Shown here: one piece after another, positions 1 through 58,939 of the stretch
How the letters are laid out: each line of letters starts with the position of its first letter
Position numbering within the stretch: the first letter of the stretch is position 1
Assembly: GCA_009784555.1 (NCBI GenBank)
Contig: WRBO01000010.1
Location: 1 to 58,939, forward strand
DNA from: Bacillota bacterium
GTDB lineage: Bacteria > Bacillota > Clostridia > Christensenellales > UBA1242
Reading direction: 5' to 3'
DNA length: 58,939 bases
Notes under the pieces: model-generated
The model's input: only the letters and a program-made list of their open reading frames with translations
What the model was told of the DNA's origin: nothing
Database searches by the model: none
Translations under genes and position numbers: made by a program

Positions 1-16
1 CCGCCCCGACTTCACG

Positions 17-125
17 TTCCCCCCCCCCGAACCCCCCCCCCCCAACAAAAATTACAAAAGTAATAACCCCCCCAAGGCTTCGCTTCGGGCCAAACGAAAA
101 TCCTGCGGATTTTGTCCGAACTATT
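17..125 (+). repeat. Dispersed double poly-C repeat, copy 1
   Basis: Tracts of C10 (19-28), C12 (32-43) and C7 (67-73), the last two separated by 23 nt of A-rich sequence, followed by a GGCTTCG...TTCGGGCC block and its imperfect inverted partner near 115. The same order, with the same 23-nt spacer, recurs near 7666-7704 (minus strand), 16236-16274 (minus strand) and 44211-44249. The frame reads through the element, so this may be the tail of a gene cut off by the window edge. No intact gene is seen in 1-170. Confidence 0.75.
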
Positions 126-170
126 ATGTTAACCCTGTGGGTGCATTGGATTCTCCAGCAAAATGTTATA

Positions 171-539
171 TTATGTTTTGGAACGGCTGCGGGCTATCAT
201 CGCAATAACAAACCCGAAAACTATGGCGGCGGCAACACCTGCCGCGGCGGCCACCAAACCGCCTGTGAAAATCCCTATGAACCCGTCACGCTCTACGGCC
301 TGGATCGCGCCCTCGGCTAATACCCCACCGAACCCAACAATAGGTACGGTTATCCCCGCACCAACCGCATTGCGAATTGGCTCGAACACTTGGAACGCAC
401 CCAACAATATCCCCACCGTTACAAATATCACTAAAATGCGGGACGTCGTCCACTTGGTACGCAAGATAAGGATTTGCCCAATCATGCAAATCACCCCACC
501 AACAAGGAAAGCCAATAGGAATTTAATCAAAATTTCCAT
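171..539 (-). CDS. spoVAE: Stage V sporulation protein AE (SpoVAE/SpoVAEB)
   Basis: Small inner-forespore membrane protein (122 aa) of the SpoVA channel that moves Ca-dipicolinate into the forespore and out again at germination. The sequence is almost entirely hydrophobic, with about four membrane segments, and carries the family signatures GAFQVFEPIRNAVGAG, PIVGFGG and AVERDGFIGIFTGG. A GGTGAG site sits directly before the ATG, and the start overlaps the stop of a 28-codon upstream reading frame (TAATG). spoVAD and spoVAC lie 15-17 kb away, whereas spoVA genes usually form one operon. SpoVAC and SpoVAE share a Pfam family, but the motifs and length favour SpoVAE. Confidence 0.9.
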   Translation of the reverse strand: MEILIKFLLAFLVGGVICMIGQILILRTKWTTSRILVIFVTVGILLGAFQVFEPIRNAVGAGITVPIVGFGGVLAEGAIQAVERDGFIGIFTGGLVAAAAGVAAAIVFGFVIAMIARSRSKT

Positions 540-625
540 TACTCACCCCCCTGCCCGACCGTCGCCGTGTTATTGAACGCGTGCAGGGCACGCAGACTAT
601 TGGAAAATTTAATCAGGATATCCAT
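539..625 (-). CDS. Possible 28-aa upstream reading frame coupled to spoVAE
   Basis: An ATG-initiated frame of 28 codons starts MDILIKFSN and ends GQGGE. Its TAA overlaps the spoVAE ATG (TAATG), an arrangement typical of translational coupling. Its first residues (MDILIKF) resemble the start of SpoVAE itself (MEILIKF), so it could be a remnant of a local duplication. No clear Shine-Dalgarno precedes it. It may be chance; there is no homology evidence. Confidence 0.3.
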   Translation of the reverse strand: MDILIKFSNSLRALHAFNNTATVGQGGE

Positions 626-660
626 ATATAAATTTTCGACAAGATGTGATACAATGAAAC

Positions 661-1569
661 ATGAAAAAAATAACCAAATGGACGGCGAACGACATTCCCG
701 ACCAAACGGGACGCGTTGCCATTGTTACTGGCTCAAATACGGGTCTGGGGTTCGAGGTCGCGCTTGAACTGGCCGCTCGCGGCGCACACGTTATTATGGC
801 CGTGCGTTCGGTTGAACGTGGTTCGGCGGCCCGCGACCGAATAATCGAACAACACCCAAACGCGACAATAACGGTCCAGGAACTTGATTTATCCTCGCTG
901 GAATCTGTACACACGGCGGCCCGGAACATAATGGCAAAGTTCCCGCACATTGATATGTTGGTGAACAACGCGGGGTCAATTACCAGCAAAGGCCAAAAAA
1001 CCAAAGAGGGTTACGAGATACTATTCGGAACAAACCACCTTGGCCACTTTGCATTCACAATGCATTTGCTGAAACACATGGAACAAACCCCTGCATCACG
1101 AATTGTAAACGTAGCCAGTGTCGTCCACCGAAAGATGAAACCGCATTGGCTGAAAATGGACATGACCGACACATCACTGCGGTCTATGCAGGCATATTCA
1201 CGCAGCAAATTCTGCAACCTGCTCTTTACATATGAACTGCAACGATGGTTGCGCGGAACGGACACGATATGCGTTGCCGCACACCCTGGGTTGGCGAACT
1301 CGGACATCACGCGTAACTTTCCGCGCTTTGTACGATTTTTGGCAAAATTCGTCATGGCCAAAACAAAGATGGGCGCGTTGCCCATCCTGCGTGCGGCGAC
1401 CGACCCATCGGTCTTGGGCGGCCAATACTATGGGCCGCATGGCCGACGGGAACATCGCGGCTACCCCGTTGTTGTTTGTTCAACCAACATGTCATACGAC
1501 ATCCAGCTCCAGCGCGACTTATGGAAGCTCTCGGAAAAATTAACTGGGTTCGGGCACAGCGACTTCTGA
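661..1569 (+). CDS. Short-chain dehydrogenase/reductase (retinol-dehydrogenase-like)
   Basis: NAD(P)-dependent oxidoreductase of the classical SDR fold, 302 aa. Visible motifs are the cofactor loop TGSNTGLG (about residue 23), NNAG (about 100), the Ser-bearing strand NVASVVH, and the catalytic YSRSK (about 180). The pattern with a long C-terminal lid is closest to retinol dehydrogenase/WW-domain oxidoreductase-like SDRs; the substrate cannot be told. A TACAAT -10-like box ends 5 nt before the ATG and no Shine-Dalgarno is present, so translation is probably leaderless. It converges on the next gene and overlaps its 3' end by 30 nt. Confidence 0.85.
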   Translation: MKKITKWTANDIPDQTGRVAIVTGSNTGLGFEVALELAARGAHVIMAVRSVERGSAARDRIIEQHPNATITVQELDLSSLESVHTAARNIMAKFPHIDMLVNNAGSITSKGQKTKEGYEILFGTNHLGHFAFTMHLLKHMEQTPASRIVNVASVVHRKMKPHWLKMDMTDTSLRSMQAYSRSKFCNLLFTYELQRWLRGTDTICVAAHPGLANSDITRNFPRFVRFLAKFVMAKTKMGALPILRAATDPSVLGGQYYGPHGRREHRGYPVVVCSTNMSYDIQLQRDLWKLSEKLTGFGHSDF

Positions 1570-2130
1570 CATACCACGTCGTACGCGCGCCGCGGCCATG
1601 GCTTCAGCGGCCCTGATATCCGAAAGTGCTTTTTCGTTATTCATGTGTTTGATATATCCTGTGCACGTGGTGCAAACTTTCCTGCCGCTCTGTTTTGCTT
1701 GGGGCTTTGCATCGGCCCATTCCAATGCCTCATAAACCCATCTGTCTATTTTTTCTTCCATCTTGTCACGCATGTTGTCGGCCGCGTCTTGAAACTTGAA
1801 CATTTCGTTGACCTTTGTTGTCATGCGCCCACCGAAAAAGAAACTGGCCTTTTGTGCATAGTTGTGCGCGACCTCTCCATACAGGTCTGCGTTCCGTTGA
1901 TGTTCACCGACATATGTTGCCATTTGTGCAACGGATGTTTGTTTTGGTTGCGATATCAAATCGTTGGTTCCATCGATGTGAACCATGCCGTTTTCATAAC
2001 CGGGGGTATCGGCGGCCAAGCCATCCATCCAACGCGCAACACCCACCGTACCGTCATCGTACTTGTACGTCACCGTGTCGTTATATGACCAATCCGTACC
2101 GTATTCGGGCACCCGCTTTGTTTCGTCCAT
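1540..2130 (-). CDS. Unknown protein, 196 aa
   Basis: I do not recognise this family. It is soluble, with an N-terminal half rich in Tyr, Asp and Gly (a run YKYDDGTVGVARWMDG) and a mainly helical, charged C-terminal half with coiled-coil-like heptads (MRDKMEEKIDRW). A CTTC pair near residue 150 could bind metal. CAGGAG lies upstream of the ATG. It lies downstream of, and in the same direction as, the ABC transporter genes, 45 nt after the ATPase stop, so it may be the last gene of that unit. Its 3' end overlaps the convergent SDR gene. Confidence 0.6.
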   Translation of the reverse strand: MDETKRVPEYGTDWSYNDTVTYKYDDGTVGVARWMDGLAADTPGYENGMVHIDGTNDLISQPKQTSVAQMATYVGEHQRNADLYGEVAHNYAQKASFFFGGRMTTKVNEMFKFQDAADNMRDKMEEKIDRWVYEALEWADAKPQAKQSGRKVCTTCTGYIKHMNNEKALSDIRAAEAMAAARVRRGMSEVAVPEPS

Positions 2131-2174
2131 ATTACTGGTTTACTCCTGTGGCTCGGCAATGTCAACAGTTTGGA

Positions 2175-2924
2175 TTACTTCTCGAATCGTGCGATTAATT
2201 TCGCGGGGGTCAGGGACGATTTACTCTCGCCCGAAACATCCATTGTGACCTCTCCCCCCTGCATCATCCACATACGGTCGCCGTACGTGATTGCATCGGT
2301 CAGGTTGTGCGAAATCATAATCGTTGTGATACCCATTTCGCGGACAAGACGGTTTGTAATCTCCATGACTTGCTTTGCTATTTTCGGGTCAAGGGCCGAT
2401 GTATGTTCATCGAGTAACAGCAGGTTAGGCTTCTGCAAGGTCGCCATCAAGAGTGTAACGACCTGGCGCATGCCACCCGACAACAACCCCGCAGGACGGC
2501 GTAAACAGGTATCCAAACCCAAGTCGTATTCGGCAAGACGTTCACGAAAGAAATCCAGATTCTTTTTCGGTAGTGCCAGTTTCAATCCGCGCCGCCGTCC
2601 ACGGTTATAAGCAATTGCCAAATTTTCCGCAACCGTCAGGTCTGGACACACACCCGTATTCGGGTCTTGGAACACACATGCAATCATGTTCGCGCGTTGG
2701 TGCCGTGTGCGGCGCGTAATGTCCACGCCGTCGATAACAACCGAACCCGTAGTCGGGCGCAGGTTGCCATTGATGATATTCATCAAAGTTGATTTGCCCG
2801 CACCGTTACCACCGATGATTGAAACAAATTCACCGTCACCGATTGTAAGGTTAGTTGTTTTAAGGGCCACGTTACGCTCTATGCCGTTATCGAACGTTTG
2901 CGATATGTTTTTAAGTTCTACCAT
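2175..2924 (-). CDS. ABC transporter ATP-binding protein of TrpXYZ-type amino-acid importer
   Basis: Cytoplasmic ATPase (249 aa) that powers the importer whose permease is the preceding gene. It has Walker A GGNGAGKST (about residue 38), a Q-loop FQDPNTG, signature LSGGMRQ, Walker B LLLLDEHTSALD and an H-loop MISHNL. The subfamily (COG1101-like) accompanies COG4120 permeases and COG2984 binding proteins. The gene overlaps the permease by 14 nt, so the two are translationally coupled. It is the only ATPase gene near the four binding-protein genes and is inferred to serve all of them. Confidence 0.93.
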   Translation of the reverse strand: MVELKNISQTFDNGIERNVALKTTNLTIGDGEFVSIIGGNGAGKSTLMNIINGNLRPTTGSVVIDGVDITRRTRHQRANMIACVFQDPNTGVCPDLTVAENLAIAYNRGRRRGLKLALPKKNLDFFRERLAEYDLGLDTCLRRPAGLLSGGMRQVVTLLMATLQKPNLLLLDEHTSALDPKIAKQVMEITNRLVREMGITTIMISHNLTDAITYGDRMWMMQGGEVTMDVSGESKSSLTPAKLIARFEK

Positions 2925-3843
2925 ATGCCCTCCTGTCTTTCCATAGTTGTTTGATTTTTGGTATGCAAAGTGCGATTAATGTTAGCGCAGCCGCCAGTAA
3001 TCGTGTGGCGTCTGTGGACATCAGGCCACTTATGATTACAACTGAAATGATGCTGAAATATATAAATGCACCCGCAACCACGAACAGCAGTTTAATCAAC
3101 ATGTTTGCCTTTTTCGGCGTTATCACCTCACCGATGACCAATGCCGCCAAACCGATGACGAGGATGCCTGCACCGCTGTGGACACTGGCCCCACTCTGTT
3201 GCTGGACAACTAGGGCCCCTGACAATGCTATGATGGCGTTCGAGAGAACCAAGACGAAGATTTTGCGGCTGTCGGTGTTTATCCCGTTTGACCGCGCCAT
3301 GTATTCGTTAGAACCAGTCGCACGTATGGATAGACCAAATTCGGTACGGAACAAAAAGTACAGCGCGGTTATAACAAGTGCCACGACAATCACTCCAACA
3401 ATTATGTAAGACGTCAGAAGTGCATTGAATGGTTGCATACCAAGGCCAACAAGCCATAGCCGTATTGGTGTGTTCACGAATGTGTCGAGAGGGGCGGAGA
3501 TATTGCTGCTGCCCATTACAAACAGGTTTATAGAGAACAAAGCCATGGTTACCAGAAGGCCGCTGATAATACCATCAATTTTAAGTTTGGTGTGGATAAG
3601 CCCCGTCACCATACCTGCGGCCGCACCACCGAGAGGTGCAATCATTAGGACAACCGCAAAGTGTGAACCACCAGCCAGCATCGTCATTGCGATTGCCCCG
3701 CCGAATGCAAACGACCCCTCGACCGTCAGGTCGGGTTTCCGCATAACGCGCAGGTTCAAGAAAATACCTATGGCGACAAGGGCGTGAAGCAGCCCTTGTC
3801 CCAATGCGCCATAGATACTAGTCAGAAAAACATCTATACTCAT
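2911..3843 (-). CDS. ABC transporter permease of TrpXYZ-type amino-acid importer
   Basis: Integral membrane permease of 310 aa with about eight to nine hydrophobic segments, a conserved MRKPDLTVEGSFAFGGA block near residue 35, and the cytoplasmic coupling region FRTEFGLSIRATGSNEYMARSNGIN (split family signature of BPD_transp_2 permeases). It follows solute-binding gene 1 by 27 nt and overlaps the ATPase gene. It must therefore be transcribed at least from the promoter and attenuator of binding protein 1, and also by read-through from the upstream copies. It is the single permease for four binding proteins. Confidence 0.93.
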   Translation of the reverse strand: MSIDVFLTSIYGALGQGLLHALVAIGIFLNLRVMRKPDLTVEGSFAFGGAIAMTMLAGGSHFAVVLMIAPLGGAAAGMVTGLIHTKLKIDGIISGLLVTMALFSINLFVMGSSNISAPLDTFVNTPIRLWLVGLGMQPFNALLTSYIIVGVIVVALVITALYFLFRTEFGLSIRATGSNEYMARSNGINTDSRKIFVLVLSNAIIALSGALVVQQQSGASVHSGAGILVIGLAALVIGEVITPKKANMLIKLLFVVAGAFIYFSIISVVIISGLMSTDATRLLAAALTLIALCIPKIKQLWKDRRAYGRT

Positions 3844-3870
3844 TTCTTTCTTTTAATTCTCCTCTTTTTG

Positions 3871-4905
3871 TCAGTAAACTTCGGTTGCGGCATCCAACAT
3901 GCGTTGCGGGATGGTCATTCCGAATGATTCGGCCAGGGTGCGGTTTATTATCAAATCCAATGCCGTTGCCGGTGAACGGTAGTATCGCATTCCGTTTATA
4001 CGTATGTCGCCAGGTGTTTCACCGCCAACCAAGACACGGAATGCCAATTCAGCCGTCATTGCACCCAAGTGCAGATAGCATGGTGCCATGGACAGTACCG
4101 CCGCACCCGCCGCTACCTTTGCCGCGAATGATGACATGATTGGCAATGGACGTGAACCGTTAGCATTCAAATCGCCTATCATTTGGAACGCCGCATCCGT
4201 TCCCAGACGGTTGTCTTGGCCCGTGAATATTGCCCTGTAACGTGGATTGCCTTGGATTGCGGTTATGCGGGTAGTGACCTGGCCCACGTCCGTTACCCCG
4301 TGACGTGTGACAGTTATTCCATCTGCGGCGGCCGCGTCGACCAACATGTCGCCTTGGGCACGGACATTGTCCTCGTCAGATGAATACAGGTATGCCACAT
4401 AGAATCCGCCCGTAGGTATTCCAACCAGTTCGCGCAGAAGTGCGACTTGGGCCGTCATGTCCACCACGTCGCTTGTCCCCGTTGTGAACGGGTGCAACAT
4501 TTGTGATGCGGTGGGGTTAGAGGCCGAACTGAATACGACAGGTGTCGTGCCGCCCGCCCCCGCAGCCGCAGCGATTGTTGCGTTGACAGCGGTCGTTCCA
4601 ACCGAGAACATCATATCAACGCGTTGTGCCAAGAAATTGTTTGCGATTGTTGTTGCGGTTGCCGCATCTCCATTCGCATTTTGGTACAGGAAGTTCACGC
4701 TGTACCCCGCGTCGTCCATCAATTCAGTCAAACGAGTTCGGAAGCCCTCGGTTGAGTCACAGGCGGCCGGGAATACCAAGAATTGATTAAGGCCGATTGT
4801 GAAGTCGTAATTGTTCCGATTGCGGCATCCCGTCATGAACATTCCCATTGTTGCTACCGCCACTACCATTGTTACTACTGCAAAGTGTTTTATAGATTTT
4901 TTCAT
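3871..4905 (-). CDS. Solute-binding lipoprotein 1 of the ABC importer (branched-chain amino acid candidate)
   Basis: Extracytoplasmic receptor of the ABC_sub_bind (PF04392/COG2984, TrpX-like) family, 344 aa. It has an N-terminal signal peptide ending in lipobox MTGC, then two alpha/beta lobes; family blocks are YQNANGDAATATTIANNF, SVGTTA, YSSDEDN and GQDNRLG. The chosen start is the ATG after AAAGGAGACAGCA; an in-frame ATG 11 codons upstream has no such site. It is closer to copy 3 than to copies 2 and 4. Upstream lie its own promoter, leader peptide (Leu/Val/Ile codons) and terminator, which imply that it takes up branched-chain amino acids. The ligand is inference. Confidence 0.9.
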   Translation of the reverse strand: MKKSIKHFAVVTMVVAVATMGMFMTGCRNRNNYDFTIGLNQFLVFPAACDSTEGFRTRLTELMDDAGYSVNFLYQNANGDAATATTIANNFLAQRVDMMFSVGTTAVNATIAAAAGAGGTTPVVFSSASNPTASQMLHPFTTGTSDVVDMTAQVALLRELVGIPTGGFYVAYLYSSDEDNVRAQGDMLVDAAAADGITVTRHGVTDVGQVTTRITAIQGNPRYRAIFTGQDNRLGTDAAFQMIGDLNANGSRPLPIMSSFAAKVAAGAAVLSMAPCYLHLGAMTAELAFRVLVGGETPGDIRINGMRYYRSPATALDLIINRTLAESFGMTIPQRMLDAATEVY

Positions 4906-4940
4906 TGCTGTCTCCTTTTTGTGATATGAACTGTACACAA

Positions 4941-4982
4941 AAGAAAAAGCTCGGTTCCTCTAATTTCCAAGGGTTACCGAGC
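4941..4982 (-). terminator. Attenuator terminator 1
   Basis: Minus-strand hairpin with arms GCTCGGTAACC and GGAACCGAGC followed by TTTTTC. It lies between leader peptide 1 and binding-protein gene 1, so it controls read-through rather than ending a gene. The 5' arm (TCGGTAACCC) is a perfect 10-bp complement of the leader codons encoding SGYR. Confidence 0.88.
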
Positions 4983-5021
4983 AGTTACTTTTTAGTAGAA
5001 TTCAAATCATACAAAAAGTCA

Positions 5022-5087
5022 TCACAGTCGGTAACCCGAAGTGACGATAATGAGAACCAAGCCGTAATTCTTTTTAGTACAGTTCAT
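5022..5087 (-). CDS. Leader peptide 1 (Leu/Val/Ile-rich), attenuator of binding protein 1
   Basis: A 21-codon frame: it begins MNCTKKNYG, continues with the regulatory run LVLIIV (codons TTG GTT CTC ATT ATC GTC) and ends TSGYRL before TGA. The frame is shared with three sister leaders. The ATG is 8 nt below the -10 box and has no Shine-Dalgarno, so the mRNA should start at or within 1-2 nt of the AUG. Model: ribosomes stalled at Leu/Val/Ile codons leave GGGTTACCGA free to pair with the terminator 5' arm, giving read-through; fast translation to the stop covers it and the terminator forms. The first 11 nt of the transcript also pair perfectly with 4926-4936, past the terminator. Confidence 0.85.
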   Translation of the reverse strand: MNCTKKNYGLVLIIVTSGYRL

Positions 5088-5095
5088 ATCTCATA

Positions 5096-5124
5096 TATAT
5101 ACACTTTGCGGGTGGGTGTGTCAA
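5096..5124 (-). promoter_or_regulatory. SigA-type promoter of leader 1
   Basis: -35 TTGACA (5119-5124), 17-bp spacer, -10 TATATA (5096-5101) on the minus strand. The predicted start point coincides with the leader AUG at 5087. The -35 lies only 8 bp past the stop of the upstream binding-protein gene. Confidence 0.85.
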
Positions 5125-5132
5125 CAGGTTTT

Positions 5133-6128
5133 TTAGAACGTGCGGTCAGGGTCTGCCCTGTTGCGTAGAGTTTGGGGAATGGTGAAGTTGATTGCGGTGG
5201 CCTCGGTTATGTTGACGTATAGGTTCAGCGAGTCGGCGGTTGGGACATGGAATGGGATGGTTCCAGGTTGTGTGCCGTTAATCAAGATTTCAAACGCCAA
5301 GTCGGCGGCGGCCGCACCGTTCGCCGCAAAGCACACCGCGAGGGATGCAATCGCACCCGACGGAACGTGGGTTGGTGAGGCAACGACAATCGGCAGTTGG
5401 GTCAGCGAGCGGTTGAGGGTTTGAACCATTTGCATGTTGCTGCTGATTTGGTTGTCTTGACCAAGGTAGATTGCCGTTATGTCCGAGCGTGAACGGATGG
5501 TTGTGAACACGGCATCAAGGTCGGGGGTCAGGGACGTTATACCAAACGTTGCGATTGAGTCGGTGGGGGCCGCGGCGATTAATCGGTCACGGGTGTTGCG
5601 GCTGTTGTCCTCGGCCGTTGTGTAGATGAATGCAACGCGGTTTGTTGGGGACAGAGGCGCGCCGAGAAGTTCGGTTAGTAGTTCGACCTGGCTGTCCATT
5701 GGGAGTGCGGATGACGAACCAGTTAAGTTTTGTCCCACCAGTCCCGCGCCGACGGGGTCGGTTATGACACCGAAGACCTGGGGGATGCCTGCAATTTCTG
5801 CGATTGGGCGGGTGGCTTGGGACGCGCCCGTACCAAGCGTGAACATCAGGTCTACCCTTTGGGCGGCGAAGCCGTTAGCAATAGTTGTTGCGGCGGCCAT
5901 GTCACCGCCCGCATTATGGTAGGTGAAGCGGATGGTTTTCCCAGCATCGTCCATCAATTCGGTTAGGCGGTCGCGGAAGCCAGGGGTTGCCATTTCAAAT
6001 GCGGGGATTTGTGAATTTGCCAAAATTCCAATTGTAAAGTCGTGGTCGTCGCGGTTACGGCATCCCGTTAGGAGGATTCCCATAGAAGTGATGACAACGA
6101 TGGCGACGGCGGTAAGTATCTTTTTCAT
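5133..6128 (-). CDS. Solute-binding lipoprotein 2 of the ABC importer (tyrosine/aromatic candidate)
   Basis: TrpX-like ABC_sub_bind receptor, 331 aa, with signal peptide and lipobox LTGC followed by RNRDDHDFTIGIL. Family blocks include YHNAGGDMAAATTIANGF, MFTLGTGASQA, GVITDPVGAGLV, YTTAEDNS and LGQDNQI. The start is the ATG after AAAGGAAATATTT; the frame stays open 20 codons upstream through the leader terminator, but that segment is not protein-like. It is most similar to copy 4. Its leader peptide contains Phe, Tyr, His and Tyr codons, so an aromatic ligand, most likely tyrosine, is inferred. No permease gene is adjacent; it must use the shared one. Confidence 0.9.
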   Translation of the reverse strand: MKKILTAVAIVVITSMGILLTGCRNRDDHDFTIGILANSQIPAFEMATPGFRDRLTELMDDAGKTIRFTYHNAGGDMAAATTIANGFAAQRVDLMFTLGTGASQATRPIAEIAGIPQVFGVITDPVGAGLVGQNLTGSSSALPMDSQVELLTELLGAPLSPTNRVAFIYTTAEDNSRNTRDRLIAAAPTDSIATFGITSLTPDLDAVFTTIRSRSDITAIYLGQDNQISSNMQMVQTLNRSLTQLPIVVASPTHVPSGAIASLAVCFAANGAAAADLAFEILINGTQPGTIPFHVPTADSLNLYVNITEATAINFTIPQTLRNRADPDRTF

Positions 6129-6162
6129 AAATATTTCCTTTTTTGAGTTTTGAACGTTGCAC

Positions 6163-6210
6163 AAAAAAACTCGGGTTTCGTTTCGCATATTGCAATCCGG
6201 TTACCGAGTT
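6163..6210 (-). terminator. Attenuator terminator 2
   Basis: Minus-strand hairpin AACTCGGT...ACCCGAGT followed by TTTTTTT, between leader peptide 2 and its gene. Its 5' arm and adjoining bases (CGGTAACCGGAT) complement the leader codons ATCCGGTTATCG over 12 bp. Here the pairing uses CCGG where the sister copies use GGG/CCC, which is compensatory change. Confidence 0.88.
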
Positions 6211-6246
6211 AGTTTTGTAGAATATTCAAAGCCGTACAGAAAACTA

Positions 6247-6309
6247 TTACATGCGATAACCGGATGTAATATAGTGATAAGCAAAACCGAGCCTTTTTGT
6301 GCCGTTCAT
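6247..6309 (-). CDS. Leader peptide 2 (Tyr/His), attenuator of binding protein 2
   Basis: A 20-codon frame: MNGTKRLGF, then AYHYI (GCT TAT CAC TAT ATT), then TSGYRM and TAA. The conserved flanks match leaders 1, 3 and 4; only the middle differs. Two adjacent-but-one Tyr codons plus Phe and His suggest control by tyrosine or by aromatic amino acids together. The ATG lies 7 nt after the -10 box with no Shine-Dalgarno, implying a leaderless leader. The TCCGGTTATCG codons sit in the loop of a small hairpin (TATTACAT/ATGTAATA) and can instead pair with the terminator. Confidence 0.85.
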   Translation of the reverse strand: MNGTKRLGFAYHYITSGYRM

Positions 6310-6316
6310 ATCAATA

Positions 6317-6345
6317 ATTATGCACGGAGGCCGTCAGGTTGTCAA
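6317..6345 (-). promoter_or_regulatory. SigA-type promoter of leader 2
   Basis: -35 TTGACA (6340-6345), 17-bp spacer, -10 CATAAT (6317-6322) on the minus strand; the -10 ends 7 nt before the leader ATG. Confidence 0.87.
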
Positions 6346-6366
6346 TCACTAATTTTTATTAAGTTG

Positions 6367-7368
6367 TCAAATAATTCTGTCTGCGCGAGCGAGAAGGGTT
6401 TCGGGGATTGTTATACCCAGTTGTGTTGCCAGGGTTTGGTTGATTAGTAGCGATAGGGATTCGTACGTTGGGTAGTAGATTTCCAGGTCGCCAGGGGTTG
6501 CACCGTTGGCCAAAATTTCATAGGCCAAGTTTGCCGCCGCACGTCCGATTGCCGCGTAATCCATTCCCGCCGAGGCGATGCCGCCACCGATTGCCATTGC
6601 CGTATCCCCCGTTACAATTGGGAGCGAGCGTGGTGATAGGTAGTTCAGGTTAGCGACAGATTGCATATTTGCGGCGAGCAAATTGTCTTGGCCGATGTAG
6701 ATTGCGACGATTTCGTTATCACCAGCAATTGCAGTCATTACGGTTTGCAGGTCGGTGATTGTGTTGATGCTGTGACGACGCACCTCTATCCCCATTTCGG
6801 TTGCCGCGGTTGTTAGCATGTCGCCTTGGACACGGCTGTTGTCCTCTGACCCCGTGTACAGATATGCGATTGCCCCGTTGATTTCGCCGCCGAGGAGGTC
6901 ACGGATAAGTTCGACCTGGAGTTTCATATCCAGCGCGTCCGATGCCCCCGTGATGTTTGCGTGTCCGTATAGTCCCGCGGTATATGGGGATGTAACGGCA
7001 CTGAAGACCACCGGTGTGTTTGCCACGATTGCGGCGTCGCGGCTGACCTGGGCACTGGGCGTTGCTATTGCCTGGATAAGGTCGACATTTTGGGCGAGGA
7101 AGTTGTTAGAAATCGTAGTTGCGATTGCACGGTCTGCGTTTGCATTTTGGTAGATGTACCGTACCGTGTAGCCACGCGCGCCCATCAATTCGTTTAGGCG
7201 TGATTGGAAGTTTGTTCGAGCGAGGTCGAGCGCGGGGTGTTGCAAGAATTGATTTATTCCCACGGTGAAGTCGTAGTTATTGCGGTTACGACATCCAGTT
7301 AGCATAAGGCCAGACATTCCGATGACCATGACGGTCAGCACACATATAGATATTTTTAATTTTTTCAC
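6367..7368 (-). CDS. Solute-binding lipoprotein 3 of the ABC importer (phenylalanine candidate)
   Basis: TrpX-like ABC_sub_bind receptor, 333 aa, GTG start preceded by AAGGAGAAATATC. Signal peptide with lipobox LTGC, then RNRNNYDFTVGINQF. Blocks shared with copy 1 include IYQNANADRAIATTISNNF, YTGSEDNS and IGQDNLLA, so copies 1 and 3 form one pair and copies 2 and 4 another. Its leader peptide has the run FFFGF, so phenylalanine is the inferred ligand. The gene ends 22 bp before the -35 of promoter 2. Confidence 0.9.
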   Translation of the reverse strand: MKKLKISICVLTVMVIGMSGLMLTGCRNRNNYDFTVGINQFLQHPALDLARTNFQSRLNELMGARGYTVRYIYQNANADRAIATTISNNFLAQNVDLIQAIATPSAQVSRDAAIVANTPVVFSAVTSPYTAGLYGHANITGASDALDMKLQVELIRDLLGGEINGAIAYLYTGSEDNSRVQGDMLTTAATEMGIEVRRHSINTITDLQTVMTAIAGDNEIVAIYIGQDNLLAANMQSVANLNYLSPRSLPIVTGDTAMAIGGGIASAGMDYAAIGRAAANLAYEILANGATPGDLEIYYPTYESLSLLINQTLATQLGITIPETLLARADRII

Positions 7369-7399
7369 GATATTTCTCCTTGATTAAATTGAACTGCAC

Positions 7400-7443
7400 A
7401 AAAAAACTCGGCTTCCCTTTTTGCGTACGTTGGGTTACCGAGT
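7400..7443 (-). terminator. Attenuator terminator 3
   Basis: Minus-strand hairpin with arms ACTCGGTAACCC and GGGAAGCCGAGT followed by TTTTTTT, between leader 3 and its gene. GGTAACCC is a perfect complement of the leader codons GGGTTACC. Confidence 0.88.
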
Positions 7444-7484
7444 CGTGAGTTTAATGTAAAGAAGGTGAATTACAGGAAAAAACT

Positions 7485-7544
7485 CTACGCAGGGTAACCC
7501 GTCGTAAAGCCAAAAAAGAAACCAAGCCTTTTTATGCAGTCCAT
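7485..7544 (-). CDS. Leader peptide 3 (Phe-rich), attenuator of binding protein 3
   Basis: A 19-codon frame: MDCIKRLG, the run FFFGF (TTC TTT TTT GGC TTT), then TTGYPA and TAG. Four Phe codons in five positions point to phenylalanine control. The ATG is 7 nt after the -10 box and has no Shine-Dalgarno. The ACGGGTTACCCTG segment near the stop lies in the loop of a CTTTACG/CGTAGAG hairpin and can switch to pairing with the terminator 5' arm. The first 14 nt of the transcript can pair with the bases just past the terminator T-run. Confidence 0.87.
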   Translation of the reverse strand: MDCIKRLGFFFGFTTGYPA

Positions 7545-7551
7545 AGCAATT

Positions 7552-7580
7552 ATTATGCATATGGAGAGGTGCATTGTCAA
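7552..7580 (-). promoter_or_regulatory. SigA-type promoter of leader 3
   Basis: -35 TTGACA (7575-7580), 17-bp spacer, -10 CATAAT (7552-7557), 7 nt to the leader ATG; the same geometry as promoter 2. Confidence 0.87.
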
Positions 7581-7611
7581 TGTCTTTTTTGGCCTTGGGG
7601 GTAATTTTTCC

Positions 7612-7710
7612 GAACAGTTCGGGCCGAGGCCTAAAGGCCGAGCGTTTGGCCCGAAAGCGGAGCTTGGGGGGGGTTATTGATTTTGCGTTTTTTACTGGGG
7701 GGGGTTTTTA
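7612..7710 (-). repeat. Dispersed double poly-C repeat, copy 2
   Basis: On the plus strand two G8 tracts (7666-7673 and 7697-7704) separated by 23 nt, next to an inverted repeat TTCGGGCC (7618-7625) / GGCCCGAA (7648-7655). The order and spacing match the copies at 17-125, 16228-16280 and 44205-44310. The stretch 7581-7918 holds no intact gene: it contains this repeat, a 50-codon frame and a promoter module. Confidence 0.78.
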
Positions 7711-7844
7711 CGCGTCACCCGCGCGCCGATTCGGTTTCGCCCCGTTGGGGCAAAACGCTCATCTATTGCTTGGTTCCGCTTCTCTTCGGGCCAGACGCGA
7801 ACAGGCACAGCCTGTTCGGCCCGAACTTCTTTTTTGTGAAGCAT
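7692..7844 (-). pseudogene. 50-codon frame behind a repeated promoter module, probably decayed
   Basis: The frame begins MLHKKEVRAEQ after GGGAGGG, is Arg/Glu-rich, and ends RKNPPQ when it meets the G8/C8 tract. It sits behind the same promoter block that drives the intact DUF6291-like gene at 43838, but shares no clear protein similarity with it. Most of it is made of palindromic repeat sequence. One base more or fewer in the C8 tract would extend the frame. I treat it as a remnant; it could instead be a contingency gene. Confidence 0.3.
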
Positions 7845-7856
7845 TTAGAGTCCCTC

Positions 7857-7903
7857 CCACTTTACAGTAACATGGTAATTTTTTTAATCAAGAGGGTTAC
7901 TGA
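7857..7903 (-). promoter_or_regulatory. Repeated promoter-operator module, copy 1
   Basis: Minus strand: a 17-bp block TGTCAGTAACCCTCTTG leads into -35 TTGATT, then 16 bp and -10 TACTGT, overlapped by an imperfect palindrome CCATGTTAC-T-GTAAAGTGG (7857-7875). The block recurs at 16456-16503 and 43777-43817. Confidence 0.6.
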
Positions 7904-7918
7904 CAAAAATTGGTGGGT

Positions 7919-8923
7919 TTATAGTGTGCGGGCGGCGCGGTTGGTGACCGTGGTTGGGACGGTGAAGTTTAGAGCCGCGGCCTCGGTTTGGTTGACCCAG
8001 AGTGAGAGGGTTTCGGCGACAGGTCGGTAGAATGGAATGTCGCCAGGGGTTACGCCGTCGATGAGGATGCGGAATGCGATGTCGGCGGCGCGCACGCCGT
8101 TAGTCCAGAAATCAACGTTAAGTGCGGCGACAGCCCCCATGCCCACGATTGGCAGGTCGGCAACAACGATTGGCAATGGACGTGTTGAAGAACGGTTTAA
8201 GTTTTGAACCATTTGCATGTTGTTGGTGATTTGGTTGTCTTGGCCGATGTAGATGAGTTGGATTTCAGGGTTGGCGGCGATTGAGATGAAGATGGAGTTA
8301 AGGTCGCTTAATTGATTTATTGAGAAGCGTGTTACCGTGAAGCCCATTTCGTCGCCCGCGGCAGCGAGGCGGTTGCCCGTAGCGCGGCTGTTGTCTTCGG
8401 ATGCCGTGTAGATGTATGCGACATTTCGCAGTTCAGAAAGACCGCCCACCATGTCAGCCATTAGGCCGACTTGGGTTTCCATTGGAGCCGCACTGCTGCT
8501 TCCAGATGTGTTTGGCGTGACAAGGCCCGCGCCGACCGGGTCGGTTATGACACCAAAGACCTGGGGTATATTTGCCACGGAAGCGATGTCACGCGCGGCT
8601 TGTGACCCGCCCGTCCCCAATGTGAACATCATGTCGACGTTTTGTGCAGCGAAGCTGTTTGCTATTGTTGTTTGGGTCGCCGAATCACCGCCCGCATTGC
8701 GGTAGTCGAATTGGACAGTTTTGCCCTCGGATTCCAGCAAAAATCGAAGGCGCGATTCAAATCCCCTGCGCCCCTGTTCCAAGGCAGGAACCTGGGCTGT
8801 GTTTAGTATTCCAATCGTAAAGTCGTAGTCGGTGTCCCGATTTCGGCATCCAGTCAGGAGGAGTCCCCCCGCCACCACCGTGGTTGCGATTATCGCGGTC
8901 ATTAGAAGTTTTAGCTTTTTCAT
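7919..8923 (-). CDS. Solute-binding lipoprotein 4 of the ABC importer (histidine candidate)
   Basis: TrpX-like ABC_sub_bind receptor, 334 aa, ATG preceded by AAGGAAACATAAAAA. Signal peptide with lipobox LTGC, then RNRDTDYDFTIGIL. Blocks YRNAGGDSATQTTIANSF, MFTLGTGGSQA, GVITDPVGAGLV, YTASEDNS and IGQDNQI are shared most closely with copy 2. Its leader peptide carries four successive His codons, so histidine is the inferred ligand. It is the gene farthest from the permease, separated from copy 3 by repeat sequence, and so probably an independent transcript. Confidence 0.9.
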   Translation of the reverse strand: MKKLKLLMTAIIATTVVAGGLLLTGCRNRDTDYDFTIGILNTAQVPALEQGRRGFESRLRFLLESEGKTVQFDYRNAGGDSATQTTIANSFAAQNVDMMFTLGTGGSQAARDIASVANIPQVFGVITDPVGAGLVTPNTSGSSSAAPMETQVGLMADMVGGLSELRNVAYIYTASEDNSRATGNRLAAAGDEMGFTVTRFSINQLSDLNSIFISIAANPEIQLIYIGQDNQITNNMQMVQNLNRSSTRPLPIVVADLPIVGMGAVAALNVDFWTNGVRAADIAFRILIDGVTPGDIPFYRPVAETLSLWVNQTEAAALNFTVPTTVTNRAARTL

Positions 8924-8967
8924 TTTTTATGTTTCCTTTTTTGTTTTGAGTTTTAATGACACTGCAC

Positions 8968-9014
8968 AAAAAAACTCGGTTCCCCCATACGTTCGTACAT
9001 CTGGGTAACCGAGT
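8968..9014 (-). terminator. Attenuator terminator 4
   Basis: Minus-strand hairpin with arms AACTCGGTTACCC and GGGGGAACCGAGTT followed by TTTTTTTG, between leader 4 and its gene. The 3' arm GGAACCGAG also complements the leader codons CTTGGTTTC; the 5' arm complements the GGGTACC codons with one bulge. Confidence 0.88.
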
Positions 9015-9053
9015 TATTCTTATGGAATGTATTAAATCCTCACAAAACAACCT

Positions 9054-9116
9054 TTACATGCGGGTACCCGATGTAAAGTGGTGATGGTGGAAACCAAGCC
9101 AGTTTGTGCAGTTCAT
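9054..9116 (-). CDS. Leader peptide 4 (His run), attenuator of binding protein 4
   Basis: A 20-codon frame: MNCTNWLGF, then HHHH (CAC CAT CAC CAC), then FTSGTRM and TAA. The four-His run resembles the classical his operon leader of enterobacteria in logic, though not in sequence. The ATG lies 8 nt after the -10 box and lacks a Shine-Dalgarno. A hairpin CTTTACAT/ATGTAAAG holds the CGGGTACCCG switch segment in its loop. Stalling on the His codons would free that segment for the terminator 5' arm. Confidence 0.9.
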   Translation of the reverse strand: MNCTNWLGFHHHHFTSGTRM

Positions 9117-9124
9117 AATACCAA

Positions 9125-9154
9125 TATATACAACATGCGTGTAAAGGTTGTCAA
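9125..9154 (-). promoter_or_regulatory. SigA-type promoter of leader 4
   Basis: -35 TTGACA (9149-9154), 18-bp spacer, -10 TATATA (9125-9130), 8 nt to the leader ATG. It starts 10 bp past the stop of the radical SAM gene. Confidence 0.83.
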
Positions 9155-9163
9155 CAGTTAATT

Positions 9164-10090
9164 TTAATCCGTTTTTTTGCGTTCGTTGATTGCGCCGATG
9201 TTTAGCAGGTCGTTTGCGGCGTCGTTAAGAAGTTTGGCGCGGGCATCGGCGAATTCCTTTGTACTGGCAAATTTTTGGCGGCGCAACATTTCCGCCCCAT
9301 AGATATCATTGAATGCGGTTGCCATTTCGTTGTAGCTGTTGTGTCTTTTTACCCGGTCCGAGTGCAGTAGGATATTGGCCACCCCGTCGTCGGAGATTAC
9401 GTTGCCGTATTTGGTCTTTTTGTGGTTTGCATAGTTGCCGCCGGTTACCGCGTCGCCGTGGCAGTTCATCAGCATGAATGATGCGTTTATTATTCCGTTT
9501 TCGCGGTCGATGTGTGCGTGCGGGATATCCATTTCGGGGTTTGGGGGGAAGATTGGTAGACCGTAGGCCTCGGTGAGGTTTTCGGCGCGACCCTCGGAGA
9601 AGATAAAGGAACTGGGAATAATCCTTCCGTTTATAATTGGATGTGTGAAGAGTTTATAGAATGTTTCGGCGTATTTATCCAAGCCGTATTGTTTTAGCGC
9701 ATCTTCGACATGCCATTCGTCGAATGATACGGCCCAGCCACTGCGGCTTTCGGGGCCGTTTTGGGCGCGTTTGACCATATCGACCAGTTGGGCCATGGCC
9801 GCACCGTTGTATAGGGTGCCGTTTAGATAGCCGCTGGAACGGTCGTATTTGGTTCCGTTCCTCTCCAATGCCCCGTTTATTGCCGTGAGTGCGCGGGGTG
9901 CCATCATGACCTCTCCCGATACGATACCCAAGTTATTGATGTGTTCGATGTCGCGGAATGCCGCGTTGGCCGTTGGTTCGTCGATTTCCGCATTTGAGGG
10001 TTCGCCGACCTGGCATACTTTGCATTTTAGATTACATCGCTCGGATGGGTTTATCGCAAAGTCGGTAAAGTTAACACGGTACTTTTTCAC
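9164..10090 (-). CDS. Radical SAM domain protein of unknown function
   Basis: 308 aa from a GTG start. Near the N-terminus FAINPSERCNLKCKVCQ gives the CX3CX2C motif that binds the 4Fe-4S cluster and S-adenosylmethionine in radical SAM enzymes. The remainder is not one I can place: it lacks an obvious SPASM or twitch Cys cluster and has an Asp/His-rich middle (FDEWHVEDAL, IPHAHIDREN, MNCHGDAVTGG). The GTG lies 6 nt after a TATAAT box and has no Shine-Dalgarno, so a leaderless mRNA is likely. An in-frame TTG upstream is the promoter -35 itself and was rejected as a start. It follows proC but has its own promoter. Confidence 0.7.
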   Translation of the reverse strand: MKKYRVNFTDFAINPSERCNLKCKVCQVGEPSNAEIDEPTANAAFRDIEHINNLGIVSGEVMMAPRALTAINGALERNGTKYDRSSGYLNGTLYNGAAMAQLVDMVKRAQNGPESRSGWAVSFDEWHVEDALKQYGLDKYAETFYKLFTHPIINGRIIPSSFIFSEGRAENLTEAYGLPIFPPNPEMDIPHAHIDRENGIINASFMLMNCHGDAVTGGNYANHKKTKYGNVISDDGVANILLHSDRVKRHNSYNEMATAFNDIYGAEMLRRQKFASTKEFADARAKLLNDAANDLLNIGAINERKKTD

Positions 10091-10096
10091 GCCATC

Positions 10097-10126
10097 ATTA
10101 TAGCAAATTTCGATGTTTGAAGTCAA
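10097..10126 (-). promoter_or_regulatory. Promoter of the radical SAM gene (leaderless)
   Basis: -35 TTGACT (10121-10126), 18-bp spacer, -10 TATAAT (10097-10102), then 6 nt to GTG. The -35 overlaps the proC stop codon. Confidence 0.8.
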
Positions 10127-12015
10127 GATTTTCGCATTTCGATGGCGCGTTTTAGGCAGGCATCCATTGATGCCATTATGATTTCGGTGAAGTTGTTTGT
10201 GCGCAAGGTGTTTACCATTTCAATGGTTGTTCCGCCGGGCGAGCACACGCGGTCGGTTAGGGTTTCGGGTGATTCGTCCGAGTCCAAAATCATTTGGCAC
10301 GCGCCCATGACCGTTTGGGCGGCCATGCGTTTGGCGGTGTTGGGGTCGAGGCCGTGATTGAATTTTGTCATGGCATCGACGAGGAGGTACGCGAGGACGG
10401 GAGAAGAACCGGATATTGGTATTACGTTGTCCATTAGGGGTTCGGGGAGTTCGTAGACGGTGCCGAATTTTTCCAAAGTGTCTTTGACAAATTTGAACTC
10501 CGTGTCCGTTATTTCGTCTCCGCGGCATATCGCAGTTACGCCCATGCCTACCATTGCGGGGGTGTTTGGCATTGTGCGGATGACACGCGCACCAGACCAG
10601 TCCATGACAGTTTTGATTGTTATGCCAGGCGCAACGGTTACCAGAATCTTGGAGTTGAGATTTTTTAGTGTTGATAGTACGGCGTGGTGAATTTGCGGTT
10701 TGATTGTTAAAAAGATTATGTCGGAGGCGTCGATGACGGCTTGGTTTCGTTCGCCGTCGGAGATTTCGACCTTTTGTCCTATGCGCGATATCATTGCGCG
10801 TGCCATGTTGCCGTGGCCGATGAAGCCGATTTTCATGTTGTTATCCTCCCCCCTGGTTTGTCCGTTTCCCGTGATGACGTATTTGTATGTGGTTAGTGCG
10901 TCCAATGCGAATGGGCCGCGAGTGTGGAGTTTTTGGGTGCTTATCCCTATTTCCGCGCCCATGCCGAATTCGCAACCGTCACTGTACCGTGTTGATACAT
11001 TATGATACACGCAAGCGGCGTCAACGCGTGAGAGAAATTTTTGTGCGTTCGTTTTGTTTTGTGTTACGATACATTCGCTGTGCCGTGTTCCGTATTCGTT
11101 TATGTGGGTGATTGCATCGTCAATGTTGTCCACCGTTTGCACGGCGAGGATTAGGTCGTTGAATTCGGTTGCCAAGTCGTGTTCGGTTGCGGGATAGCGG
11201 AGTTCGATGCCGTGGTTTTCCAGATTTGCCATTGTCAGAAATTTGTCGGCGATGGATTTGTGTAGCAAGAGGGTTTCGGCCGAGTTGCAGACGGATGGGC
11301 GTTGTGCCTTTGCGTTTATTAAAATTTTCACGCCCATTGCCAAGTCGGCGTGTTCGTCGATGTACACGTGGCAGTTGCCTGTGCCCGTTTCGATTATTGG
11401 GACGGTTGCGTTTTCGCGGACGGTGCGGATGAGGTTTGCGCCCCCGCGTGGGATTAGCACGTCCAGATATTTGTCGAGGCGCATCATTGCGGATGCGGTT
11501 TCGCGGGAGGTGTCGGTTACAAGTTCTAGTATGTCATGCATACCATAGGGTTTTAGGGCCGATTTCATCACACGTACCAGTTCACGGTTAGAGTTAAGTG
11601 CATCAGCCCCGCCGCGCAGTAATACCGCGTTCCCCGATTTGATACACAGAACCGCGGCATCCACCGTGACATTTGGGCGGGATTCGTAAATCATGCCGAC
11701 GACACCGAGGGGAACGCGGCGTTTTTCAATTTGCATGCCGTTTGGTCGTGTGAGTGTTTCGCAGGGGGTCGCGAGAGGGTCGGGCAGTTTTGCGACATCG
11801 CACACGGCGGCCGCAATTGCACGGATTCGCGCATCGTCCAGCATTAGGCGGTCGTGGTTTGATGTTGCACGTGCCATGTCCGTGTTGTTTTCGCGGATTA
11901 TCGAGTCAATGTTTTTTTCCAGTTCGGCGGCGATTGCGAGAAGTGCATCGTTTCGCAAATCCAAGTCTATGTTTGCATTGCGTAGTTTTTTACCCAAGAT
12001 TGATAAGTGTTCCAA
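10123..12015 (-). CDS. proA-proC: Gamma-glutamyl phosphate reductase / pyrroline-5-carboxylate reductase fusion (ProA-ProC)
   Basis: A single frame carries steps two and three of proline synthesis. Residues 1 to about 393 are ProA (NADPH-dependent aldehyde dehydrogenase fold; motifs VPLGVVGMIYESRPNVT, GNAVLLRGG, PRGGANLI, the Cys-bearing RPSVCNSAETLL, and GAEIGISTQKLHTRGP). From the internal Met at 10836 it is ProC (237 aa; FIGHGNMA Rossmann loop, RTMPNTPAMVG, SGSSPVLAYLLVDAM, SPGGTTIEM). The ProA start is taken as TTG after GGGAGGGAAACAAA; an ATG 8 codons upstream has no site. It overlaps proB by 26 nt. The join is suspicious: see the G6 site at 10834-10863. Confidence 0.88.
   Translation of the reverse strand: MEHLSILGKKLRNANIDLDLRNDALLAIAAELEKNIDSIIRENNTDMARATSNHDRLMLDDARIRAIAAAVCDVAKLPDPLATPCETLTRPNGMQIEKRRVPLGVVGMIYESRPNVTVDAAVLCIKSGNAVLLRGGADALNSNRELVRVMKSALKPYGMHDILELVTDTSRETASAMMRLDKYLDVLIPRGGANLIRTVRENATVPIIETGTGNCHVYIDEHADLAMGVKILINAKAQRPSVCNSAETLLLHKSIADKFLTMANLENHGIELRYPATEHDLATEFNDLILAVQTVDNIDDAITHINEYGTRHSECIVTQNKTNAQKFLSRVDAACVYHNVSTRYSDGCEFGMGAEIGISTQKLHTRGPFALDALTTYKYVITGNGQTRGEDNNMKIGFIGHGNMARAMISRIGQKVEISDGERNQAVIDASDIIFLTIKPQIHHAVLSTLKNLNSKILVTVAPGITIKTVMDWSGARVIRTMPNTPAMVGMGVTAICRGDEITDTEFKFVKDTLEKFGTVYELPEPLMDNVIPISGSSPVLAYLLVDAMTKFNHGLDPNTAKRMAAQTVMGACQMILDSDESPETLTDRVCSPGGTTIEMVNTLRTNNFTEIIMASMDACLKRAIEMRKS
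10834..10863 (-). other. G6 run, internal ribosome site and proC start inside the proA-proC frame
   Basis: On the minus strand ACCAGGGGGGAGGATAAC leads to the proC ATG at 10836, so a strong Shine-Dalgarno precedes an internal proC start. With one G fewer in the G6 run (10848-10853) proA would end at a TGA overlapping that ATG (ATGA), the usual coupled arrangement. The fusion may be a real mutation, polymerase or ribosome slippage, or a sequencing indel. Confidence 0.7.
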
Positions 12016-12703
12016 TTTGTTTCCCTCCCATAACATCATGTATTTGTTTTGGGTTTGAACCCATCATGATTATTGTTTTTGCATTTGCGATTTCGGCGGC
12101 GCGCAGTTTCGTTATCATGCCTCCGCAACGGCCGTCACCCGCGTGTTCCCATACATCGGCGAGGCAAGTTATTTCACCGATGACCACCCCGTTTATCATG
12201 AACCCATCGACATCCGACAATAAAATCAGCAGGTCTGCGTTGATGATATTCGCGACATATGCCGAGAGTGTATCGTTATCGCCGACGACGATTTCGTCCA
12301 CCGCCACCGTGTCGTTTTCGTTGACGATTGGGACGATGCCCAGTTCATGCAAGGCGGCAAAGGTATTTACCGTGTGTTGGTACTTTTCGTCGTTGTCGAG
12401 GCAGTTTTTTGTCAGGAGAACCTGGCCGATTGGTTTTCCGTGCTTTTTGAATTTTTCCTCGTAAATTGCCATTAGGAGGGATTGGCCGACGGCCGCCGCG
12501 GCCTGTTTATGCGGCAGTTTTTTCGGCCGTTCGGGGATGCCCAAGCGATGGCATCCCACCGAAATGGCACCCGAGGATACCAAGACCACATAGTGTCCCG
12601 AGTCGCGCAGTTCGGCAATTGTTTTGACGAGTTCATCCACAACAGGCTCGCGCAGTCCCCCGTTGAAAAGTGTGCTTGTCCCTACCTTGATTACGATTTT
12701 CAT
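11990..12703 (-). CDS. proB: Glutamate 5-kinase, short form without PUA domain
   Basis: Catalyses the first step of proline synthesis, ATP-dependent phosphorylation of glutamate. 237 aa, so only the amino-acid kinase domain is present; E. coli ProB (367 aa) has an extra C-terminal PUA domain. Motifs: IVIKVGTSTL at the N-terminus, SSGAISVG, the NENDTVAVDEI block, FGDND-like VGDNDTLSAYVA, and LLSDVDGFM. The start is the ATG after GAGGAGGGGATAAA; the frame remains open 36 codons upstream, but that part is the attenuator terminator. It overlaps proA-proC and is controlled by a Pro-rich leader peptide. Confidence 0.92.
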   Translation of the reverse strand: MKIVIKVGTSTLFNGGLREPVVDELVKTIAELRDSGHYVVLVSSGAISVGCHRLGIPERPKKLPHKQAAAAVGQSLLMAIYEEKFKKHGKPIGQVLLTKNCLDNDEKYQHTVNTFAALHELGIVPIVNENDTVAVDEIVVGDNDTLSAYVANIINADLLILLSDVDGFMINGVVIGEITCLADVWEHAGDGRCGGMITKLRAAEIANAKTIIMMGSNPKQIHDVMGGKQIGTLINLG

Positions 12704-12730
12704 TTTATCCCCTCCTCTATCTTGAAACAC

Positions 12731-12764
12731 AAAAAAAGCGACAGGGTGTTTGTCCCCTGTCGCC
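12731..12764 (-). terminator. Attenuator terminator of proB
   Basis: Minus-strand hairpin GCGACAGGG / CCCTGTCGC with loop GACAAACA, followed by TTTTTTT, ending 27 bp before the proB start. The loop and base of the 3' arm (ACAAACACC) are a perfect 9-bp complement of GGTGTTTGT near the end of the leader peptide. Confidence 0.9.
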
Positions 12765-12789
12765 TTGTCCAATAATCTGGATTGATTAT

Positions 12790-12861
12790 TTACGCGCGCA
12801 AAAACAAACACCGTGATGTTGGCATTGGCGGTACGGGGTTGTTTGCGACATTGTATTTCAT
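12790..12861 (-). CDS. Pro-rich leader peptide, attenuator of proB-proA-proC
   Basis: A 23-codon frame: MKYNVANN, then PVPPMP (CCC GTA CCG CCA ATG CCA), then TSRCLFLRA and TAA. Four Pro codons in six positions suit control by proline, the end product of the pathway. An ATG two codons upstream is in frame, but the second ATG lies 6 nt after the -10 box, where transcription should start. The GGTGTTTGT segment after the Pro codons can pair with the terminator loop and 3' arm. A second hairpin (AATAATC/GATTATT) lies between the stop and the terminator. Confidence 0.82.
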   Translation of the reverse strand: MKYNVANNPVPPMPTSRCLFLRA

Positions 12862-12867
12862 GTTCAT

Positions 12868-12896
12868 AACATATGATATTAATTTGCGGGTGTCAA
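12868..12896 (-). promoter_or_regulatory. Promoter of the proline attenuator
   Basis: -35 TTGACA (12891-12896), 17-bp spacer, -10 TATGTT (12868-12873). It overlaps the last codons of the upstream asparaginase-like gene, which has the same direction. Confidence 0.82.
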
Positions 12897-14276
12897 TGGT
12901 TTCTTTTGCGCCGCGGCGGTGGGGTTTGAGAAATTTGGGTTGAATGCCCAGTTTTTAAGGGCATCGGGGTTCATGTATTTTATGTCTTCGATTTGTTTGT
13001 CGGTCATTTCACCCAGAATTTGTGCGACGAGATTAACGACCTTGTCCTTTGCGGGATAGCTGTTGATTGCGCGGCGGTAGACGACCTCTTCTTCTTTTGT
13101 ATAGCGTCTGTCCATGAAGCGCGCGTTGGAGAGGTCTTTGTCGGTTGATTGCGGGTCGTAGAGGCGGCTGTTTGCGGCTAGGTAAATTCCCGGCGGTAGC
13201 ATGGTTGATGCCATGAGCGCGTAGCCGACATTGAAACCCGCGTCGCCGTTGTATGCCCCGTACGAGAGCGGAACCATAGCCGAGAGTAGCACGACGGTCG
13301 CGTTGTTTACGTGTTCGTCCGCGTTGTCTTGGAGAAAGCGTGCCGTTTCCGCAATCGTATATGTTCCGTGCGGGATGACAAAGTTTTTGGTGGACATTGT
13401 TTTTACGCCGTCGCTGCCTATTACCCCGCGCACCTCTATTGATATGCTCTCGACCAATTGTGTTCGCCACAGGTCGTTGAGGTCACGGCTGTCCATACGT
13501 ATTATTTCTTTGTAACGCAGGTCTTGGACAATTCGCAGTTGTCCGCGGATGTATTGTTCCACGAAAGAGTTCACGCCAGACACCGTCGAGGCCGTGTCTT
13601 TTGCCGCGTTCCAAGTGCCCTCTATTGTTCCGCCCATGTCGAACACAGCGATGCCATCGTCGTCGCGGCGTTGTTCGTCCAGGGTTTTGAAGTCATCCGC
13701 CGTACACATGAGGCCGTTGCGCATGCATACGACGATGCCCGGGCGAACAAGTTGCCCCGCCGCCACCGCCGCGCCGAAGTTTGCGGGCGCGTCAGAGTGC
13801 GCCAATTCGGGTGACAGTTGCGAGCCCCAGAGGACGACGCGTTTTTTACTGATGAATCCGTCCAATTTTTTACCCAAGTCGGACAGCAGTTTGTCAATGT
13901 TATAAAGGCCACAGTTGATGATGATTACATCTTGGGTAGAGACCTTGATAGCTTGGGCCAGCAGCATGATGTCGTTGGCACTGATATCTGTGCTGTTTTT
14001 TGCCGCTACCGTGCGAAAGTGGATGTTTGATTTGTAATCGGGCAAGACATAGCGGCGCGGGTCGGTGAGCAGGTCGCGGTAGTATGGGGTTGTTGTGACC
14101 TCTATCCCGTCGAATTTTGGGTTTATTACCGAGTTGGCCGTGCCGCCAAAGTTTATAATCTCCATTGACCGAATTGGACGCGGGACAAGGAGGCCCGACG
14201 GTGCCTTTTCCAGACATGTTTGGTCGAAGTATTTGCGGTTTCCAGTTAATTGGGCGGTGGTGGTTTTCTTGCTCAT
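12879..14276 (-). CDS. Tandem asparaginase-fold protein with altered active site
   Basis: 465 aa made of two asparaginase-like modules. Module 1 (about 38-200) has INFGGTAN, INCGLYNID, and LWGSQLSPELAHSDAPANFGAA. Module 2 (about 215-420) has FDMGGTIEG, MDSRDLND, PHGTYTIAETA and LLSAMVPLSYGAYNGDAGFN. In type I/II asparaginases the second catalytic motif is THGTDT; here the Thr is lost in module 1 (GLYN) and the following Asp is Tyr in both modules, while the GGT threonine is kept. It may hydrolyse a different amide or may only bind a ligand. AAAGGAGAATTGTA precedes the ATG. It is divergent from a LysR-type gene that carries the same fold. Confidence 0.7.
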   Translation of the reverse strand: MSKKTTTAQLTGNRKYFDQTCLEKAPSGLLVPRPIRSMEIINFGGTANSVINPKFDGIEVTTTPYYRDLLTDPRRYVLPDYKSNIHFRTVAAKNSTDISANDIMLLAQAIKVSTQDVIIINCGLYNIDKLLSDLGKKLDGFISKKRVVLWGSQLSPELAHSDAPANFGAAVAAGQLVRPGIVVCMRNGLMCTADDFKTLDEQRRDDDGIAVFDMGGTIEGTWNAAKDTASTVSGVNSFVEQYIRGQLRIVQDLRYKEIIRMDSRDLNDLWRTQLVESISIEVRGVIGSDGVKTMSTKNFVIPHGTYTIAETARFLQDNADEHVNNATVVLLSAMVPLSYGAYNGDAGFNVGYALMASTMLPPGIYLAANSRLYDPQSTDKDLSNARFMDRRYTKEEEVVYRRAINSYPAKDKVVNLVAQILGEMTDKQIEDIKYMNPDALKNWAFNPNFSNPTAAAQKKPLTPAN

Positions 14277-14411
14277 TACAATTCTCCTTTTTGGTTTACA
14301 TTTATCTTACGCGGGTTTGTTGGGGCCTGCAATGCTCTGATTTGCCCATAACCTGTTACTTTTTGGAACATATCGGTGGACATTTGTGACAAAGGGTGGC
14401 ATCATGGGTTT

Positions 14412-15194
14412 ATGAACAATCAACGGAACTATAACCTTTATGCGTCGTTTTTTGCGTTGTACCAGACAGGGACGATGAGCGATGCCGCCGAGATGTTAAA
14501 GTATGACAGTCATACGAGTGTGAGTAAGAACATCAAGGCATTGGAAACCGAGTTGGGGGTCAAGTTGTTTACCCCGCATTCGCGCGGAGTTGCGCCGACG
14601 ATGGAGGCAACGCGATTGTACGAGCGTATTCATCCGTTGTTTAACGAGATTTCGTTTATCGAGGGGAGTATTGAGTTGCTGTCGTTGGCCGATGAGCCGC
14701 AACCGAGTGAAATTGTTGCGATACATTTGATTGCGACGGGTGGGACAATAGATGGTGAGATTTCGCCAACCAAGGATGCAATTGTTACGAGGCAGAAGAC
14801 AGCGATTACCGATTATTTGAAGAATTACATCAAACCGTCTTTTCATGTGACCGAGAGTCAAATTGCGATGAAGGACAGTCGCGAGCTGTTGCAGGAGGAT
14901 TTGACGGGGTTGGTCAAGATTATTTTGGAGTCCAAGCACGAGAATATCCTGGTGACGCATGGGTTATACAATATCGTTAGTACCGCACGGTTGATTGAAC
15001 GTTTTATCGGCAAGGAGTGTTCCAAGAAAATTATCTTGACGGGTGCGTTGTACCCGATTGCGGGCGGCGTGTCGGATGCCGCGTTTAACATTGGGTATGC
15101 GATTTCGGCTTTTCATAATGTTGGGCCGGGTGTTTATATTTCCATGCAGGGAAAGGTTTTTCGGCCAGACGAGTACACGATACAGTTTAATTAG
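14412..15194 (+). CDS. LysR-type DNA-binding domain fused to an asparaginase-like domain
   Basis: 260 aa. Residues 1 to about 75 form a LysR winged helix-turn-helix (FALYQTGTMSDAAEMLKYDSH, then VSKNIKALETELGVKLF and a wing PTMEATRLYERI). In place of the usual periplasmic-binding-like effector domain, residues about 98-260 match asparaginase: HLIATGGTIDG, MKDSRELLQEDL, THGLYNIVSTARLI, IILTGALYPIAGGVSDAAFNIGYA (motifs given in parts). THGTDT is changed to THGLYN, so catalysis is doubtful and ligand sensing likely. The start at 14412 gives the normal spacing before the helix-turn-helix; a GTG 12 codons upstream is in frame. It is divergent from the tandem asparaginase gene, its probable target. 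Confidence 0.75.
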   Translation: MNNQRNYNLYASFFALYQTGTMSDAAEMLKYDSHTSVSKNIKALETELGVKLFTPHSRGVAPTMEATRLYERIHPLFNEISFIEGSIELLSLADEPQPSEIVAIHLIATGGTIDGEISPTKDAIVTRQKTAITDYLKNYIKPSFHVTESQIAMKDSRELLQEDLTGLVKIILESKHENILVTHGLYNIVSTARLIERFIGKECSKKIILTGALYPIAGGVSDAAFNIGYAISAFHNVGPGVYISMQGKVFRPDEYTIQFN

Positions 15195-16191
15195 ATTCGA
15201 TTACCACCGCGTGGGAGATGCCAGGGATGGTTTCGCCTTGGAACGATGAGGTGGTGCTTAAGAGTGCGCCCGTTCCCAGCAGGAGGATTTTTTTGTATTC
15301 GCCCGAGCGTAGTTTGTCCAGAATGAATCCGTTTAGGCAGATGGCAGAGCATCCGCAGCCCGACGCGCCCTGGTATTGGGTTTGGGTGGTATCGTACACC
15401 AGACGACCGCAGTCGGTGTAGTTTGCGTCTACGGGGTAATTTTCGTCGGCCAAGAGGTCGCGCAGGATGTTTTCGCCGAGTTTGCCAAGGTCGCCCGTGA
15501 AGATGTGGCAGTAGTCGGCGGGGGTTGTTTTGGTGTCGCGGAAGTGTGCGACAAATGTTTGGGCGGCCGAGGGAGCCATTGCCGCGCCCATGTTATTTGG
15601 GTCGGATATTCCCCAGTCGCACACGCGGCCGAATGTTACCGATGTTATGCGTGGCATATCGGGGTCGGGTGTGGCGGTTAGTACCGTAGCCCCAACGCCC
15701 GTGACCGTCCATTGGGCGGTGGGTGGGCGGATGTTGCCAAGTTCCAGGGGGGTTCGGTATTGGCGTTCAGCGGTGGCGAAGTGGCTGCCTGCGCTAGCTA
15801 CTGCGTTTTGGATATGCCCCGCGTCAATCATACATGCGGCCATGGCGAGGGTGAGTGCCATTGTCGAGCATGCGCCGTAGATGCCGATGAACATTGTGTC
15901 GAATGTGCGGGCGGCGAAAGTTGATGAGGTGATTTGGTTTAGGAGGTCGCCGCTGAACATTATTTCGATTTCGTCTTTGTCGAGGGGGCTTGTTTCTATT
16001 GCTCCTGCTATTGCTGTTTCAAACATTTTGCGTTCCGCGCCTTCGTGGGTTTTTTCGCCGAAGTATTCGTCTTCCATTATTTGTGTAAAGGTTTTGCCGA
16101 GGGGGCCGCGGGCCTCCTTTTTGCCTGCGATGCTGTAGCTGCCTGCTATGTACGCGGGGTTTTTGAATGTGATTGTTTGGCGTTTTGTCAT
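15187..16191 (-). CDS. spoVAD: Stage V sporulation protein AD (SpoVAD)
   Basis: Dipicolinate-binding SpoVA subunit with a thiolase fold, on the outer face of the spore inner membrane. 334 aa, the usual length. Motifs: FKNPAYIAGSYSIAGKKEARGPLG at the start (given in the family as N-terminal signature), EDEYFGEKTHEGAE-like region, GIYGACSTMA, SAGSHFATAERQYRTPLE and ASGCGCSAICLNG. No Shine-Dalgarno is visible; CAAAAT lies 6 nt before the ATG and could be a forespore-sigma -10, but this is weak. It stands alone here rather than between spoVAC and spoVAE, and overlaps the convergent LysR-like gene by 8 nt. Confidence 0.92.
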   Translation of the reverse strand: MTKRQTITFKNPAYIAGSYSIAGKKEARGPLGKTFTQIMEDEYFGEKTHEGAERKMFETAIAGAIETSPLDKDEIEIMFSGDLLNQITSSTFAARTFDTMFIGIYGACSTMALTLAMAACMIDAGHIQNAVASAGSHFATAERQYRTPLELGNIRPPTAQWTVTGVGATVLTATPDPDMPRITSVTFGRVCDWGISDPNNMGAAMAPSAAQTFVAHFRDTKTTPADYCHIFTGDLGKLGENILRDLLADENYPVDANYTDCGRLVYDTTQTQYQGASGCGCSAICLNGFILDKLRSGEYKKILLLGTGALLSTTSSFQGETIPGISHAVVIESN

Positions 16192-16227
16192 TTGATTATT
16201 TTGCGCGGGTTTATGAATTTTAACCGA

Positions 16228-16280
16228 ATGGCCTTGGGGGGGGTTATTTGTTTTGCGTTTTTTACTGGGGGGGGTTTTCG
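16228..16280 (-). repeat. Dispersed double poly-C repeat, copy 3
   Basis: Plus-strand G8 tracts at 16236-16243 and 16267-16274, separated by 23 nt reading TTATTTGTTTTGCG and TTTTTTACT. The sequence is nearly identical to copy 2 at 7666-7704. Confidence 0.78.
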
Positions 16281-16326
16281 GAATTCCGAACGTGTGGCGT
16301 TGTGGAGACGAAACATAGTGGACAAA

Positions 16327-16440
16327 TGAATTTTCTTGGCCTGTGGAGGCGGAAAGACCACCATGGTCATGGTGAAATGAGTTTCATTTGTGGGTAGGCC
16401 GTTTCCGCTGGTCCTCGGCCTGGCGAAAATTATTTGCTCC
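16327..16440. repeat. Long imperfect palindrome repeat, diverged copy
   Basis: Contains CCTGTGGAGGCGGAAAGACCACCATGG and CCGTTTCCGCTGGTCCTCGGCC (in parts), matching the ends CTGCGGAGG and CTGGTCCTCGGC of the copies at 43186-43324, 43608-43749 and 34756-34899. The outer ends are lost. Confidence 0.5.
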
Positions 16441-16455
16441 ATATGTTTCGTCCCT

Positions 16456-16503
16456 CCATGTTACAGTAACATGGAAAAAATTATGGTCAAGGGGGTTGCT
16501 GAC
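16456..16503 (-). promoter_or_regulatory. Repeated promoter-operator module, copy 2
   Basis: Minus strand: TGTCAGCAACCCCCTTG, -35 TTGACC (16485-16490), 16 bp, -10 TACTGT (16463-16468), with a perfect 9-bp palindrome CCATGTTACTGTAACATGG (16456-16474) over the -10. A dimeric repressor site is likely. Same block as at 7857-7903 and 43777-43817. Confidence 0.65.
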
Positions 16504-16504
16504 A

Positions 16505-16717
16505 TTATTTGTCTTTTAGTCCCGCGAGGTAATCCATTGATACACCGAAGAATTGGGCGATTTTTGAGAGGCTCTCCCCTGATGGTGACCGCTCTCCTTT
16601 TTCCCAATGGCCGATTATCACATCACTTACACCCAATGCTTTTCCGAGTTTTACAGCACTCAACCCTGTTCTCAATCTTAATTCACGTAACCTCTCGCCG
16701 AAGACTTCTAGTTCCAT
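16505..16717 (-). CDS. XRE-family helix-turn-helix repressor
   Basis: 70 aa from ATG (MELEVFGERL); an upstream ATG 6 codons earlier is possible. A single HTH_3 domain fills the protein: LRELRLRTGLSAVKLGKALGVS, VIIGHWEKGERSPS, LSKIAQFFGVSMDYLAG (in parts). It is divergent from a 62-aa gene. The shared intergenic region holds two identical-type operators, TCTAA-N6-TTAGA, one beside its own start and one filling the spacer of the divergent promoter, so it probably represses both genes, like a phage-type switch. GATAAT lies 6 nt before the ATG. Confidence 0.85.
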   Translation of the reverse strand: MELEVFGERLRELRLRTGLSAVKLGKALGVSDVIIGHWEKGERSPSGESLSKIAQFFGVSMDYLAGLKDK

Positions 16718-16727
16718 ACTCTGATTA

Positions 16728-16743
16728 TCTAACATTTGTTAGA
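16728..16743. promoter_or_regulatory. Operator 1, TCTAA-N6-TTAGA
   Basis: TCTAACATTTGTTAGA, a perfect inverted repeat 11 bp upstream of the repressor ATG, overlapping its probable -10 region. Centre-to-centre distance to operator 2 is 28 bp. Confidence 0.75.
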
Positions 16744-16749
16744 AATTGC

Positions 16750-16778
16750 TTGACCTCTAAATTTAGTTAGAGTATTGT
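16750..16778 (+). promoter_or_regulatory. Promoter with operator 2 in its spacer
   Basis: -35 TTGACC (16750-16755), -10 TATTGT (16773-16778). The 17-bp spacer consists almost wholly of operator TCTAAATTTAGTTAGA (16756-16771), the same TCTAA-N6-TTAGA pattern as operator 1. The -10 ends 5 nt before the ATG at 16784, so the mRNA is leaderless. Confidence 0.78.
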
Positions 16779-16783
16779 ATAAT

Positions 16784-16972
16784 ATGGACGAACTTGCAAA
16801 AGCGTTGGTTGAGGCATCGGTATCCGTGCGGAAGTTGATTAAGTTGTTGGGGGAACATTCGGTGCCGCATAGTTATTTGAGGGATATATCGGAAGAGCTT
16901 TTATTTTTGAAGGGGTATGTGCAATGTATGGCCGACCGTCAGAAGAGGGTTTTGGATAAGGCGGCGGATTAG
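16784..16972 (+). CDS. Small helical protein, 62 aa, under XRE control
   Basis: MDELAKAL start, amphipathic helices throughout, and a block LKGYVQCMADRQ near residue 45. A similar block, LYGYIDCMLANN, is in the 77-aa protein at 43424. No known domain is recognised. The promoter is overlapped by an operator of the divergent XRE repressor. Its stop overlaps the spoVAC stop region by 4 nt (convergent). Confidence 0.6.
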   Translation: MDELAKALVEASVSVRKLIKLLGEHSVPHSYLRDISEELLFLKGYVQCMADRQKRVLDKAAD

Positions 16973-17424
16973 AATAGGGAGATGACCCAGTAGACGGTGC
17001 CGACGAGCATGGAGAGAAAGACACCCATGACGATGACGGGGCCCGCGATTTTGAACATGTTTGTGCAGGTGCCGAAGATGATGCCCTCTTTTCGGTGTTC
17101 CATGGCGGCGGCGGTTACGGCGTTTGAGAACCCCGTTATTGGGACGATGCTGCCCCCGCCTGCCACGTTGCCTATGCGGTCGTAGACGCCGAAGCCGGTT
17201 AGGATTGCGGCGATTCCGATTAGGGTTATGGCGACCAGGCCAGAGATTTTTGCGGGGTCGTATTCGGTGATGTGGTCGTAGAGGTGGTAGAGCCCCTGGC
17301 CCATTATTGATATTAGGCCGCCGATGAGAAAGGCCCATAGGAGGGATGGCCAATAGCGTGAGGGGGTTGCCATGCGGCGGACGTAGTTCGCGTAGTTTTC
17401 GCGGTGCAGTTTTTCCCGTTCCAT
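16969..17424 (-). CDS. spoVAC: Stage V sporulation protein AC (SpoVAC)
   Basis: Membrane subunit of the SpoVA dipicolinate channel, reported to behave as a mechanosensitive channel in Bacillus. 151 aa, with a basic N-terminus (MEREKLHRENYANYVRRM) and four hydrophobic segments; signatures FLIGGLISIMGQGLYHLY, GVYDRIGNVAGGGSIVPITGF (in part) and HRKEGIIFGTC. The start is placed at MEREKL because the upstream extension is not family-like. A GAATA box about 17 bp above CAAAAAT could be a sigma-G promoter, with low certainty. Divergent from the gene at 17491. Confidence 0.92.
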   Translation of the reverse strand: MEREKLHRENYANYVRRMATPSRYWPSLLWAFLIGGLISIMGQGLYHLYDHITEYDPAKISGLVAITLIGIAAILTGFGVYDRIGNVAGGGSIVPITGFSNAVTAAAMEHRKEGIIFGTCTNMFKIAGPVIVMGVFLSMLVGTVYWVISLF

Positions 17425-17490
17425 ATTTGTGATTTTTGACGAATAAAGGGGCGTGTATTCAACACAATAATACCAATGAATGGAGGGAGT

Positions 17491-18411
17491 ATGGAACACA
17501 AAGATTTGCCGCATATGCAGATTAGGAGGCGTGCGCGCCGCAAGCGGATAATTGCGGCGGGGGCCGTGACCGCGTTGGCGGTGGTTGCCGTTGGGGGTGT
17601 TTTATTGGCGACGAACAACGCCCAGACCGCAGGGGCGGCCAGCAGGCAGTCATACAAGACGGCAGGCCGTGCAGACAATGTTGTGCGGAAGTTAGATACA
17701 TTTGACGATGCGAATTTTGCCTTTCCCACCGCGTTTGGTAATGATTTTTTTGTTTCAAACCCGAATGAGGTTGCACAGGTAATGGACAGGCCCGTTACGT
17801 CAAATTGGGCGGGCCGTTATCAATCAAGGTACTTTGACATGGAGATGTTGAATAAGAGCAATCCGAGCCGTATGGAGTATATGGAGCGGTTGGATAACCT
17901 TTATGCACTCTGTGCCGATATCAGCGCAGTTAATGCGAAGCAAAATACATTGGTGCGCGAGATTCGCGAGGAGACGATGAAGTTGCGCGGTAATGCCGCA
18001 AAGATTTCGACGCATAAGGTCAAGGCAAAGCAGTTGCGTGAGTTTAACCGTGCGAACGACACGACCAAGGACAAGATTACGCGTTTGCACCGTGACCGTA
18101 ATTCGATTAACAAGCGCGTGAAGGCGTTGCCAAAGCAAAAGGGCGAGTTGAATGTTCATGCGACCGATATGCGGTACACCGTGATTATGGACCGTTTGGA
18201 CATGCGCGTGCAAAAGTTGGAGGAGACCAAGGCGGGGTTGGTGCGTATGAACGCGTCGATTGAAGAGTTGGTTGGTTATAACGTTAAGTCCGTATCTCCA
18301 CCGGGCTCCCCCGTGGGAGAGATTCGCCCACAACAGGATGTGTTCCACGAGCCGTTAGTCCATCCCCAGACACATGTACAAAGAAGCCATGTGACCGCAG
18401 TAATGTCATAG
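17491..18411 (+). CDS. Unknown membrane-anchored protein with long helical domain
   Basis: 306 aa. A basic N-terminus (RRRARRKR) precedes one hydrophobic segment (about 20-45), so it is anchored with the rest outside. The main body (about 125-275) is highly charged and helical, consistent with coiled coil. GGAGGGAGT precedes this ATG; an ATG 5 codons upstream is in frame. Its last 128 nt overlap the convergent PBP gene, and the corresponding tail (Pro/His/Gln-rich) looks unlike the helical body, as if an earlier stop was lost. Divergent from spoVAC. No function is proposed. Confidence 0.6.
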   Translation: MEHKDLPHMQIRRRARRKRIIAAGAVTALAVVAVGGVLLATNNAQTAGAASRQSYKTAGRADNVVRKLDTFDDANFAFPTAFGNDFFVSNPNEVAQVMDRPVTSNWAGRYQSRYFDMEMLNKSNPSRMEYMERLDNLYALCADISAVNAKQNTLVREIREETMKLRGNAAKISTHKVKAKQLREFNRANDTTKDKITRLHRDRNSINKRVKALPKQKGELNVHATDMRYTVIMDRLDMRVQKLEETKAGLVRMNASIEELVGYNVKSVSPPGSPVGEIRPQQDVFHEPLVHPQTHVQRSHVTAVMS

Positions 18412-20173
18412 CATCGAACAATGCCATGCCCGCGACCGATGGGATGGTGACGGGGGCGGGTGTTTCCGTTACCAGATTTGGGTCGGGGCGCAGGCCAAGG
18501 TATCGTATCATTTCGGCATAGATTTGGCCGACGTATGGCGCGGCGACGATACCGCCGTAGTATCCCTGGCGTGATGGTTGGTCGACATATAGGAAGACGA
18601 CGTAGCGTGGGGTTCCGCCGACGCTGATGAAACTTAAGAAGCTGCTTATATATTTTCCTTGGGCGATTACACCGTCCAGGTATTTTTGTGCCGTTCCCGT
18701 TTTGCCGCCGATTGCAAAGCCGTTTTGGGCGGCGCGTTTGCCACTGCCTGTTTCGACCACCCCATACAATAATTCGCGGACACGGGCGGAGGTTTCGGGA
18801 CTGATGACCCTGCCCCGTTCCGCCGATGTTACGGTTGTGCCTGCGTGAGGTATTTCGCGGACAAATCGTGGTGTGCGCAGGATGCCGTCACCAACGATGG
18901 CGGCGAATGCGGTGACCAGTTGGATTGGGGATGTTGCGATGGCCTGGCCGAAGCCTATTCTTACCAAGTCCACGGGGCGGATATAGCGTTTAGGCAGTAC
19001 GAGGCCAGCCGATTCGCCATAGAAATCCACACCCGTTTTGATACCGATGCCAAAGCGTTGCAGGTATTCGTAGTATTTATCCACGCCGATGCGCAGGGCG
19101 AGGTCCATGATTGTTGCGTTGCAGCTGTTGCGGACGGAGGCGGCGAGGTCTTGGGCCCCGTGGCCTTTTGTCTTCCAGCATCGCACGCGTTCACCGTTGA
19201 TTATGCGAAAGCCCGGGCAGTTGAATGTTTCGTCGAAGTCGACGAGGCCCTCTTCGATTGCTATGGCTATTGTCAGGACCTTGAACGTTGAGCCCGGTTC
19301 AAACACGTTGACGATAGGCAGGTTTCGCATTTGGGCGAGCAGTTGGGTTATGTCGTCACGCGGTTGGTCGTTCATGTCAAAGAAGGGGGCCGAGGCCGAG
19401 GCGACGATTCCGCCCGTTTGGATGTCGAAGACGAGGGCCCCGACGGCCTGGGCCGCCTGTTCATGGTATGCCCGTGTTATTGCGGCTTGGACGATGTTTT
19501 GAATGCCCGCATCGATGTTTAGAACGAGGTCACGGCCAGGGATACCCGGTACAAAGAAGTCCACGCCGTCGCGCAATGGAACGCCGCGCAGGTCGGAGGG
19601 GGTTGCCAACCGTCCGTCACGGCCGCGCAGGATGTCGTTGTAGAAGGCCTCTATCCCTTCTTGGCCGTGGTTGTCGACGCTGACGATACCCAGGACCTGG
19701 CCCCCTACCACGCCCATTGGGTAGTGCCGCCGATAGGTTTGGGACAGGAACACGCCGTCCAGGTTGTGGGCGATGATGCGGATTGCGGTCGAGCGGTCGA
19801 TTTGCATCTTTATAATCCATTCGGACGCGCGGCGGTTTGTGGCGCGCGTATACACGGTGTCGAATGATACGGGCAGCAATCCAGACAAAACCCGTGCCAC
19901 CATGTCGGCATCGGTTACGGCCACGGGTCGGACGTAGACGGCGTAGGTTGGGACACTCTCGACCATTATCCGTCCATTCGTGTCCAAGATGTTTCCGCGG
20001 CGGGCCATGAGTGGCAGGTCACGGTACCATTGTTCGGATGCGCGCAGTTGCAGCATGTTGGAGCTGATTAATTGGATATAGAATAATCGTCCAGACAGGG
20101 CCGTTAAGACGCATAAAACGGCCACCAGGAAAACCTTGGTGCGCCGTAGCATGCTGGTTTTTGTGTATCGCAT
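18284..20173 (-). CDS. Penicillin-binding transpeptidase (FtsI/SpoVD class B PBP) with one PASTA domain
   Basis: Class B D,D-transpeptidase that cross-links peptidoglycan at the septum or spore cortex. About 629 aa: N-terminal membrane segment (VFLVAVLCVLTALSGRLFY), dimerisation domain, then transpeptidase motifs STFK (about 302), SCN (about 354) and KTGT (about 495), and a C-terminal PASTA repeat (IPSVAGMALFDAMTLL). The start is ATG at MRYTKTS; a TTG two codons upstream is also possible. It follows the ftsL-like gene in a dcw order. Whether it is the vegetative FtsI or sporulation SpoVD cannot be settled here. Its 3' end overlaps the convergent gene by 128 nt. Confidence 0.9.
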   Translation of the reverse strand: MRYTKTSMLRRTKVFLVAVLCVLTALSGRLFYIQLISSNMLQLRASEQWYRDLPLMARRGNILDTNGRIMVESVPTYAVYVRPVAVTDADMVARVLSGLLPVSFDTVYTRATNRRASEWIIKMQIDRSTAIRIIAHNLDGVFLSQTYRRHYPMGVVGGQVLGIVSVDNHGQEGIEAFYNDILRGRDGRLATPSDLRGVPLRDGVDFFVPGIPGRDLVLNIDAGIQNIVQAAITRAYHEQAAQAVGALVFDIQTGGIVASASAPFFDMNDQPRDDITQLLAQMRNLPIVNVFEPGSTFKVLTIAIAIEEGLVDFDETFNCPGFRIINGERVRCWKTKGHGAQDLAASVRNSCNATIMDLALRIGVDKYYEYLQRFGIGIKTGVDFYGESAGLVLPKRYIRPVDLVRIGFGQAIATSPIQLVTAFAAIVGDGILRTPRFVREIPHAGTTVTSAERGRVISPETSARVRELLYGVVETGSGKRAAQNGFAIGGKTGTAQKYLDGVIAQGKYISSFLSFISVGGTPRYVVFLYVDQPSRQGYYGGIVAAPYVGQIYAEMIRYLGLRPDPNLVTETPAPVTIPSVAGMALFDAMTLLRSHGFFVHVSGDGLTARGTHPVVGESLPRGSPVEIRT

Positions 20174-20191
20174 ACACAATAGTTACTGTTA

Positions 20192-21091
20192 TTAGCGGCC
20201 GAAAATTCCACCCAGCCATTGGCTTAACCTGTCGAACCAGTTTGATGAGTAGTCGGGGTTTGGGGCGGGTTGCCACACATGTTGCGGTGGTAATTCGGTT
20301 GGAGGTGGCACGGGGATGAATTCCTCGCCTCTTATTGTTCCGTTTGCATCCAATTCGTTGCGGATTTCGTTAGAGAGTTCGTCACGCCTTTCGTTGCGTT
20401 CGCCCATGGCTTGGTTTACCTGGTTAGAGAGGATTGTGTTTTGGGCCTGGAGCGACGTGATACGTGCAGTGTTTGAACCCAGGTTGATTGCGTTGATAAC
20501 AATCAGGATGGTGACCAAGGCAAGTACCGCCAAGAATGCCGCGACGGCGATTACACCGCGTGCGTTGAGGCTGTAGCTGACTTCTTCCTCTGGGTCGTTT
20601 TCCACACGTTTGATTTGTTTGATTTCGGCCCGCGTTTCAACAACAGGTTCCGCGAATACCGTTTCGATGATTTGTACCGGTTCGGCCGTGTTGATTTCCG
20701 CCAAGTTTTTGTCAAAGATTTTTGGGCGGAATGCGTGACCCGTGTAGTTGGATGGCGGGTTTGATGGGGTTACGTATTGTTCAAATACGGATTTTGGTGC
20801 CGCGTTGATGACGGGTGTTGAGGTTGATTGCTGTTGTTGTAATGATGCCGCAGGGCCAAAGATACTGTCGAGTTTTGCCTCCATGCTGCTGTACGATGGC
20901 TGGGCCGCCGTTACATCTGCGATTGTTGTCGCGTATTTGGTTTCGACCAATTTGTCATAGTTGGTTGTGTCGTGGGCGGTTTCAAACCCAGCCCAGCGTG
21001 AAGGAACCGCCTCGACATTACCGTAAAGCAGTGTGTGTGCGTCATCCGTCGTAATCGCGCCGGTGAATCGTGTTTGTGTGCTTGTTGTCAT
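20192..21091 (-). CDS. FtsL-like division protein with long cytoplasmic extension
   Basis: 299 aa. A single membrane segment (about 180-200, VIAVAAFLAVLALVTILIVI) is followed by a short coiled coil (RITSLQAQNTILSNQVNQ), the topology of FtsL, and by a Pro/Trp-rich tail. The N-terminal 175 residues are cytoplasmic and low in complexity (Gln, Thr, Ala), against about 30-50 in ordinary FtsL. Its place between rsmH and a class B PBP is where ftsL normally lies. Assignment therefore rests on position and topology, not on sequence identity. The 163 bp upstream to rsmH show no gene. Confidence 0.6.
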   Translation of the reverse strand: MTTSTQTRFTGAITTDDAHTLLYGNVEAVPSRWAGFETAHDTTNYDKLVETKYATTIADVTAAQPSYSSMEAKLDSIFGPAASLQQQQSTSTPVINAAPKSVFEQYVTPSNPPSNYTGHAFRPKIFDKNLAEINTAEPVQIIETVFAEPVVETRAEIKQIKRVENDPEEEVSYSLNARGVIAVAAFLAVLALVTILIVINAINLGSNTARITSLQAQNTILSNQVNQAMGERNERRDELSNEIRNELDANGTIRGEEFIPVPPPTELPPQHVWQPAPNPDYSSNWFDRLSQWLGGIFGR

Positions 21092-21254
21092 AATTTTCCT
21101 TCCCCCCGTTCATTTGTTAGCAGAGTGGCCAAATTGCAGTGATACTTCGTCAAACTGCGTCGTCGATTCGGTCATTTACCTATATGTAAACTCCCTCATC
21201 TCCTCCTTGTTTTCCTCGTCTGACTGCAATTTTGCTCACTCTGTAAATCCCCTT

Positions 21255-22178
21255 TTACATCTTTTTTGCGATTCGTAGCTTTGCGCTGTGGCTCCTTGGA
21301 TTATTTTTTTGTTCGGCCGTGGATGGCAGTAGTGGCTTTTTCGTTAGGATTTCCACAGTTGCCCGATGCCCGCATATACAGATTGGTGTTTTCGGCGGAC
21401 AGGTACAGTTGGATGCCCAGTGTTTCATTGCGTGTTTTACAATCCTGTCTTCGCCGCTGTGGAATGTTATAAATGCCATGTGTCCGCCCGTTGCCAATCG
21501 GTCGTGTGCGGTGTGGATGAATTTTTCCAATCCGTCCAATTCCCCGTTAACAATGATGCGAATGGCTTGAAACGTTTTTTTCGCGGGGTGTCCAAAGAAT
21601 TTGAAGTAATTTCCCGGAACGGCGTCGGTGATGATTTTGGCCAGTTGCAATGTTGTGTCGATTGGCCGTGCCGATACGATTGCGGCGGCGATGCGGCGGG
21701 CGTAACGTTCGTCACCCAATTCCGCGATGGCATCAGCCAGGTTTCGTTCGTCGAATTTGTTAACAACGGTGTATGCGGTCATTTTTTGGGTTGCGTCCAT
21801 ACGCATGTCCAATGCCGCATCGTTCATGTAACTGAAACCGCGGTCGGGGGTGTCGATTTGATGGCTGCTTAACCCCAGGTCCGCCAGAACAGCGTCAACG
21901 GTTTCAATTTGTAATTCGTCCAGTACACGGTCAAGGTTTGCAAAGTCGCTTTGTACCAGGTGCACGTTTTTATTTGTCAGGACAAAGTTTTTTGCGTTTT
22001 CGATTGCGTCCATGTCACGGTCAATGGCGACAAGAGTACCAGTTGGGCCGATTTTTTTGATTATTTCCATGCTGTGCCCCCCTCCACCGAATGTTGCGTC
22101 AACCACGGTCATCCCAGGTCGCAGGTTAAGTGCCTCGACCGCTTCGTTTAACATGACCGTAATGTGGTTAAACTCCAT
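21255..22178 (-). CDS. rsmH: 16S rRNA (cytosine-1402-N4)-methyltransferase
   Basis: SAM-dependent methyltransferase MraW/RsmH, 307 aa, modifying C1402 in the ribosomal P site. Motifs: HITVMLNEAVEAL, VDATFGGGGHS (SAM loop), DRDMDAIENA, LADLGLSSHQID, DRGFSYMNDAALDMRMD (in parts), FGHPAKKTFQAIRI, FHSGEDRIVKHAM. It overlaps mraZ by 11 nt, the usual dcw coupling. Confidence 0.96.
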   Translation of the reverse strand: MEFNHITVMLNEAVEALNLRPGMTVVDATFGGGGHSMEIIKKIGPTGTLVAIDRDMDAIENAKNFVLTNKNVHLVQSDFANLDRVLDELQIETVDAVLADLGLSSHQIDTPDRGFSYMNDAALDMRMDATQKMTAYTVVNKFDERNLADAIAELGDERYARRIAAAIVSARPIDTTLQLAKIITDAVPGNYFKFFGHPAKKTFQAIRIIVNGELDGLEKFIHTAHDRLATGGHMAFITFHSGEDRIVKHAMKHWASNCTCPPKTPICICGHRATVEILTKKPLLPSTAEQKNNPRSHSAKLRIAKKM

Positions 22179-22599
22179 GCCGTTTCAATTCCTCCATTGC
22201 CGTATCGAAATCCGCCTCGTCCATGTATTTGTCGTATGCCTCGCGCGACCATATTTCGGCGCGACTGCCCACCCCTATGAACACGATGTCTTTTTGGATG
22301 TTGGCAAATTCGCGCAGATTTCGTGGAAGTAATGTTCGGCCCTGGGCGTCTTCTTCTAGTTCTTGGGCACTGCTGAACAATATCCGCAGTGGTTTTGCCG
22401 ATGCGCCGTCGGACATTGGTACCGCGTCGACCCGAGACAGGACTTTGTCCTCTAATGTGCGTTGGTCAAAGAGGAATAAACATCCGCCCGTTCCCTTGGT
22501 TATGGTGATGTTTTCACCCAGGGCGGATTTCAGTTTAGGCGGAATGCGCATTCGGCCTTTTTGGTCGATTTGGTGAAAGTATTCGCCAAGTATCATCAT
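22168..22599 (-). CDS. mraZ: Transcriptional regulator MraZ
   Basis: DNA-binding AbrB-like regulator that represses its own dcw operon; 143 aa with two SpoVT/AbrB repeats (GEYFHQIDQKGRMRIPPKLK and LEEDAQGRTLLPRNLREFA, in parts). Start is the first of two ATGs after GGAGGGGCGGAAC. The promoter region carries two TGGT repeats at 10-bp spacing that fit MraZ binding sites. Confidence 0.95.
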   Translation of the reverse strand: MMILGEYFHQIDQKGRMRIPPKLKSALGENITITKGTGGCLFLFDQRTLEDKVLSRVDAVPMSDGASAKPLRILFSSAQELEEDAQGRTLLPRNLREFANIQKDIVFIGVGSRAEIWSREAYDKYMDEADFDTAMEELKRHGV

Positions 22600-22720
22600 G
22601 TTCCGCCCCTCCTTTTGTTTGGTGTTAGTGGAAGTGGAGCAAGCGGCGGCGGCGTCCCCCAAGATATGCCACCCCACCGCTTGTTTCCCCTAATCTATGT
22701 TTATCATAAGAAAATTTTCG

Positions 22721-22743
22721 AGTCAACCACTTTTGACCACTTT
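22721..22743 (-). promoter_or_regulatory. dcw promoter with probable MraZ boxes
   Basis: Minus strand: AGTGGTCAAAAGTGGTTGACT. Two GTGGT units at exactly 10-bp spacing (22727-22730 and 22737-22740 mark the GTGG cores) run into a -35 TTGACT (22721-22726). MraZ is known to bind TGGG-like repeats spaced by one helical turn. The -10 is less clear (TAAACA at 17 bp). Confidence 0.55.
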
Positions 22744-22766
22744 TTCAATTATTTATGGAGTTTATT

Positions 22767-22788
22767 AAAGGCCCGAGGGCCTTTTTGT
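22767..22788. terminator. Short hairpin terminator
   Basis: AAAGGCCC-GA-GGGCCTTTTT on the plus strand; the symmetric AAAGGCCC...GGGCCTTT also works on the minus strand, where it lies 2 bp past the stop of the 22790-23440 gene. Confidence 0.55.
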
Positions 22789-22789
22789 A

Positions 22790-23440
22790 CTAGTAGCGTT
22801 CCAGTTTGTCGTGTGCCCGAATTGCGGACATGATATCGTGGTCGGTAAAGTTTGCGGTGTGGAAGTTTTTGGCGGCGTTGGTGACGGTGCCGAGGGCATT
22901 CGTGTTGTATGGATTGACCATGACCGTGTCGACCGTATCGTACATTCCAAAGAGCTTTGTAATGTATTCGTAATAGTCCCGACCCGTTGCCTTTGTTTCA
23001 AAATGACCGTTCGGCAGGATGTTGTCAAACCATACCGCCATTTCGCGCTTTTGGGTTATTGCGTGGTTGAATGCCCCGCGTTTTGCCCAATTTTCATCGT
23101 CAGGGTTTATTTCGTCCCATTCGCCGCGGGTTAGTTCGCCGAATTTCCAGCTGTATTGGTCGGCGGCATAGGTGTTCAGCATTCCGCGGACAAGGGCCCA
23201 TTCAACGGAGGCCAAAGCCGAGAGTTTTTGCGACATTTGGGGATTGACCTTTTTCATTACGTTGGCCAGTTGTGCGTCCGCCGCCGAATAGGGTTTTTGC
23301 GAAAGTACTTCGGGTGTTTCGTACAAGAGTTTTTGTGCCAATGGGATAATAATGTCAGGTTTGTTACCGTCCAGAGGCATGCCCGTGTAGGTATGGCGCA
23401 AAATTCCCGCAGTAATCGGACAAAGTATGTTTTTGTGCAT
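22790..23440 (-). CDS. Unknown soluble protein, 216 aa
   Basis: No known family recognised. It is rich in Asn, Tyr and Trp (WALVRGMLNTYAADQYSW, WDEINPDDENW), without membrane segments or signal peptide. A full -35/-10 pair ends 6 nt before the ATG and there is no Shine-Dalgarno, so it should be a leaderless monocistronic gene, closed by the hairpin at 22767. Confidence 0.6.
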   Translation of the reverse strand: MHKNILCPITAGILRHTYTGMPLDGNKPDIIIPLAQKLLYETPEVLSQKPYSAADAQLANVMKKVNPQMSQKLSALASVEWALVRGMLNTYAADQYSWKFGELTRGEWDEINPDDENWAKRGAFNHAITQKREMAVWFDNILPNGHFETKATGRDYYEYITKLFGMYDTVDTVMVNPYNTNALGTVTNAAKNFHTANFTDHDIMSAIRAHDKLERY

Positions 23441-23446
23441 GTTAAA

Positions 23447-23475
23447 AGTATATAGAGATGGGTTTGCAAATTCAA
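23447..23475 (-). promoter_or_regulatory. Leaderless promoter of the 22790-23440 gene
   Basis: -35 TTGAAT (23470-23475), 17-bp spacer, -10 TATACT (23447-23452), 6 nt to ATG. Confidence 0.72.
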
Positions 23476-23479
23476 GGGG

Positions 23480-24634
23480 CTATTTCATCTTTTTCATTTT
23501 GTCACGGAATGCCGTGCGTTTTGGGTATTCGCGGTCGCCGATGTCGCGGTCAAGTGATTTGATTGCGGCCACGGCGTGTCTGTCCAACTTTGTTGGAGTT
23601 TCGACGATGATTTTTACGATAAGGTCGCCGGTCCCTATGGCTTGCAGTTTTTTTATGCCTTTGCCCTTTAGACGGTGTACCGCGCCCGATTGCGTGTATG
23701 GCGGGATTGTGAAGTCAATCTCGCCCTCTATCCCCGGGATACGGATTTGGTCGCCAAGGATGGCCTGGGTAAATGAAATCGGTAATTCAAGGCGCAGGTC
23801 GAAATCGTCGCGCACCAAGATTGGGTGGGATGCAACGCGCACACCGATAAGGAGGTTGCCCGAAACACCATCGCCGCCAGTTGCGGCATCGCCCTCGCCC
23901 GAGATGTTCAGGATTTGACCGTCCGCGATACCCGCGGGGATGTTGACCTCGTAATTGATTGTTTTTTTGTTAGCACCTTTGCCCGAACAGGTTGGGCATT
24001 TGTCACGAATGACCTTGCCCGTGCCGTTACATGCGGAACATGGTACGACGTTTTCCATTACGCCGAAACGGCCAATGCGGCTGGTTTGCTTGACGCGCCC
24101 TGCCCCGTTACAATACGAACATGTGTCGACCGCGGTGCCGTTTTTCGCGCCCGACCCGTTACAGTCATGGCATTTTTCAAACCGCGTGAATGTTACGGAC
24201 TTTTTCGCGCCCAATGCGGCCTCGGTGAATGAGAGAGTTACATTGACCTGGATATCGTTGCCGCGGTGGTTGCGTTGAGTGCCACGACGCCCGCCACCGC
24301 CAAAGAGGTCACCGATACCGCCGTCGAAGAAAGAGCTAAAAATATCGCCCATGGAACCAAAGTCGAACCCGCCGAAATCGCCGCCTCCGAAACCGCCCAT
24401 GCCACCCATTCCGCCCTCGGCCGAACCGAATTTGTCAAAATTTGACCGTTTTTGCGGGTCGGAGAGAACCTCGTACGCGACCGAGATTTCCTTGAACTTG
24501 GCCTCGGCGTTTTTGTCGCCCGGGTTTTGGTCGGGGTGATATTTTTTGGCCAATTTGCGATAGGCACTCTTTATCTCGTCGGGGGTTGCGGTTTTCGCAA
24601 CGCCCAGGGTTTCGTATGGATTTTTACTGCTCAT
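23480..24634 (-). CDS. dnaJ: Chaperone DnaJ
   Basis: Hsp40 co-chaperone that delivers substrates to DnaK and stimulates its ATPase; 384 aa. J domain (1-70) with HPD in [11 protein letters not shown], a Gly/Phe-rich linker (75-125), four CxxCxGxG zinc motifs ([32 protein letters not shown]) and a C-terminal substrate domain. GAGAGGCGCGGA precedes the ATG. It is separated from dnaK by three genes unrelated to heat shock. The start overlaps the 3' end of the upstream surface-protein gene by 11 nt, so they are co-transcribed. Confidence 0.96.
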
Positions 24635-26585
24635 TCCGCGCCTCTCTGTCTTTTCTTTGTTTTATCATTATGAAAATTACGCCGAAAGCGATTACAATGG
24701 CCAGGATTATTAGTATGATTGCCCAGATGCTGCTGCCTTTGGCTCCCGGTGGGCCGACACCGTTGTCACCGTTGCCATTGTCGGGTTCGGTTGGTTCCCC
24801 TGGCTCGGTGGGTTCGCCGTTGCCGTTGCCTGGCTTTTCTTCGCCTCCGTTACCGTTGCCTGGTTCTTCGCCGTTGCCGTTTTCACCTGGGCCCGGGTCG
24901 GGGGTGTAATCCGTGGCTTCCGTCCATATGGCGTACAATGTCCAAACCGTGTCCATTTCGGGGAATAGAAAAGTTACGCCAGGCAGAGGGTAACCGCGGC
25001 GGGTTCCATCGGCATCAAACACGCGGGTCACAACGCCCTGGGTGAAGTAGAATCCGACCAGGTCGTAGCCGTCACGTGTCATTGTGTGGGTGATGTGGGT
25101 TGGCAATTGCGCGTTGGTGTATGTGTTGATGGGGTCAGGCAGGTCTCCCTCGAACTGGAATTCGGAAGCAAATTCAAATGTGCCCGTATTTGGGTCCCAA
25201 TGTGCGTGGATTTCAGTTGTAGAAGACACAACGGCCGTTGCCCAATTGTCAAAAACGCCCGCGGGATGTGAACCCCATGTCCAATGCGAGAATGTGAAAC
25301 CGTTGCGTGTTGGGTTTTCGGGTTGGATTATGCGACCAAAGCCGTCCATGACCAGTTGTGTGTTGTCGGTGCCCGTGTTCATGAAGTTGACCTCGTGCCG
25401 CAGGAATGTTGCGGCGGCCGTGTTCCATGGGACGGTCAAATCGCGGTATTCGTTTGGCATTGCCGTTCGTTGTGCGTTCATTTGCGCGCCAAGGGTTGCG
25501 GTGGTGCCCAAGCCAGGATGTGTCCATGTGATGCCAAAGTTTCCCGATGGCTGGAAATGCCCCGCGGTGTCCAAATTCAATGTGCGGTTTTGTCCCATCG
25601 TCCCCGTACCCGTTGCGAACAACACGGGGGTGTTCGTTCGGCCGAATACGGATGTTGCGGTGATTGTATAGGCGGCGTTGATACTGCCCCCCATTATTTG
25701 GCCCGTTGTGTTGCCCGTGCCGATGACACCGAAATTGAACACGTTGTCGAATGTTATTTGGCCGCCGTTCAAATTCATAATTCCGACGATACCGCCGCGC
25801 CCGGCAAACCCCGCACCCGCGCCGACCGTGATATCGATGGTTCCGCGGTTATAGCTGTTTATAACGTAGCTGTTCTGCCCTGCGGTGGATGATGCCAATC
25901 CCCCGACCTGGCGCACGCCCGCTCCTGTACCCGCCGCCATGCCAAGGGTGCCATAGTTCGCAACGTTAATTAAGCGAGAGTCACGAAGTACACCGACAAC
26001 ACCGCCCAGCATATTGTTGGCATTGCGCGCCGTTGTCAAATTCGCGCGGTTTACGACATTGTGCAATGTCGAGTTCAGGGAGTTGCCCACAACGGATGCA
26101 CGGATGCTGATGCCTATGCCGCCCGTGCCCGCCACGAAACCCGTTACATTTCCGTGTGTTTCAAAATTGCGCAGGGTCGCACCCTCTGTACGACCGAAGA
26201 GGGCCGTGCCGCTGTGGTCGCCCAGACCGATTGGGTTACGGATAGTTGTCGGCAGGGTTATGTGGTGACTGCCCCCGTCAAAGGTTCCGCCGAAAGGACG
26301 GTTGTGGCCGCCTATGCTTGTCCAATCCGTGCCCCGTAAATCGATATGATTTGTTAATCGAAAATAATTTCCCGTGAATGTTTCGCCGTCGTTGACACGG
26401 GTGGCCAATAATGCCAATTCATCCCGTGTTCCGATTTGGTATGGGTTTGCGGATGTGCCCGCCCCCGCCCATTCGACCGTTTCATCCACGTCGTCCGCAC
26501 GCACGGGCGCGGAATTGGACGGTGTCCACGCAATCATTACCATTGCCAATGCGGCGATACATACCGCGGTTAAAAGCTTTTTCAT
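24624..26585 (-). CDS. Exported surface protein with GLUG-like and InlB-type repeats
   Basis: 653 aa. Signal peptide ([20 protein letters not shown]), a beta-helix-like region with GLUG-type repeats ([39 protein letters not shown] in parts), an InlB B-repeat-like segment ([27 protein letters not shown]), a Pro/Gly/Asn/Glu linker made of near-repeats of EPGNGNGE, and a C-terminal membrane helix with a basic tail. No LPXTG is present, so it is anchored by the helix. It sits between DUF4956 and dnaJ. Role unknown; such proteins often act in adhesion. Confidence 0.75.
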
Positions 26586-26586
26586 G

Positions 26587-27276
26587 TTAAAGTGATTCCT
26601 CCCCCGATGAATTTGACATTATTCGGTTGCAAACGATAGGCAGGTTGCTGTTTTTTGTTCGCAATTCATCAATCATTTTGCGTTCCAATTCGGGTGAACG
26701 CAGACGAAAACGGTACCGTAGGGTGAAGAGACTGCCCATTTTGGTTGTGCTGGTTTGTGTTAAAATCACCCCCGTTGCATATGTTTCAAAAATTGGGGCC
26801 AATTCAGTGTAATAATCCAGGTCGTCGGGAACGGTGATTTTTAATTCGCGCTCGGCCCCGTCGCTTAAAAAACTCATCGGCACCATCTTTACCAATATAA
26901 ATGCCACGCAAACAATGACGGTGAAGATAAGGGCGAAATATATGTACCCCGTCCCCGTCGCAATTCCCGCGGCCATGGCCAAGAAAACCGAAGTAATGTC
27001 CCACGCATTGCCGGGGATGGAACGGAAACGAACCAAATTAAATGCCCCCGCAATTGCCAAACCCGCACCGATGCCCACGGCCTCGCCATGGATTATCATT
27101 ACAACGCCCTGGGTGATAATAGGCAGGAGGCAGAACGACACGATGAGACTGCGCGATGCCCTTTCGTTTTTGAATATGTACGAACCCGCAACCAAGAGTC
27201 CGCAAAGCAGCGAAATCGCAAAAGCCGCCAGGGTCGACGGAATTGTATAGCCATACGCGAAAACGGACGTGAACAT
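26587..27276 (-). CDS. DUF4956 membrane protein
   Basis: 229 aa. Four to five membrane segments in residues 10-140 with GIGAGLAIAGAFNLVRFRSIPG, the DUF4956 hallmark, then a soluble C-terminal domain of alpha/beta type. DUF4956 genes commonly accompany VTC-domain genes, as here (28 bp apart). Function not established; a role with polyphosphate or cell-surface export is suggested by context only. Confidence 0.85.
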   Translation of the reverse strand: MFTSVFAYGYTIPSTLAAFAISLLCGLLVAGSYIFKNERASRSLIVSFCLLPIITQGVVMIIHGEAVGIGAGLAIAGAFNLVRFRSIPGNAWDITSVFLAMAAGIATGTGYIYFALIFTVIVCVAFILVKMVPMSFLSDGAERELKITVPDDLDYYTELAPIFETYATGVILTQTSTTKMGSLFTLRYRFRLRSPELERKMIDELRTKNSNLPIVCNRIMSNSSGEESL

Positions 27277-27303
27277 TACCTCTCCTTTGTTTTGGGGCGT
27301 TTA

Positions 27304-27969
27304 TTACGCACCCGCGACCTTTTCAAATATTTTTCCGTATTTTGAAAAAGACGTCGGGTAAATGCGGTGTTTTGATAATGCCCGCAACAACCAATTCGGA
27401 TACCCGTACCCCGTTTTAACCTCCATAATAAATGTTGGTTGGTCAAAATAGTTTACATCAGATTCGTGTGAATGCAAGCCTAAATCATTGCGGCGGCTGC
27501 GCAAATTTGTGTCGATGGTTATGCGCAGGGCCGTTTCGACCAACGCCGCATATGAAAATCGGTCGTATCCCACGTAAATTTTAGGATAGCATTTGTGCTT
27601 TTGCACAAAAAAATTAATTTCCACGGCCGTTTTGGTGTCGGGCAATGTATCCAATGATGCAGCAGATTCGCGCTTTTTATATACAACGCCCTTGTACTTT
27701 CGTTTGATTTCCATATAGGTCTTTTTGACGGTTGGAGTTTCGTCCGCCAAATTTTCATATCCACGGGCCCGCAACTTTTCTTTGAACACGGGTTTTGAAA
27801 TGGAATGACGAATAATGTCGTCCGTGTCGTTGTCGTAATATACGTTGTGGATGCGTTGATGGTGGTATTTGTCATGAACCAAGTGCGGGATTATATCGGC
27901 CATCAAAGAACGATGGGTCACCTCGTCCATCATGTATTTGACCTCGGTTCGTGTGAAAAAATCCTTCAT
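27304..27969 (-). CDS. VTC-domain protein (polyphosphate polymerase-like)
   Basis: 221 aa matching the VTC tunnel domain: TRTEVKYMM at the N-terminus, VYYDNDTDDIIRHSI, KEKLRARGY, MEIKRKYKGVVYKKR, YDRFSYA, LRITIDTNLRSRR, FIMEVKTGYGYPNWL (in parts). The basic and acidic residues lining the tunnel (K, R, E in EIKRK, LRIT.D, EVK) are present, so activity is plausible. In bacteria these genes pair with DUF4956 and sometimes CotH. It starts 14 bp after dnaK. Confidence 0.87.
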   Translation of the reverse strand: MKDFFTRTEVKYMMDEVTHRSLMADIIPHLVHDKYHHQRIHNVYYDNDTDDIIRHSISKPVFKEKLRARGYENLADETPTVKKTYMEIKRKYKGVVYKKRESAASLDTLPDTKTAVEINFFVQKHKCYPKIYVGYDRFSYAALVETALRITIDTNLRSRRNDLGLHSHESDVNYFDQPTFIMEVKTGYGYPNWLLRALSKHRIYPTSFSKYGKIFEKVAGA

Positions 27970-27983
27970 TGCGTCCTATAATA

Positions 27984-29765
27984 CTATTCTTCCGTATTTT
28001 CCTCTTGTGATGCATCTTCGCCTGGTTTTGCCTGTTGGTACAATTTGACGACGACCTCTTGGGTTTGTTTTTGGAATTCTTCGATTGCGGTTTTAACACT
28101 GTCGATGTCTTCGTTGCCGTCGATGTCTTTTTTCAATTTTTCACATGCGTCTTTTAATGTTGTTTTGTCGCCCTCTTCCAATTTGTCACCGTTGTCGCGC
28201 AACAGCTTTTCAATGCCAAAGATTGCGCTGTCGGCCGTATTTTTTGCATCGACCAGTTCTTTGCGTTTTGCATCATCCTCGGCGTGTTGTTCTGCTTCGC
28301 GGATTGCCTTGTCAATGTCGTCTTTTGACATGTTTGTTGATGCGGTGATGTTAATGGATTGCGATTTGTTCGTGCCCAAATCCTTTGCCGTTACCGAGAC
28401 GATACCGTTTGCGTCGATGTCGAACGTGACCTCTATTTGTGGAACGCCGCGAGGTGCGGGCGGGATGTCGGTGAGGGTGAATTTGCCCAACGTTTTGTTG
28501 TCGGCGGCAAAGTTACGCTCGCCTTGTAACACGTGGATATCCACGGCAGGTTGGCTGTCGGCGGCTGTGCTGAATGTTTGTGACTTTTTCGTTGGGATTG
28601 TTGTGTTTCTTGGGATTAATTGCGTGCAAACACCGCCCAGGGTTTCAATCCCCAATGATAACGGCGTAACGTCCAGCAACAGGACATCCTTGACATCTCC
28701 GCCCAGAACCCCTGCCTGTATCGCCGCACCCGCCGCAACACACTCGTCCGGGTTGATGCCTTTGAACGGCTCGATGCCTGTTTTTTTCTTTAATGCCTCG
28801 ACGACGGCAGGGATACGTGTCGAACCCCCAACCAAGACGACCTTTTTGATGTCGCCGAATTTCAATTTCGCCTCTTTCATTGCGACGTCGACGGATTTCA
28901 AAGATTTCGCAATCAGGTCGGATGTCATGTCGTCAAATTTCGCGCGGGTCAGTTCAAATTCCAGGTGCTTTGGCCCGTCGGCGTCGGCGGTAATGTATGC
29001 CTCGGAAATTGTGGTCTTGGTCATGCCCGAGAGGTCGATTTTGGCTTTTTCCGCGGCTTGTTTCAAACGTTGCATTGCCATTTTGTCTTTGGACAGGTCA
29101 ATTCCCGTTTTGGTCTTGAAGTCCTCTACCAACAAATCAATAATCTTTTGGTCGAAATCGTCACCGCCAAGTTTTGTGTCACCATCGGTAGACAGAACCT
29201 CGAACACGCCGTCACCCAGTTCCAAGATAGATACGTCAAACGTTCCGCCACCCAGGTCATATACCAAGATTTTCCCGCCGCTCTCGTCTTTGTCCACGCC
29301 GTACGCCAATGCGGCCGCGGTTGGTTCGTTTATGATACGCAAAACTTCCAACCCCGCGATTTTACCCGCGTCTTTGGTTGCCTGGCGTTGGCTGTCGTTG
29401 TAATATGCGGGCACGGTGATGACCGCTTGGGTTACCTTTGAACCCAGGTATGCCTCGGCATCCGCCTTTAATTTCGACAAAATCATAGCCGAGATTTCTT
29501 GCGGAGTATAGTTTTTGCCGCCCATTTTCAATTTCTTGTCGGTACCCATCAAACGTTTGACGGATATGATTGTGTTTTCCGGGTTTGAAACCGCTTGGCG
29601 TTTCGCGACCTGGCCCACGATTCTCTCGCCGCCCTTGGTCACCGCAACAACCGACGGGGTTGTCCGTGCGCCTTCGCTGTTTGCGATAATTGTTGCCTCG
29701 CCACCTTCCATAACGGCGACACAACTGTTTGTTGTTCCTAAATCAATTCCTATTATTTTACCCAT
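27984..29765 (-). CDS. dnaK: Chaperone DnaK (Hsp70)
   Basis: ATP-driven protein-folding chaperone, 593 aa, a little shorter than E. coli (638) as usual in Firmicutes. [17 protein letters not shown] at the N-terminus, [28 protein letters not shown], the linker [15 protein letters not shown] and substrate domain, ending in an acidic tail. GTAAGGAGGATAAAG precedes the ATG. It follows grpE by 32 nt and leads into the VTC gene. Confidence 0.98.
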
Positions 29766-29797
29766 CTTTATCCTCCTTACAATATGTTGTATTTATT

Positions 29798-30292
29798 TTA
29801 ACTGGAAACTTTCACTGTGGCGGGTCTTATTACCCTGCCATTCAATGTATAGCCGCGCTGCCACTCCTCTATCACCATGTCGGGCTTTACACCTTTGCGT
29901 GTTTCAACCGCAACGGCATTGTGCATACGCGGGTCGAACGACACGTCGGTTGTGTCGATGACCTCTACCCCAAAAGATATCAAGGCCGCGCCGAACTTTC
30001 GTATTAATATTTCTATGCCTTGGCGGTCGTGTTCTGTTTCTACTGTTTTCAATGCCTCGCCCAACGCATCCATCAGGGGCAGAATCTGGACAATAACCGT
30101 CTCGCGCCCGTCGGCGTATGCTTTTTGTGAAACCTCGGCATTGCGCTTGCGAAAGTTATCCAATTCGGCCTTGTGATACTTGGCCAGGTTCAAATTGTCC
30201 TCGGCCGCCTTTTTCGCCATTTCCAATTCCAGTTCCAACGCGGAAATGTCATTCGTGACCTGGGTTTGTTCGTTTTCGTGGTTTGCCAACAT
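29798..30292 (-). CDS. grpE: Nucleotide exchange factor GrpE
   Basis: 164 aa. A long N-terminal helix (LELEMAKKAAEDNLNLAKYHKAELDNFRKR in parts) and the C-terminal beta domain with FDPRMHNAVAVE and RGYTLNGRVIRPATVKVS mark GrpE, which releases ADP from DnaK. GGGGAGGATA precedes the ATG. It heads the operon with dnaK; neither hrcA nor a CIRCE operator is present. Confidence 0.96.
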   Translation of the reverse strand: MLANHENEQTQVTNDISALELELEMAKKAAEDNLNLAKYHKAELDNFRKRNAEVSQKAYADGRETVIVQILPLMDALGEALKTVETEHDRQGIEILIRKFGAALISFGVEVIDTTDVSFDPRMHNAVAVETRKGVKPDMVIEEWQRGYTLNGRVIRPATVKVSS

Positions 30293-30311
30293 TATCCTCC
30301 CCTAACAAAAT

Positions 30312-30340
30312 GTGATATCAAATATCCGCCATTTTGTCAA
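30312..30340 (-). promoter_or_regulatory. Promoter of grpE-dnaK
   Basis: -35 TTGACA (30335-30340), 17-bp spacer, -10 TATCAC (30312-30317), start point about 15 nt before GGGGAGG. No CIRCE (TTAGCACTC-N9-GAGTGCTAA) is present. Confidence 0.72.
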
Positions 30341-30362
30341 GCCATCAATCGCGATGGGGTGT

Positions 30363-30458
30363 TTACAGGATAACTTGCCACACAAAAATAGCCAACAAAA
30401 CGCCCCCAAGTATCATTATGCCCTTGATTAATGTTGTTCTTTCAAATCTGTAACTCAT
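30363..30458 (-). CDS. 31-aa single-pass membrane peptide
   Basis: MSYRFERTTLIKG followed by a hydrophobic helix (IMILGGVLLAIFVWQVIL). The ATG lies 6 nt after a TAATAT box with TTGCAA 18 bp above, and there is no Shine-Dalgarno. The short basic-then-hydrophobic layout is typical of genuine small membrane proteins, but no homologue is known to me. Confidence 0.5.
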   Translation of the reverse strand: MSYRFERTTLIKGIMILGGVLLAIFVWQVIL

Positions 30459-30464
30459 AACTTT

Positions 30465-30494
30465 ATATTACCCCCAAAGTCCGTTTATTTGCAA
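30465..30494 (-). promoter_or_regulatory. Leaderless promoter of the 31-aa peptide
   Basis: -35 TTGCAA (30489-30494), 18-bp spacer, -10 TAATAT (30465-30470), 6 nt to ATG. The -35 lies within 10 bp of the upstream lipoprotein stop. Confidence 0.55.
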
Positions 30495-30502
30495 ATGAAA
30501 TG

Positions 30503-32389
30503 TTATGGTCGAACGACCCATGTGTTGTCGTTGAAACTTGAACCGCCGCCTGGCTGTCTTTCCAATCCGTTGCCTATTGCGCTGTTTGCGAATAGGCCTG
30601 TGCCCAATGCCTGGATACGAATGGTGATTGTGTCAAAGTGTGATGCACCCGTCATAGTTGCGTATGACATCAACAGGTTATTTATCGAAATAACCAACAG
30701 CCCCGTATAGTGATGCGTTCCGACAAACAAGAATTGGTTGAAACCAGAATCGCCAGGCACACGGTCAAACGTTTGTTCGTTTTGACCGCCGTTACGGGAA
30801 ACGATGATACGGTAACTGGTTGCCCCCGCTATTGGTGCGAATGTGATTGGGTCACCCCATGGGTCGGTTGGTAATGTCAATACTGGTGCGGCCAATGTGA
30901 ATGGCACAACAGGGGTTGTAAACGTCAATGTCGCGGGGGCCGAATTCATAAAGTTAACGTTTGTTGTCGTCGCAACCACCGTGACGGTGAATACTGTGTC
31001 TAATGCCAGGCCAGGAACCATAAACACATCAACACGTCCCAATGTGTGAGTTGTTGGTGCGCCGCCCGCGGGCGTTACGGTTACAACAAAACCATTGTTT
31101 TGTGCCGCGGTTGCGTTTGTTGGAAAAGTCCAGTTCAAAACCCCCGCGGTGAATGCAAGGTTGCCCGGGGCATTAATCACCGTGCGTTGAATATGTGTGA
31201 CGGTCGTACTGTGCCCCGACATGCGGTGTATGTTTGTTCCGTCAATTCTGTCCAATACCCTGATACGGATTTGATTGTTCCCCTGGGCAAATGTACCTGG
31301 GATATCACCCGTATTAATTGTGTTTTGTGTTGTTGTCATGCGGCTGTGCTGGGTTTGGATACCGCCGACAAAAATTTCAAATGTTGCACCCGGGATTGCC
31401 GCCCAACTTAATGTTGATGTTCCGTCACCCTGGGCGACCAATGTAACAACTGGGGTCGTGGTGAGGGACACGACAATAGGCAAAGTGTTGCCGACACCGT
31501 TTACCGAACCCGCGGGGCCCGTTGCGGTGACCACGACATTATTTGTGCCCGCGGCAAATATAAAGAAGTTCGACAATGGCACACGACGGTATTCGCCGTA
31601 AACCGCGGGAACCCATTGCGATGCACTTTGCAATACGTTGTTAACGCGAACTTGGTACCCCGTTGCCCCCTCTATATGTTCCCATACAATGAAATTACCA
31701 ACGGCGGAAATTGATGGCGCGTCCAATGCGATTCCCGTTGTAATGTTGATGTTGAACGCACCGAAACCCGCCGGGACAACAACGGTCACAACGTTTCCAT
31801 CTACCGTACCAACGTTTGATTGCACGGTGTGCCCCGCGGGAACATCTGTTAATGTAATTTCTATTTCTTCCCCGACAACGGATTGTCCGTTAACACGTGC
31901 GGGCACGACATTATATGTAACATCGGTTGGTACGTTAATGTTCACGGTACGCATTTCGATAAATTCACCAACCAAGAACTCGACGGTGACGGTACCCGTT
32001 CCCTCTGGGATTTGGAAACGTGCCCATTCCGCACGCAAATCATGGGGTTGTTGTCCGTTAACCGTAACATTATCAATTTGATATTGACCAACGTATTCTT
32101 CACGGATACTGAACTCCATGTCTATCGTTGTTCCGACATAAATCTCTGGTGCCGCCGTGTACCCCGTTGCGGTTTCCGTTAATGTCAACGGCCCTGGGTC
32201 TTGCCACCCGCCGCCTGCATTAACTACCTGGGCCAATTCGACTTGATGCGGAACAATCAAAACGATTGCACGCCCCACACGGTCACGCCCCCCGTCATCT
32301 TCGCGGGTGTTGAACAAACACCCCGACAACGGTAATGCCACGGCCACGCACACCAACACGGCCACCATCATTTTTGTAAATTTTTTCAT
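30503..32389 (-). CDS. Large lipoprotein with fibronectin/Ig-like repeats
   Basis: 628 aa. Signal peptide with lipobox LSGC at about residue 24. The mature part is a string of beta-sandwich-like modules of about 90-100 aa with recurring elements such as APSISAVGNFIVWEHIEGATGYQVRVN and LVAQGDGTSTLSWAAIPGATFEIFV (in parts), which resemble fibronectin type III units of clostridial surface proteins. No catalytic domain is seen. The ATG lies 6 nt after the -10 and has no Shine-Dalgarno. Divergent from the SDR at 32493. Confidence 0.8.
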   Translation of the reverse strand: MKKFTKMMVAVLVCVAVALPLSGCLFNTREDDGGRDRVGRAIVLIVPHQVELAQVVNAGGGWQDPGPLTLTETATGYTAAPEIYVGTTIDMEFSIREEYVGQYQIDNVTVNGQQPHDLRAEWARFQIPEGTGTVTVEFLVGEFIEMRTVNINVPTDVTYNVVPARVNGQSVVGEEIEITLTDVPAGHTVQSNVGTVDGNVVTVVVPAGFGAFNINITTGIALDAPSISAVGNFIVWEHIEGATGYQVRVNNVLQSASQWVPAVYGEYRRVPLSNFFIFAAGTNNVVVTATGPAGSVNGVGNTLPIVVSLTTTPVVTLVAQGDGTSTLSWAAIPGATFEIFVGGIQTQHSRMTTTQNTINTGDIPGTFAQGNNQIRIRVLDRIDGTNIHRMSGHSTTVTHIQRTVINAPGNLAFTAGVLNWTFPTNATAAQNNGFVVTVTPAGGAPTTHTLGRVDVFMVPGLALDTVFTVTVVATTTNVNFMNSAPATLTFTTPVVPFTLAAPVLTLPTDPWGDPITFAPIAGATSYRIIVSRNGGQNEQTFDRVPGDSGFNQFLFVGTHHYTGLLVISINNLLMSYATMTGASHFDTITIRIQALGTGLFANSAIGNGLERQPGGGSSFNDNTWVVRP

Positions 32390-32395
32390 GATGAT

Positions 32396-32425
32396 AGTCT
32401 ACCCTGATTTTAATTATTTAGGCAA
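32396..32425 (-). promoter_or_regulatory. Leaderless promoter of the large lipoprotein
   Basis: -35 TTGCCT (32420-32425), 18-bp spacer, -10 TAGACT (32396-32401), 6 nt to ATG. Confidence 0.7.
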
Positions 32426-32456
32426 GAGAATTCTCCCACCGCAATCGGCAAATCTC

Positions 32457-32485
32457 TTGTTTTATTATACGGGATGATATATAAT
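32457..32485 (+). promoter_or_regulatory. Leaderless promoter of the acidic-tail SDR
   Basis: -35 TTGTTT (32457-32462), 17-bp spacer, -10 TATAAT (32480-32485), 7 nt (AATTATT) to ATG. Confidence 0.75.
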
Positions 32486-32492
32486 AATTATT

Positions 32493-33602
32493 ATGAGTAA
32501 AAACAAATACAAAAATGAAAACACCGATGTCGAAGAGGTAATAATCGAGGCCGAAGATATCGAAACCGCGGACGAAACGACCGAGCCCGAAGTCGAGGTC
32601 GAAATAATAATCACGGACAAACCCGCGGAAACGGTGGAAACGCCCGCGGACGATAACATCGTCGAAATCGATTTGGAATCGGTGAACATCGACGGCATTG
32701 ACCAGGTTTGCATGCCCGGGGTCGAAACTGGCAAAGAATTGGTTGTCGCCGAACACACATTGGACAGTAACCTGCCCGCCCTTTACGAAGAAGACGAAAT
32801 TTCATCGGCGGGATGGAAAAAACGGGTTGTGGTGGTAACGGGGGCCAGTGGCGGCATAGGCGAAAGAACCGCCCAGATTTTCAGCCTCTATGCGGACATC
32901 GTATATAACCTGAGTCGTACTCGCCAAGAAGACGAGAGCATTAACTTTATCAAATGCGACGTGTCAAAACCCGAGGAACTGCGCGCCGCCATCACCAAAA
33001 TTTACGAAAAAGAAGGTCAAATCGACGTCTTGGTCAACAACGCGGGCGTCGGGTTTTCGGGAACGGCCGAGGGCGCAACACCCGAAGACATCGACTACAT
33101 CTTCCGCGTTAACTTTATGGGAATGGCAAATGCCTGTGCGTGTGTAATTCCATACATGCGTAACCAGGGGCGCGGTCGAATAATAAATGTGGCCAGCATG
33201 GCTGGGATTTTCCCCCTGCCCTATCAATCCCTGTATTCCGCGTCAAAGGCCGCGATAATTTCATACACCAACGCAATGCGGTCAGAAGTTGCCGAGTTCA
33301 AAATAAAGGTCAGCGCGGTATTGTTCAACGAAATCAAAACGAACTTTTCCGACCACCGCATCCGCAACAAAAACGACGACAAGGCATACAAATACCGTTT
33401 AGCAAAATCGGTTGCCAAATACGAATTCAACGAACAAATCGGTGCCGACCCAATGGTAATCGCGCGCCGTATATTCAAACTTTCAAATCAAAAGAACCCA
33501 CGCCCAATGATAATCTTTGGTGGGAAAAACAAAATGCGCCGATTCTTTGCGCGTTTCATGTCAACCGCATCCATCAATCGCAAGATGATGAAGAAATACT
33601 GA
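32493..33602 (+). CDS. Short-chain dehydrogenase with acidic N-terminal extension
   Basis: 369 aa. Residues 1-105 are strongly acidic and repetitive (IIEAEDIETADETTEPEVEV, in part) and likely disordered; residues 108-369 are a classical SDR with VTGASGGIGERTA, NNAGVGFSG, NVASMAG and catalytic YSASK. Typical SDRs are about 250 aa, so the extension is unusual. No Shine-Dalgarno; the ATG is 7 nt after TATAAT. It converges on gpr and overlaps it by 29 nt. Substrate unknown. Confidence 0.85.
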   Translation: MSKNKYKNENTDVEEVIIEAEDIETADETTEPEVEVEIIITDKPAETVETPADDNIVEIDLESVNIDGIDQVCMPGVETGKELVVAEHTLDSNLPALYEEDEISSAGWKKRVVVVTGASGGIGERTAQIFSLYADIVYNLSRTRQEDESINFIKCDVSKPEELRAAITKIYEKEGQIDVLVNNAGVGFSGTAEGATPEDIDYIFRVNFMGMANACACVIPYMRNQGRGRIINVASMAGIFPLPYQSLYSASKAAIISYTNAMRSEVAEFKIKVSAVLFNEIKTNFSDHRIRNKNDDKAYKYRLAKSVAKYEFNEQIGADPMVIARRIFKLSNQKNPRPMIIFGGKNKMRRFFARFMSTASINRKMMKKY

Positions 33603-34296
33603 TTGCCCGCACAATAACATCCGCACATTTAACGACCAACGCGTCGATAGTTTTTGGGACGACATAATGCAAACTGGGCTGGTAAATCACTAACGGCACG
33701 CCAATTGCAATGACGGGCGCACCCAGGAACTCGGCATCCAATCTCTGGTTATCCCGTCCGACACCGCTGCCTGGGCTTATCCCCGTTGACGTTAATTGAA
33801 AGTTATTTCCCAACCGCGATTTCTCGTGACAGCATAAACTGTCTACTATGATAATATGGCTGGGCCGTACCGCCCGCGCGATTGCGTGGATTGCGGTTGT
33901 TGAATCTATGCCCGTAACCCCGCTGACCCCTGGGGCGAATACCGCGACCCTGTTATCTGTGTCGACCATCTTCACGACCTGGGGCCCCAATGAATCCGCG
34001 ACAAATCGACTGTTCCCCAATCCTACTATTAACAATTTTTCTGCTGGGCCGCCCATAAACTCTTTAATTGTCTGACCCAAAATTTGCACTACCTCATCAC
34101 TAATTTCTAATTTACTAATCTCTATGTTGCAATACGTTCCACGCGGGCGTCCCATAATCTTTGCCCCACGCGCACTGGTAATATGGGTCAGGTACCGTGT
34201 AACATCCCCAACCTCCTCGATGTCCAATGTTACGCCGTCGATACTGTGGTCGATTTCCTCGAAAATCTCGTGCGCCATGTCGGTTATCCTTCTCAT
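33574..34296 (-). CDS. gpr: Germination protease GPR, short form
   Basis: Aspartic-type endopeptidase that degrades small acid-soluble proteins when spores germinate. 240 aa from MRRITDMAHE, which corresponds to the RTDLA motif at the family N-terminus; usual length is 320-370. Conserved blocks are IVGLGNSRFVADSLGP, FAPGVSGVTGIDS, VDSLCCHEKSRLGNNFQLTSTGISPGSGVGRDN (in parts) and VPLVIYQP. About 100 residues found in Bacillus GPR, mostly C-terminal and insert regions, are absent. A longer frame reaches 34446 but is not family-like. A start at 34278 after AGAAGGAT is an alternative but would cut the RTD motif. Confidence 0.85.
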   Translation of the reverse strand: MRRITDMAHEIFEEIDHSIDGVTLDIEEVGDVTRYLTHITSARGAKIMGRPRGTYCNIEISKLEISDEVVQILGQTIKEFMGGPAEKLLIVGLGNSRFVADSLGPQVVKMVDTDNRVAVFAPGVSGVTGIDSTTAIHAIARAVRPSHIIIVDSLCCHEKSRLGNNFQLTSTGISPGSGVGRDNQRLDAEFLGAPVIAIGVPLVIYQPSLHYVVPKTIDALVVKCADVIVRAISISSSSCD

Positions 34297-34321
34297 GACA
34301 CTATTGTTCGGCAAAAACCGC

Positions 34322-34350
34322 TTGCATATCCGTGTGCGCCGTGATATAAT
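34322..34350 (+). promoter_or_regulatory. Leaderless promoter of rpsT
   Basis: -35 TTGCAT (34322-34327), 17-bp spacer, -10 TATAAT (34345-34350), 7 nt (CCACACT) to ATG. Confidence 0.85.
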
Positions 34351-34357
34351 CCACACT

Positions 34358-34618
34358 ATGGCAAACATAAAGAGTTCAAAGAAAAGAATCGGCGTCGCGG
34401 AATCAAAGCGCGTCCAAAACAAATCGCAAAAGAGCGAAATCAACACCTATGTCAAAAAGTTCAACGCGGCCATAACCGCAAAGGACAAGGCGGGTGTTGC
34501 CGAGATGCAGGCAAAATGCACATCATTGCTTGACAAAGCCGCCCAAGACGGCGTTATCCACGCAAACAAAGCCGCCCGCGCAAAGGCAAAAATGGCGAAA
34601 CAAGCCGCCATGGTTTAG
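34358..34618 (+). CDS. rpsT: Small ribosomal subunit protein bS20
   Basis: 86 aa, basic and helical. MANIKSSKKRIGVAESKRVQNKS at the start (in part), KKFNAAI, LLDKAAQDGVIHANKAARAKAKM at the end (in part) are S20 hallmarks. The start is fixed by the family; the region before it has no Shine-Dalgarno and the -10 ends only 7 nt upstream, so this essential gene is most likely read from a leaderless mRNA. Divergent from gpr and followed by a clear terminator. Confidence 0.97.
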   Translation: MANIKSSKKRIGVAESKRVQNKSQKSEINTYVKKFNAAITAKDKAGVAEMQAKCTSLLDKAAQDGVIHANKAARAKAKMAKQAAMV

Positions 34619-34635
34619 GCCGCGAAACCTGCATT

Positions 34636-34676
34636 AAGAGCCTGTTTCCACCTTTGGTGAAAAGCAGGCTTTTTCA
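34636..34676 (+). terminator. Terminator of rpsT
   Basis: AGCCTG...CCACCTTTGGTG...CAGGCT followed by TTTTTC: a stem with a second inner stem. Confidence 0.88.
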
Positions 34677-34689
34677 TTTGGTTTCGCTA

Positions 34690-34732
34690 CGCCCGACCCC
34701 AAACGCTCGCAAACTTCGTTTGCTCGGGGTCG
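34690..34732. repeat. Hairpin CGACCCC / GGGGTCG
   Basis: CGACCCC (34692-34698) and GGGGTCG (34725-34731) enclose CAAACTTCGTTTG, giving a two-step stem. It resembles the Cys/Gly/Pro-rich palindromes that flank the poly-C repeats (AAACGCTCG is shared). Role unknown. Confidence 0.45.
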
Positions 34733-34755
34733 CCTACAATGTAAAAAGATGAAAA

Positions 34756-34899
34756 GCGACCGACGAGGGAACAACAACTTTACGCAGCCGAGGACCAGAA
34801 AAAGTGGCCTGTCCCAAAAGCTCTTTTACTGTTGGCCAAATGACGGCCCTTTTTCCTCCGCAGGCAAGTAAAGTTAGTTTTCCCTGCAAGGAGGTCGCC
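34756..34899. repeat. Long imperfect palindrome repeat, copy A
   Basis: Ends GCGACC...GGTCGC. Left half GAGGGAACAACAACTTTACG, then GCCGAGGACCAGAAAAAG; right half CTTTTTCCTCCGCAGGCAAG, then TAAAGTTAGTTTTCCCTGCA. The halves are imperfect inverted copies, so the element can fold into one hairpin. Further copies at 43186-43324 and 43608-43749. Confidence 0.75.
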
Positions 34900-34901
34900 A
34901 C

Positions 34902-35150
34902 CTATTTGCCTTCTTCTTCCAATGCCTTTGCCAATTGGTCGGGGCAACTGGTCCCGCGCATTTGGCATGGCACACCCTTTAATCGCTTTACAACCTCTGC
35001 CGGTGTCATGCCGTCAACCATATTCGCCAAGCCAATTGCGTTCCCCGCACAGCCGCCCAAAAACCGCACATTACGAACCAATCCGTCCGCATCAATTTCG
35101 TACTCTATCCCGCGCGCACATACCCCGCGTGTTTGAACTGTTCTTTTCAT
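34902..35150 (-). CDS. TSCPD domain protein (TIGR03905-type)
   Basis: 82 aa: YEIDADGLVRNVRFLGGCAGNAIGL, GMTPAEVVKRLKGVPC and RGTSCPDQLAKAL (in parts). The TSCPD motif here reads TSCPD exactly. The domain is found alone or at the C-terminus of B12-dependent ribonucleotide reductases, where it probably binds metal; the stand-alone form has no assigned role. One base separates it from the DUF4364 stop, so they form an operon with valS. Its stop abuts palindrome copy A. Confidence 0.88.
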   Translation of the reverse strand: MKRTVQTRGVCARGIEYEIDADGLVRNVRFLGGCAGNAIGLANMVDGMTPAEVVKRLKGVPCQMRGTSCPDQLAKALEEEGK

Positions 35151-35151
35151 A

Positions 35152-35709
35152 TTAATGTACCTCCTCGTCTACCAATGTGTTGAATATACTCTCGTAAACA
35201 TACGCCGCCTTGTCCCGCCATTTTGCGGTGGCCTTTTTCGCCGCATTCCGCGTCGGAACCTTCATACGAATTTCCAACAGGTTATCCGCGACCTGGTTCT
35301 CCTTTATACGGAACACCGCGGTGTGGGTTCCGTCACTGTTTTTGTAATAATCAATCGTGTATTCCTGACTTCGCTTGAAACGGTTGCGGTTGCCCTTTGC
35401 ATATGCGGTGATATCCTCGCGCACACTTGCGGGAATTTTTGTATAAAAATGCGCCAAACACCGCTTGCCCGTATCGGTCAGGTAAAACAAACTGTCGGTG
35501 CCATGATTGGTGCGGTGGATAAACCGTGCCTCGCCCAACAAAAACAACGACTCTTTGAAATCCATGTACGTCAGCCAATTTGGATTGCACGAAATAATCT
35601 CGGCCAGACTGTGGTCGGTTAACGGGAACTCCATCTTTTCAAAGATAAAGAGCAAAATCAGCTTCTTGCCCATATCATCGGGGGTATAGTCCGGCAGATT
35701 TTTTTCCAT
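35152..35709 (-). CDS. DUF4364 family protein
   Basis: 185 aa. N-terminal winged-helix-like region (LILLFIFEKMEFPLTDHSLAEII in part; LTYMDFKESLFLLGEARFI) and a beta-rich C-terminal part match DUF4364, a conserved Firmicutes family of unknown role, thought to be transcriptional. The ATG, after GGAGGAAAGTG, overlaps the valS stop by one base (TGATG), so translation is coupled. Confidence 0.83.
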   Translation of the reverse strand: MEKNLPDYTPDDMGKKLILLFIFEKMEFPLTDHSLAEIISCNPNWLTYMDFKESLFLLGEARFIHRTNHGTDSLFYLTDTGKRCLAHFYTKIPASVREDITAYAKGNRNRFKRSQEYTIDYYKNSDGTHTAVFRIKENQVADNLLEIRMKVPTRNAAKKATAKWRDKAAYVYESIFNTLVDEEVH

Positions 35710-38132
35710 CACTTTCCTCCCGCCAATATTTCGCGCTGGCGTTCTAACTCTAATAACTTATCCTCTTCTTCTTTGACCTTTTGACGGGGTGCCTTGTTTG
35801 TAAAACCTGGGTTAGACAACATCTTGCGGCAACGTTCAATCTCCATATCGATATGCGCAATCTGCTTTTCGACCTTGGCGCACCGCGCATCCTCGTCAAC
35901 CACCAGGTGGATTTTTGAAATCTTGGTCGTTATCGTCGGCTCGGCAACTGGCCTCCATTCGATTTTAACGCCCGACAACTTTTCAACCAACCCGTTTTCC
36001 GCCGCAAACGCCCAATCAACGGCAACGGCCGTAACGTCATCCGACTTATTCGTGCGCAGGGTCTCAACAACCTCGATAACACTATCAAACTCGCGCTTTT
36101 CACGGGCAAAGTTAAATTCGGAAACTGGCCACGCCTCGAACGCAATCGTCTCACCCATTTTCAAGACATTGCAATAAATCTCCTCGGTAACATAAGGCAT
36201 CAACGGATTCATCAGTTTCAGGAAATTCACCAACACATGCCGAAACACCGCCAAGCTCTGCCGTTTATTCCCCGAAACCTTTACCGTTTCCAAATACCAA
36301 TCGCAAAAATCGTTCCAGAAAAAAGACTGTAACTCGTTCGCCGCAACACCGAAATCAAACTTCTCGTGCTTTTTGGTCGTGGATTTGATAATCGCATTCA
36401 ACTTTGTCAAAATCCACTTGTCGGCATGGCACAATGCCTTTGGGTTAATCTCGTCATCAATTCCATCGGCCGCCATCACGTTGAAAAACTTTACCGCGTT
36501 CCAAATCTTGTTAATGAAATTACGCGCCAAAACCGCCTTTTCGATACTGTACCGCGGGTCACGGTCAAGCTTCGTCCCGACAATCAAACTGAACCGCATA
36601 ACGTCGGCACCGTACTCCTCGATAACCTCTAACGGGTCAATCCCATTGCCCAACGATTTCGACATCTTTCGACCAATTTTGTCACGAACCAACCCATGCA
36701 TCAACACGGTATGAAAAGGCAGCTGCCCCGTGTGTTCAATCCCCGAAAACACCATACGAATAACCCAAAAGAAAATAATCTCATACGCGGTAACCAACGT
36801 ATCGGTCGGGTAAAAGTACTTGAAATCTGGGCTGTCCGTCTTGTCTGGCCATCCCAATGTCGAAAACGGCCAAAGCGCGGACGAAAACCAGGTATCCAGT
36901 TTATCATCCACCCCATCAATCGGAATCTTGTGCCCCGACAACAACTGGCGCGAAATACACCAATCCCGAATATTGTTCAACCAATGCAAGTAAACCTTCT
37001 CGAACTTTTTCGGAACAATCATTAACCCATTGTTCAGAGCCTCTATCGCGGGCTTTGCCAATTCTTTCATTTTGACAAACCATTGCAACGATACAAAAGG
37101 CTCTATCTCGACATGACAACGATAACACACTCCAACGTTACTGGTGTGCTTCTTCTCCGAAACCAAAAAACCTTCGTCCTTTAACTTCTTTGCAACCGCC
37201 TTACGGGCCTCGGCAACCGTCATCCCCGCAAACTCACCAACACGCTCGCCAAACATTTTGCCATCCATGCCAATTACCTTTACTGGTGTGATGTTATATT
37301 TGGTCGTGAACTCGTGGCTCTGGGTGCTGTGGGCTGTCATTTGGACGGCACCCGTACCGAACTTCATCTCGGCGGTTTCATCGGCAATTATTGGAATCTC
37401 TATATTAATGAATGGAATGGTCGCCATCTTTCCAACTAACTTTGCATACCGCTTGTCCCGTGGATTGACGGCAACGGCGGCGGCACTGAAAATCGCTTCG
37501 GGTCGCACGGTGGCAATGTCGATGTTCCCGAATCGAATGGTAAACAGGGTCTGACTCCGCGCCTCGTGTTCAACCTCGGCGTCACTGACGGCCGTACCAC
37601 ACGTCGTACAGTAATTTATCATCCGCTCGCCCTGGTATATCAACCCCTTGGCATAAAGGTTATGGAACACGGTATTAACCGCCAACGTCGTCTGGTCATC
37701 CATGGTAAACCCAAAACGTGACCAATCACAAGAAAGCCCCAGCCGCTTCATCTGGGTTTTAATTTCGGCGGTGTAATGAACATACCACTTGTTGATATGC
37801 ACCATAAACTCCTCGGGCGATAAATCCCGCTTGTCAATCCCCTGCTTTTTCAATTCCTCGGCAACCTTGACCTCGGTCGCGATGGCGGCATGGTCGGCCC
37901 CGGGCAACATCAACGCCTCGAACCCTTGCATCCGTTTGAATCGGATGATTGCGTCCTGGATAGTATAGGTCAGTGCGTGCCCCACGTGCAAACGCGCCGT
38001 AATGTTCGGCGGAGGCATGATAATCGTATATGGTTTTTTGTCGGGGTTGACGACGGCGCGGAACATCGCGTTATCAATCCATTTTGCGTTGTGTTCGGCC
38101 TCGGCCCGTTTGAAATCAAAATTCTTGTCCAT
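35709..38132 (-). CDS. valS: Valine-tRNA ligase
   Basis: Class I aminoacyl-tRNA synthetase, 807 aa (B. subtilis about 880). HIGH-type motif PPPNITARLHVGHALT near residue 45, CP1 editing domain in 170-340, WFSSALWPFSTLGWP, KMSKS in RKMSKSLGNGIDP (about 500), anticodon-binding helices, and a C-terminal coiled coil (CAKVEKQIAHIDMEIERC). The ATG is 8 nt after TATAAT and has no Shine-Dalgarno. No T-box or leader peptide precedes it, although Firmicutes valS often has a T-box. First gene of valS-DUF4364-TSCPD. Confidence 0.97.
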   Translation of the reverse strand: MDKNFDFKRAEAEHNAKWIDNAMFRAVVNPDKKPYTIIMPPPNITARLHVGHALTYTIQDAIIRFKRMQGFEALMLPGADHAAIATEVKVAEELKKQGIDKRDLSPEEFMVHINKWYVHYTAEIKTQMKRLGLSCDWSRFGFTMDDQTTLAVNTVFHNLYAKGLIYQGERMINYCTTCGTAVSDAEVEHEARSQTLFTIRFGNIDIATVRPEAIFSAAAVAVNPRDKRYAKLVGKMATIPFINIEIPIIADETAEMKFGTGAVQMTAHSTQSHEFTTKYNITPVKVIGMDGKMFGERVGEFAGMTVAEARKAVAKKLKDEGFLVSEKKHTSNVGVCYRCHVEIEPFVSLQWFVKMKELAKPAIEALNNGLMIVPKKFEKVYLHWLNNIRDWCISRQLLSGHKIPIDGVDDKLDTWFSSALWPFSTLGWPDKTDSPDFKYFYPTDTLVTAYEIIFFWVIRMVFSGIEHTGQLPFHTVLMHGLVRDKIGRKMSKSLGNGIDPLEVIEEYGADVMRFSLIVGTKLDRDPRYSIEKAVLARNFINKIWNAVKFFNVMAADGIDDEINPKALCHADKWILTKLNAIIKSTTKKHEKFDFGVAANELQSFFWNDFCDWYLETVKVSGNKRQSLAVFRHVLVNFLKLMNPLMPYVTEEIYCNVLKMGETIAFEAWPVSEFNFAREKREFDSVIEVVETLRTNKSDDVTAVAVDWAFAAENGLVEKLSGVKIEWRPVAEPTITTKISKIHLVVDEDARCAKVEKQIAHIDMEIERCRKMLSNPGFTNKAPRQKVKEEEDKLLELERQREILAGGK

Positions 38133-38140
38133 TATGGGCT

Positions 38141-38168
38141 ATTATAACACAGTTCGCAACGCGAACAA
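38141..38168 (-). promoter_or_regulatory. Leaderless promoter of valS
   Basis: -35 TTGTTC (38163-38168), 16-bp spacer, -10 TATAAT (38141-38146), 8 nt to ATG. The spacer contains an inverted repeat GTTCGC-GTT-GCGAAC, which could be an operator. Confidence 0.7.
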
Positions 38169-38207
38169 TATATTAAATAAACATAATGTTACAACGAGCA
38201 AAGCGAG

Positions 38208-38372
38208 TTATAACAGGGCAACGATAATTACACAAGCAAAGGCAACAATTCCCGACACAATCTTTATGCCCAACATCAAATTGTCACGTTTCCCCGCAAT
38301 CAACCGCGCGCACCAAAAAACAACAACGGCACACAACAGGATAATGCCCAATACAATTTCAAATGTACTCAT
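38208..38372 (-). CDS. 54-aa membrane protein
   Basis: MSTFEIVLGIILLCAVVV starts a first membrane helix; a short basic loop (RLIAGKRDN) leads to a second (IKIVSGIVAFACVIIVALL). The ATG overlaps the stop of the upstream gene (ATGA), with AAAGAG as a weak site. No family recognised, but coupling and a two-helix layout support a real gene. Confidence 0.6.
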   Translation of the reverse strand: MSTFEIVLGIILLCAVVVFWCARLIAGKRDNLMLGIKIVSGIVAFACVIIVALL

Positions 38373-38719
38373 GCTAACTCTTTTACCTCTGCATTGCGGT
38401 TGAATGACTCTTCTAACGCATTCATTCTATCCGCAATGGGACTAACGTACCTGCGGTTAAATGACTCTTGCTGGGAATAATGCACGTCTTCCCTGCCCTC
38501 TTGCTTGAATAACTCTATCTCTGTTGTGCGCGCATCAAGGAGGCTCCTCGCAACCACAGGCGCACCTGTGCCACATTCTTTCTCCTCGTCCAATCCCGCG
38601 ATACCGCGCAACTGTCCCGTTGGCATCTGATACATTTTCAAATACCACGCAATCAATTCATCCTGACCATTGACACCCGCAGCCGATGCCGCGGCATCCA
38701 ACTCTTTCGTTTCAATCAT
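38369..38719 (-). CDS. Unknown soluble protein, 116 aa
   Basis: MIETKELDAAASAAGVNG start; acidic and helical, no signal peptide or known domain. The C-terminal part RMNALEESFNRNAEVKELA echoes an internal SQQESFNRRYV, a short local repeat. A promoter TTTACA-17-TATCAT ends 6 nt before the ATG (leaderless). Coupled to the 54-aa membrane protein. Confidence 0.6.
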   Translation of the reverse strand: MIETKELDAAASAAGVNGQDELIAWYLKMYQMPTGQLRGIAGLDEEKECGTGAPVVARSLLDARTTEIELFKQEGREDVHYSQQESFNRRYVSPIADRMNALEESFNRNAEVKELA

Positions 38720-38725
38720 ACCCTA

Positions 38726-38754
38726 ATGATACCAAAGATACCGCCCGATGTAAA
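38726..38754 (-). promoter_or_regulatory. Leaderless promoter of the 116-aa gene
   Basis: -35 TTTACA (38749-38754), 17-bp spacer, -10 TATCAT (38726-38731), 6 nt to ATG. Confidence 0.68.
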
Positions 38755-38764
38755 CCCCTCGTGC

Positions 38765-39076
38765 CTATTGTACCTTTTCCTTTTCTGGGTCGACTTGACC
38801 GAACCCTGGCTTTTCGGAATAATGCGGCTGGTGCGGGATGCCTCGCTCCGCCATATACGCCTTGTTTATCGCAATTTCCCTTTGGCGGTCTTCCAATACA
38901 TTTTGCGCCACTGCCAATGGACTGTTTGCATCGTCTATTACACCGCCCTGATTACGCGATGCCATGGCAATATACTCCTCCAACCTGTCGGTTCGCCAAG
39001 AAGTAAATTGTATATACAACCTCTCTGTGTCTTGAATGCCCGCCATGCCTGCTGTGTTTTGGTGTCTGTCGCTCAT
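38765..39076 (-). CDS. Unknown soluble protein, 103 aa
   Basis: MSDRHQNTAGMAGIQDTERLY start after AAAGGAGAATGTTC; an ATG two codons earlier has poorer spacing. Gln/Arg/Glu-rich helices, no known domain. It starts 14 bp after the ftsK stop and is probably the second gene of that operon. Confidence 0.6.
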   Translation of the reverse strand: MSDRHQNTAGMAGIQDTERLYIQFTSWRTDRLEEYIAMASRNQGGVIDDANSPLAVAQNVLEDRQREIAINKAYMAERGIPHQPHYSEKPGFGQVDPEKEKVQ

Positions 39077-39089
39077 GAACATTCTCCTT

Positions 39090-41807
39090 TTACTCGCCGT
39101 ACAATCTCTCGACTTCTTCGCGGGTGATAATCACATCACGGGCCTTTGACCCGTTGCTGGCCGCAACATATCCCATGGACGTCATCGTGTCGATGATTTT
39201 CCCCGCACGACTGAACCCCAGTTGAAATTGCCGTTGGATATTGGAAATAGACACGGTGCGTTGCATGTTATCGTCACGCACAATCCATTTTAATATAGGC
39301 AGGAACGCGGGGTCGGATTGCCCCGCCGCGCGCAACTTGGATTCATCACCGAATGTAATGCCCGCATCGTTGTTGTTGACGGGCGGCCCATTTTTGATAA
39401 TGTCTTCGATGGCCGTGTCAAACTCGGCCTCGTTATTATCGCGAATGTAACACATCACGCGACGCGCCTCGTCGTTTTCGATAAACGCACCTTGGACACG
39501 GGTGGCCCGACCCTCTTTCATAAACAACATGTCACCGCGGCCAACCAACTTCTCGGCCCCGCCGCCATCCATGATGGTTTTACTGTCATGCATACTGCCG
39601 ACCTTGAACGCGATACGGGACGGAAAGTTCGCCTTGATAACACCCGTAATAACATCGGTGGACGGCCGTTGGGTGGCCAAGATAATGTGAATACCACACG
39701 CACGTGCCAACGCCGCCAAAGACTTGATTGCCTCTTCGACGTCTTTCTTGCCGCGGGCGAACAAATCGGCCGCCTCGTCAATAACCATCAATATGTACGG
39801 CATACGTTCCAACGTGCCCGATTGATAGGCCGGCAGGCTCTGGTACATGATGATATTGTTCACGTTGTTTTGTTCCAATAACTCGTAACGGCGGCGCATC
39901 TCGTCGGCCATCCAATTCAACGCGTTGATGGTGTGCGCAACCTCGGACAGGGCCTTTGGCACCAACATATGCGGAATGTCATTGTACATGTTTAACTCGA
40001 CACGTTTCATGTCGACCAACAGCAACTTGACGTCATCGGGATGCGCGCGGAATACAAGGGACGTCAAAATGGTGTTCAGCATAACCGACTTACCCGAACC
40101 GGTCGAACCGGCAATCAACAGGTGCGGCATCGTTGCCAAATCGGTCACAATCATTTCGTCGTTAATGTTTTTACCAATACAACATGCCAGGGGCGATTTG
40201 TGATTCATAAATTCCTGGGATTTCAACAGGTCTTTTATCGACACCATTCCGACCTTTGCGTTCGGAACCTCGACCCCTATCGCGTTCTTTCCCTCGATGG
40301 TTGTTTCGATACGGATGTTCTGACTGCCTAATACGTAACCCAGGTCCTGTTCCAATCGCGTAACATCCGCAACACGTGTTCCCGTCGCCAACTGGATTTC
40401 ATAACGGGTAATCGCGGGCGCAACGATGTAATTCATGACCTTTGCATTGACCTCGAACTCTTTTAATTTATTGTTCAAAAGTTCCTGCTTTGCAATCGCC
40501 TCGCTCTCGTCTGGGTGGCCACTTGACTCTGTCCTCACCAAATCAATCGGAGGCTTGTTATAACGCGCGCGCTTGTACGCCTTTTGACGTTTGGCCGATG
40601 ATGTATCAATCTCTAACTGGGCCCCGCGTCCCGCCATCTCGAACGAACTGCCTCGGTCAATGATGCTGATTGGTGGCGGCGGTGGGGGTGGCGGTGTGTT
40701 ATCCGAAAAGTCTGGCCGTGGTGTATTTGGATAAGATGTGAACGGCGGAGGCGTATATGCGGGTGTCTGCGGCGGTGTATATGGTTGCGGTTGTGAAAAC
40801 AATCCCGTCGGCGGTTGGTATGGCTGTGGTTGAACATATGGCTCGGGCGTGAACAGCGGCGATTGCGCGGCCGCGGTTTCGTGTGCCTTTGTTGAACTTA
40901 ACATCGGCTTGTAATTCGGCCCCAAATCGTAATACAGGGGCGACAACCCATTTGCCGCGGCTCCCTGTGCCCCGTTCATTTGTGCCAACCCATTGTTATA
41001 CGCATTCGCGGCATTGGTCGACCATTGGTTAATTTGGTCGATTGAATCACGCGGTGGCAACTCTGCCATTGTCAATGGTTGGTCATATTCCGTCACCGCG
41101 TTACCGCCCTTGCGTCGCGTGTCGGTATCGGGGATTAATCCCAACAAACTCTTGTTGCGGTCGTGCTGGCGGCGGGATTGCTTTTCAATCAATTCTTGGT
41201 ACGTTGCCTCTAACCGTGCATCCAACGTTCCCTCTTTGGTTTGGGCGACATGCATCACCTCGAACTCTTCGACAATTTTCGGCAACTTCTTTATCACTTT
41301 GTTCTCGCCGACACTGGTAACTATATAGGTCGTCAGGAACGCCGCAACGATAACAAATTTTACGCCCAGGACAATTAACGACCCCTCTAAAAAAAACACA
41401 GCATGCATAATGTACGCGGGAATTCCGAACACCAATCCCCCAGGGGTTTGTGTTCCCCATTTACCCGCCAAATACTCGCCAAAGTATTGCTCGCCCAAAT
41501 TCGTATGTGTAAAGGCAATGTGCATGGCGGTGAACACGCAAAATATCAACATGCCACTTAATGCGACGTAACGTTTGTTCAACCTAAACTTCTTGCGCTT
41601 GTGCAATGCCAAGCCGATGAAAAACGCGGCCTTTGCCAATGCGAATGCGTACACACCAAACACGGCGAAAAAGAACACGGAAACAAAAAATCCGGGCAAC
41701 GCGACCATCATCAACAAAATAACTATGGCCGCGACCATGACGATTATCCCTGCCCTGTTTGGCTTTGCGGCCCGACCGCGCGCCCGATAAATTGGTTGTT
41801 CCAACAT
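39090..41807 (-). CDS. ftsK: DNA translocase FtsK/SpoIIIE
   Basis: Hexameric ATP-driven DNA pump that clears chromosome from the division or sporulation septum; about 905 aa. Four membrane segments in residues 20-165, a linker rich in Pro, Gln and Tyr (350-410), then the motor with Walker A GSTGSGKSVML (about 585) and Walker B LLLVDMKRVELN, DEAADLF, and a C-terminal winged-helix gamma domain (QRTVSISNIQRQFQLGFSRAGKII in part) that reads polar DNA motifs. Start MLEQPIY is chosen because a full promoter ends 6 nt upstream. Division or sporulation form cannot be distinguished; only one copy is in the window. Confidence 0.95.
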   Translation of the reverse strand: MLEQPIYRARGRAAKPNRAGIIVMVAAIVILLMMVALPGFFVSVFFFAVFGVYAFALAKAAFFIGLALHKRKKFRLNKRYVALSGMLIFCVFTAMHIAFTHTNLGEQYFGEYLAGKWGTQTPGGLVFGIPAYIMHAVFFLEGSLIVLGVKFVIVAAFLTTYIVTSVGENKVIKKLPKIVEEFEVMHVAQTKEGTLDARLEATYQELIEKQSRRQHDRNKSLLGLIPDTDTRRKGGNAVTEYDQPLTMAELPPRDSIDQINQWSTNAANAYNNGLAQMNGAQGAAANGLSPLYYDLGPNYKPMLSSTKAHETAAAQSPLFTPEPYVQPQPYQPPTGLFSQPQPYTPPQTPAYTPPPFTSYPNTPRPDFSDNTPPPPPPPPISIIDRGSSFEMAGRGAQLEIDTSSAKRQKAYKRARYNKPPIDLVRTESSGHPDESEAIAKQELLNNKLKEFEVNAKVMNYIVAPAITRYEIQLATGTRVADVTRLEQDLGYVLGSQNIRIETTIEGKNAIGVEVPNAKVGMVSIKDLLKSQEFMNHKSPLACCIGKNINDEMIVTDLATMPHLLIAGSTGSGKSVMLNTILTSLVFRAHPDDVKLLLVDMKRVELNMYNDIPHMLVPKALSEVAHTINALNWMADEMRRRYELLEQNNVNNIIMYQSLPAYQSGTLERMPYILMVIDEAADLFARGKKDVEEAIKSLAALARACGIHIILATQRPSTDVITGVIKANFPSRIAFKVGSMHDSKTIMDGGGAEKLVGRGDMLFMKEGRATRVQGAFIENDEARRVMCYIRDNNEAEFDTAIEDIIKNGPPVNNNDAGITFGDESKLRAAGQSDPAFLPILKWIVRDDNMQRTVSISNIQRQFQLGFSRAGKIIDTMTSMGYVAASNGSKARDVIITREEVERLYGE

Positions 41808-41813
41808 AGTTAA

Positions 41814-41842
41814 AGCATACACCTCATCACGATTATAGACAA
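41814..41842 (-). promoter_or_regulatory. Leaderless promoter of ftsK
   Basis: -35 TTGTCT (41837-41842), 17-bp spacer, -10 TATGCT (41814-41819), 6 nt to ATG. Confidence 0.77.
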
Positions 41843-41852
41843 ATGATTATAG

Positions 41853-41880
41853 TTGTCTTTTCCATCATAAAGAGTATACT
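41853..41880 (+). promoter_or_regulatory. Promoter of the M16 peptidase gene, probably leaderless
   Basis: -35 TTGTCT (41853-41858), 16-bp spacer, -10 TATACT (41875-41880), 6 nt (AGTGAG) to ATG. Confidence 0.7.
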
Positions 41881-41886
41881 AGTGAG

Positions 41887-43158
41887 ATGGAAAATGTAAT
41901 AAAAACGTACCCTTGTGGTCTGCGCCTGATTGTGCGCAACATGCCAAATTTCAAGAGTGTCAGCACCAATGTCTACCTCTGTGCGGGCAGTCGTGACGAG
42001 GAAATCAACGAACACGGCCTGGCACACTTTGTTGAACATATGTTGTTCAAAGGAACCAAAACCCGCACGGCCGAGGAAATCGCCGAGACCCTGGACGGCC
42101 TGGGTATCGACGTGAATGCCTTTACGTCAAAGGACGCGACGTGTTATTGGACACGCGGCCTGCGTTCAAACATGGACGTGTGTGCGGATATCCTGTCGGA
42201 CATGTATTTCAACAATAAATTCAGCGACGAGGATTTTTTCAAAGAAGCCGAGGTCATCGTCCAGGAAATCATCATGCACGAAGACGACCCGCGCAGCTCC
42301 ATGTTCGACCTGGCGCGCGAAACGTTTTACGCGGGCACCCCGTTGGGCCATGACATCGCGGGCACGACCGAGGACATTCGGCGTTACAAACCGGACGACG
42401 TCCGTAACTTTATCAAAAAGCACTATGTCGCGCCAAAGACAATTATCTCGTACGCGGGCGACATTACCGTAGGCGAGGCCGAGGCATTGGTCGAAAAATA
42501 CTTTCTGCCCCACTTTTCCGGGACGGCCAAACCACGGATAAAGGACACGTCGACCGACCTTATCCTGCGCCCTAAACAATCGGCGGTGACAAAGGTCAAG
42601 GATATTGAACAACACAACGTCACCATCTTTTGGCCGACGACCAACAACGTGCACGACGACCGATATGCGTGGGCGTATATTTACGAAATTCTGGGCGGAG
42701 GGATGAGCAGCCGTTTGTTCCTCTCGGTGCGCGAGAAGTTGGGTCTGGTATACACCATTTCGGGTGGGGTGTCGATGGCCGACATCGGCGGGTATTTTTA
42801 CGTATGGTTTTCATGTACGCCCGACAACACGGAAAAGGTATTAAAGACAATTGCCAGCGAAATTGAACGGTTCAAAACCGAGGGGCCAACAGCCGAAGAA
42901 ATGGAAAAGGTTCGCAATCAAAGAATGGCCAGCGAGATGTTCAGCGCGGAGAATGTGACAAGTACCAATGGGCGCAACGTAGGCAGCCTGGCCGAATTCA
43001 ACCACATCAAAACGCCCGAGGAATATTTGGCGTGTATCAATGCGGTGACGGTGGCGGATGTCAATCGCGTGGCGAATGAATTTTTGAACTATGACAACAT
43101 CGTCGTGGCCTCGGTGGGCCGTACCTTTGACGTCAAACCCCTCAAAATTCTTAAATAA
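41887..43158 (+). CDS. M16 family zinc metallopeptidase (YmxG/MPP-like)
   Basis: 423 aa. Inverted zinc motif HFVEHMLFKGT (HxxEH, about residue 48) and the downstream Glu in EAEVIVQEIIMHEDDP (about 125); the second M16 domain contains the Gly-rich SSRLFLSVREKLGLVYTI (in part). This is the form close to mitochondrial processing peptidase beta, often near dpa or polynucleotide phosphorylase genes in Firmicutes. Substrate unknown. Divergent from ftsK. Confidence 0.92.
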   Translation: MENVIKTYPCGLRLIVRNMPNFKSVSTNVYLCAGSRDEEINEHGLAHFVEHMLFKGTKTRTAEEIAETLDGLGIDVNAFTSKDATCYWTRGLRSNMDVCADILSDMYFNNKFSDEDFFKEAEVIVQEIIMHEDDPRSSMFDLARETFYAGTPLGHDIAGTTEDIRRYKPDDVRNFIKKHYVAPKTIISYAGDITVGEAEALVEKYFLPHFSGTAKPRIKDTSTDLILRPKQSAVTKVKDIEQHNVTIFWPTTNNVHDDRYAWAYIYEILGGGMSSRLFLSVREKLGLVYTISGGVSMADIGGYFYVWFSCTPDNTEKVLKTIASEIERFKTEGPTAEEMEKVRNQRMASEMFSAENVTSTNGRNVGSLAEFNHIKTPEEYLACINAVTVADVNRVANEFLNYDNIVVASVGRTFDVKPLKILK

Positions 43159-43185
43159 TTAAACAAAGGCCGAATAACTGGTAAC

Positions 43186-43324
43186 GCCGCCTTGCAGGGA
43201 AAACTAACTTTCCTTGCCTGCGGAGGAAAAAGGACCGCCAAGAAGCAAACAATAAAAGGCGGCTTGCGTGGCAGGCCACTTTTTCTGGTCCTCGGCTACG
43301 TAAAGTTGTTGTTCCCTCGGCGGC
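43186..43324. repeat. Long imperfect palindrome repeat, copy B
   Basis: Starts GCCGCCTTGCAGGGAAAACT and ends GTTGTTCCCTCGGCGGC: the element in the opposite orientation to copies A and C. Inner segments CTGCGGAGGAAAAAGGACC and CTTTTTCTGGTCCTCGGC match them. It lies just past the M16 gene. Confidence 0.78.
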
Positions 43325-43366
43325 TCTTCCCCATCCGTTATGTGCAATACACATAAACATACCCCA

Positions 43367-43385
43367 ATGGGTAATTTTTACCCAT
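43367..43385. promoter_or_regulatory. Palindromic operator ATGGGTAA-TTT-TTACCCAT
   Basis: Perfect 8-bp inverted repeat about 40 bp before the 43424 gene, overlapping a CATACT -10-like box. Typical of a dimeric repressor site. Confidence 0.6.
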
Positions 43386-43423
43386 ACTGACACAGACATG
43401 TAAATAGGAGCTACATTGCAATC

Positions 43424-43657
43424 ATGAACGAACTAGACCAATACACCGAAGACCTGCACGAATTTTCACAAGCCATGGCTCGTATAGAAAAAATCGCCGA
43501 TTCACTCGGCATAACTCTTAAATCGCTATGTGTCGATTTCACCTCCGCCCGCTTCATGGTTGACTATCTCTATGGTTACATCGACTGTATGCTGGCGAAT
43601 AACTTACGGCCGCCGAGGGAACAACAACTTTACGTAGCCGAGGACCAGAGAAAATGA
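43424..43657 (+). CDS. Small helical protein, 77 aa, with repeat-encoded tail
   Basis: MNELDQYTEDLHEFSQAMARIE start; AGGAG lies 13 nt before the ATG, longer than ideal. The block LYGYIDCMLANN resembles LKGYVQCMADRQ of the 16784 protein, so they may be distant paralogues. The last 17 residues (LRPPREQQLYVAEDQRK) are encoded by palindrome copy C, which has inserted at or replaced the original C-terminus. Confidence 0.55.
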   Translation: MNELDQYTEDLHEFSQAMARIEKIADSLGITLKSLCVDFTSARFMVDYLYGYIDCMLANNLRPPREQQLYVAEDQRK

Positions 43658-43749
43658 CCTACCCATTTATTAAACTTTGACCACCACGATACATGGTGGT
43701 CTTTTCTCCTCCGCAGGCAAGGAAAGTTAGTTTTCCCTGCAAGGCGGCC
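43608..43749. repeat. Long imperfect palindrome repeat, copy C
   Basis: Starts GGCCGCCGAGGGAACAACAA and ends TTTTCCCTGCAAGGCGGCC, the most complete ends of the family. The centre differs from copies A and B and contains its own stem GACCACCA/TGGTGGTC. It supplies the 3' end of the 43424 frame. A 17-bp fragment of the right end (TTCCCTGCAAGGCGGCC) recurs at 44600-44616. Confidence 0.8.
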
Positions 43750-43776
43750 CTCAAGAAAAAAAACTTGTCTTTTTTT

Positions 43777-43817
43777 GTCAGTAACCCCCTTGCACAAAAA
43801 AATCCCCATGTTACCTT
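43777..43817 (+). promoter_or_regulatory. Repeated promoter module, copy 3 (drives the DUF6291-like gene)
   Basis: TGTCAGTAACCCCCTTG, -35 TTGCAC (43790-43795), 16 bp, -10 TACCTT (43812-43817), followed by CCATGTTACC at the -10 and GGAGG before the ATG. Same block as 7857-7903 and 16456-16503, but the palindrome is imperfect here. Confidence 0.65.
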
Positions 43818-43837
43818 GGGGGTACAAAGGAGGTTCT

Positions 43838-44578
43838 ATGACCAACCAAACACATTCCTCCACAAATGAAACACACACGGAAACCATCACAAACGAAACA
43901 ATCATCCCCCGCGACGCCTTTGCATTCCAACGTGAATTCTTTGATGTAACCGCCGACCTGCCCCCCGAACTATTCAAAGCCGTCATCACCGCCCTATGTA
44001 ACTATGCACTCAACGGGGAACTCTCGGGCACCGAAACCGCTGAAACAAACTACATAATCGAACCACTACTGGAAAATATCGATGCCCGCATCAAACGCTA
44101 TGACCAATGTGTCGAAAACGGAAAAAAAGGCAAAGAGTTCGGATATCTCGGTGCCGCATTCGGACACCTCGGCGCGGAATTCGGAAAACTCGGCGGCCGC
44201 CCTCGAAAAACCCCCCCCAACGAAAATTACAAAAGCAATAACCCCCCCCAGGGCTTCGCCTTCGGGCCAAACGCTCGTCCTGCGGACTCGGCCCGAACTA
44301 TTACGGATGATTATACTGAAAATTCTCACGAGAACGACCACTCAATCTACACCCTCTCCCAAACGGAACAGGTAAACACCGCCCACGACTGGGATGACGA
44401 CATGCAAATCGAACTTGCTGTCCGAAAACTCCTATTCGGCCACACCGTACCTACCTACATCGTAAAAAATGGCCGCCTAATCAAAACCCGCTACTATCCG
44501 CCGAACTTCCGACTACTCCATCATTACTTTAACGGCACGCTAGACCTAAATCCTTATGAAAAACAAACCACGGCATAA
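43838..44578 (+). CDS. DUF6291-like protein interrupted in frame by the double poly-C repeat
   Basis: 246 aa; ATG after AAAGGAGGTTCT. The N-terminal half (FQREFFDVTADLPPELFKAVITALCNYALNG, RIKRYDQCVENGKKG, GGRPRKTP in parts) fits the DUF6291 family found in prophages and other mobile elements. Residues about 128-158 (PPNENYKSNNPPQGFAFGPNARPADSART in parts) are encoded by the poly-C repeat. The C-terminal part (ELAVRKLLFGHTVPTYIVKNGRL) resumes normal sequence. Two C8 tracts in the frame make it prone to frameshift. Role unknown. Confidence 0.7.
   Translation: MTNQTHSSTNETHTETITNETIIPRDAFAFQREFFDVTADLPPELFKAVITALCNYALNGELSGTETAETNYIIEPLLENIDARIKRYDQCVENGKKGKEFGYLGAAFGHLGAEFGKLGGRPRKTPPNENYKSNNPPQGFAFGPNARPADSARTITDDYTENSHENDHSIYTLSQTEQVNTAHDWDDDMQIELAVRKLLFGHTVPTYIVKNGRLIKTRYYPPNFRLLHHYFNGTLDLNPYEKQTTA
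44205..44310 (+). repeat. Dispersed double poly-C repeat, copy 4 (in frame inside a gene)
   Basis: C8 at 44211-44218 and 44242-44249 separated by 23 nt, then GGGCTTCGCCTTCGGGCC and inverted GGCCCGAAC. It lies wholly inside the DUF6291-like gene and keeps its frame. Confidence 0.78.
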
Positions 44579-44619
44579 TGGAAACGGCTATACTTGTAAT
44601 TCCCTGCAAGGCGGCCGTC

Positions 44620-45219
44620 CTACCCTATCACCGCCGACACCGATTGCACCGAGAGGCCGCGGGTTAGGAAATCGTCCAGGATTTGGGGCAATATCGCAAC
44701 CTCGGACGGGGAAATTTTGATGATGTCCCCCGCCATCACCGCTTGCCATTGTTCGATGGTGCGCGACCACATTATCGTCGTGTACCCCATGGACTCGGCC
44801 GTGCGCAACGTGCCCCGCGTGTATGACCCATTCGGCGGCGTGAACAACGTCGTGCGCGCACCCAAAATGCCATACAAAATCGTGTGCGTGTCGCCGATGT
44901 TTGCTCCTGCGTTGCCTATTTCATTGTGAACGGCAATTTGGCGCACCATGTTCATATTGCGCAGGGCGAACGCATCATTAACAAAAAACGTCGCCGCCGC
45001 CCCGCGTTCGGCAAGGGTATTCATCAGGGATTCGATTTGCGCCCCCCCACCGTCCACAACAACCATCATTGCAACGGCATTGCGATCGCGGTGGCCGTTG
45101 CGCATCGGCGCGGACACGGTCAAAAACACGCCCGACAAATCGGCCGAGAACACAACCACCGCCAACCCAACCAGCACAAAAGCAATACAGGAATTAGCAA
45201 TTACGGACACACGTTTCAT
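44620..45219 (-). CDS. Polysaccharide deacetylase-like protein with degenerate active site
   Basis: 199 aa, N-terminal membrane anchor (ANSCIAFVLVGLAVVVF), then a NodB fold resembling PdaB-type sporulation deacetylases (GAAATFFVND, HNEIGNAG, GARTTLFTPPNGSY, MGYTTIMWS). Catalytic TFDDG reads VVDGG, the metal motif HxxxH reads HNEIGNAGAN with the second His lost, and RxPxG reads TPPNG. It is probably not a deacetylase and may be structural. It starts 20 nt after the alaS stop. Confidence 0.72.
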   Translation of the reverse strand: MKRVSVIANSCIAFVLVGLAVVVFSADLSGVFLTVSAPMRNGHRDRNAVAMMVVVDGGGAQIESLMNTLAERGAAATFFVNDAFALRNMNMVRQIAVHNEIGNAGANIGDTHTILYGILGARTTLFTPPNGSYTRGTLRTAESMGYTTIMWSRTIEQWQAVMAGDIIKISPSEVAILPQILDDFLTRGLSVQSVSAVIG

Positions 45220-45239
45220 GTCACATTATATGTTTGGTG

Positions 45240-47009
45240 TTATTGCAAAATTGCCTTGATGCGGCGGATTCCCGCGGCGACCGATTCTTCCTTGATAATT
45301 TTGAAGGTTCCCAATTCGGTCGTGTTGTCCACGTGCGGCCCGCCACAGAGCTCGTGGCTGTAATCCCCCATTCGGTACACCTTGACCATTTCGCCGTATT
45401 TGTCGCCAAACACGCCGATTGCGCCACTCTGTTTGGCTTCCTCGTATTTCATTAATTCAAATGATATGGGCAGTTTTTGCGATATCGCGTCGTTGACCAT
45501 GTCTTCGATTACGCGCAGTTCGTCGGGCATCATTTTGTGGTCCAGGTTAAAATCAAAGCGCAGGCGTTCGGGCGTGATGTTGCTGCCCTTTTGATTTACG
45601 TGATTACCATACACGCGGCGCAGGGATTCAAGGAGGAGGTGGGCCGCAGTGTGCAGTTTAACCGTCTCGCCCGATGTGTCGGCCAGACCGCCTTTGAACG
45701 CGCCGACGTTGGCCGTTTTGGATGCCGCCGCGTGTTTTTCCCGCGCGGCCGCGTATTCGTCCATGTTTATGGTCAGGCCGCGCTCGGTCGCCAGTTCGGT
45801 GGTCAGTTCGATTGGAAAGCCGTATGTTTCGTACAGGCGGAATGCGGTCTTGCCCGGCATTTCGGTTGTTTTGATGTGGGTCACGACCTTGTCGAATTCG
45901 CGCAGACCCTGTTGCAGGGTTTTGTCGAACTTGCCGACTTCCTCCATAAACACGCGCACAATCATTTCGCGGTTGGTTCGTAACTCGGGATATGATTCGC
46001 CCAACGTTCCCATGAACGAGTCAATCAGGCCCGCATAGATGTCGTTCGGGCAGCCCAGTTTATGTGCCATTCGCACGGCGCGGCGCATCAGGCGGCGCAG
46101 AACATAGCCCCCCCCCGTGTTACACGGGGTTACACCGTCCGAGATGATTATCATTGCGGCGCGGACGTGTTCGGCAACAACGCGGACGGCGTTCATGTCG
46201 ATTTCATTCGTTGCGGTGTCTTTGATTAGTTTGATTGCGGGGACAAAGAGTTCGGTGTCGTATACGCTCTTTTTACCTTGTGACAGGCACAGGAGGCGTT
46301 CAAGGCCCATGCCCGTGTCTACGTTTTGTTGTTTGGCGGGGACGGCGCGCTCGCCCGCGTTGTGGATTACATATTGCATGTAAACATCGTTGCCGATTTC
46401 CACAAATCGTCCGCACGAGCATGACGGGTTGCAATCGGGGCCGCATGCGCCGGGTTTTAGTTCCATGAACATTTCGCTGTCGGGGCCGCATGGACCGGTT
46501 CCAGATGGCAGTTGCCACCAGTTTTCGGATTTAGGCAGGAAGAATATACGTTCGGAGGGGATGCCCATGTCAAGCCAGAACCGTTCGCATTCGATGTCGC
46601 GTGGTGCGATGTCGTCGCCCTCGAAACATGTGACATAGATACGTTCGGGGTCGATACCCAGGTATTTTTTGTCGGTGAGGAATTCATAACTCCATGCGGT
46701 TTTTTCGCGTTTGAAGTAATCACCCAGCGACCAGTTCCCCATCATTTCAAAAAATGTGAGGTGGGTTGCGTCTCCGACCTCTTCTATGTCACCCGTTCGG
46801 ATGCATTTTTGCACGTTGGCCAGGCGGACGCCCGCGGGGTGTGCCTCGCCCATTAAATATGGTACCAGGGGGTGCATGCCGCTGTTTATAAATAGGACAC
46901 TGGCATCGTTTTCGGGCACCACAGATGCCGAAGGGATTATTGCGTGTCCGCGTTCGCGGTAAAAGTCCAGCCACATGTCGCGCAGTTGTTTATAGTTGAG
47001 TTTTTTCAT
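45240..47009 (-). CDS. alaS: Alanine-tRNA ligase lacking the C-Ala domain
   Basis: Class II synthetase, 589 aa against about 875 in most bacteria. Catalytic domain with FINSGMHPLVPYLMG and GDYFKREKTAWSYEFLT, GGGYVLRRLMRRAVR, and the editing domain with HTAAHLL (HxxxH) and CGGPHV (CxxxH). The protein ends just after the editing domain, so the oligomerising DHHA1/C-Ala part is absent. Such short forms are known in some bacteria with reduced AlaRS. A TATAAT box ends 6 nt before the ATG; no Shine-Dalgarno. Confidence 0.95.
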   Translation of the reverse strand: MKKLNYKQLRDMWLDFYRERGHAIIPSASVVPENDASVLFINSGMHPLVPYLMGEAHPAGVRLANVQKCIRTGDIEEVGDATHLTFFEMMGNWSLGDYFKREKTAWSYEFLTDKKYLGIDPERIYVTCFEGDDIAPRDIECERFWLDMGIPSERIFFLPKSENWWQLPSGTGPCGPDSEMFMELKPGACGPDCNPSCSCGRFVEIGNDVYMQYVIHNAGERAVPAKQQNVDTGMGLERLLCLSQGKKSVYDTELFVPAIKLIKDTATNEIDMNAVRVVAEHVRAAMIIISDGVTPCNTGGGYVLRRLMRRAVRMAHKLGCPNDIYAGLIDSFMGTLGESYPELRTNREMIVRVFMEEVGKFDKTLQQGLREFDKVVTHIKTTEMPGKTAFRLYETYGFPIELTTELATERGLTINMDEYAAAREKHAAASKTANVGAFKGGLADTSGETVKLHTAAHLLLESLRRVYGNHVNQKGSNITPERLRFDFNLDHKMMPDELRVIEDMVNDAISQKLPISFELMKYEEAKQSGAIGVFGDKYGEMVKVYRMGDYSHELCGGPHVDNTTELGTFKIIKEESVAAGIRRIKAILQ

Positions 47010-47015
47010 AGTGGA

Positions 47016-47021
47016 ATTATA
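47016..47021 (-). promoter_or_regulatory. -10 box of alaS (leaderless)
   Basis: TATAAT 6 nt before the alaS ATG. The -35 is weak (TTACAC about 20 bp up). Confidence 0.6.
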
Positions 47022-47052
47022 GCATAAAGGCGGTTGGTTGGTGTAACTAAAA

Positions 47053-47259
47053 TTATTGTGCTTTTTCGGTTTCGGCCTCTGTGCGGTGGGCCAAGAGTGC
47101 CTTTGCGACTTTTATTTGCGTCGCGCTTGTTTCTGTGGGGCCGCCGCACCACAAATCCGACTTTGTAAAGTCTTCTAGCAATTCATTTGACCATGGTGTC
47201 ATTGTTTGCAGTAATTGTGCTTCCTCGTCGTCGTGTTGTGGTATGCCGTTTGTATCCAT
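47053..47259 (-). CDS. Unknown small acidic protein, 68 aa
   Basis: MDTNGIPQHDDEEAQLL start; AAGGAG lies 11 nt before. Soluble, helical C-terminus (QIKVAKALLAHRTEAETEKAQ in part). It follows the NYN-domain gene by 21 nt and is probably co-transcribed with it. No family recognised. Confidence 0.5.
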   Translation of the reverse strand: MDTNGIPQHDDEEAQLLQTMTPWSNELLEDFTKSDLWCGGPTETSATQIKVAKALLAHRTEAETEKAQ

Positions 47260-47280
47260 AATCGATTAGCTCCTTTAATA

Positions 47281-48870
47281 TTAATCCGTGCCTTGGGCGC
47301 CAGCGCCCGCGAAGGAGCTGGGCGGGGCGAAGTCGCTGACGTTTTCGACGTATTGTTCGACCAGGGTTGGTGGGGCCACGAATGGTTTTTCATTTGGGTC
47401 ATAGGCCACGGTTTCTTTGAAGCCATCGCCGTATGGTGAGGCGGTGTTAGGTGCGTTTGAAACATCGACCAATTCGCCGAAGTCAAAATCATCGCCGCCG
47501 AAATCGTCGGTTGCGCCAAAGTCAAAGTCGTCCGTTACCGCGTCGGCGGGCGGCGCAACAGAAGCGGGTGCGGATGGTGCGGCGGTTGCGGATGTGTATG
47601 TAGCCACAGGGGTGCCGACGTCGGACATAGTTGCCAATTCGCCGAAGTCAAAATCATCGGCGGGGGCGGCAGGCATGAGGTTTTGAGGGGGTGGCGGCAA
47701 TGGGACAGGCGCAGGTGCCGCGGGCATTGGTGCAGGCGCGGGCGCAGGAATCGGTGCGGCGGCAGGCACGGGAGCAGGTGCAGGGGTTGGCGCGGGTTGT
47801 TCGGCCGTGGGTTCGATTGTGCGCGTTGGAGCAACGGCGGTGCCGAATTCTTTCATTGAGTTTACGAGTTCCTCGGACGAGAACATTTCGGCGGCAAGGC
47901 GCGCGATGTAGTCGTCGTCACTCTCGCCCGGGAGTTGCAGTGGTGCGCCGAGGTGGGACATGTCCGCGCCCTCGGGGATTTCGTCGCTGTCTTCCTCTTG
48001 TGTTTGTGGCGGAGGGAATTGTTCACCCTTTTTAGGGAGTACGGGGATTGGCCCAGTTGCAAGATCAGGCAGGACGAGGGTGTCGCGTTGTTGCTGTTGC
48101 GGTGTTGGGGCGGCGCGGCCCGTGCGTGGGCGGGCGATTGGCTCGACATGCATTTCGTGTTTTGAAAAGAGTCGGAGTTTTGTGTCGACAAATTTGTTTT
48201 GTGTGTCGAATTGCGGGATGTCCACCGTGATGGTTTGGGTGCCCATGTCCTTTAGTTGCGAGAACAGCGGGATTAAATCCCCCACCCCCGCCCAGACGAA
48301 GACGGCATCGAATTGGTTTTCGGACGTTATTCGTAATGCATCGACGACCAGGCGGATGTCAACGACGCTGACCCCGTTTTGGCGTAATCTTTGCAGGCCC
48401 GTTGTTTCGATGCGGTGTTCGGCGATAAATTCCTCGAACATGTCTACGCGGTCATCGCCATAACCATAGAATTTGCCGTATACGATGTCTCCGCGCCCCG
48501 CGAGGGACGAGAAGATTTCGATGATGTTATCCAAACTGGCCCCCGTGTTATCCAGGTCCACGAACACCGCGATGCGGTCGCCGCGGTTGCGCACAGGGCG
48601 GGCCATTGCCACGTTATGGTTTGGGAATGGGCGTTTGTTTTTTTGCCAGTAATTGTCCTCGTCAAATGGGACGGTTTTGGCGGTGCCACGTGCGGTAAGG
48701 GGTTTCAGGTCAGCGCGAGTTGTTGGCCGACCCGATACATCGGGAAGGGGTTTTGACGCCGCGATAAATTCCGCGAGTTCGTCGTCCGACATGGACTTGA
48801 CATCGCGTGTTGCGGATGGTCTGCGGCCTGCGGGTTTGCCCGCATTATTAATGTCGACCTTTTGCGCCAT
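47281..48870 (-). CDS. NYN/LabA-like PIN-domain protein with long disordered tail
   Basis: 529 aa; ATG after GGGGAGAAGACA. Residues about 90-245 form a NYN domain: IAVFVDLDNTGASLDNI, VDIRLVVDALRI, FDAVFVWAGVGDLIPLF (in parts), with the acidic residues expected of PIN-like RNases, though the third (usually SxDSDF) reads WAGVGDL, which weakens the catalytic case. The C-terminal half is Pro/Ala-rich and disordered and carries a repeated short motif DDFDFGEL (three full or near copies at about 430-500). The motif could bind a partner. Substrate unknown. Confidence 0.72.
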   Translation of the reverse strand: MAQKVDINNAGKPAGRRPSATRDVKSMSDDELAEFIAASKPLPDVSGRPTTRADLKPLTARGTAKTVPFDEDNYWQKNKRPFPNHNVAMARPVRNRGDRIAVFVDLDNTGASLDNIIEIFSSLAGRGDIVYGKFYGYGDDRVDMFEEFIAEHRIETTGLQRLRQNGVSVVDIRLVVDALRITSENQFDAVFVWAGVGDLIPLFSQLKDMGTQTITVDIPQFDTQNKFVDTKLRLFSKHEMHVEPIARPRTGRAAPTPQQQQRDTLVLPDLATGPIPVLPKKGEQFPPPQTQEEDSDEIPEGADMSHLGAPLQLPGESDDDYIARLAAEMFSSEELVNSMKEFGTAVAPTRTIEPTAEQPAPTPAPAPVPAAAPIPAPAPAPMPAAPAPVPLPPPPQNLMPAAPADDFDFGELATMSDVGTPVATYTSATAAPSAPASVAPPADAVTDDFDFGATDDFGGDDFDFGELVDVSNAPNTASPYGDGFKETVAYDPNEKPFVAPPTLVEQYVENVSDFAPPSSFAGAGAQGTD

Positions 48871-48957
48871 TGTCTTCTCCCCAAGAATATACTTCCAGTA
48901 TCGCAAGGCGAGGGGCAAGTTGTCAAATGATTATAGTGTGGTAGACTGGCCTTGATT

Positions 48958-49560
48958 ATGAGTGAAATTGTTATTAGAATAGTGTTGTCGGCCGTTGTAG
49001 TTCCCATCATCACCATTGTAGTTGTTTGGTGGATGGGGCGCGCGGGCACAAAGAACAACCAGAGAAATGCCGCGACAACGGACAAGTATAACTTTGTCAT
49101 GGGTATCAAGGCGAGGTATTCGTGGCTGTCGTGCGGGATGGGGATTATGTTTTTGGTTATTTTGGGGTTTGCGTACAATCCTGATAATCCTACGATGATG
49201 ATTGGCATTGTATTGTTGGCCAGTTTCGCCGCGATATTTATCTTCCTGGCGATATGGATGCGGTATCAAAAAGTTGTTGTGTTTATGAACGACATTACCA
49301 TGTACCGTATGTTCAGGCGGCCAAAGACCATCGACATTCGCGAGATATACAATATTCATGAACAAAGTACCGAGCATGGTAGTATTTTGGTTTTCCAATG
49401 CAAGGATGGTAAGACATTGTTTGCCAGTGGTGCGGTTGCGCCGAATGTTAATATATTGATTGAGCGTATTTTGGAAAATGGGAATTTTGAGTTTGATGAA
49501 GGTGACGAGGAAGATGAGGATGAGGATGAGGAAGTCGAGGAGACAGAGGATTCAGATTAA
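48958..49560 (+). CDS. Unknown membrane protein with acidic tail, 200 aa
   Basis: Three membrane segments (VVVPIITIVVVWWMG; LSCGMGIMFLVILGFAY; MIGIVLLASFAAIFIFLAIW in parts) precede a small soluble beta domain that looks PH-like (ITMYRMFRRPKTIDIREIYNI in part) and an acidic C-terminus of Glu/Asp. The ATG at 48958 is chosen; a TTG two codons earlier is in frame. Promoter TTGTCA (48920) -16- TAGACT (48942). Divergent from the NYN gene, convergent with tsaD. Confidence 0.65.
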   Translation: MSEIVIRIVLSAVVVPIITIVVVWWMGRAGTKNNQRNAATTDKYNFVMGIKARYSWLSCGMGIMFLVILGFAYNPDNPTMMIGIVLLASFAAIFIFLAIWMRYQKVVVFMNDITMYRMFRRPKTIDIREIYNIHEQSTEHGSILVFQCKDGKTLFASGAVAPNVNILIERILENGNFEFDEGDEEDEDEDEEVEETEDSD

Positions 49561-50553
49561 TTAAATAAACCGCAGGCCGTGGATTGCGGCGGCGGCAATC
49601 ATTGCGCCGTTGTCGCCGGTGAGGTCGAGTTTTGGGAACAGGACGGTGACACCGAGTTCGGTGCACATTTTTGTTAGTTCGTTGCGGAGGTAGGTGTTTG
49701 CCGATACCCCGCCCCCGACACAAAGAGTTTTGTGTTTGGTTAGGTCAAGGGCGCGGCGGACTTTGTAGAGGATTTGGGCAGTGGCCTCGGCTTGGAAAGA
49801 TGCCGCGATGTGTGGAATGTTGATGCATTCGTTCCGCATTTTTGCGCGGTTCAGGTAGTTTATGACGGCGGTTTTAAGGCCGCTGTAGGAAAAACCATTG
49901 CGATGGTAATTTGGCTTTGCGACAAAGTGGGTGTGGTCCGTTCCCGTGTATTGGGCGGCCATTTTCGATATTTCGGGGCCGCCAGGATATGACAGGCCGA
50001 GGACACGAGCGACCTTGTCAAAGGCCTCGCCCACCGCGTCATCGGTGGTTGTTTCGAGGAGTTTGACGTCCGCCCCCGCCGACACATCATATAATGCGGT
50101 GTGACCGCCAGACACGACCAATGACAGGTGCGCGGCCAGCGGGATGTTGTTCGAGAGTGGGACGGATGCGATGTGGCCCAAGATATGATGCACGGGATAA
50201 AATGGTATATTCAGCGCGTGGGCGAGGGATTCGCCGAACAATCGGCCCAACATAACGGCCCCAGGCAGGCCAGGTTCGGCCGTAGCCGCAATTGCGGTGA
50301 TATCGGAGAGTTTTATCGCGGAGCACAAGGTTCCCGCAGGGGTTCTTATGCCCGCGGACGCGATGGCCTCGGCCACAACGACGTTAATGACCCGAATATG
50401 ATTGCGTGATGCGATTTCGGGGACCACGCCGCCGTAGATTTTGTGGATTGGGATTTGGCTGCTGATTACATTTGCCTGTATCTTTCCGTCCGCGGTGACG
50501 ATGCCCGCGGCGGTTTCGTCGCAAGATGTTTCGATGCCCATTACAATTTTCAT
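49561..50553 (-). CDS. tsaD: tRNA N6-adenosine threonylcarbamoyltransferase TsaD
   Basis: Catalytic subunit of the t6A37 pathway; 330 aa, ASKHA fold. GIETSCDETAAGIV at the start, iron-binding VHHILGHIAS, VSGGHTALYDV, and GGGVSANTYLR, LTGDNGAMIAAAA near the end. The start is the ATG overlapping the prfB stop (ATGA) after GAGGGGGCAA; the longer frame into prfB is not family-like. Coupled to prfB. Confidence 0.96.
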   Translation of the reverse strand: MKIVMGIETSCDETAAGIVTADGKIQANVISSQIPIHKIYGGVVPEIASRNHIRVINVVVAEAIASAGIRTPAGTLCSAIKLSDITAIAATAEPGLPGAVMLGRLFGESLAHALNIPFYPVHHILGHIASVPLSNNIPLAAHLSLVVSGGHTALYDVSAGADVKLLETTTDDAVGEAFDKVARVLGLSYPGGPEISKMAAQYTGTDHTHFVAKPNYHRNGFSYSGLKTAVINYLNRAKMRNECINIPHIAASFQAEATAQILYKVRRALDLTKHKTLCVGGGVSANTYLRNELTKMCTELGVTVLFPKLDLTGDNGAMIAAAAIHGLRFI

Positions 50554-51602
50554 TTTGCCCCCTCGGTCGAGTGCAGGAGGTAGGCATCCGAAAAGCCCTT
50601 TAGGTCGCCGTCGAGAACGCGTTGAACGTTGCTGGTCTCGTGCCCTGTTCTGTGGTCCTTGACCAGAGTATATGGACAGAGGACGTAGCTGCGGATTTGG
50701 CTGCCCCATTCGATTTTCATTTGGACGGGTTGGAGGCTCTTTGCCTTGCGCCTTTCATTTTCGTAATGCAGGAATTCAAGTTTAGATGTCAAGTTCAACA
50801 TTGCGGTTGCGCGGTTTTGGATTTGGCTGCGCCCGCTTTGGCATGTGACAACCACACCCGTTGGGATGTGGGTTATGCGCACAGCCGATTCGGTTCGGTT
50901 GACGTGTTGACCGCCCGCGCCGCTGGCGCGATAGACATCTACGCGCAGGTCCTTGTCTTCGATTACCAAGTTTGTTTTTTCGATGACGGGAACGACCTCT
51001 ACCGCGCAGAATGATGTGTGGCGGCGAGCGTTAGAGTCGAATGGTGAAATGCGAACCAGGCGGTGTACACCACCCTCGCCCTTTAGGACGCCGTACGCGT
51101 TGTGGCCGCGGACGTTGATGGTCGCGCCCTTTATCCCCGCGCCGTCGCCGTCCAGTTTGTCCTCGATTTCGTAATCCAGGTCGGATTGTTCGATAAAGCG
51201 GCACAGCATGCGCATTACGATGTCGGCCCAATCCTGGGCCTCGGTCCCGCCTGCGCCCGCCGTGATGTTTATCACGCAATCGTTGGCGTCATATTTTTCG
51301 GACAACAGGGTTTTCATGTAAAACGCGGTAAAGTCCGTGCTCATGCGTTTGTATTCGTCGGCCAGTTCCGATTCGGGGAACAGTTTAGCCATTTCGGGGA
51401 ATTCGGCATGTGCATCAACCAATTTGTGATAGGTTTTTATAAAGTCATCCAAGGCCGTGATTTTTTTGTTACGGGCGATGTCCGACCAATCTTCTTCTTG
51501 TAATTTTTGCAGTTGTGAAAGCTCCTCCTCTCTCGCGCGAATCATTGCGGAGAAGTTTTTTAATTTCGATAGGTTGTCGGTGACAATGCGCAGGTCAATC
51601 AT
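50550..51602 (-). CDS. prfB: Peptide chain release factor 2, without programmed frameshift
   Basis: 350 aa. Contains the class-I release factor GGQ (SGAGGQHVNRTESAVR), the RF2 stop-reading SPF (RISPFDSNARRHTSF) and GWGSQIRSYVL-type WGSQIRSYVLCPY. Most bacterial prfB genes need a +1 frameshift at an in-frame UGA near codon 25; here the frame is continuous and no CUUUGA-like site is seen. Promoter TTGACG-17-TAATTT ends 6 nt before the ATG with no Shine-Dalgarno. Heads prfB-tsaD. Confidence 0.95.
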   Translation of the reverse strand: MIDLRIVTDNLSKLKNFSAMIRAREEELSQLQKLQEEDWSDIARNKKITALDDFIKTYHKLVDAHAEFPEMAKLFPESELADEYKRMSTDFTAFYMKTLLSEKYDANDCVINITAGAGGTEAQDWADIVMRMLCRFIEQSDLDYEIEDKLDGDGAGIKGATINVRGHNAYGVLKGEGGVHRLVRISPFDSNARRHTSFCAVEVVPVIEKTNLVIEDKDLRVDVYRASGAGGQHVNRTESAVRITHIPTGVVVTCQSGRSQIQNRATAMLNLTSKLEFLHYENERRKAKSLQPVQMKIEWGSQIRSYVLCPYTLVKDHRTGHETSNVQRVLDGDLKGFSDAYLLHSTEGAK

Positions 51603-51608
51603 TATATT

Positions 51609-51637
51609 AAATTACATGATGAGTCAGTTATCGTCAA
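51609..51637 (-). promoter_or_regulatory. Leaderless promoter of prfB
   Basis: -35 TTGACG (51632-51637), 17-bp spacer, -10 TAATTT (51609-51614), 6 nt to ATG. It lies within the last codons of the upstream helicase gene. Confidence 0.72.
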
Positions 51638-54317
51638 GCAAGGTATCGGTATGACGGCAATTTGGATAACTGGTGCAACCCAAGAATTTACCCTGTTGGC
51701 CATTTCTGACAACGAGGAAGCCGCCGCAGCTTAAGCATTTTATAGGATTTTCAATAATCGAAGTATCTTTATTGGTGAAGTCGCACGTAGGGAAATTCAA
51801 GCAACCCACAAAAAAGTTACCACTCTCATTTCCTTGTCTTATTACCAAACGCCCAGATTTACATTTAGGACAAGTTGGGTTATTTACCATTAGGTTTTCG
51901 CCTTTAGGTATTTCCAAGTGGCAGAATGGTTTTATCTCGTGCGCAAAGGCACTGGCATCACGTTCAGGAACAAGCAAAAATACTTGATTCTTTGTTCTTG
52001 TTAATGCGACATAAAACAATCTACGCTCTTCCGAATATGGATAATTATCTTCGGCAGGTAACAAAAGTTGCAATATAGGGTCGTCAGATATTTTATTTGG
52101 AAAGCCCAAGCGGTCATTTCTCATATTAAGAATGATTACATAATCGGCCTCGAGGCCCTTTGACTTGTGAACAGACAAAAACTTTATTTCGAGATTTTTG
52201 TATTTACCATATGCTATTTGCGGGTCATCGTAATTCGTTCGACCCAGCAACAATAATTTTATTTTTTTATTAGCATCGCCCAAGTTGTCGATGTGCTCAA
52301 GCAGTTTACCAAGGACGGTTGTGAAATGTTGCTCTTTGTATTTACCCTTGTAAAAATGCAAAGAAACAGGGTTCATACACTTGGGTTGGCCAGACCGCAT
52401 GATTTTAGGAATTTGATTTGGATTTTTCATGATGAACGCACCAGCAATGTTTATCAATTCTTGGGAGTACCGATAGGTTTGTTCGATTTTTGAAATACTT
52501 GTTTCACCCCAATATTCTTGGAACTTTGTGAATAAATTTGAATCGCTGCCCGCGAATCTGAAAATGGACTGCCAGTCATCACCAACACACATAAGATGTG
52601 CGGAAGTTTTTTCGATGATTGCGTTTATCAATTTGAATCTGTCCATTCCAATATCTTGGTATTCATCGATGATTATGTATTTGTAAGGATGAGAACCATA
52701 CTCATGCACAATTTTCGTTGCATTGTTAATCATATCGGTGAAATCAATTGCGTTATTTTCGGCAAGGCGAGATTGATAGTAAAGGTAAACCTTTTCCACT
52801 AGGTTTATGAATTGCAAAGTTCTCGTTGAAACAAATGGATTATTAACTCTGTTGTCTTTTTGGAGAAATTTTTCACGTAAAAAATGAAAATGTCTTTCAG
52901 CAAAACCATTTGCTTTGAACAATGATGTAAACGTGCAGCACAATTTGATAAATTCCTTGTTGGTACTTTCGGCTTGGATTTCATCAACAAGAGATTTCAT
53001 GATATCAAAAGAAACAGGCTCTAGGGTCACACCATTGCCCAGAAGAATGTTTTCAAGGTTCACAAGTAATTTGCCATCAGCTTGGTAGTAAGAATATGTT
53101 TCAACTAGTCTTGTATCGTTAGCGACGTGGATTTCACGCTTCCAAGCCATGCCCTCGAGATATTTTTGCTCCTCTATCTTACTGAGCCATGGACAACGGT
53201 TTTGCTTGTTAATTCCAAAATGCTCGAGGTATATGTCGTAATCAGGTAAAAAGAAATCAGGCTTGTAAACACGCCTGAAATTGTCCGTTGAGGTATCATG
53301 TGGATACTGTTTTTCGTATTCGTAATGAACGCCATTCATAAATAAAAAGTTGGCGATAATGAGTTCTTCTAGGCTCTTGACACGTTCGCCTTTTATTGTC
53401 TTCTTTTCGCCTGCGGTTATGTTTTGATATTTGCCATTGAGTGTTTCAAAATCGATGTAACGCTCGCTTTCTATCTTATCGCCTAAACAACCGCCATCTT
53501 TGATTTCTTGAGGGATGCTGAAATAGCAGCCTACAAATTCAAGAAATGCCTGTAAGTCATTTGGGTGGTTTACTATTTCTTTTGTAAAGTAATCTTCGAT
53601 ATATGTTTCTATATTGTCATCAATATCAATTCTCATTCCTTTGTTATGGGTTTGAATTATATTCAACCCTAGGCTGTGAAATGTTGATGCCTTTATTTCG
53701 GAGTTTTGAATTTTATCTACCAAGTCCTTTGCAGAGTTTTTTGTAAACGAGATTAGCAGTATTTCACTTGGCAGGACTCCTTTTTCTAGCAAGTAAGAAA
53801 CTTTGCCGAAAACAGTTTTTGTTTTCCCGCTTCCTGCCCCTGCGACTACCAGATTACAAAGCTCGTCTATGACGACAGCTTTTCTTTGTTGCTCGTTCAA
53901 ACCATGTCCATCAATCTTGTCGAAAAAGTCTTTGTATTTTTCAAGTTCTTGTTGGACAAATACTTGGTTGAATTCATTTAGCTTTGTGGCGATGTCAACT
54001 TGGGCGACTTTTAGTGTGTAGTATTCGGGATAGCCATAGTAATCGCCTCTTATATCATATTCCTCAACAAGAGTGACCAAGCCCGTAATATGACTTTTTA
54101 TTTGTTTTCTTTTGGATGCATCAAGATAATACTCGGGATTGCTTGTTATGAATGTAACCTTTGCCTTCATATCGCCTACCAAGGCGCGGTATGTTGGGTC
54201 ATTTTCAATACTTGCCTTTCGTTTTTCTTCCTTTCGATACAAATGCCGTTTATACAAAAAAATCCCTGCCACTATTATAGGGACAAGGATTATCATTGGT
54301 ATCAGAATATAAATCAT
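51624..54317 (-). CDS. Superfamily I (UvrD/helicase IV-like) helicase with membrane anchor and two zinc ribbons
   Basis: 897 aa. N-terminal hydrophobic helix (ILIPMIILVPIIVAGIFLY) then a helicase: Walker A VVAGAGSGKTKT (about 160), LISFTKNSAKDL, an inserted nuclease-like part (FFLPDYDIYLEHFGI, a PD-x-D/E pattern, in region 340-400), DEYQDIG (Walker B), GDDWQSIFRFAGS, VHKSKGLEADYVI and YVALTRTKNQVFLL. Two topoisomerase-type C4 zinc ribbons end it (CPKCKSGRL...CLNFPTC; CLSCGGFL...CTSYPNC). The gene is visibly richer in A+T than its neighbours and uses different codons, suggesting transfer. Role: DNA repair or defence. Confidence 0.85.
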   Translation of the reverse strand: MIYILIPMIILVPIIVAGIFLYKRHLYRKEEKRKASIENDPTYRALVGDMKAKVTFITSNPEYYLDASKRKQIKSHITGLVTLVEEYDIRGDYYGYPEYYTLKVAQVDIATKLNEFNQVFVQQELEKYKDFFDKIDGHGLNEQQRKAVVIDELCNLVVAGAGSGKTKTVFGKVSYLLEKGVLPSEILLISFTKNSAKDLVDKIQNSEIKASTFHSLGLNIIQTHNKGMRIDIDDNIETYIEDYFTKEIVNHPNDLQAFLEFVGCYFSIPQEIKDGGCLGDKIESERYIDFETLNGKYQNITAGEKKTIKGERVKSLEELIIANFLFMNGVHYEYEKQYPHDTSTDNFRRVYKPDFFLPDYDIYLEHFGINKQNRCPWLSKIEEQKYLEGMAWKREIHVANDTRLVETYSYYQADGKLLVNLENILLGNGVTLEPVSFDIMKSLVDEIQAESTNKEFIKLCCTFTSLFKANGFAERHFHFLREKFLQKDNRVNNPFVSTRTLQFINLVEKVYLYYQSRLAENNAIDFTDMINNATKIVHEYGSHPYKYIIIDEYQDIGMDRFKLINAIIEKTSAHLMCVGDDWQSIFRFAGSDSNLFTKFQEYWGETSISKIEQTYRYSQELINIAGAFIMKNPNQIPKIMRSGQPKCMNPVSLHFYKGKYKEQHFTTVLGKLLEHIDNLGDANKKIKLLLLGRTNYDDPQIAYGKYKNLEIKFLSVHKSKGLEADYVIILNMRNDRLGFPNKISDDPILQLLLPAEDNYPYSEERRLFYVALTRTKNQVFLLVPERDASAFAHEIKPFCHLEIPKGENLMVNNPTCPKCKSGRLVIRQGNESGNFFVGCLNFPTCDFTNKDTSIIENPIKCLSCGGFLVVRNGQQGKFLGCTSYPNCRHTDTLLDDN

Positions 54318-54332
54318 ATATAGCAGCCTGCC

Positions 54333-54725
54333 CTATTTTGTTTCCAATTTAGCTTTGAATTTTTTGTAGTCGGCGATGGCGGCTTCGATTGATTCTTGGG
54401 CCAGGACGCTGCAGTGGATTTTTTTAGGTGGGATTGACCCGCCCATTTCGCGGATGACATCGGTGTTTTTGACCAAGAGAGCTTCTTCGATTGTTTTGCC
54501 TTTGATAAGGTCACAGGCGATGTCGGTTGAAACGATTGCCGCCACACACCCAAAGGTTTTGAATTTCGCGTCGCGAATAATATCTGTTTTGGTATCGACC
54601 AGTAAATACATGCGCATGATGTCACCGCATGTTACATTGCCGACCTCTCCCCGACCGTTTGCGCCCTTTAGGGTTCCTGCGTTCTTTGCGGCGCGGAACC
54701 GCTCCATTACGTTATCGCTGTACAT
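54333..54725 (-). CDS. iscU: Iron-sulfur scaffold protein IscU/NifU N-domain
   Basis: 130 aa. Assembles Fe-S clusters with sulfur from the cysteine desulfurase next to it. The three ligand Cys are in VTCGDIMRMYL, KTFGCVAAI and KIHCSVLA. GAGAGGAATAAAAA precedes the ATG. 20 nt after nifS: an nifS-iscU pair typical of clostridia. Confidence 0.95.
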   Translation of the reverse strand: MYSDNVMERFRAAKNAGTLKGANGRGEVGNVTCGDIMRMYLLVDTKTDIIRDAKFKTFGCVAAIVSTDIACDLIKGKTIEEALLVKNTDVIREMGGSIPPKKIHCSVLAQESIEAAIADYKKFKAKLETK

Positions 54726-54745
54726 TTTTTATTCCTCTCTTTCTC

Positions 54746-55900
54746 TTAACTGCTCTTTAGGGGGCTCATTGAGCGCAGGCGTTTTACGATTGATTCCAGT
54801 TCGCCTACGGTATAGTCTATTTCGTCTTTGGTTGTGCTGCGGCCTATACTGAACCTTATACTGCCGTTATTTAGTTCCGGCATTACACCCATGGCCTCAA
54901 GCACGTAACTTCTCTCTAGGGTTCCGGATGAACATGCGCTGCCTGTGCTGACGGCTATGCCCGCCAGGTCAAGCATCATGAGGATGCTCTCGCCCTCTAT
55001 GCCTTTGAAGCTGAAGTTGACATTACCTGGCAAGCGTTGTGTGCGGTGACCGTTCAGGGTTACGTTTTTGATGCGGGTTTCGATTTGGTTAATCATGTAT
55101 TCGCGCAGTTGTTTTACGCGGGCGTTGTTTACGCTGCTGTCGCGCATTGCGACCTCTACCGCCGTGCCAAAGCCCACTATTGCGGGTACGTTTTGTGTGC
55201 CGCCGCGGCGATTGCGTTCTTGGTGACCGCCGTGGAGGAGTTTATCGACCTGGAGCCCGTTGCGCACGTACAATGCGCCGATGCCCTTTGGGCCGTAGAG
55301 TTTGTGGCTGCTTAATGACAGTGCGTCAATGGACATTTCCTTTACATTGATGTACACCGAGCCGATGGCCTGGGTTGCGTCGGTGTGAAATGGCACGCCC
55401 CGTTGTTCGCAAATTTGCGAAATGGTGTTTATGTATTGGACGGTGCCGACCTCGTTATTCGCGGTCATGACCGAAACGAGGGCGCATGGTTTCGAGAGTT
55501 TGTGTATCAAATCGGAAACCGAAATAATCCCGTCGCGGTCGACGTTGATGTATTCGACGGTAAAACCCTCGCGTTTCAGGTGCGCAACGGTTTCATAAAT
55601 CGACGGGTGTTCGATGGCCGAGATAAGAACGCGTTTCGACGCCGAGCGACGGACGACCCCGTTGATTATCCAGTTATTGGCCTCGGTCGCGCCAGACGTG
55701 AAGTATATCTCGGACGGGTGCGCGCCGATTGCGGTTGCGATTTGTTCGCGTGCGCGGGCAACGGCACGCTCGGCCGATTGGCCAAAGCCGTGTTGGCTGG
55801 CGGCGTTTCCAAATTCGGTGGTAAAGTACGGCAACATGGACTGCAGCACCTCTGCAGATGTGAATGTTGTCGCGGCAAAATCCATATAGACTTTATTCAT
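54746..55900 (-). CDS. nifS: Cysteine desulfurase (NifS/IscS type)
   Basis: PLP enzyme, 384 aa, releasing sulfur from cysteine for Fe-S assembly. MDFAATTF start, FTSGATEANNW, SHKLYGPKGIGALY with the PLP Lys, and the mobile active-site loop STGSACSSGTLE. Start at MNKVYMDF: promoter TTGACT-17-TATAAT ends 6 nt upstream and no Shine-Dalgarno is seen. Confidence 0.96.
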   Translation of the reverse strand: MNKVYMDFAATTFTSAEVLQSMLPYFTTEFGNAASQHGFGQSAERAVARAREQIATAIGAHPSEIYFTSGATEANNWIINGVVRRSASKRVLISAIEHPSIYETVAHLKREGFTVEYINVDRDGIISVSDLIHKLSKPCALVSVMTANNEVGTVQYINTISQICEQRGVPFHTDATQAIGSVYINVKEMSIDALSLSSHKLYGPKGIGALYVRNGLQVDKLLHGGHQERNRRGGTQNVPAIVGFGTAVEVAMRDSSVNNARVKQLREYMINQIETRIKNVTLNGHRTQRLPGNVNFSFKGIEGESILMMLDLAGIAVSTGSACSSGTLERSYVLEAMGVMPELNNGSIRFSIGRSTTKDEIDYTVGELESIVKRLRSMSPLKSS

Positions 55901-55906
55901 ATGATA

Positions 55907-55935
55907 ATTATAGACGATTTGAAAATTAAAGTCAA
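55907..55935 (-). promoter_or_regulatory. Leaderless promoter of nifS-iscU
   Basis: -35 TTGACT (55930-55935), 17-bp spacer, -10 TATAAT (55907-55912), 6 nt (TATCAT) to ATG. Confidence 0.87.
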
Positions 55936-55963
55936 TGAAAGCCTTTGGTAAAATTACCAAACA

Positions 55964-56275
55964 TTACGCGGTGACCAGGTCGGTTAAACGGCCGTGCAAA
56001 AAGACCTTTGGCTTTAATCCCGCCATTGTTTCAACGACATCACCGTTTTTTATAAGCAACAGAGTCGGCAATGTTCGTACATCATATTTTTCGACCAAGT
56101 CCATGGATTCGGAAGAGTTTAGTTTCAGGAATTTGACGGTATCAAATTCGGTTACCAGTTGTTTGATAAGGGGTTCCTGCATCTTGCAGTTGCCGCACCC
56201 AGGGCCGGAAAACATTACCAGGGCGTTTGAACGCTCTATCTCGCCCGCAAATTCGTCTTGTGTTATTTCTTTCAT
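55964..56275 (-). CDS. Thioredoxin-like protein with CGNC motif
   Basis: 103 aa thioredoxin fold: MFSGPGCGNCKMQEPLIKQL with active-site CGNC instead of CGPC, VEKYDVRTLPTLLLIKNG with the cis-Pro. It could act as a thiol reductase. TTGCCA-17-TATAAC lies immediately upstream but ends only 1 nt from the ATG, so start and promoter are not fully consistent. Confidence 0.88.
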   Translation of the reverse strand: MKEITQDEFAGEIERSNALVMFSGPGCGNCKMQEPLIKQLVTEFDTVKFLKLNSSESMDLVEKYDVRTLPTLLLIKNGDVVETMAGLKPKVFLHGRLTDLVTA

Positions 56276-56313
56276 GGTTATACCATACCGCCCCACAATC
56301 CGTATGGCAAGCG

Positions 56314-56339
56314 AAAAAAGGCGGGTGTGGAGCCCGCCG
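56314..56339 (-). terminator. Terminator of the 56359-56850 lipoprotein gene
   Basis: Minus strand GGCGGG-CTCCACA-CCCGCC followed by TTTTTT. Confidence 0.9.
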
Positions 56340-56358
56340 TTAATCTTTGGTTATTTTG

Positions 56359-56850
56359 TTATGCGGATGCCGCAGCACGTGTGAATACGTGGGTATAGTT
56401 CCAGTAGTTGTTTGATGTGCCAGGTACACGACGACGGTATGACATGGTTAGGGTGTTACCGTCAAGACTTACTTCCCTTGTCCCGATGAATACGAATGGC
56501 AATGTTGCTATTCCGCCCGTGCGGGTCATTGACAAACGGCCTCGGTTGTTTATTGACCATGTGCCGATACTGATACCTTCGGGTGGAATTGTGCCAGCCG
56601 TACGGTTCCAAAAATCAACTTCTGTAAATGTTCCGTCCGCACGGAATTCAATGAAATATCCGCCAAGCCATGTAAGACTTCCTGGTCGGAAGGTTTGTTC
56701 GTTGTTGCTTGGGCCTTGGCGTGTTTCCGTCAATTCCCAACGACCATGCAGGTCTTCGGACGATGGCCCCCGCCCACAACCCGTCAACATCACCATCGGC
56801 ACGACCATGATTATCGCCATTACCGCCGCCACCACCAACTTCTTTTTCAT
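56359..56850 (-). CDS. Lipoprotein with lipocalin-like domain
   Basis: 163 aa. Signal peptide with lipobox LTGC, then a beta-barrel-like region with GRWELTET, YFIEFRADGTFTEVDFW and GTWSINNRGRLSM, as in lipocalin_4/DUF4923-type proteins. AAGGAGGAAAACAA precedes the ATG; a terminator follows. Ligand unknown. Confidence 0.8.
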   Translation of the reverse strand: MKKKLVVAAVMAIIMVVPMVMLTGCGRGPSSEDLHGRWELTETRQGPSNNEQTFRPGSLTWLGGYFIEFRADGTFTEVDFWNRTAGTIPPEGISIGTWSINNRGRLSMTRTGGIATLPFVFIGTREVSLDGNTLTMSYRRRVPGTSNNYWNYTHVFTRAAASA

Positions 56851-56915
56851 TTGTTTTCCTCCTTTGCACTATATCATTGCGCTATTATTAATATTTGCAG
56901 ATTTTGTCGAAAGAG

Positions 56916-57494
56916 TCAAACGATTTTGCGGGCAATAATTGGTTGAATTTGTTTTCCGTTTAGGGCGTATTCAATGGTTTCAATGACCAGGTGGAAGTTG
57001 CAAGCCATGCTGTAGGGCTTTTTTTCGTGGTCGTCCATGTTGAACGGGACAAAGTAATAGTTGCGACGGTTCAGAAGGGTTCCGATGTTCGCGGCATTGC
57101 CCGAGAGCGCGTCGTTGGTGGACAACCCAATGATGCATGGGATGCCGTTACGCAACAGGGCCTTTGCCGCCATTGTGACGGATGTGTCGGTGATTGCGTG
57201 GGCCAATTTTGCAATGGTGTTCCCCGTTGCGGGCATGATGACGGTTGCCACGATTCCCGGGGTGGATGACAGTTTTTCGGCCCCCGCGATATCCGTGATG
57301 ATTGGGTTGCCCGTGATGTCAATTATTTGTTTGCGGAATTCGGCCATGCTGACGAACCTGTTTGGTAAATCGGCGTTTGACGAAATAACGGGGATGACGT
57401 TGTATTTGGCGACCAAGTTACGCAAGACGGGTTCCATTTTGGCGAAGTTACAACTGCTGGCACATATGCCCAGGACTATGCTCTGTTTTTCCAT
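56916..57494 (-). CDS. dpaB: Dipicolinate synthase subunit B
   Basis: Flavoprotein-fold subunit of dipicolinate synthase (SpoVFB), 192 aa. LGICASSCNFAKMEPVL near the N-terminus, VIMPATGNTIAKLAHAITDTSVTMAAKALLRN (in parts) and a Pro-Tyr-Ser C-terminal block fit the family. With DpaA it oxidises the dihydrodipicolinate branch product in the mother cell to make dipicolinate, which the SpoVA proteins then move. It starts 6 nt after dpaA. Confidence 0.92.
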   Translation of the reverse strand: MEKQSIVLGICASSCNFAKMEPVLRNLVAKYNVIPVISSNADLPNRFVSMAEFRKQIIDITGNPIITDIAGAEKLSSTPGIVATVIMPATGNTIAKLAHAITDTSVTMAAKALLRNGIPCIIGLSTNDALSGNAANIGTLLNRRNYYFVPFNMDDHEKKPYSMACNFHLVIETIEYALNGKQIQPIIARKIV

Positions 57495-57500
57495 ATGTCG

Positions 57501-58235
57501 TTATATTCGTTCCATTGCCTTTTTGACAGCCACGGCCGCATCCCGTGGAAAGTACCGACCCGGCAATGCGGGTTCAATTCGATAGTCGAATCGTGTACGG
57601 TCAAGTTTGCCCCAATCAAAGCCATAGGGCGCAGATGCAAGGTCATAGATAACGGTGTCCCCGCCCCCGCCGAACAAGAGGGTGCGCAGCAGCCCCTCGC
57701 CCACCATCGGCGCGGGAATTGTGTTGATTATGATATTGAATTTGGAGAGTGCGGCATATTGAAAATACGCACGGTCGCCGTATTTTCGTTTAATCTCGAT
57801 TTGTTTTTTGGGATTGAAATCCAGGATAGATATGTCATCAAAAACCCGTTCCAGTTGTGAACATAATTTCCCATATCCGATTATTAAAATGTTCTTTGCC
57901 CCGTCGCCAATAATTTGTTTCATTGCCAAGGCCGTTAGATAATTGTTCTCCATAGTGAATTCGGGGTCGTCCATCAGGTTGATGTATTTAATATGCGGTA
58001 ATGGTTCGACATCGGCCGTGAACCCAAATGCAACCGTTCCGCGTGGCAGGCGGCGCAAGGCGCGGTTCAGGTCGACGAATTTGGGTTCAAAAAACGCAAT
58101 CGGATTTTTCACGGGACGACATGAAAGGCACCCGCGCATAACATCGTAAACGCGAGTGCCTTCGGCCATGGCCAGTTTTTTCAATTCAGCCACCCGCGGG
58201 TCAACCGACCCCAGGTTCAGAAACAATGTCTTCAT
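57501..58235 (-). CDS. dpaA: Dipicolinate synthase subunit A
   Basis: NAD(P)-binding subunit (SpoVFA), 244 aa against about 297 in B. subtilis. LIIGYGKLCSQLERVFDD Rossmann motif, ALSKFNIIINTIPAPMV, and YDLASAPYGFDWGKL with the catalytic-side C-terminal region ALPGRYFPRDAA. The N-terminal domain appears shortened. GTAACA precedes the ATG; no clear Shine-Dalgarno. Confidence 0.9.
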   Translation of the reverse strand: MKTLFLNLGSVDPRVAELKKLAMAEGTRVYDVMRGCLSCRPVKNPIAFFEPKFVDLNRALRRLPRGTVAFGFTADVEPLPHIKYINLMDDPEFTMENNYLTALAMKQIIGDGAKNILIIGYGKLCSQLERVFDDISILDFNPKKQIEIKRKYGDRAYFQYAALSKFNIIINTIPAPMVGEGLLRTLLFGGGGDTVIYDLASAPYGFDWGKLDRTRFDYRIEPALPGRYFPRDAAVAVKKAMERI

Positions 58236-58244
58236 TGTTACAGG

Positions 58245-58931
58245 TTATGCAGCGTCATATGAAAATGGGTAATCAAAGTGGGTTCCAGAACGCAGGAGGC
58301 CAAGTTGTTGATAGAAGAAGTAGCTGCTCTGCATTACTTCCGCACGGTTAGCCAGTTGCGCGTCAATTTCATAGATAGCGGCGTCAAGGGCACCCTGGTC
58401 GCCGATGTGCATACGGGCTACGATAATCATGCTGTTGATTATGCGGATGCGTGCGTTGGTTAAACTTGGCATGTCTATGTTCGTTGGGTGGGTGGAAATT
58501 TCCTCGTCCGTGCGGTTGCCGATAACGGATTCAATTAGGCGCAGACGTTCCAACGCGGGTGCCAATTCCCCTGCGGTTGTGATTGTGCCGGGGGCGGCCA
58601 ACGATGCAGTCATTTGGTTTACCAAGTGTCCACGTGCGCCCGCCAGACCGTTTCGCATCTCCTCGGCAACGTACATCGATGTACTGTTCATAATGCCTTC
58701 GATAGTAATTAATTCGGCCGCGCGTTCGGCAAAGTACTCGTCACGGTTAACATTAGCCAGCATCAGGTTCGCCAATACCAATCGTGCGTTGTCTAGGCTG
58801 ACTATATCCAACTGTCCCACAACGTGTGATGTCCATTGGTGCGGGTTTGAACTCCATTCTTCGCGCCATCCTGTTTCCTTTTGCATGTCGATTGCATGAA
58901 TAGCGGCGGCCAATTCGGCGACATCGGTCAT
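58245..58931 (-). CDS. Unknown soluble protein, 228 aa
   Basis: Nearly all-helical, rich in Ala, Asn and Ile, without signal peptide or known domain (NARLVLANLMLANVNRDEYFAERAAEL in parts; LTNARIRIINSMIIVARMHI echoes the first motif, suggesting an internal duplication). It ends 9 bp before dpaA. The ATG lies 9 bp from the window edge, so the upstream signals are not visible and the true start may lie outside. Confidence 0.55.
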   Translation of the reverse strand: MTDVAELAAAIHAIDMQKETGWREEWSSNPHQWTSHVVGQLDIVSLDNARLVLANLMLANVNRDEYFAERAAELITIEGIMNSTSMYVAEEMRNGLAGARGHLVNQMTASLAAPGTITTAGELAPALERLRLIESVIGNRTDEEISTHPTNIDMPSLTNARIRIINSMIIVARMHIGDQGALDAAIYEIDAQLANRAEVMQSSYFFYQQLGLLRSGTHFDYPFSYDAA

Positions 58932-58939
58932 GGTGCCCA

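What the first reader, a model, noticed from the sequence alone, without database searches (positions are those of the whole stretch)
4926..9154. Family of four ribosome-mediated transcription attenuators with different amino-acid codons
Each of four paralogous binding-protein genes is preceded by promoter, 19-21 codon leader peptide and intrinsic terminator. The peptides share MNCTK-like starts, LGF/GLV and TSGYR-like ends, but carry LVLIIV, AYHYI, FFFGF or HHHH in between. The codons for the shared end (GGGTTACC-like) can pair with the 5' terminator arm (GGTAACCC-like) in all four; copy 2 has changed both sides to CCGG. This is the 2:3 versus 3:4 logic of the trp/his attenuators, which is well known in Proteobacteria, while Firmicutes mostly use T-boxes and TRAP for these genes. 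A single set of four sister attenuators with swapped specificity in one transporter locus appears undescribed.
Basis: partly seen in the sequence, partly recalled or inferred. Interest (0 to 1): 0.97.

Follow-up and report, generated by a model that had tools for sequence, protein, structure and literature searches.

The report
Leaderless amino-acid attenuators replacing T-boxes
In an unnamed bacterium with a small genome, four neighbouring uptake genes each begin with a short RNA switch that is predicted to open when one particular amino acid (branched-chain, tyrosine, phenylalanine or histidine) runs short; predicted switches of the same build stand before other amino-acid genes in its genus, where the T-box switch common among its relatives was not found.

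Summary
On the minus strand, four paralogous TrpX-like binding-protein genes each follow a promoter, a 19-21-codon ORF (LVLIIV, YHY, FFFGF, HHHH) and a U-tracted hairpin. Alternative 1:2, 2:3, 3:4 and 1:4 pairings exist, with compensatory changes. The reading as ribosome-mediated attenuators is well supported but too narrow. (1) The ATG lies 7-8 nt after the predicted -10: probably leaderless. (2) Sisters occur genus-wide: 33 ORFs with terminators in five genomes, 24 with a codon run (shuffled mean 3.9). Where the gene behind a run is tied to one amino acid, 10 of 10 agree (MetQ, glutamine synthetase family, CysK, AsnA, tRNA(Asn) ligase, HisRS, DapB). (3) T-boxes: 0 of 5 genomes of the genus, 167 of 192 others of the family. 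(4) Not found in my literature searches: the first codons pair with RNA just behind the terminator (permutation 0/5000; two control regions null), so read-through RNA would lock its own leader start. Against: equilibrium folds often give the wrong state; simple masking fits 16 of 27 leaders; two other T-box-less genera tested show no leaders; nothing was tested experimentally. Leader-peptide attenuators in Firmicutes and leaderless ones in mycobacteria are known. New variant of a known kind.

The parts
9125..9154 (-). A4 (His) promoter TTGACA 9154-9149, 18-nt spacer, TATATA 9130-9125
9054..9116 (-). A4 leader ORF MNCTNWLGFHHHHFTSGTRM*, start 8 nt after the -10, no Shine-Dalgarno-like sequence before it
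8968..9014 (-). A4 terminator (3:4) and U tract; its 5' arm is region 3
   Evidence: -19.9 kcal/mol
8955..8970 (-). A4 3' arm of the distal 1:4 helix, behind the terminator; 5' arm is 9116-9103
7919..8923 (-). SBP4, PF04392 binding lipoprotein (TrpX-like), predicted His
7552..7580 (-). A3 (Phe) promoter TTGACA-17-CATAAT
7485..7544 (-). A3 leader ORF MDCIKRLGFFFGFTTGYPA*
7400..7443 (-). A3 terminator and U tract
   Evidence: -13.8 kcal/mol
7390..7402 (-). A3 3' arm of the distal 1:4 helix
6367..7368 (-). SBP3, PF04392, predicted Phe; TrpX model 179.5 bits, below its cut-off of 390
6317..6345 (-). A2 (Tyr) promoter TTGACA-17-CATAAT
6247..6309 (-). A2 leader ORF MNGTKRLGFAYHYITSGYRM*
6163..6209 (-). 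A2 terminator (weak, 5-6 closing pairs) and U tract
   Evidence: -14.3 kcal/mol
6151..6162 (-). A2 3' arm of the distal 1:4 helix
5133..6128 (-). SBP2, PF04392, predicted Tyr
5096..5124 (-). A1 (Ile/Leu/Val) promoter TTGACA-17-TATATA
5022..5087 (-). A1 leader ORF MNCTKKNYGLVLIIVTSGYRL*
4938..4982 (-). A1 terminator and U tract; region 3 (4980-4971) pairs with region 2 (5037-5028) over 10 bp
4923..4936 (-). A1 3' arm of the distal 1:4 helix, perfect 14-nt complement of 5090-5077 including the leader ATG
3871..4905 (-). SBP1, PF04392, predicted branched-chain amino acids
2911..3843 (-). permease (PF02653), the only one beside the four binding proteins
2175..2924 (-). ABC ATPase (PF00005), the only one beside the four binding proteins

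Best explanation
Each of the four binding-protein genes is preceded by a promoter-like site, a 19-21-codon reading frame, alternative 1:2, 2:3 and 3:4 pairings and a U-tracted hairpin, which together are predicted to act as a leaderless, ribosome-mediated transcription attenuator that would open when branched-chain amino acids, tyrosine, phenylalanine or histidine is short. Inferred steps: a 70S ribosome loads on the 5'-terminal AUG. If the cognate aminoacyl-tRNA is scarce it stalls on the control codons, which keeps the 1:2 hairpin open; region 2 then takes region 3, the terminator cannot form, and the gene is transcribed. If the amino acid is plentiful the ribosome reaches the stop codon, covers region 2, and 3:4 ends transcription. 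In read-through RNA the first codons then pair with the sequence just behind the terminator (distal 1:4). That would hide the leaderless AUG and the 5' end, shutting the spent sensor and perhaps shielding the mRNA. Four receptors of different specificity would share one permease and one ATPase. The same design, with other codons, stands before other amino-acid genes in the genus, where T-boxes were not found.
For: Anatomy. Pair counts on the four copies: 2:3 has 2 pairs changed on both sides, 94.4% of cells paired, reached by 26 of 500 shuffles; 1:4 has 5, 91.6%, 3 of 500; 1:2 has 4, 88.1%, 8 and 15 of 500; 3:4 has 1, 96.4%, 122 of 500, so no support from variation there. Ribosome masking before region 4 is made (edges +9 and +12): most control codons in the A site give 7-11 expected 2:3 pairs, the stop codon about 0, in all four leaders; exceptions are A1's last Val (5.6), A3's last Phe (3.6) and A4's first His (1.4). 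Over 35 genus leaders (33 by promoter pattern plus 2 Met), matched 2:3 duplexes average -14.4 kcal/mol against -10.7 permuted, 0 of 5000. 5' end against RNA behind the U run, 37 leaders (35 plus 2 of G021): -13.5 against -8.6, 0 of 5000; two control regions null, 1347 and 4694 of 5000. Codon runs: 24 of 33 leaders, shuffled-peptide mean 3.9, maximum 10 in 2000. Codon-gene agreement: 10 of 10 run-positive leaders before a gene tied to one amino acid: Met-MetQ (2), Gln-glutamine synthetase family (1), Cys-CysK (2), Asn-AsnA (2), Asn-tRNA(Asn) ligase (1), His-HisRS (1), Lys-DapB (1); plus Tyr before two tyrosine phenol-lyase/tryptophanase genes. T-box: 0 of 5 genomes of the genus, 167 of 192 others of the family (Fisher 6e-5).
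Against: Equilibrium folds that include region 4 do not give the wanted states: with the ribosome on control codons, 3:4 still forms at 5 of 6 control codons of copy 1 and at every control codon of copies 2 and 4; only copy 3 shows 2:3, at its first three Phe codons. With the ribosome on the stop codon, 3:4 forms in copies 1 and 4, but in copies 2 and 3 the 1:4 helix wins over the terminator. So the scheme must rest on co-transcriptional order. At the +15 footprint edge, 2:3 drops to 0.3-4.4 pairs at the last control codon of each leader, and without a ribosome copies 1-3 also fold into 2:3, so an untranslated leader may default to read-through. Over 27 run-positive leaders, stalling beats the stop-parked ribosome by more than one pair in 16 (for A1 that script took KK, not the LVLIIV run). 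Copy 2 (YHY) does not meet my own run rule. Fifteen of the 27 precede genes that cannot decide. One of the ten matches (G002 Met) was found by starting from the gene, one (AsnA) lies in another genus, and HisRS sits about 500 nt down behind a small ORF. Six other genera of 42 lack T-boxes too; of three such genomes tested only G021 shows leaders. The search pattern itself demands a start near the -10, so 'leaderless' is partly selected for. SBP substrates are untested: all four resemble TrpX but stay below its cut-off.
Confidence: 0.8

Rival explanations
1. The elements are structured, translated leaders that act mainly on translation or mRNA stability: the long 1:4 + 2:3 hairpin shields the mRNA or hides a start, and the hairpin with U tract is a minor terminator.
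For: The full-length fold 1:4 + 2:3 is the minimum-energy state of all four (-57.6 to -75 kcal/mol), and in copies 2 and 3 1:4 beats the terminator even with a ribosome at the stop codon. 1:4 is conserved. Leaderless Cys-run ORFs of mycobacteria are said to regulate translation of downstream genes (PMC9031893, passage).
Against: A hairpin of at least 6 pairs and -8 kcal/mol followed by at least 5 T stands behind 33 of 52 short ORFs of the genus, and its 5' arm fits the leader's own region 2 better than other leaders'. In the four, the Shine-Dalgarno of the binding-protein gene lies outside the helices.
Confidence: 0.13
2. The four are T-boxes or another known riboswitch class, too divergent for the models.
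For: TrpX genes of other Firmicutes are T-box regulated (S. suis, PMC9382623, passages); in the 16 order-level genomes searched by both, 4 of 9 PF04392 matches above cut-off have a T-box within 250 nt upstream.
Against: No Rfam family reaches its threshold in the window, no T-box in this genome. From ATG to the end of the lock the leaders are only 157-163 nt and are occupied by the ORF and its pairings.
Confidence: 0.02
3. The near-palindromic units of about 165 nt are copies of a small mobile element (MITE-like), and frames and terminators are by-products.
For: Four related copies in 4.2 kb with terminal inverted repeats; the model rings on both strands; the leaders are more alike (73-77% DNA identity) than their genes (61-69%), as if some copying of leaders went on.
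Against: The only further copy found by the model in this genome carries Met codons and stands before metQ in the same orientation. Across the genus the arms differ in sequence between leaders but fit their own partner.
Confidence: 0.03

Closest known systems
trp/his/phe/ilv leader-peptide attenuators of Proteobacteria (recalled), with isolated cases in Actinobacteria and Firmicutes (PMC1262725, PMC2965389, PMC9413887, passages)
   Same: Short ORF with control codons; alternative 1:2, 2:3 and 3:4 pairings; intrinsic terminator; region 2 overlaps the end of the ORF.
   Different: No Shine-Dalgarno, start at or near the predicted 5' end; one design with codon runs for about ten amino-acid classes (Ile/Leu/Val, Phe, His, Met, Asn, Cys, Lys, Gln, Tyr, Thr; Arg and Trp below my run rule); before transporters, tRNA ligases and biosynthesis genes alike; extra helix from the 5' end to behind the terminator.
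Leaderless poly-cysteine ORF attenuators of mycobacteria (Canestrari et al. 2020, seen only as cited in PMC9031893 and PMC13236596)
   Same: Leaderless ORF with a run of control codons upstream of other genes.
   Different: Cysteine only, described as regulating translation of downstream genes; an earlier study saw no obvious terminators there (PMC1262725, passages). Here: predicted intrinsic terminators, many amino acids, the 1:4 helix.
His leader-peptide attenuators in some Firmicutes (PMC2965389; PMC9413887, passages)
   Same: Gram-positive lineages; leader peptide where relatives use T-boxes.
   Different: There single genes or operons (hisS*, hisZ, his); here a genus-wide set with no T-box found.
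T-box of trpXYZ (S. suis, PMC9382623, passages)
   Same: Homologous binding-protein gene; control by amino-acid supply through terminator choice.
   Different: Senses tRNA directly; no leader peptide.

Membership tests
Ribosome-mediated transcription attenuator | short ORF with repeated codons of one amino acid or class | tested here: met
   for the four (copy 2, YHY, only loosely: it fails my run rule); 24 of 33 genus leaders, shuffled mean 3.9
Ribosome-mediated transcription attenuator | intrinsic terminator between the ORF and the gene | tested here: met
   (-13.8 to -19.9 kcal/mol plus U tract); prediction only; not listed by the simple scan
Ribosome-mediated transcription attenuator | antiterminator (2:3) exclusive with terminator (3:4), with covariation | tested here: met
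   few sequences; 3:4 itself barely varies
Ribosome-mediated transcription attenuator | codons fit the amino acid of the regulated gene | tested here: met
   10 of 10 decidable run-positive leaders plus 2 TPL/tryptophanase; 15 of 27 not decidable, the window's own among the undecided since their substrates are unknown
Ribosome-mediated transcription attenuator | stalled ribosome favours 2:3, ribosome at stop favours 3:4 | tested here: inconclusive
   2:3 part holds; equilibrium folds with region 4 mostly disagree; 16 of 27 leaders
Ribosome-mediated transcription attenuator | leader translated; read-through rises on starvation | not testable with these tools
   needs ribosome profiling, term-seq or reporters
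T-box | match to RF00230 | tested here: not met
Leaderless mRNA | start codon at or within a few nt of the 5' end, no Shine-Dalgarno | tested here: inconclusive
   ATG 7-8 nt after the predicted -10 in the four, no SD-like sequence; transcription starts not mapped
TrpX (NF041285) | score above the curated cut-off of 390 bits | tested here: not met
   SBP1-4: 103.7, 136.7, 179.5, 152.7 bits; they are members of PF04392

The most novel reading that the evidence does not exclude
This genus has given up T-boxes and runs its amino-acid economy with one modular switch: a leaderless, self-locking attenuator. The codons set the amino acid, the terminator makes the decision, and a helix between the 5' end and post-terminator RNA, formed only in read-through mRNA, closes the leaderless start so that each transcript samples the amino-acid level once. 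Changing a few codons retargets the switch, as the four sisters with one shared transporter core show.
Probability: 0.43. Interest if true: 0.92.

Novelty: new variant of a known kind. Interest (0 to 1): 0.84.

Why it matters
It would be a lineage in which one RNA sensing strategy (T-box) gave way to another (leader-peptide attenuation) across many genes, with relatives to compare. It gives a natural series of attenuators whose specificity changed by codon swaps. It also points to an RNA element, the 5'-end lock, that may make leaderless translation self-limiting. The leader codons give testable substrate predictions for four orphan TrpX-like receptors and several unannotated genes.

Tried and rejected
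T-box and other Rfam families: no match in the window, no RF00230 in this genome. Mobile-element reading: see rivals. The same four-gene locus in relatives: PF04392 has no match in the four congeners (65-91% complete) and two weak below-cut-off hits in 31 other family genomes. G121 hit of the model (24.9 bits): set aside as probable chance. G003 C1 hit (L033): promoter, terminator and pairings look right, but two frames compete (GTG start ..LIIIL.. against a start-less frame like the sisters', the latter read by eye); not counted. L032 of G001 (weaker -35) is outside the 33, 35 and 37. L051 (one Cys codon before cysK, no terminator found) and L057 (QQ before glnA) fail the run rule and are not in the 10 of 10. 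Of 33 leaders with terminator, 9 fail the run rule, among them the window's copy 2 and the Trp, Arg and Cys-Cys leaders of this genome; QQEF in G002 (L102) stands before a D-aminopeptidase family gene, no fit. A 7-sequence alignment aligned the Met and G003 leaders poorly and was not used for pair counts. Masking of all leaders did not support the simple stop-codon rule for 11 of 27.

Counts: the pattern gave 158 hits in the five genomes of the genus against 14 for the reversed control; 142 were examined, the rest were not listed, not fetched or fell out as duplicates. In six other-genus genomes 107 hits against 15 control, 89 examined: 3 with terminator, 1 with codon run.

Literature: nine searches answered, open-licence papers only. 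PMC9031893, PMC1262725, PMC2965389, PMC9413887, PMC9382623 and PMC13236596 were read as passages; PMC5794164 as search listing only; Canestrari 2020 not held. In these searches no paper describing this set or the 1:4 helix appeared; that is not proof of absence.

Full report
WHAT IS THERE. The window is contig 10 of a 1.12-Mb, 88% complete genome without a name. On the minus strand lie four PF04392 lipoproteins (TrpX-like binding proteins, 38-58% identical to each other), then one permease and one ATPase. Each binding-protein gene has its own promoter-like site, its own 19-21-codon frame and its own hairpin with U tract. The frames are MNCTKKNYGLVLIIVTSGYRL, MNGTKRLGFAYHYITSGYRM, MDCIKRLGFFFGFTTGYPA and MNCTNWLGFHHHHFTSGTRM. 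The ATG follows the predicted -10 by 7 or 8 nt and no Shine-Dalgarno-like sequence precedes it, while the binding-protein genes themselves have AAGGA-type sites. So the leader frames are probably read from the transcript's very end (inference; starts not mapped).

PAIRINGS. Four pairings can be written. 1:2 is a local hairpin from the codons after the control run to the stop codon. 2:3 joins the SGYR codons to the 5' arm of the terminator. 3:4 is the terminator. 1:4 joins the first codons to the terminator's 3' arm and U tract (proximal part) and to the sequence behind it (distal part). On the four copies 1:2, 2:3 and 1:4 carry 4, 2 and 5 pairs changed on both sides and keep 88, 94 and 92% of cells paired; sliding the partner by one column drops this to 29-53%, and shuffles reach the observed number of such pairs in 8, 26 and 3 of 500. 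3:4 hardly varies. Only four sequences stand behind these counts. A further relative, in congener G001 (MNCTKRLGFFYSSIMGC before a small ORF and an ABC ATPase), has GGUUGCUGAG:CUCGGCAACC as 2:3, another paired change (fold).

MECHANISM TEST. Folding the transcript before region 4 exists, most control codons in the A site leave 7-11 expected 2:3 pairs (edges +9, +12), and the stop codon leaves about none, in all four leaders; the last control codon is weaker, most so at edge +15 (0.3-4.4). With region 4 present, equilibrium folds mostly disagree: 3:4 forms at 5 of 6 control codons of copy 1 and at every control codon of copies 2 and 4, and with the ribosome at the stop codon copies 2 and 3 form 1:4 instead of the terminator. 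The classical scheme then has to rest on the order of transcription. Without a ribosome, copies 1-3 fold into 2:3 and copy 4 into 1:2.

THE WIDER SET. The model of the four found one further copy in the genome. It carries three Met codons and stands before an NlpA/MetQ lipoprotein with an ATPase and a permease gene. A promoter-plus-ATG pattern gave 19 hits in this genome against 3 for the reversed pattern, and 158 against 14 in the five genomes of the genus. Of 142 hits examined, 52 open a frame of 8-45 codons, 33 of these are followed by a terminator, and 24 of the 33 carry a codon run; shuffled peptides give 3.9 on average and never more than 10 in 2000. Three of the window's four meet the run rule; copy 2 (YHY) does not.

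CODONS AND GENES. Adding two Met leaders (one in congener G002 before a 63%-identical metQ, found by starting from the gene) and one Asn leader in another genus (G021), 27 run-positive leaders can be compared with their genes. Ten precede a gene tied to one amino acid and all ten agree: Met-MetQ (2), Gln-glutamine synthetase family (1), Cys-CysK (2), Asn-AsnA (2), Asn-aspartate--tRNA(Asn) ligase (1), His-HisRS (1, about 500 nt down, behind a small ORF), Lys-DapB (1). Curated NCBIfam cut-offs are passed by four of the nine proteins scanned there (tRNA(Asn) ligase, AsnA of G002, CysK of G004, DapB); the others rest on Pfam matches above cut-off (MetQ, Gln-synt_C of L114, PALP of L098, HisRS fragment) or, for AsnA of G021, on a score of 288.3 against 292.8. 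For L114 the GlnA and gamma-glutamylputrescine synthetase models score alike (86.3 and 86.0). Two Tyr-run leaders precede genes of the tyrosine phenol-lyase/tryptophanase family, where the TPL model scores above the tryptophanase equivalogs but below its cut-off. The other 15 cannot decide: PF04392 (3), amino-acid permeases (2), a family-3 binding protein, an aminotransferase, a tRNA-editing domain with a racemase, an EamA-like and a cobW-like protein, an ABC ATPase, and 4 without a Pfam match. No clear contradiction was found. Leaders below the run rule fit more loosely: QQEEMQ before glnA, RRASKRR before a family-3 binding protein whose best NCBIfam model is Lys/Arg/Orn (below cut-off), WRW before an amino-acid permease; QQEF before a D-aminopeptidase-family gene does not fit.

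RNA RATHER THAN PEPTIDE IS CONSERVED. The core UUCGGGUUACCGA is read as SGYR in some leaders and as FGLPS in the Asn leader of this genome. Between the two Met leaders the terminator stem changed on both sides while the frame stayed.

THE 5'-END LOCK. In 37 leaders the first 33 nt pair with the 42 nt behind the U run better than with those of other leaders: -13.5 against -8.6 kcal/mol, none of 5000 permutations as good. Nucleotides 34-66, or sequence 60-102 nt behind the hairpin, show nothing (1347 and 4694 of 5000). The own partner is the single best of all candidates in 11 of 37, so the fit is strong in part of the set only (values per leader run from -29.7 to -2.3). The helix takes at least two bases of the AUG in 24 of 38 leaders listed, one of the 38 being a G016 hit without codon run. 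The distal part can exist only in read-through RNA, so it cannot influence termination; the proximal part, strong in the window's four, could compete with the terminator. That the lock silences the leader start or protects the mRNA is inference.

T-BOXES. RF00230 is found in 0 of 5 genomes of the genus and 167 of 192 others of the family (strict filters; 0 of 5, 16 of 19 other family genomes, 16 of 16 order-level genomes). The five are 65-91% complete. Four of nine PF04392 matches above cut-off in those 16 order-level genomes have a T-box within 250 nt upstream; a fifth lies too near a contig end to tell. The match is not exclusive: 6 further genera of 42 lack T-boxes, and of three such genomes tested only G021 showed leaders.

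AGAINST PRIOR WORK. Attenuators of this logic are textbook in Proteobacteria (recalled). They are reported singly in Firmicutes (PMC2965389, PMC9413887, passages; PMC5794164, listing) and Actinobacteria (PMC1262725, passages), and leaderless Cys-run ORFs are known in mycobacteria (cited in PMC9031893, PMC13236596). What I did not find in nine searches of open-licence papers is a set for about ten amino-acid classes in one genus without T-boxes, or the helix from the 5' end to behind the terminator.

VERDICT. New variant of a known kind; function predicted, not shown.

Noticed in passing
14376-15194 (+) with 12879-14276 (-); second copy at L036 8329-9114 (-) with 9205-10578 (+): A LysR-type HTH domain fused to an asparaginase domain (PF00126 + PF00710), divergent from a gene with an asparaginase domain; the same pair recurs beside the Met transporter. 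Looks like a metabolite-sensing regulator built from an enzyme.
   Followed up: partly
10123-12039 (-): Aldedh (PF00171, ProA-like) and pyrroline-5-carboxylate reductase (PF14748, ProC-like) domains in one frame.
   Followed up: no
10088-10126 (-): The gene at 9164-10126 also seems leaderless: TTGACT-18-TATAAT, then GTG 6 nt on. Several other pattern hits open long genes, so leaderless initiation may be common in this genome.
   Followed up: partly
L097, L207, L120, L050, L098, L169: Asn and Cys leaders carry two clusters of control codons, one early and one near the stop (for example CCC...ICCIVC, NNN...MNNN); the simple stop-codon model does not explain this.
   Followed up: partly
L041, L184, L126: Amino-acid permeases of one family stand behind leaders with different codons: Trp in this species, Lys in two congeners.
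   Followed up: no
L032 (G001) and L033 (G003): Relatives of the window's leaders stand before unknown small proteins of 59 and 65 residues without any Pfam match.
   Followed up: no
L180 (G001) and L281 (G021): Leaders with VRR and VRRERLIR, in different genera, stand before the same kind of gene (partial cobW match in both), hinting at an Arg switch.
   Followed up: partly
7600-7860: GC-rich stretch with several inverted repeats (GTTCGGGCC-like) between SBP4 and A3, unlike its surroundings (by eye).
   Followed up: no
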